Source: a virus. From it: DNA of 31,493 bases. The notes below the pieces were generated by a model that saw only the letters and a program-made list of their open reading frames with translations, was not told the DNA's origin and did no database searches. Below are positions 1-31,493 of this stretch, piece by piece. The translations under genes were made by a program, and so were the position numbers. The stretch spans positions 1 through 31,493 of IMG/VR virus record IMGVR_UViG_3300024255_000096, one strand, 5' to 3'. The stretch's first letter is position 1. Every line of letters begins with the position of its first letter.

Positions 1-787
1 CGATGCCTAAACTTAATTGTCCGCCGGTTCCAATTTTAACTCCATCATTACTTTTAACACTAAGTTGAAAATCTGTACTACTTGCTGCATTTCCTCTTAG
101 GAAGTTACTTGCTGGTACTGTTGTGCCAGCAACAACAAGTCCTTCTGCTTTTTCAGCTATTCCATAATATTTTAATGCTTGTACACCAACAATTGCTTCG
201 TCTGCAATGTTCATACCAGGATTAATGCCTGTTCTAAATCCTTTAATTGAAATCTTTGGAATAAAACTTTGACTACTAATAATAATTACTGGCTGATCTT
301 CAACTTTAATTGCAAGAACATTGTAAGTTATATCGTCTGTACCTACAATTGCTTGTGCTTGTGCACCAGTTAATAGACCGTCACTAAAATCTGGACCAAC
401 TAGTACCCATGTACTACCTGTAAACAAGTACAATTGCTGACTTTCTGTGTTAACCCACAGATCTCCTGCACTTGAATTTGCTACTGCTGGTTCAGCACTG
501 GCTTTCTTTAGTCCGCCACTTGCTACCCAGTTGGTTCCGTCGTAAACTTTTAATTGATCTACACCTTGTGTAGAATCATACCATAGTTGACCTTCCACTG
601 GACGTTCTGGTGCAGTAGTATTTGCAAAATTTTCTAGTAAATGTAAAAAGTTTTCATTTACTGCCTGACCGTATGCTGTTGTTCCTCTACCTGGAAAATT
701 TAATGTAGTTTCATTATTAAGGGTATTATCAACAACGGTTATTGTCCCTTTGTTAACAGTGTCAGTATAGTTTATTGTATATGGCAT
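1..787 (-). CDS. Tail fibre / baseplate appendage protein, N-terminal 262 codons (cut by left edge)
   Basis: The reading frame is open from an ATG at 787 to the window edge without a stop, so the gene is partial at its 3' end. I translated it by hand. It begins MPYTINYTDTVNKG and continues with a segment ending NENFLHLLENFAN, a start typical of fibre-like virion proteins of marine T4-like phages. Two copies of a short module follow: G66-QLWY...VYDGTNWV88 and G108-DLWV...LFTGSTWV128. Each has a Gly-x-Leu-Trp entry and an aromatic-Gly-x-x-Trp-Val exit, like the small beta units in phage fibres. The part near the edge (residues 230-262) looks like the start of a repetitive beta-rich shaft. A ribosome site reading AAGGA (795-799) lies 7 bases before the ATG. 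The gene follows the 200-aa gene by 10 bases and is probably co-transcribed. An exact T4 equivalent (gp10, gp12 or a fibre) cannot be assigned. Confidence 0.8.
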   Translation of the reverse strand, partial: MPYTINYTDTVNKGTITVVDNTLNNETTLNFPGRGTTAYGQAVNENFLHLLENFANTTAPERPVEGQLWYDSTQGVDQLKVYDGTNWVASGGLKKASAEPAVANSSAGDLWVNTESQQLYLFTGSTWVLVGPDFSDGLLTGAQAQAIVGTDDITYNVLAIKVEDQPVIIISSQSFIPKISIKGFRTGINPGMNIADEAIVGVQALKYYGIAEKAEGLVVAGTTVPASNFLRGNAASSTDFQLSVKSNDGVKIGTGGQLSLGI

Positions 788-797
788 ATTTTATTCC

Positions 798-1400
798 TTA
801 TCCTGCTAAACTCTGTACACGCACTGTATAATCAATTTGTATTAATCTGTTGAGCGACTTTTGTACTGGGTGGAAAATAACATGTGTAATTAATCGTCCA
901 GTTCCATCTGTACTATAACTGCGCAACCCTAATTCATCAAAAACATAAGGACTATCAGTTGCACTTGCAGTATCAAATGCATCTTGACCGTTTGGTTCAC
1001 CGTAGTCTAACAAACAACTAACAACAATATCAGTGTAGTTGGTGCCGCTAACATGTCTAGTTTCTAGTTTATTTCTTGCAGGATCTGTGTTGTTTACACT
1101 TCTGTCATCAACAACCTTAGTATAGGTTTGGTTGTATAGACTTGCGTTTGTGCCTGTGCTGTTTGGTGTTAAGTATGTAATAACGCCTGTTGGATCAACG
1201 CTTGTACCGCCGTTTCCGAAGCTCATTTCATATATAAATCCTTGTCCGGCATTTGCTAGACTTTCAGCAAGTGCAATACTCATGTTTTCATAATGAATTG
1301 CATTACGCTTGTTAATGTATACCTTCTGTGATTCAGGATCAAATATTTTAATATGTCCTTGAACCAGTACTCCGTTTGTGTCTTGCATGTTATCGCTCAT
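798..1400 (-). CDS. Small tail/baseplate structural protein, 200 aa
   Basis: This 200-residue protein has no signal peptide or membrane segment. Its C-terminal half contains YVFDELGLRS and then ITHVIFHPVQKSLNRLIQID, followed by a beta-strand-rich ending. The pattern 'FDE-hydrophobic-GL ... HV-x-F-x-P-V-x-K ... R-x-x-x-I-x-Y-x' recurs in small virion proteins beside tail fibre genes in many large phages. That recollection supports a structural role but gives no certain name. The gene lies between the giant structural gene and the fibre gene, where T4 has gp8 and gp9. It is much shorter than T4 gp8 (334 aa), and I see no recognisable gp8 or gp9 motif. The ATG at 1400 has AGGA (1408-1411) 7 bases upstream and a late-type promoter box at 1418-1425, so it probably also has its own late transcript. 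Confidence 0.75.
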   Translation of the reverse strand: MSDNMQDTNGVLVQGHIKIFDPESQKVYINKRNAIHYENMSIALAESLANAGQGFIYEMSFGNGGTSVDPTGVITYLTPNSTGTNASLYNQTYTKVVDDRSVNNTDPARNKLETRHVSGTNYTDIVVSCLLDYGEPNGQDAFDTASATDSPYVFDELGLRSYSTDGTGRLITHVIFHPVQKSLNRLIQIDYTVRVQSLAG

Positions 1401-1417
1401 TTATTTTTCCTATACTG

Positions 1418-1425
1418 TATTTATT
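1418..1425 (-). promoter_or_regulatory. T4-type late promoter box AATAAATA before the 200-aa gene
   Basis: Read on the minus strand, the sequence is AATAAATACAGTATAGGA. AATAAATA matches the T4 late consensus TATAAATA at 7 of 8 positions. It overlaps the stop codon of the giant gene (1421-1423), and the ribosome site follows at once. A start about 7 bases after the box would leave a leader of roughly a dozen bases. The downstream AGTA is shared with the other two late boxes in this window. There is no -35 element, as expected for a gp55-type promoter. In AT-rich DNA a single match is weak. The repeated context makes it more credible. Confidence 0.5.
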
Positions 1426-4400
1426 CAGGTAGCTCAGATGTTCCTGCACGTAAGAATCTTGCAATACTATTTTCTGTATCACCCAATGATTCTCCGAAAG
1501 TTGTCCAGCTTTGTCCTACTTTTTTGACTACTGTTACTTTTGTATCATCTGCTGGTGTTGCTAATAATGTTATTTCATTTGTAGCTGCATCGAATGTAAA
1601 ATCTGCTGCTACTACACTGTCGCCTTCTGGACTATCTAATGCAGTTGCATAGTTAAACACATCTAGTGATGCCTTACGCATACGCACACCGCCCACAAAC
1701 ACTTCAATTTCATTAATTGATGCTACTGGGTAACCAATCTCAAACGTTGCTGTAAGACCGTCTGCGGTTGCATTATATGTTAATGTATTATCCTTATACG
1801 GAACAGTTTTACTTATATTTTGATCAAACACTTTTGTATCTGCTGCATACATATTTTTAACACCAGTACCTAGTGTGCCTCTACGAAGTTGACGTAAAGT
1901 ATTTTCTTCTTTAACAAAATATTCAATACGCTCGCCTTCAATAAATATTACTCCAGGCAAATTTTGTCCTTTGTTTGGTTCTGATAGTGTGCTTGCATTT
2001 TCCAATTCAATCCTTAAATCATAATAATTTAATGGCTGCAACAATTTACTAGAACTTTTATCTAAGCGTTTAAAATGTGTTCTATTTAACATATCTTTAA
2101 ACTGTCTATATGCAAATTTAGATTTACGTACAGTAGCAGTAAAATGTATTATATCAATAACATCATTAGCAGCTGGTTGTTTAACCAATTGAACTTTTAA
2201 CTTGTCGTTACTAACATAATAATCTACACTAGGAGACAATAACTCTCCGTTTACACTTACCCAAACATACTGTGCATCAACAGCCGGTTTACGTAGAGTA
2301 ATTTCACCAACTGTTAGTCTATTATAAGTAACAGTGTCAACATCCTCAGGTATTAATGTAGTTCTCGATACTACATCATAGTTAATACGTTCGATGCCTA
2401 ATATATCATGATTAGTAAATTGTATTACTTCAATCTTTGCGTTATTTTCAGGCGCTGTATCTAATGTTATAGTATTATTATTAATTCTGTAGTCGCCATC
2501 AGTAATAACATACATTTCTAACAAGTCGCCTGGTACACCTGTATCATCTGTAAGAATAATACTACTATTTGTAAGTTCAAATCTCCAATTCAATGGAGTA
2601 AAAATTTCTGCTCCATTAAGGAATATTTTAAGATCTGAAACCGCTATACTTCCTGATGGCATTTGGAATGTTTGTAACGAAAATTCTCTTTGAGTATTTT
2701 GAGGAATAGTATACTGTATATTGTAGCCTGGAGTTAGTATTTTACCATCTACTTTAACAATTGTATTATGCTCAGTTGGAGTAGCATATAATGGTGCGCT
2801 ACCTAATGTAAATACAGCATTTGTTCCGTCACCTGTAAATTCATCTTTAGTAATTTGGCTATAATTAACTTGCTCATCTGCTGAGAACACAGTATAATTA
2901 ATAATTGCTGCGTCTGCAACGACTTCGTCAAATCTAATAACAGTTTTTGAAGTTGTCTCAGATTCAAATGCTACAACAGTTTGTTGTACGCCGTTAATAC
3001 TAGCATAAACAGTAGTATTTAATTCCCAATCAACTGTTGTTTCAAATTCAGTTGTGGATCCATCGCCAACAAATTTTCCAAAATCTAATATATTTTGTGT
3101 TCCTTGTGCAACTGTTACAATGTTAAGTTCTGCTCCTACTGTTGCTGTGTCTAGTGTTACAGTATTAGAAGCCCAATTAACTGTATAATCAGTTTTTGGA
3201 ATTACAACATTGTTAACTTTTACAATGATTGCATCGCTACTATTTGGATTAATTCCTAAATCATAAGTTACAGTATTATCCATAATATAACTTTGACTGT
3301 TAATTACTCCTTGTCCTTCGCCATCTCTTGTATAAACTTTGATATCAAGTGTGTCAAGAATTTGTCCAGGAACAACTTCTTCAGGACCACTAGATGTAGT
3401 AGGTGTAACAAATCCGTCACCATCAACAATAATTTCTTCAGCAGATATACCTCTAGCAGAAGTATATGCTAGGTTGCCACCACTAAGTGCAGTATCATAA
3501 CTATTTTGATCAGGTTGTACACTACCATCACTTGTAGTTTTTCTTACAACAAACACATCGCCGTCTAACAACTCTATTTCTAAATCCTGTACGTAAACTA
3601 CATCAGTTACACCGTCACCTGTAATACTATTTGTAATTGCATTTACGTTAGTAGGAGTGCCTGCAATAAAGTTAGGATCGTCAATTCTTACACCGTTCTT
3701 ATAAAGGTTATAAACAACACCGCTTTCTAACGGAGCACTTAACTGTACCGCAATCGTACTGCCGTCTGCTGTAAATACTTCATCTTCAAATGTACTATCA
3801 AATTCGTCCCAATTATCAGTATACCACGGAGCTGTATCAAACCCTGCAGGACCATCAAAATCGAAGCTACGTACTTCAACTCCGCCATAATCAACTCCAG
3901 ACATTAATTGTGCTAAATCTTTACCATACATTCCTGCAATTGGATTATATGCAAATTTAATTCTATCCTCAGCAGTTAGCATACTCAGTGGAATATTATA
4001 TTCAATACGAATAACTGAATTTAATTTAGGCGGTTTTGTAAATAATACTTTTCCTTGATCTCTAACATAAGTTTTGTCAGTATTTTTAATATTTTCATAT
4101 GTATATTTGCTGCGCAATTGTAGAATATTATCTACATATACATTAACTTTTTTGTTATCTAGATTCATTGGCCATTCGAGGAAGAATCTGTTTTCAAATC
4201 CAGTTCCTGTAAATGTTTCTACTTTAGCAAGAGTATCAAAAGTAAATGTTCCGCTTATTCTATCAAACTTAATTTTAACAAGTGGACTTCTTACAACACC
4301 ATTGCCTAATACTGCTGTTGCTTTTGCTGTAGTTCCTGTTTCTGTTTGTGACCCTGAGATCACAACAGTTGGCGCACTAGTGTAACCACTACCTGGATAT

Positions 4401-7400
4401 GTTACTTTAATACTAGTAATTTTTCCGTATCCTAAATAAGCTTTGGCTTTAGCTCCTGTACCGCCGCCTCCAACTAGTGTAACTACTGGCTCGAATGTAA
4501 ATCCGCTGCCACTGTCGCCGATTTGTATTTCAGTTATTTCATAACCGTAATTATCTCTCCAATTCTTGCGTGGATAGATGCTAGTATCTAAATTTTGTTT
4601 TTCAATGCTGCCATTATTAATAATTGCTTTACTAGGCTGAATAGTTTTACTTTCAAGATCGTAAACTGGAGGAAGATCAAAATCACTAACACTACTATTC
4701 GTAGGATCAATCGCATTGTATTCACTAACAAATTCTCTAACTTTAGTTGAATACGGTTTAAACTCTTCTACAAAATCTTGATAGCTTGCAAGATTGTCGT
4801 TATTAAATGTTATATCTTTTTGATTTAACGATTCTCTATTATGTTTAGCTTTTACAAAACTAGTTTTAAACATCCAATCAACTGATTGCTGTTCAGTCAT
4901 TACATATCGCAAAGCAGCCATAAACAACTGATTATATTCAATTTCTAATTTTCCTACAAATATATTATCTCTAATAGCTTCAAGTATAATTCTTAATTCA
5001 ACACTTGGATTATTATCGTAAAAACTACTATCAAAACTACGGTTATCAAATCCTACAGTATTTTTACCGTAATCGTATAATGTATCTTTAAATTTTATTG
5101 TGCCGTTTTCTCTTCCGATTGTTTCATAATTGATAGTATAATCTTCAGTATCTATATTATTAATTTTTCTTAATAATACCCAGCCGCCAGAGCCAACAGT
5201 TTCAATTTTTACAGTATCGTTTATATTATTTTCTAAACTAGGCAACTGGTAAGATGATTTAATTGTATCATTAATATTTGTAAACTGATTATATCCTGTA
5301 GCATACCAGTCTGCATAATCCCAATATAATTCTACGTTATAACTTTGTAATTTTCTTCTATACCATTCTGTGCCGTTCCATGAATACAACGCCCATTTAT
5401 TTTGTATGCTTTCGTCTGCTCTAATTAATACAGTGAATGGTCTGACAGTTATGCTTGTGTTAGCATCGTATCCAGATCCTTCATTTATTGCGTTAATTGA
5501 AATAATTTGACCTAAGTTGTTAATAGTAGTTTCAAATTCTGCATCTGTACCTTCACCATTAATTTTAAAGACAGGAGCAACTTTATATCCACGTCCTGAA
5601 TCTATAATATTAATTCTAGAAATTCTACCATTGGTAATTACAGGTTCTAATCTAGCAGGAGAAATTTTATTAGTACTTACAAATGTAAGGTCTGCCAATG
5701 TGTCTATTACTAAATCATATTCTCTAGTCAACAGTGTTGGTTGATTGTCCTTTTGGGACAAGCTTGAAATATCGTATTCATCAACTACAAGATTTTCAGA
5801 TAATCTAAGATTTATTCTTTCTATAGTTTGTTTTAGTGCTTCAAATCTATTAACAAACATACTTTGTCTTGGACGATTTTGTATACCATAACGATTTTTA
5901 ACAGTAATTGTAGGATCAGGAACAATTCTTTCATTAGTGTCAAATCCAATTAAACTATCAAACCATTTGCGTTCAATATCAGGATCAGGCTTACTTGCTG
6001 ATAATCCATCAGATATTAATTTATATTGACTGTGTAAATTCTGTGTCTTTTTAGGTCCTGTCGAATATTTAATATTCAGCACAAGGTCATCATTGTCAAC
6101 AAACGTATCAAAATTATTAAGCACAAACTTGTTCTTAGAAAGTAGACTTATGAACGGATATCCTTGTGTTCTTGGATTTTCAATAAGTGCTGTAATATCA
6201 CGGATACTTAATTTTCTGTTTTCCATTACAGGAATTACAGTGCTATTAACTACCCAAAAGAAATACTTGTTACTAAATGTTTTGCTAATTTCATCATAAA
6301 TTACTTTGGTAGAATATCTAGTATCACTAAACAAACTTGTTCCGCTAATTCCGTTAGCTATTCCGTCTGGTGTGTCAGCAATCGAATCTCTAATACTAGG
6401 AATAAAGTTACTTTCGATCCATTCGTAAACGTCAATTCTAGATCCAGGTGCTAGTTTATTCCAATTATTTTTTTGGAATGTAGTTGAACTTTGATACGCA
6501 TGAGTAAATTTAGCACTACTAATATTCCACCATACTTGACCAACGTGTTTATCTGTCCACGTTCTGTTTGGATCAACTGAACTATCTGATATGTTGCCTG
6601 TATTGTAAACTGCAGGATCATAAGGTGTTTTAAATGTAATTTCTTGATCAGCTGGTCCAGCAATTTTTCCTTGCACTGGATCAATGTAATCAATATAACT
6701 TACAATTTGATTTTTGCGTTTATTGTACAAAAATGCTCCACGTATATTATCTACATCTACAGGAGTTATTCCTTCACTAATTACATTCCAAGCAAACACA
6801 CCTTTGTTTTTTCTAAAATCTATTAACTGTCCTTTAGTACTATCGCCAAGAAGTTGATCAGGCATACCAATGTACACATGGTTGTCGTTAGCATAAATGT
6901 TTTCTCCAAAAGTAGTTTGTGTTAACGGATATACAAATTGTTCTGAATATATCAAATTATCTCTAACTGATTCGTATATGTAAACTACACCTTTGTCAAG
7001 TTTTATGTTTGCAAAATTTGTAAAATTATTATCAAATGTTGTTACAACAGTAGAGTTTTCTGATGTATTATCTAAAACGTATTTTGCCAATATCGGATTA
7101 CCGTCTTCGTCTTCTCCTACTTTAGGTTGAGGATCTAACAATTTAGAATGTATATCAAAAGTAGTAGGTATTGTTTGATCGCCATTTAAACTCGATACTA
7201 CTAAGTTGTCTGTACCAAAATCTAATCCAAAACCAAACCCTTCGCTTTCTTCATTTTGCGGTGGTGTTAGTGTCTGTGTTAATACAAACGTACCATTTGT
7301 TTGTGTGTAGATATATACAACACCTTGATTAATTTTGTTAGTATCTACTAACATTGAACTAATTGCAATCTGTGTGCCTTTAGGATTTATTGCAACTTTG

Positions 7401-10400
7401 TCTGCCCAGCTTGTAACATTATCAGGAGCAGATATTATTTGGTCTATTTGGAACTGATCGCCAACTGCACGATAAATTGCAAGTTTTATATTTGTTGTAC
7501 TTGTAACATCAGATTGCTGACTAGTTACAACCAATACTTGTGCATCATTGCTAATATCAAAACTTTTACTAAATTCTAAAATATTTTCAATCGGATCAAA
7601 CACATCTTCGTTATAAAATGCATTTGCTGTTAGATTTGGCAAATAGCCTACATAATCTACGTCTGTGCTTATGCTTGTCCAAGAATTATTTGAACTACTT
7701 GGAATTGCTGCGCCTGTAGCTATATTAGTTACTGCTCGCCATAGTGCATTATCTTGCACAACAACATTATCTTTTTTGTAAGTGTAAGTATTATCAAACA
7801 CTCCTCGATAATTTGAGTCTTTGCCATGCTTCCAACTAATATTAGTCCAATAAATTGGATCTAAGATAACGTTTTGTATCGATGTTGTTGCCTTGCGGCA
7901 AAGATAATAATCATCTTTATATATTACAATATCGCCAATACTGTATGCTCTTAATTGATATTCGCCTCTAAAATTATCAGTTGGTGTTGTGCCATGGCGG
8001 AATATTTCTATCGAGCCAGGATGTATTCTTCTGCCTGTGCTGTCTGTTTCGTTTGCACTAACAACACTATCGGTTCCAACAAGTAATGTGTAATAGCTTC
8101 CAACTTGTGTTATAGAAACTTTTGAACCAAAATGTCTGTTTGCTGCTCTGTATTCTGATACAAGCATATTTTGGAATCTATAAGTACCGTCACGCAGTCT
8201 CCTATAAATTGCAACTGCTCCTTCATTTGGTAAAGTTGCAGATGGCCCTACTTTGTCTGCTGGAACATTATAAATTTGTGTGTAGTCTTTGTTTAGACTA
8301 TAAGGAGGATTAGCAAATCTACGAATACCTGATTCAGTAGTTTCATCAAAGAACCAGTACTCTTCTTCTAAAATTGCAGGTGTTTCTACAACAGAAAAAT
8401 TAGAATCAGCATTAAATACTACCAATTTACCAACTAAAGATGTTCCTAATACTATATCATTGTTAACATCATTTACGACACCAATTACACGATCTGCATC
8501 GGTTGCACCACGTAAAGCAATATTTGCTTTTCTGCGTATATTAAAACGTCCAATATTTGATTGTTCTGTCCATTCTCCGGTTAATATTTTTAGATAAACT
8601 TTAACATCGTTAAAATTACGTTTTATAAACATAACTTCAGCACTACTTGTTGTAATACTAGTTAATGCTAACCCGCCTGCGCCGTCTCTTGGCACTTGTA
8701 CATCTTCAAGAATATCACCAACTTGAGGTTCAAACGCAAATCCTGCAAAATCAAATTCATTTAATTCTAGATTAATATATCCGTCCCATAAATCAGCTAT
8801 AGTTTGTTGTTTGTTTAACATACTATAAGTGAATCCAGTAGCTTCTAGATCAATTATTCTATTATCAAGATTGTATAATCTAAATTCAGTAGTATCTCCA
8901 ATTGTTAGTCCATCGCTAAATGTTTTTCCTGCTCTTACTACAAACTTATTGCTGAGTAAATCTCTTTCTACTCCAGCAATAGCATCTGCTCCTGCAGGAT
9001 CGCCTCTGTATGATAAATTTTCAATATAACTTGCACGATTTTTTTCAGTTACAAATGTTCCGATAGAGCCAACTGTATTTTGAATGTTGTAATACACATT
9101 CAAATCACGTACTGAATCTTGCAACTTAACATCAGAATATACTAAACCTCTGCCTGGATCATAATATGTGCTATTATTTGGATAATCAAACCCAATATTA
9201 ACCATCCAAAAACCAGCAACAGCATCAGTTGTAGCAACAGTTTCTTCTTCTGAATAAAATCCTACGAAATCTAGTTCGTTAATAAACAATTCACCAGTTA
9301 CATTAAAAACACCGTTTGTATTTTTAACATACACAACTGCACTATCTCTTAGGCTGCTTACATAAGCTACTTCAGCACTACCTGTATCTGTTGTTACAAT
9401 ATTGCCTACCTGTGGCAATGATACAAAAGTATTAATAAGGAACACATGGTCAATCTTTTCAACAATTGTATGACTTTGACTTATAACATCTCCTGTAATT
9501 TGCGGAATATTTCCGTCAAATGGTAAGAAGTTTTCAAGTGTAGGATATGCATAGCTGCGCTGATTCCAAAATAGGTTAACAGTATCTCCTATTTTAGTAC
9601 CAATATACATATCTTTAGGAGCGCGGACTAACAAGTGATTTGTTGTACTATTTGGCAACCCAGGGTTGCCTGCAACTAATAAGGTTAATTCTGTGCTATC
9701 AGTATCTGCTGAGCTAGCAATATTTACATATGTGTCAAAAGTACTAAATGGTTGATTGGCAATCTCTGGAAGGATTTCTCTATTAACTTTCCATAAACTT
9801 TCTCTATACCGAACAATATCACTTTTAACATATGTTGCATCTGGTTGAAAATCGAATGTGCTTTGACCTGTGGCTGCATCTGTCTTGTAAGACAAACGAG
9901 TTTTAACATCACTTGCTTGTGGTATACCTGCAATAAGATATTCGCCGTCTGGTGATACTGCAACACTGCTTCCGAAATTCGAATCTACATTATTAAATAA
10001 ATCATTGTCTATAGTAATTTCTTGATCTAATATTAAATTAGACTGTTCTCTAGTTCTGCGATATACAGATATTTTACCATTTTTATCATTCGAAGCTGCT
10101 ACAAATACGTTGTTATTATTTTGGGTAACTGCTACACTATCACTAAATCCTTGATCTGTACTATCGTATTCTGATGGATTAGTAATTATTTGTGAATTTA
10201 AATATACAGCCTTGTTTTCTAATACTGCCCATTCGGAATCATACTTATCAATCCACAATTTTTGATTATCATAGATATCTTGATTAGTAGCATTGTTAGC
10301 TGCTGCAATATTATCTATTCTTATAGTCCTTAATTTAGATACTATAAATTGCTCTTCTAGAAAATCTTTTATCTCATTGTCTAATAAAACCTTTATACGC

Positions 10401-13400
10401 ACAGTATTTAAATTGGTACTATTAATTTCGTATATTCCATTAAGACCGTATGCTTGAGATCCTCTAACGCTAATGTAATCGCCAGCGGAAAACAATCCGT
10501 TAGCCCATTTATCTAATGTTATTTCTACTAATTTTAAGTTGTCATCTGAAAGTTCTGTGATATTAGTGTTTAGACTATTAGCATTTGTATTTGCTTTTAT
10601 TAGTTGCATAACAGACCAACTATTATTGTCAGTATCTGTTACCCAAATAGTGTCTCCTAAACTAATTTGATTAGCATCAATCGATGACAAATCTATCAGA
10701 TTGCTAACAATGAAATCAACATCATTTTCGTTTGTATAACCAGAAGTTTTAATATATTCAGTTTCAATAGTTTTAGTTGGAAACGGTGCATGATTATAAT
10801 CTGCAGGTTTATCAAATACTTCGTTTGGAAGTATTCTATAAATTTTATCAAAGTTAGTTGCTGGCAATGTATTGACAAGTTCTATTGCTTGCGGCGACTC
10901 CTGCATTTTATCTTGTTTTAGATTATATTCTATTTGCTGTACATCATCGACTGCACCATAACGCCCAACTTGAATTGCCCATTCTTCATAAAATTCTAAA
11001 TTATCAGTAGTATTACCTAATGCGTCGAACAGTTTAGTAAACACATTCATCGTGCCTTTGTCTGCAATTGCACCTCTATAGAATTTAAACTGACTTACAT
11101 CGTCATTGATAATGTTAGCAAGGTATTGGCGTTTTTGATAACCTATTAAAAGCTGTGCTGTTTCTTGTTGGCTAATATCAAAACTATCAGAGTCTAAATC
11201 ATAAAAATCAGTAAACTGCGTAACTTTGTAATCAAAGTTAGTCATTAATTGCGACTGCGGTTTTTCACTTAATTGATACCAATTATTAGCATTAAAATTT
11301 TGAGCTCCGGATTGGTTGTTAGTAGCTACATAATAATATTGTTTGTATTTTACAATATCGCCAATTGAATAATCTTTCCATTGTGTCCAATCAGTAAATG
11401 TTGCGTCATCATAAATAAATCCTGGGATATTCAATCCGCCGTTCCAGTTATCTGATCTATAACCATTAACACGAATTCTTTCTTGTCTGTATCCAGTACT
11501 TGGGTTATAAATTGTATCGTTAAAATCTGTGGTATTATCTAGTAATACAACATGTTCTTTTTGTACTAGTGGCAATGCTACATGATATAAACCTTCTTCA
11601 GTGCCTACAGTTTCAATTCCAAAACTATTTTGATCCCGTAACAAACTATTAAATTCTGAATCTAAGAATAATCCGTCTGCTTTAAAAATATTATAACCGT
11701 AAAACTCATCTTTAATATTATCAACAACATAATAATCTCTTTCAAATTCGAGCAAACTAGCAGCAGGACTTAATGCAATTAATGAATTATTTGCCCAGCC
11801 TTGTGTGGTCCAGAATAAAAATTCTTTTGCAGAAGAATTCCAGTTTTCAACACTATTCGATCCTTCTATGACATTTTCAAAACTAAATCCGATTTCTTTT
11901 TGTCTTACGTTATAGCCTAATATAAAATCAACAACATCTTGTGCTGTGTCAAGACGTGTTCCATACTGAAGTTTTTTAACAGTTGTAGTATCGAAATCTT
12001 TCTTAAATTCTGCTGATATGCCGCCTTTTACCGGAAGCTTTGGTATTTTAACTATATCATCAAGAGTAAAAGATATTCCGCTAGTAAAAGAATTAATAAC
12101 CCTATAGTATGTATTGTTGTGTAAAATTACTTCTCCGTTTATGTAAGAAGTGTTTGAATCCCAAGGAACTACTTTTTCAGAAATTCCTCCTACATTTACT
12201 ACACTGAATGACGATCCTGCTTGTGTCTGGTAATATTCAAAATAAGGTTTTTCTAAATTGTATCCTCTTAGGACATACCCTAATTGTGTACGTTCAGCGA
12301 CAATGCCACTATATACAGAAAGTTCTTGTGGACTACTCGTGTTTAAAAATACTTGGTAATTTTCCTGTGGTACAAATATTCCATCTTGCGTTAATGACTG
12401 TGTAGGCGATCTACTATCAAGTATTAGATTAAATTTTTCTTTACTTGTAAATCCTGCAATTTTAATGCCTATTTGGTTTGTAATTTGTGTGATATCTAAT
12501 TTATAATCATTATAAACTTTTAAAATATCGCTTGCTAACAAGTTATAAATGTAATTTACTAAACCAGATGTATTAATTCTAGCGTCTGACTCAGCTGTGT
12601 TTGGAAAATTTAAATCTTTTAGTACAACTGGTTTATTTGTGCTTGCGTCTATCCACTGGTTTGCTAAGTTTTTAGTAATTCTAGATGTATCAAATCCAAG
12701 TCCCATAGTTTTCGCTGGTTTATTTAATACCATTGCTGTCAATACAGCAAACGGATACTCAGAGCTTCGTCTCCATGAATTTTCGTATGGTGTGTGATCG
12801 CCAAATGCAAAGTTTCTAGTTGTGCTTTGTATATTAAAATCAATAATGTATCCACTATCTAAAGGAGATAATAATTTTCCACTACTACTAACCGGTATGT
12901 AATTACTTAACCCAGGTCGAGCATACTTAATATCAATTCTAGTATTGTCAGGATCTGCAATTTTTCCTGCTTCTAAATCTTTCCAAAGTACTAGGTTGTC
13001 GCCGGTATACGGCGCAGGGCCGTACACAGTATTCCACCATGAAGGTTTTGTAGACAGTCCTAACATTTCCCAAGGATGACTGTGAGGACGATCAGTGTCA
13101 AATGCGTCTTTATATATACCTCTCCAAAATCCTAAATTTTTACTATTGTTTGGAGAAAATGTATCTGAATAGTTGAATGTAAAATTGTTATTCTTATCAT
13201 AAAACGTATTATCTGTATAGTTTGGATTATTTAAATTATCTAGTAGCCATTTTTGAAAGTCGCCTAATAACGTGTTATTAATTTCTGTTTTAGTAAATTC
13301 ATTTGTTCTAAATTCGCCGCCAATAAAACTATTAACATCCATTCTATCTGTAGAATATTCAGCTTTAATATTATTAAAAATTCTTTTTTCTAGTTCTAAT

Positions 13401-16400
13401 AATAATTCGTCTCTAAAATCTTTGTATGCTTTAACATAACTGCCATCATGACCTCTAATGAACGCAGCGCCGATTGGGTATTCATCAACTTCAATGTCAT
13501 CGTTGCCAGCAAGTGTTGCACCAGTTGCTGGGATATAAAATAATTTATTCATTCCAACAAATGTGTAAGAGTTTGATGCGTTGCCGCGTCCTGCATCACT
13601 TTTAGTTGTGTAAACAGGATAAAACCATCCTCTATCTCCTGTTACAGTATCTTCGCCGTAAACTTTGAATGGTCCAGATAATTCAGGTTCATCTTGAATA
13701 AGTGTATCATCGATAGTAAGTTCAGGATAGTATTTTGGATATAAGCCTAATTTAGTAGGAGTAGGAGCAATAAAACTACCGTCTGTATTTTCATATTCGT
13801 ATATTTCAATTTTGTCCCCTTCTTGTTGTTGGGCATCGATTGTTATATAACCAGATACATTAAAATTATAATCTTTACCATGAGTTAACAACAGTCCTTC
13901 TAGATATACTAATACACTTTTTACACTCAACTTATCCAAGTTAAATGCAGAAGTTAAAGGATATTCTGTTGTTCTTATATCTAAAACAGTGTACTCAATT
14001 TTATTAGCTTTTCCTGTAGCAACCATATCTGAGAAATAAAACGGTTGAGATTTTACTTTATCATTATTAATTGTTTTTAAAATAAGATCAACATGCTCTT
14101 TTATAGGACCATCGTATCCTAAAGTAGAAGCAGTATCTAAAAATGTTTTCTTAAATCTTGAGTATTCTTTTTTAGAATATTTTAAAGCTTTTATAATATT
14201 ATTAGTTTTAGTAGTTACATGATACAAAGGTAAATTAATAGGACCGCTATGTTTAACAAATCTTTTACCGTAATGATCAAGCTCACCTAAATCTCGTAAA
14301 TTACTTGTTCCAAGAAATTTTCCTGAATAATTTGGTATATCTTCCAACATACTATCAACGTGATCAATAACTTCACCAAGAGTAAATTGGTTGATATCAT
14401 CATTTAATGGATTACGTTCTAAATTATATGGGAACTCATAATATCCGTTGGAATTTTTTATAGTTTTACTATCTGTTTTAATTTTAATAACATCATTGAC
14501 TGTTAAATCTTTTGCAAATATTATAGTTGCATTTTCATTAGTTTTATCAACTGTGTAGTCATCGTTACTTTGTAACTTATTGTTTACAAATACAGCTACC
14601 TTTAAATCAGTTATACTACTTGATTTGTTATAAACATCAATTGCAAAATTATTAACTTTTGTATCAGTTGCACTGTATTCTCTTACAACAAACTGTTTAC
14701 TAATTGTAGGTGTACTACTAAAACCATTTACATAATTAAAATTAGTAAGAGAGGTATATTTCTTTAAATACCCATTGTTAATTTTTTGTTCGAATATATC
14801 AGCTTCTGTTTGATAGGTAAATGTATCGTTTAATAAATTAAAGTTAAAAACAATATCGCCCGTGTTATTAATAGATTTATATTCTAATGCAAATCCTAGT
14901 TCATTATCAATTGTTCCTTCGCCTTGGGCATATGAAAATACTTTGGTGCCTTTGAATGAAGTTGCTGGATAAAATTTAGTATCACTAAAACTATTTTTGT
15001 TTGTATCACACACTTCAAATAACGGAGCTTGGTTCTGTGTTGTTTTTTCTTGCGCAGGTAGCCATACGTTATCGTGATAGTGATAACTTTTACCTGAATT
15101 TTTTACACCTTGTGTAACCAATACTGTTTCAAGATCTATCGGTGTTGTGTCTTCTGTTTCTACTAGACTAATTTGTCTAGTATTGTTAATTTCAACAAAC
15201 TTAACTTGATAAATTTTACCAGCGACCAATACATCTGTATCAGCCGTAAACAAGATGCGCATATTGTCAGCTAAATTAATTCCATCAATATTGTATCCTG
15301 ATTGGCCTTCAATACTGCTAAACACATCAGTAGTAAAAGTATCAATTAAATCGACGTCTTTTTTAGCAACTGCACCAAAATTATTTAATTTTAGTCCTGC
15401 TTCAAATTCAATAATAGGTCGTTTGGCTCTAGTCGATTCGTCTAAATCTCTTGGTAAATGATTAAGGTCAAAACTTTGTTGTATTACATCTCTGTGATGC
15501 CATCTATTGTAGCGGCTCCATGCATTTCTATCAGGAGTTGCACGATTAACAACTACATAATCCTTTTTTGTTGCATATGCACTTGCGTCGCCAAACGGCA
15601 ACGTATCAAAGTTATCGCTATCAAATGCAACTCGCTTTGTATCACTGTATGCAGCTGGAATAGTTAAATCTTGGTCTTTAACTAATTTAATCTTGTCGCC
15701 AACGCCTTCAACATACCAATTATTTGTTTCGTATTCAGTGGGTAAAACATCTCCTTGGAATTTAATTTTCATTCCGTTTGACAATTGTACGCCATTTGCA
15801 CTTAGGTATGTTTTTTTACCTAGTATTTCGTTACCAACATCAAGAAATGAATTTTCTTCGATGTCATAAATGCGCATTTGTCCACTGGTATCTACTGCAT
15901 TTTTACTAATATAATACAACCTATCAGGTGCATTCATTGGAATAGTAAATTCAATGGTGCCTTTTTCAATGTAAGCAATGGCTACTTCTTCGCCTTCTTC
16001 ACCTAACTTACGGATACCGTCAGGGTAAAGCGTTGATACATTATCATCATCTGCAAATGTTACACTGCCGCCGCTTGGAAGAATAATAAACTCACCTTGA
16101 TCATATTCGTTACCGTATAATACAGCGTCAAACAGTCCTTGAGCACGTAGGCCTTCTGAACCTGCTGTTAGTATAGCAGTGCCCGGCGTAAATGTTCTAC
16201 TGATTGCGATAGCTATTGGGTGTCCCGGAGCATCAATTTCAAAACGATATGTTTGTCCCCGGTATAGTTTTAGATTAGGATTACGTGTTAATCCATCATT
16301 AAATACATATGCAACGCTATCACCTTGGTCTTCAGTAGTAACAGTATATGTACTAACAATATCTCTGCTTTGTCCTCTAACAGGAATACTAACAGGCCCG

Positions 16401-16858
16401 TTTGGCATCCAGTAATATTCACGGAAGTTTACAAATTTGTCCCAATCAATGTTTGGGTTCCATGCATAAGTTTCTTGCGAGTTTAAACGACTATGATTTT
16501 CTGTGTTTGCACCAAAAACTCCTAACTGCCCGATATAATCATTGTAATCTTTGTAAAAAGTTACATTGTCATATACGTCTTTAATAACTGTTGCAGGCTC
16601 CAGCTGATAGTTTGTTCTATCATTGGTTACATCATCAACATAATTATCAGAAGTTTTGTACGCCTTAGCAGTAGTTCTACCGTAATAGCCATTAATTTTT
16701 TCTGCAACGCCAGGTTGTATAAGTTGATCTAATGTTCCTTGTAAGAACTTTTTGTTAGCCTGTGTTCTAAAGAACTTAGGTAAAAAATCACTTGCTGTAA
16801 TTTTGTTGTTTTGTCCTGGAACTGGCAGGGCACTTTCGTTCTGATCATTTTTAGCCAT
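1421..16858 (-). CDS. Giant multidomain virion structural protein, 5145 aa, probable baseplate wedge/appendage
   Basis: One uninterrupted frame covers 15.4 kb. The ATG at 16858 shares its A with the TAA of gp6 (TAATG), implying translational coupling. Position right after gp6 matches T4 gene 7 (1032 aa), but I see no clear gp7 similarity, so that equivalence is inferred. Visible parts are: an alpha/beta N-terminus (1-170) with DFLPKFFRTQANKKFLQGTL; a cupredoxin-like beta domain (about 190-330, G212-H-P and NAPDRLYY); five aromatic carbohydrate-binding-like modules near 1564, 1822, 2333, 2967 and 3015; FG-GAP-like repeats between 2238 and about 3350 (for example FGSSVAVSPDGEYLIAG at 2295); Gly/Tyr repeats at 3740-3810 and 4100-4200; and at least eight beta repeats at about 4210-5110, with a GERIEYF...LRRGTLGT block near 4970-5000. 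No transmembrane segment or protease motif was seen. It is most likely a very long baseplate-attached arm or wedge protein. Confidence 0.85.
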   Translation of the reverse strand: MAKNDQNESALPVPGQNNKITASDFLPKFFRTQANKKFLQGTLDQLIQPGVAEKINGYYGRTTAKAYKTSDNYVDDVTNDRTNYQLEPATVIKDVYDNVTFYKDYNDYIGQLGVFGANTENHSRLNSQETYAWNPNIDWDKFVNFREYYWMPNGPVSIPVRGQSRDIVSTYTVTTEDQGDSVAYVFNDGLTRNPNLKLYRGQTYRFEIDAPGHPIAIAISRTFTPGTAILTAGSEGLRAQGLFDAVLYGNEYDQGEFIILPSGGSVTFADDDNVSTLYPDGIRKLGEEGEEVAIAYIEKGTIEFTIPMNAPDRLYYISKNAVDTSGQMRIYDIEENSFLDVGNEILGKKTYLSANGVQLSNGMKIKFQGDVLPTEYETNNWYVEGVGDKIKLVKDQDLTIPAAYSDTKRVAFDSDNFDTLPFGDASAYATKKDYVVVNRATPDRNAWSRYNRWHHRDVIQQSFDLNHLPRDLDESTRAKRPIIEFEAGLKLNNFGAVAKKDVDLIDTFTTDVFSSIEGQSGYNIDGINLADNMRILFTADTDVLVAGKIYQVKFVEINNTRQISLVETEDTTPIDLETVLVTQGVKNSGKSYHYHDNVWLPAQEKTTQNQAPLFEVCDTNKNSFSDTKFYPATSFKGTKVFSYAQGEGTIDNELGFALEYKSINNTGDIVFNFNLLNDTFTYQTEADIFEQKINNGYLKKYTSLTNFNYVNGFSSTPTISKQFVVREYSATDTKVNNFAIDVYNKSSSITDLKVAVFVNNKLQSNDDYTVDKTNENATIIFAKDLTVNDVIKIKTDSKTIKNSNGYYEFPYNLERNPLNDDINQFTLGEVIDHVDSMLEDIPNYSGKFLGTSNLRDLGELDHYGKRFVKHSGPINLPLYHVTTKTNNIIKALKYSKKEYSRFKKTFLDTASTLGYDGPIKEHVDLILKTINNDKVKSQPFYFSDMVATGKANKIEYTVLDIRTTEYPLTSAFNLDKLSVKSVLVYLEGLLLTHGKDYNFNVSGYITIDAQQQEGDKIEIYEYENTDGSFIAPTPTKLGLYPKYYPELTIDDTLIQDEPELSGPFKVYGEDTVTGDRGWFYPVYTTKSDAGRGNASNSYTFVGMNKLFYIPATGATLAGNDDIEVDEYPIGAAFIRGHDGSYVKAYKDFRDELLLELEKRIFNNIKAEYSTDRMDVNSFIGGEFRTNEFTKTEINNTLLGDFQKWLLDNLNNPNYTDNTFYDKNNNFTFNYSDTFSPNNSKNLGFWRGIYKDAFDTDRPHSHPWEMLGLSTKPSWWNTVYGPAPYTGDNLVLWKDLEAGKIADPDNTRIDIKYARPGLSNYIPVSSSGKLLSPLDSGYIIDFNIQSTTRNFAFGDHTPYENSWRRSSEYPFAVLTAMVLNKPAKTMGLGFDTSRITKNLANQWIDASTNKPVVLKDLNFPNTAESDARINTSGLVNYIYNLLASDILKVYNDYKLDITQITNQIGIKIAGFTSKEKFNLILDSRSPTQSLTQDGIFVPQENYQVFLNTSSPQELSVYSGIVAERTQLGYVLRGYNLEKPYFEYYQTQAGSSFSVVNVGGISEKVVPWDSNTSYINGEVILHNNTYYRVINSFTSGISFTLDDIVKIPKLPVKGGISAEFKKDFDTTTVKKLQYGTRLDTAQDVVDFILGYNVRQKEIGFSFENVIEGSNSVENWNSSAKEFLFWTTQGWANNSLIALSPAASLLEFERDYYVVDNIKDEFYGYNIFKADGLFLDSEFNSLLRDQNSFGIETVGTEEGLYHVALPLVQKEHVVLLDNTTDFNDTIYNPSTGYRQERIRVNGYRSDNWNGGLNIPGFIYDDATFTDWTQWKDYSIGDIVKYKQYYYVATNNQSGAQNFNANNWYQLSEKPQSQLMTNFDYKVTQFTDFYDLDSDSFDISQQETAQLLIGYQKRQYLANIINDDVSQFKFYRGAIADKGTMNVFTKLFDALGNTTDNLEFYEEWAIQVGRYGAVDDVQQIEYNLKQDKMQESPQAIELVNTLPATNFDKIYRILPNEVFDKPADYNHAPFPTKTIETEYIKTSGYTNENDVDFIVSNLIDLSSIDANQISLGDTIWVTDTDNNSWSVMQLIKANTNANSLNTNITELSDDNLKLVEITLDKWANGLFSAGDYISVRGSQAYGLNGIYEINSTNLNTVRIKVLLDNEIKDFLEEQFIVSKLRTIRIDNIAAANNATNQDIYDNQKLWIDKYDSEWAVLENKAVYLNSQIITNPSEYDSTDQGFSDSVAVTQNNNNVFVAASNDKNGKISVYRRTREQSNLILDQEITIDNDLFNNVDSNFGSSVAVSPDGEYLIAGIPQASDVKTRLSYKTDAATGQSTFDFQPDATYVKSDIVRYRESLWKVNREILPEIANQPFSTFDTYVNIASSADTDSTELTLLVAGNPGLPNSTTNHLLVRAPKDMYIGTKIGDTVNLFWNQRSYAYPTLENFLPFDGNIPQITGDVISQSHTIVEKIDHVFLINTFVSLPQVGNIVTTDTGSAEVAYVSSLRDSAVVYVKNTNGVFNVTGELFINELDFVGFYSEEETVATTDAVAGFWMVNIGFDYPNNSTYYDPGRGLVYSDVKLQDSVRDLNVYYNIQNTVGSIGTFVTEKNRASYIENLSYRGDPAGADAIAGVERDLLSNKFVVRAGKTFSDGLTIGDTTEFRLYNLDNRIIDLEATGFTYSMLNKQQTIADLWDGYINLELNEFDFAGFAFEPQVGDILEDVQVPRDGAGGLALTSITTSSAEVMFIKRNFNDVKVYLKILTGEWTEQSNIGRFNIRRKANIALRGATDADRVIGVVNDVNNDIVLGTSLVGKLVVFNADSNFSVVETPAILEEEYWFFDETTESGIRRFANPPYSLNKDYTQIYNVPADKVGPSATLPNEGAVAIYRRLRDGTYRFQNMLVSEYRAANRHFGSKVSITQVGSYYTLLVGTDSVVSANETDSTGRRIHPGSIEIFRHGTTPTDNFRGEYQLRAYSIGDIVIYKDDYYLCRKATTSIQNVILDPIYWTNISWKHGKDSNYRGVFDNTYTYKKDNVVVQDNALWRAVTNIATGAAIPSSSNNSWTSISTDVDYVGYLPNLTANAFYNEDVFDPIENILEFSKSFDISNDAQVLVVTSQQSDVTSTTNIKLAIYRAVGDQFQIDQIISAPDNVTSWADKVAINPKGTQIAISSMLVDTNKINQGVVYIYTQTNGTFVLTQTLTPPQNEESEGFGFGLDFGTDNLVVSSLNGDQTIPTTFDIHSKLLDPQPKVGEDEDGNPILAKYVLDNTSENSTVVTTFDNNFTNFANIKLDKGVVYIYESVRDNLIYSEQFVYPLTQTTFGENIYANDNHVYIGMPDQLLGDSTKGQLIDFRKNKGVFAWNVISEGITPVDVDNIRGAFLYNKRKNQIVSYIDYIDPVQGKIAGPADQEITFKTPYDPAVYNTGNISDSSVDPNRTWTDKHVGQVWWNISSAKFTHAYQSSTTFQKNNWNKLAPGSRIDVYEWIESNFIPSIRDSIADTPDGIANGISGTSLFSDTRYSTKVIYDEISKTFSNKYFFWVVNSTVIPVMENRKLSIRDITALIENPRTQGYPFISLLSKNKFVLNNFDTFVDNDDLVLNIKYSTGPKKTQNLHSQYKLISDGLSASKPDPDIERKWFDSLIGFDTNERIVPDPTITVKNRYGIQNRPRQSMFVNRFEALKQTIERINLRLSENLVVDEYDISSLSQKDNQPTLLTREYDLVIDTLADLTFVSTNKISPARLEPVITNGRISRINIIDSGRGYKVAPVFKINGEGTDAEFETTINNLGQIISINAINEGSGYDANTSITVRPFTVLIRADESIQNKWALYSWNGTEWYRRKLQSYNVELYWDYADWYATGYNQFTNINDTIKSSYQLPSLENNINDTVKIETVGSGGWVLLRKINNIDTEDYTINYETIGRENGTIKFKDTLYDYGKNTVGFDNRSFDSSFYDNNPSVELRIILEAIRDNIFVGKLEIEYNQLFMAALRYVMTEQQSVDWMFKTSFVKAKHNRESLNQKDITFNNDNLASYQDFVEEFKPYSTKVREFVSEYNAIDPTNSSVSDFDLPPVYDLESKTIQPSKAIINNGSIEKQNLDTSIYPRKNWRDNYGYEITEIQIGDSGSGFTFEPVVTLVGGGGTGAKAKAYLGYGKITSIKVTYPGSGYTSAPTVVISGSQTETGTTAKATAVLGNGVVRSPLVKIKFDRISGTFTFDTLAKVETFTGTGFENRFFLEWPMNLDNKKVNVYVDNILQLRSKYTYENIKNTDKTYVRDQGKVLFTKPPKLNSVIRIEYNIPLSMLTAEDRIKFAYNPIAGMYGKDLAQLMSGVDYGGVEVRSFDFDGPAGFDTAPWYTDNWDEFDSTFEDEVFTADGSTIAVQLSAPLESGVVYNLYKNGVRIDDPNFIAGTPTNVNAITNSITGDGVTDVVYVQDLEIELLDGDVFVVRKTTSDGSVQPDQNSYDTALSGGNLAYTSARGISAEEIIVDGDGFVTPTTSSGPEEVVPGQILDTLDIKVYTRDGEGQGVINSQSYIMDNTVTYDLGINPNSSDAIIVKVNNVVIPKTDYTVNWASNTVTLDTATVGAELNIVTVAQGTQNILDFGKFVGDGSTTEFETTVDWELNTTVYASINGVQQTVVAFESETTSKTVIRFDEVVADAAIINYTVFSADEQVNYSQITKDEFTGDGTNAVFTLGSAPLYATPTEHNTIVKVDGKILTPGYNIQYTIPQNTQREFSLQTFQMPSGSIAVSDLKIFLNGAEIFTPLNWRFELTNSSIILTDDTGVPGDLLEMYVITDGDYRINNNTITLDTAPENNAKIEVIQFTNHDILGIERINYDVVSRTTLIPEDVDTVTYNRLTVGEITLRKPAVDAQYVWVSVNGELLSPSVDYYVSNDKLKVQLVKQPAANDVIDIIHFTATVRKSKFAYRQFKDMLNRTHFKRLDKSSSKLLQPLNYYDLRIELENASTLSEPNKGQNLPGVIFIEGERIEYFVKEENTLRQLRRGTLGTGVKNMYAADTKVFDQNISKTVPYKDNTLTYNATADGLTATFEIGYPVASINEIEVFVGGVRMRKASLDVFNYATALDSPEGDSVVAADFTFDAATNEITLLATPADDTKVTVVKKVGQSWTTFGESLGDTENSIARFLRAGTSELPE
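1520..4222 (-). repeat. C-terminal beta-repeat array of the giant protein
   Basis: These are protein-level repeats at residues about 4210-5110 of the giant protein. The unit reads roughly F-x-G-D-G-x-T-x-x-F-x-L ... V-x-V-x-V-N-G-V ... Y-x-V ... I-x-F/L-x-x-A-P-x-x-x-A-x-I-x-I-x-Y. Clear copies begin EEF/DEF-TGDGTNAVFTLG, FVGDGSTTEFETTV, FTGTGFENRFFLEW and NATADGLTATFEIG, with weaker copies between them. At least eight can be picked out by eye. Similar units occur in phage fibre and appendage proteins, where they form strings of small beta-sandwich domains. DNA identity between copies is low, so the duplications are old. Confidence 0.65.
6810..10147 (-). repeat. FG-GAP-like propeller repeats in the giant protein
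   Basis: Protein-level repeats are anchored at F2238 (FSDSVAV), F2295 (FGSSVAVSPDGEYLIAG), F2910 (FGSKVSI), W3151 (WADKVAINPKGTQIAIS), about 3208 (FGFGLDFGTDNLVVSS) and about 3316 (FGENIYANDNHVYIG). Each is followed or preceded by a strand of the type G-x-V/I-x-I/V-Y/F-x-R/E. This is the FG-GAP / integrin-type beta-propeller blade pattern. About 600 residues separate blades 2 and 3 and hold aromatic binding-like modules and other beta segments, so the propeller would be interrupted by large insertions. Confidence 0.55.
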
Positions 16859-19800
16859 TAGTAACTATAACCTCCGCCACTAGATCCACTGCTTGAAGAA
16901 CTGCTGATTGCAGTTGGTGTACTTGTTGATGCACTGCTCGTAATCCCCGATGTTATATTTGTTTCTACTGTATTAATTACTTTGCCGCTTGCTTGTAAAT
17001 TAGTTGCTGTTAATTGATCAATTGTTTCAATATCAGATACTTTGGCTGCACTTGCAAAAATTTCGTCAGGCTCACTTTTTATTTCAAATAAACTACCAAA
17101 TGACTGTGTTGTTTGTCTAGGTACTATTAATATAGTTACCAATTTTGGAGATAGCTGATTCATAATATAGGCACTAAGTTCTTGGAAGTAAAATGTTTCT
17201 CCAAAGTCCCAATTTTCAATATCAAAAAATTTATTAATAGCTTCAATAATATCTGATTTAAGTTCATTATCGTTAATTACCATATTAGAGTTTTTAACAA
17301 TTTTAAATTTAACTTGTAAATCTGGGGCTGCTTTGTCTCCAAACAAAATTTTATATTTTGCTGGATGATAAATTATTTCATCACTGATACTTTTTATTTT
17401 ATTAATTTCACCGCTGTAACTTCTAAACAGTTCGTCATTGCTAGGAGGCCTTGGCTTATTTGTAACAGTTCCTGCAATATATTGTTTAACTTGAGTATCG
17501 TATGCTTTAGATAGCAAGTATGTATCGATAATATTACTTGCACTTGGATCTATTCTATATCCGCTGTCAGCAACATGTACATAATGTAGTTTTAAATCTG
17601 CTCTACCAAAATATGCTTTATAATCAGTATTAAGAGATGTGTTGTTTAATACTTTGTTTAATTTCCTAAATACATCTTCGTCAATTAAATAAAATATTTG
17701 CCCTTCTAGTCTAGTGCTATAAGGAGCAATTGCAGCTTCATTCTGTACTATAATAATTTCTTGACTATTGTTAATTAAAGGATTTGCAAAATATTTAAAA
17801 TCTTCTACACCATCAGTTGTAGTATACTTCTTTTGAAATATAATTTTATTTGCTGTAGATATAGCTGTGTTATTTTCTCCAACAATTTGCTCAAACATAT
17901 CAGGATCGTCAACAACACCATCGTCATCGAGGTCAATAAATTGTACTTGTATTTTTCTACTATCGAGATATCCTTCAGCATCTCTGTATGCATCAGTAAT
18001 AGTCCAATTAAAATCTCTAGTAAAAGGAACTAGTCCGTTAATTCCAGTGCCGGGCTTTCTATTAATATTTAAAATATCAATTTTATCTCTAACAATTTGC
18101 CCTGTTGCTGGATCATAAATTTTATCAGCAGCATCAAAAAAGAATCTAATTTCTTCAGCACTTTCCATTACATATCGTAAATTACGGTATGTGATAGTAT
18201 ATTTTTCACCGTCAGTTTTAAAATATAGCATCCAACTTGAATCTAAGTTTTCTCCAGTAATGTCGCCGGCTTTACCAGTTGCAAATTTGTTAAGTGTATT
18301 AATATCTTCTGCTAGTACTATTTTCCATTGTCTGTCATATTGATCGTAACGTAGTGCAAAATCTTTATATTCAAATACTTGATCAATTATTTGTGTTTTT
18401 ACATCATTGATTAATGTTTTAGAAAAATTTGGAATAATTTCTTCTAGTATTGCTCCAGTCGGTATAACATCTGTTAGTGTAATAGGAGCAATGCCATCTG
18501 CATTAATTGTTGTGCCGTCGCCTGCAACAGAAACTACTTTACACCATTTATAAGTAGTTTTGCCTAGATGATCTCCTTGATTACTATCATCCATTAGTGT
18601 GCCGTTTGGCATAAAATGTTTTCCTGTTGGTGCAATAAATTTTAACATTGACCCAGGTTCTAACAGTCTTAAACTATTAGCTGTAAATGATCCAACGCTA
18701 TATGTGTTAGAATCAATATCTTTTATTAAACCTAAAGACTGATTGGTACTTGTACTTGACTGATCCCATGTTGCATTAAGATCTCCAACAATAATTTTTG
18801 GATATTTTGCTAGATAAAAATTTTGTACATTGATTCCGCCTAAAATTTCTTCAACGGTATTATATATTATTCCTTCAATATCAGTTTGTGTTGCAAACGT
18901 AAAAGATTGCTTTTCAAAAAATTCTTCTTTATAAAGTATACCATCGTCTGCAAACAAACTAGTGTTTGAATATTTTCCGCTGGCATCTTTTAAATCAAAG
19001 AATCTGCTTATACCGCTAGAAATTCTATTGGAACTTTTAGTTTTTATAATATCTTGACTAATTGCAAGAGGACCAATGTTATAATCTTCGCCAGTAATTA
19101 ATCTGTTTTGTGTGTAGTATGTAGTAGGAGCGTTTTGTTTAATTTCTGCATTAGTTTCGCTAGCAGTAGCATTACTAATTGTATAATTTAATTTAAGTCC
19201 AACTGTTAATAATTGTGCAGATCCGTTTCTTGCTTGATACGGTATTTCAATGCTAACAGTATTAACTGCACTAGGAGTAATTACACTTCGTCTATTATTA
19301 CTAGTTCTGTAGTATGATCTAAAGTTGCCTGATGGCAAATTTCCAAATGCACCATCACTGAAAACTAAATTAATACGGTCGCCGATACGTGTTGTTACTG
19401 CAAAAACATCTCTAGTTTTGTTAAACAAACTGTTATAGATAATATTGTTACCTTCAGTTGAATCAATTTTTGTCCATTGATTACTTTCAATTCCAGAACT
19501 GTTTACTTCGAATAGCCATACGTCACTATCGTTGATATTTTCAGCATCAATTTGTACAGCTTGATTTGGTGTTGGATTGCTTACTGCAAAATTTCCTGTT
19601 TCAAGCTTACCTTGACGGAAATGCATAAAGAATCCTGTATTATTACTGCCTGCTCCTTGGCCGTCATCCCTAAACAAAAACGCAGGACTATTACCCGGAA
19701 GCGGCGCTTCTTCTAAAATACTGTCACTTGCTATATCTGTACTTACAATTTCAAAACGTGTGCTTACACCTTCGATGCGTTTTGTAAATGGATATATTGC

Positions 19801-20388
19801 TTTTCCAGTGTTTGTAGCATTGAATCGATATTTTTGTGTTTGGACGTCTGCAATTAATTCAGACTTTAAAGGATTACCAATTGAATTAGACAAAGGCAAA
19901 CTTGAATTTAATATCTTAACAAATTGTTCAAAATAATTCGAGTTTGTTTGATCGTTCCACTTGACTGTAATACCTGATAAATTTAGACCATTTGAATCTA
20001 GTATATTTTCAGTTGTTTTAATTGTGTCAAATTTTAGTAAACCATTTGCTGCTTGATTTCTGCGAGGATTGTAAGACAGCATACGTGCTAGACGCAATAC
20101 GCTTTCTCTACGTTCTGCTGTTTCAAGGAAGTTTTCACGAGCGTTTAGATCAATGCGGAATGATAAGTTTTGCCCAAGGAATGCAATCATATCAATCAGT
20201 GCAAGATATTCACTAGATTCAATATAGTCGTTAAAATCTTCAGGATAGTTTTGACGCAAATAATTAATCATTGTGCGTCTTAGATTGTCAAAATCGTAGC
20301 TTTGGAAATCAGCGTTTCTAAAACTTTGGTAAATTCTTTTCCAGTCTTCAGCTACTAGTAGCCTTGACTGTCTATCATTTGCAGACAT
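16858..20388 (-). CDS. 6: Baseplate wedge subunit gp6 (baseplate J-type)
   Basis: gp6 dimers link wedges and form the inner ring that holds the T4 baseplate together. The first 120 residues carry the family signature: a DDW-like start (LLVAEDWKRIYQSF), then YDFDNLRRTMINYLRQNYPE, IESSEYLALIDMIAFLGQNL and RIDLNARENFLETAERRESV. The region 1040-1110 (NKFFDIENWDFGETFYFQEL, then PKLVTILIVP) is the C-terminal baseplate-J-like part. The protein is 1176 aa against 660 in T4, so the middle is greatly expanded with beta-rich sequence. It ends in a Ser/Gly-rich tail finishing GGGYSY. The ATG at 20388 has AAGGAA (20395-20400) 6 bases upstream and a late box at 20413-20420. Its stop overlaps the ATG of the giant gene, and gp25 lies just upstream, as in T4-type baseplate clusters. 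Confidence 0.92.
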   Translation of the reverse strand: MSANDRQSRLLVAEDWKRIYQSFRNADFQSYDFDNLRRTMINYLRQNYPEDFNDYIESSEYLALIDMIAFLGQNLSFRIDLNARENFLETAERRESVLRLARMLSYNPRRNQAANGLLKFDTIKTTENILDSNGLNLSGITVKWNDQTNSNYFEQFVKILNSSLPLSNSIGNPLKSELIADVQTQKYRFNATNTGKAIYPFTKRIEGVSTRFEIVSTDIASDSILEEAPLPGNSPAFLFRDDGQGAGSNNTGFFMHFRQGKLETGNFAVSNPTPNQAVQIDAENINDSDVWLFEVNSSGIESNQWTKIDSTEGNNIIYNSLFNKTRDVFAVTTRIGDRINLVFSDGAFGNLPSGNFRSYYRTSNNRRSVITPSAVNTVSIEIPYQARNGSAQLLTVGLKLNYTISNATASETNAEIKQNAPTTYYTQNRLITGEDYNIGPLAISQDIIKTKSSNRISSGISRFFDLKDASGKYSNTSLFADDGILYKEEFFEKQSFTFATQTDIEGIIYNTVEEILGGINVQNFYLAKYPKIIVGDLNATWDQSSTSTNQSLGLIKDIDSNTYSVGSFTANSLRLLEPGSMLKFIAPTGKHFMPNGTLMDDSNQGDHLGKTTYKWCKVVSVAGDGTTINADGIAPITLTDVIPTGAILEEIIPNFSKTLINDVKTQIIDQVFEYKDFALRYDQYDRQWKIVLAEDINTLNKFATGKAGDITGENLDSSWMLYFKTDGEKYTITYRNLRYVMESAEEIRFFFDAADKIYDPATGQIVRDKIDILNINRKPGTGINGLVPFTRDFNWTITDAYRDAEGYLDSRKIQVQFIDLDDDGVVDDPDMFEQIVGENNTAISTANKIIFQKKYTTTDGVEDFKYFANPLINNSQEIIIVQNEAAIAPYSTRLEGQIFYLIDEDVFRKLNKVLNNTSLNTDYKAYFGRADLKLHYVHVADSGYRIDPSASNIIDTYLLSKAYDTQVKQYIAGTVTNKPRPPSNDELFRSYSGEINKIKSISDEIIYHPAKYKILFGDKAAPDLQVKFKIVKNSNMVINDNELKSDIIEAINKFFDIENWDFGETFYFQELSAYIMNQLSPKLVTILIVPRQTTQSFGSLFEIKSEPDEIFASAAKVSDIETIDQLTATNLQASGKVINTVETNITSGITSSASTSTPTAISSSSSSGSSGGGYSY

Positions 20389-20412
20389 GTACGTTTCCTT
20401 GTTTATTACTAA

Positions 20413-20420
20413 TATTTAGC
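20413..20420 (-). promoter_or_regulatory. T4-type late promoter box GCTAAATA before gp6
   Basis: On the minus strand the sequence is GCTAAATATTAGTAATAAAC, followed by AAGGAA and the gp6 ATG 24 bases after the box. It lies in the 58-base spacer between gp25 and gp6 (20389-20446), the largest gap in the minus-strand operon. CTAAATA-TT-AGTA matches the box before the gp48-like gene (CTAAATA-GT-AGTA). The T4 consensus is TATAAATA. The variation at the second base may be a lineage-specific form, which is an inference from three sites only. Confidence 0.55.
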
Positions 20421-20446
20421 TGAAATGATAATGTACGTATTTAATT

Positions 20447-20887
20447 TTAAGACTGCAATAAACCGTTTTCTTTATCAAATTTGAAGCGCAATTGATCAGT
20501 TATGTTGAAGGGAAGTACAGTTATTTTACAATCAATTTGTATTCCTTGTTCGTAAGTATCTATAACAATATCTTCTGCTTTTATTCTCGGATCATAATTT
20601 ATAATATTAGTTACATCTTCAATAATAGCTTCTTGCACTTCCATTGTAAACGGTTCGTAAAGTATATCCCATATAATAGTACCGAACGTAGGATCGCTTA
20701 ATTTTTCAGTTTGTCTTATGTGAAAATGGTTAATTAAATCCTGTTTAATTAATTCAAAATCATATACACTAAAACTTTTAGCGTCTGCAACTGTGCTAAA
20801 CCCTCTGTATTTTCTGCCAGTAGATGCTGCTGGAGTAGGATTGTTTACAGTTACTCTTTTATATAGATTTTTTTCTAATTGGCTCAT
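20447..20887 (-). CDS. 25: Baseplate wedge subunit gp25
   Basis: gp25 is the conserved small wedge protein that nucleates the sheath-baseplate contact in contractile tails, with a counterpart in type VI secretion (TssE). The protein has 146 aa against 132 in T4. The central signature is present: a phage-type pattern of D-x-x-x-I-x-x-x-L-x-x-x-F-x-I-R-x-x-E-K-x-x-x-P-x-F-G-T-I-I-W-D-x-L-x-E-P-F, then VTNIINYDPRIKAEDIVIDT and a closing beta-strand pair. The FGT-x-x-W-D-x-L and D-P-R blocks are the most diagnostic. The first 40 residues hold a Thr/Pro-rich lead-in. The ATG at 20887 is preceded by AAGG in the 16-base gap after the spike gene, so it is probably read from the same transcript. Confidence 0.93.
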   Translation of the reverse strand: MSQLEKNLYKRVTVNNPTPAASTGRKYRGFSTVADAKSFSVYDFELIKQDLINHFHIRQTEKLSDPTFGTIIWDILYEPFTMEVQEAIIEDVTNIINYDPRIKAEDIVIDTYEQGIQIDCKITVLPFNITDQLRFKFDKENGLLQS

Positions 20888-20903
20888 ACTATATTTACCT
20901 TAA

Positions 20904-23387
20904 TTATTGTACGTTATTTGGCGAAGATGTCGGACGCACTGTAGATGTAGCGGCACTATTGTCACTAGGGTCTACTGTTGGCGGATTAGCATTAGCTGCA
21001 TCAATTTCTTGTTGTAAACTTACAAGTGCATCTGCTTCTTCATTATGAAATCTATTTACAACACTGGATCTTACCCCAGCATTGCTACTAGGAAAATATT
21101 TCATTCCGTTGTCAGCACGTCTTTGAGCATAAACTGCTCTAATTAAAGCAGCATCAGTAGGCTCTGATGCAGTTGGAGTACTTGGAGGATAATTTAAAGT
21201 TTTTAATGCATTATTAAATACTGTTCCAGCGCCGCCTGCGCCGTGTTGGATAGATGTAGAAAATGTCATTTGTTGCACAGTTGAAGATCTTAATTGGACA
21301 TCGAGACCTGTGCGCGATAATACTCTGCGGGCGCCTGGTAAAAAATATTGTATTCCGGCATATTCACTTTGTGCTGCGGATCCAGCGGCGCTTCCCATTA
21401 CATTTTTCCATGCTGATTTATATGCAGCAGTTCCTGCTCTAGCACTAGATGGGCCGCCAGCTGCTGATAATTGAGATTCTAGATCAGGATGCGCTTTTGC
21501 TAACCAAGAATGAAACTCATTTAGTGCTCCAGTATTAGCTGCTAATTGATATTTTCCGTAGCTCCACCCGCCTGTGCTGTCCCATCCAATTATTCCTGGA
21601 TCTCCTCGTGATTCATACTTTTCGCTTAGAGCACCAATATTTTCATCAAATTTATAATCACTATTATAATCACCTGGAGGTACCGGAGTTACTCCATTTC
21701 CTCCTGGTCTACTTGCATTTCCTGTACTTATTTGGCCGCCGCTGCCTTGTACAATTGCACTAGTTTTTCTGCCTTGTAAATTTTTATTAAATGTATCTGG
21801 TGTAAGAACTCTGTCTGCTGATGGTAATGCACCCGGAGCATCTCTATCAGTTTGAACCTTTTTAAATGACATTGGATCTAGGTTTTCATGATGTGGCCAC
21901 GGTTCATGTTGAGGCGATCTTGTTAGTATACTATCATAGCCGGTTATTACTCCTCCAGGTTTAATTCTAGGAAGTTGATTTGTTGTCAAAGGTTCTGCTA
22001 GTTCTGCCAAAGATGCCTTTGGAGCAATTGGCCCGTTCATATGGATATACGTTGCTGTTTCTCTATGTTCTTTAGTACTATTAATAAATGTATTACTGTT
22101 AGAAGTTAATCTATTATCTTGTTCTGTTCTAATATGCAAATTTCCAGAAGTTTCAATATGTTGATTCTTCTTTACAGCAACGTGATGATTGTTTAACACT
22201 GTAATTTTACTGTCGGCGCCAACATGCAAATTGAAGTTATTTTTAGATTCAATTTGCACTCTACCGGACTCGCCTTTGGTGTTTCTGCCAGCTGCTTTGA
22301 TATTAACATTTCTGCCAGCTTCCATGTTTATATCACGCTCTGCTGTAATGTTTAGATCATTTTCGGTCATTATACTGACACTATCTTGTGCATGGATATC
22401 GATCTTACCGTCACTGGTCATTTCAATCCACGTTGTGCCTCTAGCATTTCCAATATAAATTAAATCCTCTGAATTGTGCATTAATATTTGATGACCTGTT
22501 CTGGTTCTTAAACGCAATAATTCATTTTGTGGGATAGTTCGATCGCCGCCCGGCTCGTTGATTCCTTTGTTTTTGTATACCGGCGGACCGTCTTCTGCAT
22601 GTGTTGTACGCACAAATCTTTCGTCGCCGTCATCCATTACAAATGCACTGCCGCCTAATCTGTTGGACGGTACACGGACTTTTCTGCCTGCTGTACCAAT
22701 TTCTACTGTCGGTGCGCCGTCACGTCTATCCTTTGGCCCTGGTGTACTAATTCCAAATACCATGCTAGGAATTTCTCGCCTTGCACTAGTAGTTGTTGTA
22801 CCGCGGGCTTCATCATTAAGCAAACCTTGGATTTCTAATGATTCTGAAAAATCCTTATTGTAAGGTTTATCAAATAATGTAGGATCTACTTTTGATCCGC
22901 TTTCAATTGCTTTGTTGTATTCACCAACTGGAAGCTTTCTTCCTCGCAATGGTCCTGGAGTATCTGCTGTAGTATTTTCTGTAGAAGCTCTTCCATCAGG
23001 AACCATAAAATTCATATAGTCTGCAGGAATACAGCCAATCCAATACCCAAAATTTGCATTTCCTTCTGCAAATATTACTAGTACTTTAGTACCTACATCA
23101 GGAGGTACCATCCACATACCGTATGACTTTTGTGTATTTTGATATCCGTCATTTGCAGTTAATGCAGCGTTTGGTGTTACACCGTAAAACGGGCTTAGAT
23201 ATCTTACATTTAATAGCTGTCCACTACGCTCAGGTGATCCGCCTGCTGTTCCATATTTTAATAATTCAACAACAAGGCCTCCCATGTATCGAGTATCGAA
23301 GTTGTTAACTACTATTGCCTCATAAGGCCCAGCGTCTTTAAATGCGCTGCGAGCCTGTTCTGGCGTTCTTGTATAACTATTTGACAT
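20904..23387 (-). CDS. 5: Baseplate central spike, gp5-like, with C-terminal lysozyme-like domain
   Basis: The protein has 827 aa. Residues about 20-135 form an OB-fold-like domain (MWMVPPDVGTKVLVIFAEGN, then YWIGCIPADYMNFMVPDG), as at the start of gp5/VgrG spikes. Residues about 318-450 hold short alternating repeats (KIDIHAQDSVSIMTENDLNI, INMEAGRNVNIKAAG, NLHIRTEQDNRL) typical of the triple-stranded beta-helix needle. Residues about 585-770 carry a lytic domain with E592 in Y-E-S-R-G-D-P-G and GGWSYGKYQ (606-614), a motif shared by phage muralytic enzymes. E592 is the likely catalytic acid. In T4 gp5 the lysozyme lies between OB fold and needle, whereas here it follows the needle. The last 40 residues are Ala/Asn/Ser-rich. 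The ATG at 23387 lies 3 bases after the stop of the 404-aa gene. The spike punctures the outer membrane and the lytic domain opens peptidoglycan. Confidence 0.88.
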   Translation of the reverse strand: MSNSYTRTPEQARSAFKDAGPYEAIVVNNFDTRYMGGLVVELLKYGTAGGSPERSGQLLNVRYLSPFYGVTPNAALTANDGYQNTQKSYGMWMVPPDVGTKVLVIFAEGNANFGYWIGCIPADYMNFMVPDGRASTENTTADTPGPLRGRKLPVGEYNKAIESGSKVDPTLFDKPYNKDFSESLEIQGLLNDEARGTTTTSARREIPSMVFGISTPGPKDRRDGAPTVEIGTAGRKVRVPSNRLGGSAFVMDDGDERFVRTTHAEDGPPVYKNKGINEPGGDRTIPQNELLRLRTRTGHQILMHNSEDLIYIGNARGTTWIEMTSDGKIDIHAQDSVSIMTENDLNITAERDINMEAGRNVNIKAAGRNTKGESGRVQIESKNNFNLHVGADSKITVLNNHHVAVKKNQHIETSGNLHIRTEQDNRLTSNSNTFINSTKEHRETATYIHMNGPIAPKASLAELAEPLTTNQLPRIKPGGVITGYDSILTRSPQHEPWPHHENLDPMSFKKVQTDRDAPGALPSADRVLTPDTFNKNLQGRKTSAIVQGSGGQISTGNASRPGGNGVTPVPPGDYNSDYKFDENIGALSEKYESRGDPGIIGWDSTGGWSYGKYQLAANTGALNEFHSWLAKAHPDLESQLSAAGGPSSARAGTAAYKSAWKNVMGSAAGSAAQSEYAGIQYFLPGARRVLSRTGLDVQLRSSTVQQMTFSTSIQHGAGGAGTVFNNALKTLNYPPSTPTASEPTDAALIRAVYAQRRADNGMKYFPSSNAGVRSSVVNRFHNEEADALVSLQQEIDAANANPPTVDPSDNSAATSTVRPTSSPNNVQ

Positions 23388-23390
23388 TGT

Positions 23391-24605
23391 TTAAAATGGT
23401 CCTGTTAAAGGTTGTGGTCTAGTAGTTGGACCAAATTCACCGTATCTTGAAGATCCAAAGCCGGCTGCTTCGGCACTTTCAGCGCCAGTCACTGTAGGAG
23501 AACTGCTAGAAGGTGTTACACTTGGTCCGTTGTTAGGCGTAAATACCTTTTTTCCGGTGTTAAAATCATATCTATCAAACCCAATATTCATAGGCTCGTA
23601 TATATATACGTTTGTAGAAGGTACTGGTTCTGCATCCGGATCACTATCAGTTGCAGGCTGAGTTACTGGAGCAATTTGATTGCGCCCTCTTGGATCATTA
23701 GCATCTAGATCAACAGATGTAGGTGCAGCGGCTGCTGCTCTTGCTTGTCTTAAAATTGCATCTTGATAAGGAACACTTTCAGGAGGATTAGCTCCTGAAC
23801 CTGAAACTGTATTATTTGGCAAGCAAGGATCTTCGCTTGTTGTTGCAGCAGCATTATTTAAATTTATTGCAGCAGCGTCAGCAGTTCTTTGGGCAACTTC
23901 TGCTGCGCCATTTCCTCTACCACCAGTAACAGCTGATGTTACTGCTGGACCTGCTCCGCCGAAGGCATCTAATGGATCTGATCTGCTAACTGTTGAGCCT
24001 GCTCCGCCAAATGCATCTAAGCCAACAGCAGCAGGTATAGTTTCACTTTGGGTAACAACTCCAGCAGCGCCTACTTTGTCAATAGTTGTTGTTTTAACTG
24101 TATTTCCTGTAGTCTTACTGGTAGTGCTTTCAGTTTGTGTTTCAGGACGACTATCGTCTCGTGCAGGATCAGGTACCCATATTGGCAATCTAGAATGCCA
24201 TCCTAATTTTATTGCTCCTTCAGGCTTAGACCCACGTCCGCCCTGTCCAAAGCCAGCTTTCCTATACCACTGTCTGCCTAAATCTTCTCTTAATTCAAAA
24301 TAATAGTCAACTAGAGGCATTATGTCTACGGTATTATTTCTATTATTTGTACCAAAATCTACATACTTTGCTACCCAATAGTTTTTATTTTTAGGAAAGT
24401 CAACATCTTCGCCTTCATTGTCTATTACAATAACTAATGTCGATTGCCCTTTTGCTAGAAAAATTTCATTCCCGTATGCATTTAAATCATCAACATTTTG
24501 AAATACAGTTTGTCCTAATTCATTTTTCCAAGGCAAAGATTTATTTACTACAATAGCATTTGACTGTTCTAATTTATTAGATATATTTTCTGGTGCTTCT
24601 GACAT
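23391..24605 (-). CDS. Structural protein of unknown function between hub and spike genes, 404 aa
   Basis: I do not recognise a named family. Residues 1-165 look folded. They contain a K-S-L-P-W-K-N-E-L-G-Q-T-V-F start, a hydrophobic strand (STLVIVIDNEGEDVDFP), NYWVAKYVDFG and a W/R/G-rich stretch (GRQWYRKAGFGQGG, LGWHSRLPIWVPDPARD). From about 170 to the end the sequence is low in complexity, rich in Ala, Thr, Ser, Pro and Gly. It includes two copies of LDAFGGAG (about 195-203 and 212-219) and a short ordered patch (VYIYEPMNIGFDRYDFNTGK). The start overlaps the stop of the 1011-aa gene (TAATG), and the gene ends three bases before the spike start. Its C-terminus, TGPF, matches that of the upstream gene (LGPF). 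A role at the hub-spike junction or as an assembly factor is inferred from position only. Confidence 0.75.
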   Translation of the reverse strand: MSEAPENISNKLEQSNAIVVNKSLPWKNELGQTVFQNVDDLNAYGNEIFLAKGQSTLVIVIDNEGEDVDFPKNKNYWVAKYVDFGTNNRNNTVDIMPLVDYYFELREDLGRQWYRKAGFGQGGRGSKPEGAIKLGWHSRLPIWVPDPARDDSRPETQTESTTSKTTGNTVKTTTIDKVGAAGVVTQSETIPAAVGLDAFGGAGSTVSRSDPLDAFGGAGPAVTSAVTGGRGNGAAEVAQRTADAAAINLNNAAATTSEDPCLPNNTVSGSGANPPESVPYQDAILRQARAAAAAPTSVDLDANDPRGRNQIAPVTQPATDSDPDAEPVPSTNVYIYEPMNIGFDRYDFNTGKKVFTPNNGPSVTPSSSSPTVTGAESAEAAGFGSSRYGEFGPTTRPQPLTGPF

Positions 24606-27600
24606 TAAAATGGTCCTAATAACTTATTAACACGCGACTTAGTTGCGCCTGTAACTGAATCTACTGCTCTATTTACTCCACCGAGAGCTGCATCTCTAGC
24701 TTGATTGACTACTTCTGCTTGTGCTGCTAGTACATCGAGTGCATTTGTTTCATCACCTGGTCGTATACTACCCATAACACCTGGTAATCTTGCACTTGAA
24801 TATTTGCCTACAGGAACCATTGGTGATGTTGATATTCCTGTAATTGCTGCATTTATTGCAGACTCGGCACCCGGAATAACTTTAGTTAAATCAGGAACGT
24901 TTGCAACTACTGCGTCAAACCCTTCTTGCAATACATTATCTATATTAGATAATTGCTGAGCCTGTTCAACAAGAGGTCCTAGTGTTTCACTGATTATATC
25001 ATTACCAACAGCAGATCCTAAATTTCTAATATCATCGTTTGCCGGTGCTGGGAAACAATCAATTCCGCCATTTGTTTGTCCAACAGTTCCATCAGATTGT
25101 ACAGTTTTGTTAGAAGTAGCAGATGAATTATCAACAAGTATTGCGTTTTTAGGATTAGGAGTTTCTTCGTTATCTTGTCCTCTGCGGCGCAATAATTTAA
25201 TTGTTTGTGTAAATTTACCAGCAGAAAATTTGTTAACAACTGCCCATACTTGATATATTCCACTAAATCCAGGAACATTTTCTGGAAATTCCATTGTGGC
25301 TCCTTTTATCTGGTAATCAAAAGGAGTTTTGAAATTAACTACACAATATACTGGTCCAGTTTGGTATGTCATTGTTCCGTCTTTTGTTACTCCAGGACGA
25401 TCTCCTAGTTCTGCAACATAATTTCCCATTTCTTGCGGTAAGAAATAAGGATCTCCCATTATTTCCATTTCAGCAGTGACCATATCCACTGTCATATTTC
25501 TAATTCTTTGATGGAACATTTCTGCAATCTGTCGTTTTACATCATTGATCTGCGTATTAGGCTGAATATCGTTGCCTTGACTATCCAATTCAACTGCTGG
25601 AGATCCTTCGTTGCCACTGACTGGCGCATTTGGATTTATAACTGTTCCGCTGTCGTTGTTTTGTGTGGCAGCAACTGTTCCTGCATCTGGTTGCTGATTA
25701 CCGGAATTCATTCCAAGATCCGACAGTGCAGTTAACATGAATGCATTATTAAAGTTAATATCAAAATTTAACACATCTTCATTTTTACCAGTGTAGATAT
25801 AATTATACTCTTTAACTGCTGCTTCTTTAAGTCCCTGAGTGTTTGCAGGTGCTGCATTGGCTCCGGCTGTAATTGCTTCGTCAACTTCATAAGGCATTAC
25901 CGCATAGACGTAAACTTTTGGACGACGTCCTGCTTGCTGCTCTGTTAACGGACTTTCGTCAATAAAAACATAAGTATCAATCTTAAACCATTTGTTTAAA
26001 CCCGTTGATGAGTTTTCTGTACATTTTTCTGCTGCATAGCTTGTTTGTAAAACTATTTTTTCAATAATACTAGTAATCGATTCGTTTTGATTGAACTGAA
26101 AATCTCTTGCTTTTTCAGCAGGCTGTGCTGCAACAGATGTAGTATCTACTATTTCAGTATCAGGATTAATTACTGCACTTGCATCTGCTTCACTAGAATT
26201 TCCTGGTGCATTGGTATCTTCATTAAGGAAACTTTTACCTATTTCATTCATTAAATCTGTATTTTCAGCAAAGGATTTTAAAACAGCATATGTTTGCGAT
26301 CCCGGAGTAATTGTAATAATCTGTGGGTCAAATGCATCTCGCAGTCGAGGATTGCCAGCAGTAGCAGCAGTACGTTGTGCTTCTCTTTCTTCTGGACTAG
26401 TTGTAAAAGCACTCTCTTCGACATTTCCTTGTTTTAATGCGTTTACTAAGGTGGTACGATTTTCTGGAAATGCTATAATGTATCTATCGAAGGGAGCAAG
26501 AGCTCCCGCTTCTTCTAAAGTTTCGATATGACTGTTAATTGCAGAAGTAACAGATGCATCATTTGTTTCAAGTACTTCGTGACACAACAAACCAGTTGCT
26601 TTAACTGGTGTCTTAATTTTATTAATATTATCAGCCAAGCCTGTTTCACTCATAGGTACTGCTTGAACTGCATATCTACTACCTTGACCACTAACATTAA
26701 ATTCCATATTAATAAGTTTAATTGGTATGAAAATTGGCCTTTGAACAAAATTTGCATCTGTTTTTCCATCAAGATTCCAACCTACAAAGTCAATCTTTAT
26801 ACAAAACGGAGCTGACTGATAGCTACCGAATCCAGCTTCTCTAGCGGCTGTAATTATAGCTTGTATAAAGTTACCCATACTATAAGGTTCAATTACAGTA
26901 AAAGATAAATCTGTTCCTAATGCAATACCAGTATTTTGATTAGGAGTAATAACTGCATCTATTTCAAGATCTTCAATATAATATTCTGCATGTTCACTTG
27001 AGCCGCCGCCGGTTTCATCAAATACTTGAGTACGTTTGTCTAAGTTTCCGCCGCTGCTTTTTATTACATAACTTTTAAATCCGCCTGCACTTCTATACAA
27101 CTCAGGATTATTATACTCAGCTGCATCTAGTATACCCAATGTAACTACATAATTAAAACTAGCATGGTCTCTTAGAGGATTAGGAACTTTACTTGCACCA
27201 GACTTGTCCGGTGCATATGCAGGAATAAATGTATTATCTACGTAGCCTGCATATGCGGTTCTCTTAGTTAACTCTAAATATTGCTCTCTAATTAGTCCGT
27301 ATTCACCACCTGTTACTCCTGCAAGATCTGCTGCTCCTCTTTCAACAATTTTTAAAGGAGTTTCAATTAGTCCTGTAAGTTCTTTTGCATTTGCATTTAA
27401 TCCATTTAACAATTCATTAGTTAGGATGCCGCCAAGTTGACTGCCTAGTGCTCCATTAACTTTGCTAGATATTGCTCCTACTGCTGCATTTGAAAACGCA
27501 GATTTAGCGTCTGCAACCAAAGATGAACTCATCAAACTAGTGTTAACACTAGGTATAGCAGAATTAATACGCTGACTTATATTATTAACTACTGGTGATG

Positions 27601-27640
27601 ATAAACCTTTCTTTATTGATGCGCCTAAGTTAAATGCCAT
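24605..27640 (-). CDS. Probable baseplate hub protein (gp27-type candidate), 1011 aa
   Basis: No T4 name can be given with certainty. The N-terminal 100 residues are helical and rich in Ser/Ala/Asn (SSLVADAKSAFSNAAVGAIS), and part of this recurs at the N-terminus of the gp48-like protein. Residues 160-345 form a beta-rich block (FNYVVTLGILDAAEYNNPEL, LSFTVIEPYSMGNFIQAI, FCIKIDFVGW, FIPIKLINMEFNVSG). Residues about 540-840 include LNKWFKIDTYVFIDESP, a YIYTGKNEDVLNFDINFNNA block, MTVDMVTAEMEIMGDPYFLP and IYQVWAVVNKFSAGKFTQTI ending LRRRGQ. The last set resembles the barrel domains of hub proteins of the gp27 class, which bind the spike trimer. Location between gp53 and the spike gene supports that. 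T4 gp27 has 391 aa, so this would be a much enlarged version. The start lies 1 base after the gp53 stop. Confidence 0.7.
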   Translation of the reverse strand: MAFNLGASIKKGLSSPVVNNISQRINSAIPSVNTSLMSSSLVADAKSAFSNAAVGAISSKVNGALGSQLGGILTNELLNGLNANAKELTGLIETPLKIVERGAADLAGVTGGEYGLIREQYLELTKRTAYAGYVDNTFIPAYAPDKSGASKVPNPLRDHASFNYVVTLGILDAAEYNNPELYRSAGGFKSYVIKSSGGNLDKRTQVFDETGGGSSEHAEYYIEDLEIDAVITPNQNTGIALGTDLSFTVIEPYSMGNFIQAIITAAREAGFGSYQSAPFCIKIDFVGWNLDGKTDANFVQRPIFIPIKLINMEFNVSGQGSRYAVQAVPMSETGLADNINKIKTPVKATGLLCHEVLETNDASVTSAINSHIETLEEAGALAPFDRYIIAFPENRTTLVNALKQGNVEESAFTTSPEEREAQRTAATAGNPRLRDAFDPQIITITPGSQTYAVLKSFAENTDLMNEIGKSFLNEDTNAPGNSSEADASAVINPDTEIVDTTSVAAQPAEKARDFQFNQNESITSIIEKIVLQTSYAAEKCTENSSTGLNKWFKIDTYVFIDESPLTEQQAGRRPKVYVYAVMPYEVDEAITAGANAAPANTQGLKEAAVKEYNYIYTGKNEDVLNFDINFNNAFMLTALSDLGMNSGNQQPDAGTVAATQNNDSGTVINPNAPVSGNEGSPAVELDSQGNDIQPNTQINDVKRQIAEMFHQRIRNMTVDMVTAEMEIMGDPYFLPQEMGNYVAELGDRPGVTKDGTMTYQTGPVYCVVNFKTPFDYQIKGATMEFPENVPGFSGIYQVWAVVNKFSAGKFTQTIKLLRRRGQDNEETPNPKNAILVDNSSATSNKTVQSDGTVGQTNGGIDCFPAPANDDIRNLGSAVGNDIISETLGPLVEQAQQLSNIDNVLQEGFDAVVANVPDLTKVIPGAESAINAAITGISTSPMVPVGKYSSARLPGVMGSIRPGDETNALDVLAAQAEVVNQARDAALGGVNRAVDSVTGATKSRVNKLLGPF

Positions 27641-27641
27641 A

Positions 27642-27941
27642 TTAGAATCCTAATGTATTGCGTAAAGAAGTTGGATCAGGTAAGTAAATTTTGGTACCAG
27701 CTACAAAATCAAATACAGGATCTTTAAGAATATCCATATTTCTCTGTGCAAATACCCACCAAAGTTGTCTGCGTCCGTAGGTAATATGAGCAAGTAAATC
27801 AGGACGATATGTATATTCGGAAGTTATTTCAAATAATATATCATCTCTATTAATTGGCACCGGTCTCGGAGACAATACATCTAAATATCCGTTTTTGTTT
27901 ATAGGAGTTCGAAAATATGGACTTAAATTATTTGGCTGCAT
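27642..27941 (-). CDS. 53: Baseplate wedge subunit gp53 (LysM-like)
   Basis: The 99-residue protein contains LFEITSEYTYRPDLLAHITY, GRRQLWWVFAQRNMDILKDP and a G-T-K-I-Y-L-P exit. This is the LysM-like order found in gp53 and related tail proteins: a beta strand, a helix ending at a Tyr-Gly, the L-W-W motif, an N-x-I/D-P turn and a final G-x-x-I-x-L/I-P strand. T4 gp53 has 196 aa, so this is a compact form covering the core. gp53 completes the baseplate wedge and clamps it around the central hub. The start overlaps the stop of the gp48-like gene (TAATG), and the next ATG follows its stop after one base, so three genes appear translationally coupled. A generic LysM tail protein is the only close alternative. 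Confidence 0.8.
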   Translation of the reverse strand: MQPNNLSPYFRTPINKNGYLDVLSPRPVPINRDDILFEITSEYTYRPDLLAHITYGRRQLWWVFAQRNMDILKDPVFDFVAGTKIYLPDPTSLRNTLGF

Positions 27942-28795
27942 TAGACGAATCCTTCAGGTTTACCAATAAGCGTACCATCAGCAAAATCAGTTAAGCTAAA
28001 TCCTGATTGTGAACGCCTTGCGTATTGTGGCTGACATGTAACTGTTATGTTGCTTTGGGTCGGAACGTAGTTTACATTCCCATCTGGCATCGTACAAGAA
28101 ATATAATCTACATCAACTGGTAAATCTGTTGTAAAGTTGGTAATTACAATTGGAATATTATTTAATACGTGCTTACCATAACCGTTTAATCTACAAACCA
28201 CTGGCGGATTACCTATGTGATCGCTATCACCGCCATAAAACATTTTAGTTGCTGTTCTTAAGAAATGTAAACAAGCAATCCAATACTTGGCATCGTTTTC
28301 GTTTTCTTGATAAAATTCACCTGTAATTGTAATTGCATCTACTTGACTACTTTCGTATGCGTTGTAGGGATAATTTGTATGTGTGGGCTGTATAGCTGAA
28401 TAATTTGCACTATGACTTAATAAAACCGTAGGATTAAACGGAAATACCATTTTATTTCCTGTTGAAAACGCACCATTCTTACTTTCTATCTTTAATGGAT
28501 CAAGTATGTTGCCATTTAATAATATGTCTGGCACTTGTATACTAACTCTCCAATCTTCGGGAGAAGTTACACTGTTATCCGAAGCAATAATTGCTCTAGA
28601 TATGGTTCTATTGGTTATCGATGAACCGAAGCCGCCGGTTTCATTAATAAAGTTAGCTGCTAATTTGCCAAGTGGTCCTAGACTACCTAGTTTATTGTTA
28701 ATAGTTTCGCCTATTGCACCTTTGACAGCAGATTTTGCATCTGATACAATACTGCTAACGAAGTTGCTTGCATTAAAATCAATTTTAAAAGGCAT
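27941..28795 (-). CDS. Baseplate tail-tube junction protein, gp48/gp54 type
   Basis: gp48 and gp54 cap the T4 baseplate and start tail-tube assembly. This 284-aa protein has the core seen in marine T4-like members: FPFNPTVLLSHSANYSAIQP, TITGEFYQENENDAKYWIAC, LHFLRTATKMFYGG, PPVVCRLNGYGKHVLNNIPI and TDLPVDVDYISC. The tube-fold signature of two long beta hairpins with a helix (ENDAKYWIACLHFLRTATKM) is clear. Residues 10-60 form a Ser/Ala-rich segment with SSIVSDAKSAVKGAIG. I cannot decide between gp48 (364 aa in T4) and gp54 (320 aa), because marine homologues diverge. It is the first gene of the minus-strand operon. The ATG at 28795 has AGGAGA (28806-28811) upstream and a late-type box at 28819-28826. 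Its stop overlaps the start of gp53. Confidence 0.75.
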   Translation of the reverse strand: MPFKIDFNASNFVSSIVSDAKSAVKGAIGETINNKLGSLGPLGKLAANFINETGGFGSSITNRTISRAIIASDNSVTSPEDWRVSIQVPDILLNGNILDPLKIESKNGAFSTGNKMVFPFNPTVLLSHSANYSAIQPTHTNYPYNAYESSQVDAITITGEFYQENENDAKYWIACLHFLRTATKMFYGGDSDHIGNPPVVCRLNGYGKHVLNNIPIVITNFTTDLPVDVDYISCTMPDGNVNYVPTQSNITVTCQPQYARRSQSGFSLTDFADGTLIGKPEGFV

Positions 28796-28818
28796 AATTA
28801 TATTGTCTCCTATACTAC

Positions 28819-28826
28819 TATTTAGT
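28819..28826 (-). promoter_or_regulatory. T4-type late promoter box ACTAAATA at the head of the baseplate operon
   Basis: On the minus strand the sequence is ACTAAATAGTAGTATAGGAG, leading straight into the ribosome site and the gp48-like ATG. It resembles the T4 late box TATAAATA and shares the AGTA two bases downstream with the gp6 box. It touches, on the opposite strand, the -35 element of the gp55 promoter (28826-28831). The operon therefore seems to start with a promoter that would be read by the product of the divergent gene. Confidence 0.55.
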
Positions 28827-28854
28827 TGACAAAATTAACATAGTATATTATAAT
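28826..28854 (+). promoter_or_regulatory. Host sigma70-type promoter for gp55
   Basis: A perfect TTGACA at 28826-28831 and a perfect TATAAT at 28849-28854 are separated by exactly 17 bp, the optimum for bacterial housekeeping sigma. The gp55 ATG follows at 28879 with AGGAGA at 28868-28873, giving a short leader. A full consensus match with ideal spacing is very unlikely by chance. It implies early expression by unmodified host RNA polymerase. Confidence 0.88.
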
Positions 28855-28857
28855 ATA
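28844..28857. repeat. Perfect 14-bp palindrome over the gp55 -10 element
   Basis: TATATTATAATATA at 28844-28857 equals its own reverse complement and contains the TATAAT. GTTAA at 28859-28863 also mirrors TTAAC at 28835-28839. It could be a dimer-binding operator or an easily melted AT tract. In AT-rich DNA such palindromes occur by chance, so the functional reading is weak. Confidence 0.45.
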
Positions 28858-28878
28858 AGTTAACTATAGGAGAAACCG

Positions 28879-29727
28879 ATGCGCCCCAAGAATTATCTGA
28901 ACAATAAAGATATATTAAAAGAGATACATAAATCTAAAAATAAGTTTAATAGCTATACAGCAGAAGAACATGGTCATTACGATATCATTTTACCAAGTGT
29001 AGACAAAATTAACAGGTTAACTGTTGCAGAAGCAAAACGCAACAAAGCAAAAAAGCTTTCATCTGCAGAGTATGAACGCAGAAAAGGACTAGGTCATAAA
29101 GTTAAACAAGCAGAATGTGAGACTAAGCCTACAGAAATTACAAAAGAAGAATTAATCTTCCGTATAATGACATTTGATCATATACCAGACGAGCCTGGAC
29201 GCAAAAAGAACCCAAAGACTGTAGCTGACACAAAGGTTAAACTTCCTTTTCCGCCATTTCAGCATTACAAGTACAATGACGAAGGTGAAATTATCCTAGT
29301 AGGCAAAAGTCATTGGGTAGGCGGTATGGACAACGGTCATTTTAGTCATAAACACGGTAAGGCAACTGAAAAACTTGCTATGATGTGGTTAAAACTTGTT
29401 GACAGATATGCTACTCGTGGCAATGTACGTGGATATACATACAATGACGAAATGAAAGGTCAAGCAATCTTGCAACTATCACAGATTGGCTTGCAATTTG
29501 ACGAATCTAAGTCAGATAATCCATTTGCATACTATACAGCCGCAGTTACCAACAGTTTTGTACGTGTTATCAACATTGAAAAGCGCAATCAGAACATCAG
29601 AGACGATATTCTTGAAATGAATGACTTGAGTCCAAGTTATACAAGACAAAATGCAGGCGAATGGGAAGCAAGTGTGAAGCGAAACGAAGACGCTGCACCT
29701 ACTGCATACACTGGCACCAAAAAATAG
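28879..29727 (+). CDS. 55: Late-promoter sigma factor gp55, with large internal insertion
   Basis: gp55 replaces host sigma on RNA polymerase and directs it to late promoters. The start KNYLNNKDILKEI matches the N-terminal block of T4 gp55 (YNYVNNKELLQAI). The sigma region-2-like core lies at about 160-245: KLAMMWLKLVDRY, RGYTYNDEMKGQAI, LQFDESKSDNPFAYYTAAVT and FVRVINIEKRNQ align well with the T4 protein. Between these, residues about 21-150 form an insertion absent from T4 gp55 (185 aa). It is basic and helical at first (AEAKRNKAKKLSSAEYERRK), then Pro-rich (KLPFPPFQHY). The C-terminus (AAPTAYTGTKK) lacks the hydrophobic, acidic SLDFLYE-type tail that binds the sliding clamp in T4. The ATG at 28879 has AGGAGA 5 bases upstream and a consensus sigma70 promoter, so it is probably expressed early. 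Confidence 0.9.
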   Translation: MRPKNYLNNKDILKEIHKSKNKFNSYTAEEHGHYDIILPSVDKINRLTVAEAKRNKAKKLSSAEYERRKGLGHKVKQAECETKPTEITKEELIFRIMTFDHIPDEPGRKKNPKTVADTKVKLPFPPFQHYKYNDEGEIILVGKSHWVGGMDNGHFSHKHGKATEKLAMMWLKLVDRYATRGNVRGYTYNDEMKGQAILQLSQIGLQFDESKSDNPFAYYTAAVTNSFVRVINIEKRNQNIRDDILEMNDLSPSYTRQNAGEWEASVKRNEDAAPTAYTGTKK

Positions 29728-29743
29728 GTTGACAAGTGTCAAC
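29728..29743. repeat. Inverted repeat overlapping the gp47 -35 element
   Basis: GTTGACA-AG-TGTCAAC has perfect 7-bp arms around a 2-bp centre, with TTGACA as the promoter -35 box. It starts right after the gp55 stop codon. The two-base centre is too short for a stable RNA hairpin loop, so a DNA-binding dimer site is the more likely role if it has one. Confidence 0.55.
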
Positions 29744-29757
29744 ATTTACTATATACT
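29729..29757 (+). promoter_or_regulatory. Host sigma70-type promoter for gp47-gp46
   Basis: TTGACA at 29729-29734 and TATACT at 29752-29757 are 17 bp apart. The -10 differs from consensus at one position. It lies in the 58-base gap between gp55 and gp47, with the gp47 ribosome site about 17 bases downstream. Same architecture as the gp55 promoter, which supports an early class read by host polymerase. Confidence 0.78.
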
Positions 29758-29773
29758 TTAACAATGTATATAT

Positions 29774-29778
29774 GGAGG
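29774..29778 (+). promoter_or_regulatory. Ribosome binding site fixing the TTG start of gp47
   Basis: GGAGG at 29774-29778 lies 7 bases before TTG at 29786. The nearby ATG at 29772 is out of frame with gp47 and overlaps this site, so it cannot be the start. The strong site and the Mre11 motif starting at residue 7 make the TTG start convincing. Confidence 0.8.
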
Positions 29779-29785
29779 ATACTCT

Positions 29786-30802
29786 TTGTTTAAGAAAGCT
29801 GCGGTTTTTACAGACATTCATTTTGGTTTAAAAGGCAATAGTCGGGTTCACAACGAAGATTGCGAGGAATTTATTGATTGGTACATAGAACAAGCACAAG
29901 CTGCCGGTTGCGAGACCGGTATCTTCTGCGGAGACTGGCATCATAATCGTAATTCACTTAATCTTACCACTATGGATGCAACAATTCGTTGTATGGAAAA
30001 GCTAGGTGCTGCATTTGAGAAGTTTTACTTCTTTGACGGTAATCACGATTTGTATTATAAAGACAAACGTGACGTTAACAGTACAGCATTTGCAAAACAC
30101 ATCCCAGGTATTACGTTTGTAGACGAAATTCTTATTGAGGATGATGTTGCACTTGTGCCTTGGCTTGTAGGAGATGAGTGGAAGAAGATGAGCGATATTA
30201 AAACAAAGTATTTGTTTGGTCACTTTGAACTTCCTAGCTTTTATATGAACGCACTAGTAAGAATGCCAGATCACGGTGATCTAAAGCCCGAGCATTTCAA
30301 GCATCAAGACTATGTTTTTAGTGGACACTTCCATAAAAGACAGAAGCAAGGTGCTATTCACTACATCGGTAATGCATTTCCGCACAACTATGCTGATGTA
30401 GGCGATGATGAACGTGGTATGATGATACTTGATAAAGAAAATAACAAAGAACCAGAGTTTATTGACTGGCCAAACTGTCCTAAGTATCGTACTGTGACAC
30501 TCAGTCATCTAATCGACAACGCAGATACCTTTATTAAGAGTAAAATGTACTTGCGTGTTACATTGGACTTGCCTATCAGTTATGAAGAAGCAAGTTTTAT
30601 CAAAGAAACATTTATTAACCAGTACAACTGCCGTGAAATTACGCTAATACCACAAAAACAGTTAGAAGAAATGAGTACAGAGCTCGATATTGCACAATTT
30701 GAAAGTGTAGATCAAATTGTAAGTAATGAAATATCACAACTAGACACAAACAACTACGATAAAAGTATGTTGCTGCAAATATATAATGGACTAGAATCAT
30801 AA
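29786..30802 (+). CDS. 47: Recombination nuclease subunit gp47 (Mre11/SbcD type)
   Basis: gp47 is the phosphoesterase half of the gp46-gp47 complex that resects DNA ends for recombination-dependent replication and host DNA degradation. The protein has 338 aa, almost identical in length to T4 gp47 (339). All metal-binding motifs are intact: D10-x-H12 (VFTDIHFG), G-D50 (IFCGDWHH), G-N86-H87-D88, G-H146-F-E and G-H181-F-H183. The C-terminal part (about 230-338) is a helical/beta cap that contacts gp46. It starts with TTG at 29786 behind a strong GGAGG, an uncommon start that may limit its level relative to gp46. One base (T) separates its TAA from the gp46 ATG (TAATATG). A sigma70-type promoter and an inverted repeat lie upstream. 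Confidence 0.95.
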   Translation: MFKKAAVFTDIHFGLKGNSRVHNEDCEEFIDWYIEQAQAAGCETGIFCGDWHHNRNSLNLTTMDATIRCMEKLGAAFEKFYFFDGNHDLYYKDKRDVNSTAFAKHIPGITFVDEILIEDDVALVPWLVGDEWKKMSDIKTKYLFGHFELPSFYMNALVRMPDHGDLKPEHFKHQDYVFSGHFHKRQKQGAIHYIGNAFPHNYADVGDDERGMMILDKENNKEPEFIDWPNCPKYRTVTLSHLIDNADTFIKSKMYLRVTLDLPISYEEASFIKETFINQYNCREITLIPQKQLEEMSTELDIAQFESVDQIVSNEISQLDTNNYDKSMLLQIYNGLES

Positions 30803-30803
30803 T

Positions 30804-31493
30804 ATGATAAAGATTAAAGATCTTACCGTAAAAAACTTTATGAGTGTGGGCAATCAGACTCAAGCAGTAGACTTCGAAGGTGAACAACTAACACTGGTGC
30901 TAGGTGAAAACTTGGATCAAGGTGGTGATGATAGTGGATCACGTAACGGTACTGGCAAAACAACTATTATTAATGCACTTAGCTATGCAATGTACGGAAA
31001 AGCCCTTACTAATATTAGAGCCAACAATTTAATCAACAAAACCAATAGCAAAGGCATGTTGGTTACACTGCAATTTGAAAAAGATAACAATCAATACCGT
31101 ATCGAGCGGGGACGTGGGCCTAATTTCTTTAAATTCTACATCAACAACCAAGAAGCATTGGTAGATGAGTCGCAAGGTGACAGTAGACAGACGCAAGACG
31201 ATGTAAACACACTGTTAGGTATGAGTCATGACATGTTCAAACACATTGTTGCACTAAACACTTACACAGAACCGTTCTTGAGTATGCGAGTTAATGATCA
31301 AAGACAGATCATCGAGCAATTGTTAGGTATTACCATACTATCTGAAAAGGCAGACGCACTTAAAGATCAAACTCGCCAGAGCAAAGATGCTATTACCGAA
31401 GAAACTCTTAAAATTAATGCTATTCAAACTGCAAATGAAAAGATTGAAAGCAGTATTGATGGTCTAAAGCGTACACAACGTGCATGGATTGCT
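30804..31493 (+). CDS. 46: Recombination ATPase subunit gp46 (Rad50/SbcC type), N-terminal 230 codons, cut by right edge
   Basis: I translated the open frame from the ATG at 30804, since it has no stop before the edge. It begins MIKIKDLTVKNFMSVGNQTQ, the N-terminal strand pair of Rad50-like ATPases, close to T4 gp46 (KYKNIMSVG). The P-loop is unusual: G34-E-N36 is separated from N48-G-T-G-K52-T-T by about 11 residues (LDQGGDDSGSR). T4 has an uninterrupted GRNGGGKST. After it, INALSYAMYGKAL, LINKTNSKGMLVTLQFE, YRIERGRGPNFFKFYINN and a Q-loop-type LGMSHDMFKHIVALNTYTEPF follow as in T4. Residues 180-230 begin the coiled coil. gp46 drives gp47 resection by ATP-dependent motion. It is translated right behind gp47. 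The remaining coiled coil, zinc hook, signature and Walker B motifs lie outside the window. Confidence 0.95.
   Translation, partial: MIKIKDLTVKNFMSVGNQTQAVDFEGEQLTLVLGENLDQGGDDSGSRNGTGKTTIINALSYAMYGKALTNIRANNLINKTNSKGMLVTLQFEKDNNQYRIERGRGPNFFKFYINNQEALVDESQGDSRQTQDDVNTLLGMSHDMFKHIVALNTYTEPFLSMRVNDQRQIIEQLLGITILSEKADALKDQTRQSKDAITEETLKINAIQTANEKIESSIDGLKRTQRAWIA

Follow-up and report, generated by a model that had tools for sequence, protein, structure and literature searches.

The 83 bases that separate the gene for a gp55-family late sigma factor from a leftward operon of baseplate genes contain two promoters of different type, set back to back and joined at a single base. They lie in a fragment of viral DNA of 31,493 nucleotides, the whole of which was analysed and is referred to here as the window. 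As judged from sequence, the pairing of a gp55 promoter with a baseplate promoter is strongly conserved across a large family of relatives of giant phages, and it appears to be a real regulatory module, assembled from known parts and apparently undescribed. We consider it probable that the spacer is a compact two-way promoter used by two mutually exclusive holoenzymes, and that it hands over from one direction to the other with feedback on gp55.

Table 1. Coordinates of the two-way promoter, its component elements and the neighboring genes in the window.
Feature	Position	Strand	Basis
gp55 late sigma factor, 282 aa	28879..29727	+	phrog_12791, 2.7e-73; 7d7c_F
First leftward gene, virion structural protein, 284 aa	27941..28795	-	phrog_12050, 1.1e-37
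Baseplate wedge subunit (gp53-like), second gene of the operon	27642..27941	-	phrog_7145, 1.6e-22
gp47 (SbcD-like), downstream of gp55	29786..30802	+	phrog_100, 1.3e-67
gp55 promoter, -35 hexamer TTGACA	28826..28831	+	sequence; TTGAC invariant in 91 distinct spacers
gp55 promoter, 17-nt spacer AAATTAACATAGTATAT	28832..28848	+	WWW-TTA (also given as WWWW-TTA) and GTA conserved
gp55 promoter, -10 hexamer TATAAT	28849..28854	+	sequence
Predicted early transcription start, about +1	28861	+	inferred, 7 nt past the last -10 base
Late box ACTAAATA, positions -13 to -6	28819..28826	-	sequence and comparison
Predicted late +1, sixth nt after the box	28813	-	T4 geometry; Shine-Dalgarno edge; leaderless relatives
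Shine-Dalgarno AGGAG of the leftward gene, inside the predicted leader	28807..28811	-	
gp47 promoter TTGACA-17-TATACT, host-type	29729-29757	+	

Sequence and modelled fold together confirm the product of the rightward gene as a late sigma factor of the gp55 family. The protein matches region 2 of T4 gp55 (7d7c_F) with an E-value of 1.2e-4, and its structure model aligns with T4 gp55 in 7d7c at a Foldseek probability of 1.00 (1.4 Å over 88 columns, E 3.3e-3). No sigma region 4 was seen in the model. In this lineage gp55 has about 140 additional N-terminal residues, which fold confidently in the model, and a C-terminal tail that the alignment shows to be short, polar and variable, with no hydrophobic end seen for clamp binding; a search for the sliding clamp with PF02916 gave no match, and the controls likewise gave none. 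The first three leftward genes encode, in order, a virion structural protein, a baseplate wedge protein and a second structural protein, and they are followed by one gene with no family match and by genes for a hub/lysozyme, a gp25-type and a gp6-type wedge protein. The structural operon also holds a single leftward open reading frame of 5145 codons (1421-16858). On the other side of gp55, the -35 hexamer of the gp47 promoter sits inside a perfect 16-bp inverted repeat, GTTGACAAGTGTCAAC (GTTGACA...GTCAAC, 29728-29743); many relatives retain the promoter, but in them the inverted repeat decays.

The spacer extends from the leftward start codon at 28795 to the gp55 start at 28879. The initial annotation had placed a perfect early promoter upstream of gp55, reading rightward, and this is borne out by the sequence: TTGACA-17-TATAAT agrees with the sigma70-type consensus at 12 of 12 positions and is the only such site within the 31-kb window. 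Sites with at most one mismatch number three in the window, against 0.97 expected; the gp55 promoter thus exceeds chance, though taken alone it is not overwhelming. The late-type box proposed for the leftward operon is unremarkable by the statistics of the window, where ACTAAATA is found once against 3.7 occurrences expected, a weak and non-significant result that makes comparison with relatives necessary; that comparison, set out below, upholds the box. The box possesses the TAAATA core of T4-type late promoters and is identical to T4 TATAAATA at six of eight positions, the mismatches falling at -13 and -12, where the window has A and C in place of the TA of a full T4 match. The contact between the two elements is likewise as first described: the -35 hexamer begins with base 28826, a T that doubles as position -13 of the late box and is the one base common to both. 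With T4 spacing, the predicted late leader is 18 nt long.

Evidence that the leftward box is a late promoter comes from the clade as a whole. Hexamer bias was assessed in 198 upstream regions taken from eight related contigs and the window. TAAATA proved to be the most strand-biased hexamer before genes (81 sense and 23 antisense, of 198), and ATAAATA was found 52 times in sense and 10 times in antisense orientation, from which we conclude that the clade uses T4-type late boxes. The base at -12 of these boxes is A in 49 cases and C in 17, of 80. A GCTAAATA box also precedes a baseplate gene at 20388 in the window, with apparent counterparts in related contigs. The leftward leader bears indirectly on the predicted late start: among the 78 distinct spacers that have a Shine-Dalgarno sequence, it begins at least 5 nt past the box in 76 and 4 nt past it in the other two, and in three relatives (L279, L292 and L296) the leftward gene is apparently leaderless, its ATG standing exactly at the +1 predicted from T4. 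Together these data support the box as a T4-family late promoter of the baseplate operon; putative start sites lie near 28813 for late and 28861 for early transcription.

An alternative is that TATTTAG belongs to the gp55 promoter itself, as an UP-like upstream part, and is no late box. The alpha C-terminal domains of polymerase contact strong promoters in the region upstream of the -35 hexamer, which is where this AT-rich sequence is located. However, the other strong host-type promoters of the same eight contigs have no TATTTA adjoining the -35. The same is true of a second host-type promoter in L008, L010, L011, L012 and L015, which follows the composite promoter in tandem on the way to gp55 and is without a late box. 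Moreover, the strand bias of TAAATA extends to genes in general, and both the edge of the Shine-Dalgarno positions and the cases of ATG at +1 are set by a box on the opposite strand. We find the UP-like reading barely credible.

To examine conservation, loci were collected from viral contigs solely on the basis of gp55 protein similarity, which yielded 137 loci with 91 distinct spacers. In all 137 the best promoter upstream of gp55 matches sigma70 at 11 or 12 of 12 positions and has a spacer of exactly 17, and in all 137 TATTTA (TAAATA when read leftward) adjoins the -35, at a gap of 1 bp in 84 loci and of 0 bp in 53. Among the 91 distinct spacers no variation occurs in the columns TATTTA(G)TTGAC, while the leaders on either side vary. 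Mean pairwise identity is 0.86 in the promoter block, compared to 0.46 at four-fold-degenerate codon sites of gp55. In a sister clade the two elements stand one base closer together and both persist, a further sign that the leftward box is a late promoter; the box there has the sequence AATAAATA and shares two bases with the -35. Sequence and comparison thereby establish both elements, the fixed geometry and conservation of the pair, and its location between gp55 and the baseplate genes.

Each spacing class comes close to forming one clade in a quick gp55 tree (10 changes for 10 groups), which points to shared descent and means that the 137 loci cannot be counted as that many independent events. 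This raises the possibility that the geometry reflects nothing but compactness and descent: the two promoters would be used at separate times, their overlap would have no regulatory role, and early transcription would be shut off by other means before the gp55 polymerase appears. That the spacing classes follow the tree with almost no reversals is in keeping with this explanation, as are the dense coding throughout and the widespread occurrence of cousins in which 36 bp separate the elements. If compactness alone were responsible, however, drift would be expected, and none of the 137 clade loci has drifted from the gap of 0 or 1 bp, even though the flanks vary freely. We therefore regard this explanation as possible but somewhat unlikely.

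The motif itself is largely confined to this one location. In a scan of viral contigs with TATTTAGTTGACNNNNTTAA, 106 of the 115 matches listed lie directly upstream of gp55 genes, at 52-93 nt and with identity down to 63%; the remaining matches among those listed comprise four at contig ends, in the same place, and five elsewhere. The full motif has at most one copy per contig. We accordingly rejected the idea of a generic early promoter, given that copy number and the presence of other host-type promoters lacking TATTTA.

The geometry suggests how the two promoters may work. Rightward, host polymerase with the housekeeping sigma factor would use TTGACA-17-TATAAT to transcribe gp55, followed by gp47 and gp46, ahead of late transcription. 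In the leftward direction the host core enzyme, with gp55 bound, would use ACTAAATA, a late-box variant with C at -12, to transcribe the baseplate operon. The early -35 corresponds to late positions -13 to -18 and the early -10 to late positions -36 to -41, while the late box covers early positions -35 to -42. Since these positions overlap, a polymerase at one promoter should exclude a polymerase at the other. For scale, the open complex of T4 gp55 is melted from -12 to +2, and the T4 clamp brings 13 bp more of upstream protection. The initial annotation had envisaged that late sigma bound at the box would cover the early -35, so that gp55 would turn off its own early promoter. The covering agrees with the geometry, but the occlusion should be reciprocal and not one-way. 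Once the gp55 holoenzyme has been made and binds the spacer, the simplest result would be a hand-over in which baseplate synthesis takes the place of gp55 synthesis and gp55 is subject to negative feedback; start sites, timing, exclusion in the cell and feedback are all features that we infer from the arrangement of the DNA. That gp55 shuts off its own early promoter is plausible. A simple and universal self-shutoff, on the other hand, is disfavored by the reciprocal blocking, by late boxes that face rightward, by the 36-bp cousins and by additional conserved bases in the spacer.

The rightward late boxes lend themselves to an opposite interpretation, namely that the gp55 polymerase also transcribes gp55 late, giving a positive loop and not a shutoff. 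Among the 62 distinct relatives with a one-base gap, the -10 of gp55 is fused with a late box facing rightward, TATAATAAATA, in 11, compared to 3.5 expected from column frequencies, and the fusion accounts for seven changes on the tree; a box in this position would allow gp55 to direct late transcription of its own gene. The carriers are L022, L024, L028, L035, L036, L038, L039, L042, L045, L048 and L053. Between the -10 and the gp55 start, the 91 distinct spacers contain 14 rightward boxes and no leftward ones, and a rightward GATAAATA stands upstream of gp55 in several PA5oct-like loci. Yet rightward TAAATA is absent from 28849-28879 in the window and from the corresponding region of most relatives, and a positive loop in place of shutoff seems to us quite improbable.

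The hand-over reading leaves part of the conservation unaccounted for. At the same 44 loci the spacer of the gp55 promoter carries 1.38 bits per column, compared to 0.74 for that of the gp47 promoter, at a distance of about 900 bp, the WWWW-TTA and GTA positions standing well above the latter; upstream of the -35 the corresponding values are 1.80 and 1.06 bits. Conservation of the spacer exceeds what a sigma70 or gp55 holoenzyme, as these are understood, would need. A T4 late promoter has no requirement for upstream sequence, and gp55 therefore does not explain it. The extra conserved bases may mark a third protein that acts there. Taken further, the conserved block could be mainly the site of another phage or host regulator, lying over the -35 and the first half of the spacer, around which both promoters have been built. 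However, each contig has a single copy of the full motif, an unusual number of sites for a regulator acting phage-wide; the inverted repeat that GTTGACAAAATTAAC may form is imperfect, with a variable right half; and no candidate protein was identified. We judge it unlikely that a regulator site is the main cause of the conservation. As a strict inverted repeat, the operator dyad GTTGACAAAATTAAC is unsupported, with bases in the right half divided A43/T19 and C32/G29.

Beyond the clade, the order baseplate operon, gp55, gp47 and gp46, with divergence at gp55, is found in PA5oct, Atu_ph07, RaK2, 121Q, GAP32 and Vibrio phage 2.275. In a cyanophage gp55 is co-oriented with its neighbors, and the divergent order is thus not general. 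The gp55 of Atu_ph07 is 40% identical; its locus holds TATTTAGTTGACAAATTAAC with no TATAAT 17 bp on, and a search with this protein as query matched itself alone. In the group of 121Q, RaK2 and GAP32 the late box lies a few bp from the -35. In PA5oct-like loci GATAAATA is 36 bp from the -35 in most cases with a called -35, which indicates that the wider lineage can do without tight occlusion. One might picture a composite hand-over promoter kept throughout a lineage of jumbo-type phages, an element of about 36 bp shared by the late sigma gene and its first target operon and serving two holoenzymes on opposite strands, in which a third factor, marked by the conserved spacer, would time the exchange; this reading strikes us as doubtful.

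The components have clear counterparts. T4 late promoters have a TAAATA core at -11 to -6 and require no -35 (accessible text of PMC2988020 and PMC7892883). As far as that text extends, the system in the window resembles T4 gp55/gp33/gp45 in its TAAATA core and in a gp55-family sigma factor with a region-2 domain, and a start 6 nt past the box would fit; it differs in having C and not A at -12, and in the long N-terminal addition and short C-terminus of its gp55. The same text makes no mention for T4 of a divergent fusion with the early promoter of gp55 itself. The late promoters of Aeh1 are CTAAATA, of R-C-TAAATA type (PMC1524935), and the window box likewise has C at -12 and R at -13, although in the window clade A is commoner than C at -12 and both forms coexist. 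For CBB and GAP32, the accessible portion of PMC5259590 predicts an ATAAATA late motif before structural genes, together with a promoter of RpoD-like type immediately upstream of gp55, and passes no comment on their pairing. GAP32 has the same gene order as the window; CBB and GAP32 differ in a -35 of TGAAACG type and a gap that is a few bp wider. Our literature search, whose scope left out subscription papers and any PA5oct transcriptome, found no description of the present arrangement.

Overlapping divergent promoters act as a switch at lambda pR/pRM. The conjugation switch of pLS20 is of this kind too (PMC4207663, accessible text). In these systems, so far as the available accounts describe them, polymerase bound at either promoter can shut out the other, as we propose here; they rely on repressors and one holoenzyme, whereas the two-way promoter would rely on two sigma factors, one of which is the product of the controlled gene itself. 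Outside T4, little has been described of how T4-family phages set the amount and timing of late sigma. This minimal promoter, preserved with single-base precision in many marine phages, links the late sigma gene to one likely first target, and the spacer offers a small DNA fragment on which competition between sigma factors can be studied.

The motif also provides a DNA signature for the lineage in metagenomes: 110 of the 115 matches listed, including the four at contig ends, are at gp55. Two matches to a longer pattern (L391 and L392) fall on contigs of 335 kb and 153 kb that were binned as a Neomarinimicrobiota MAG. On the 335-kb contig the composite promoter has the same flanking genes, and both are probably phage contigs.
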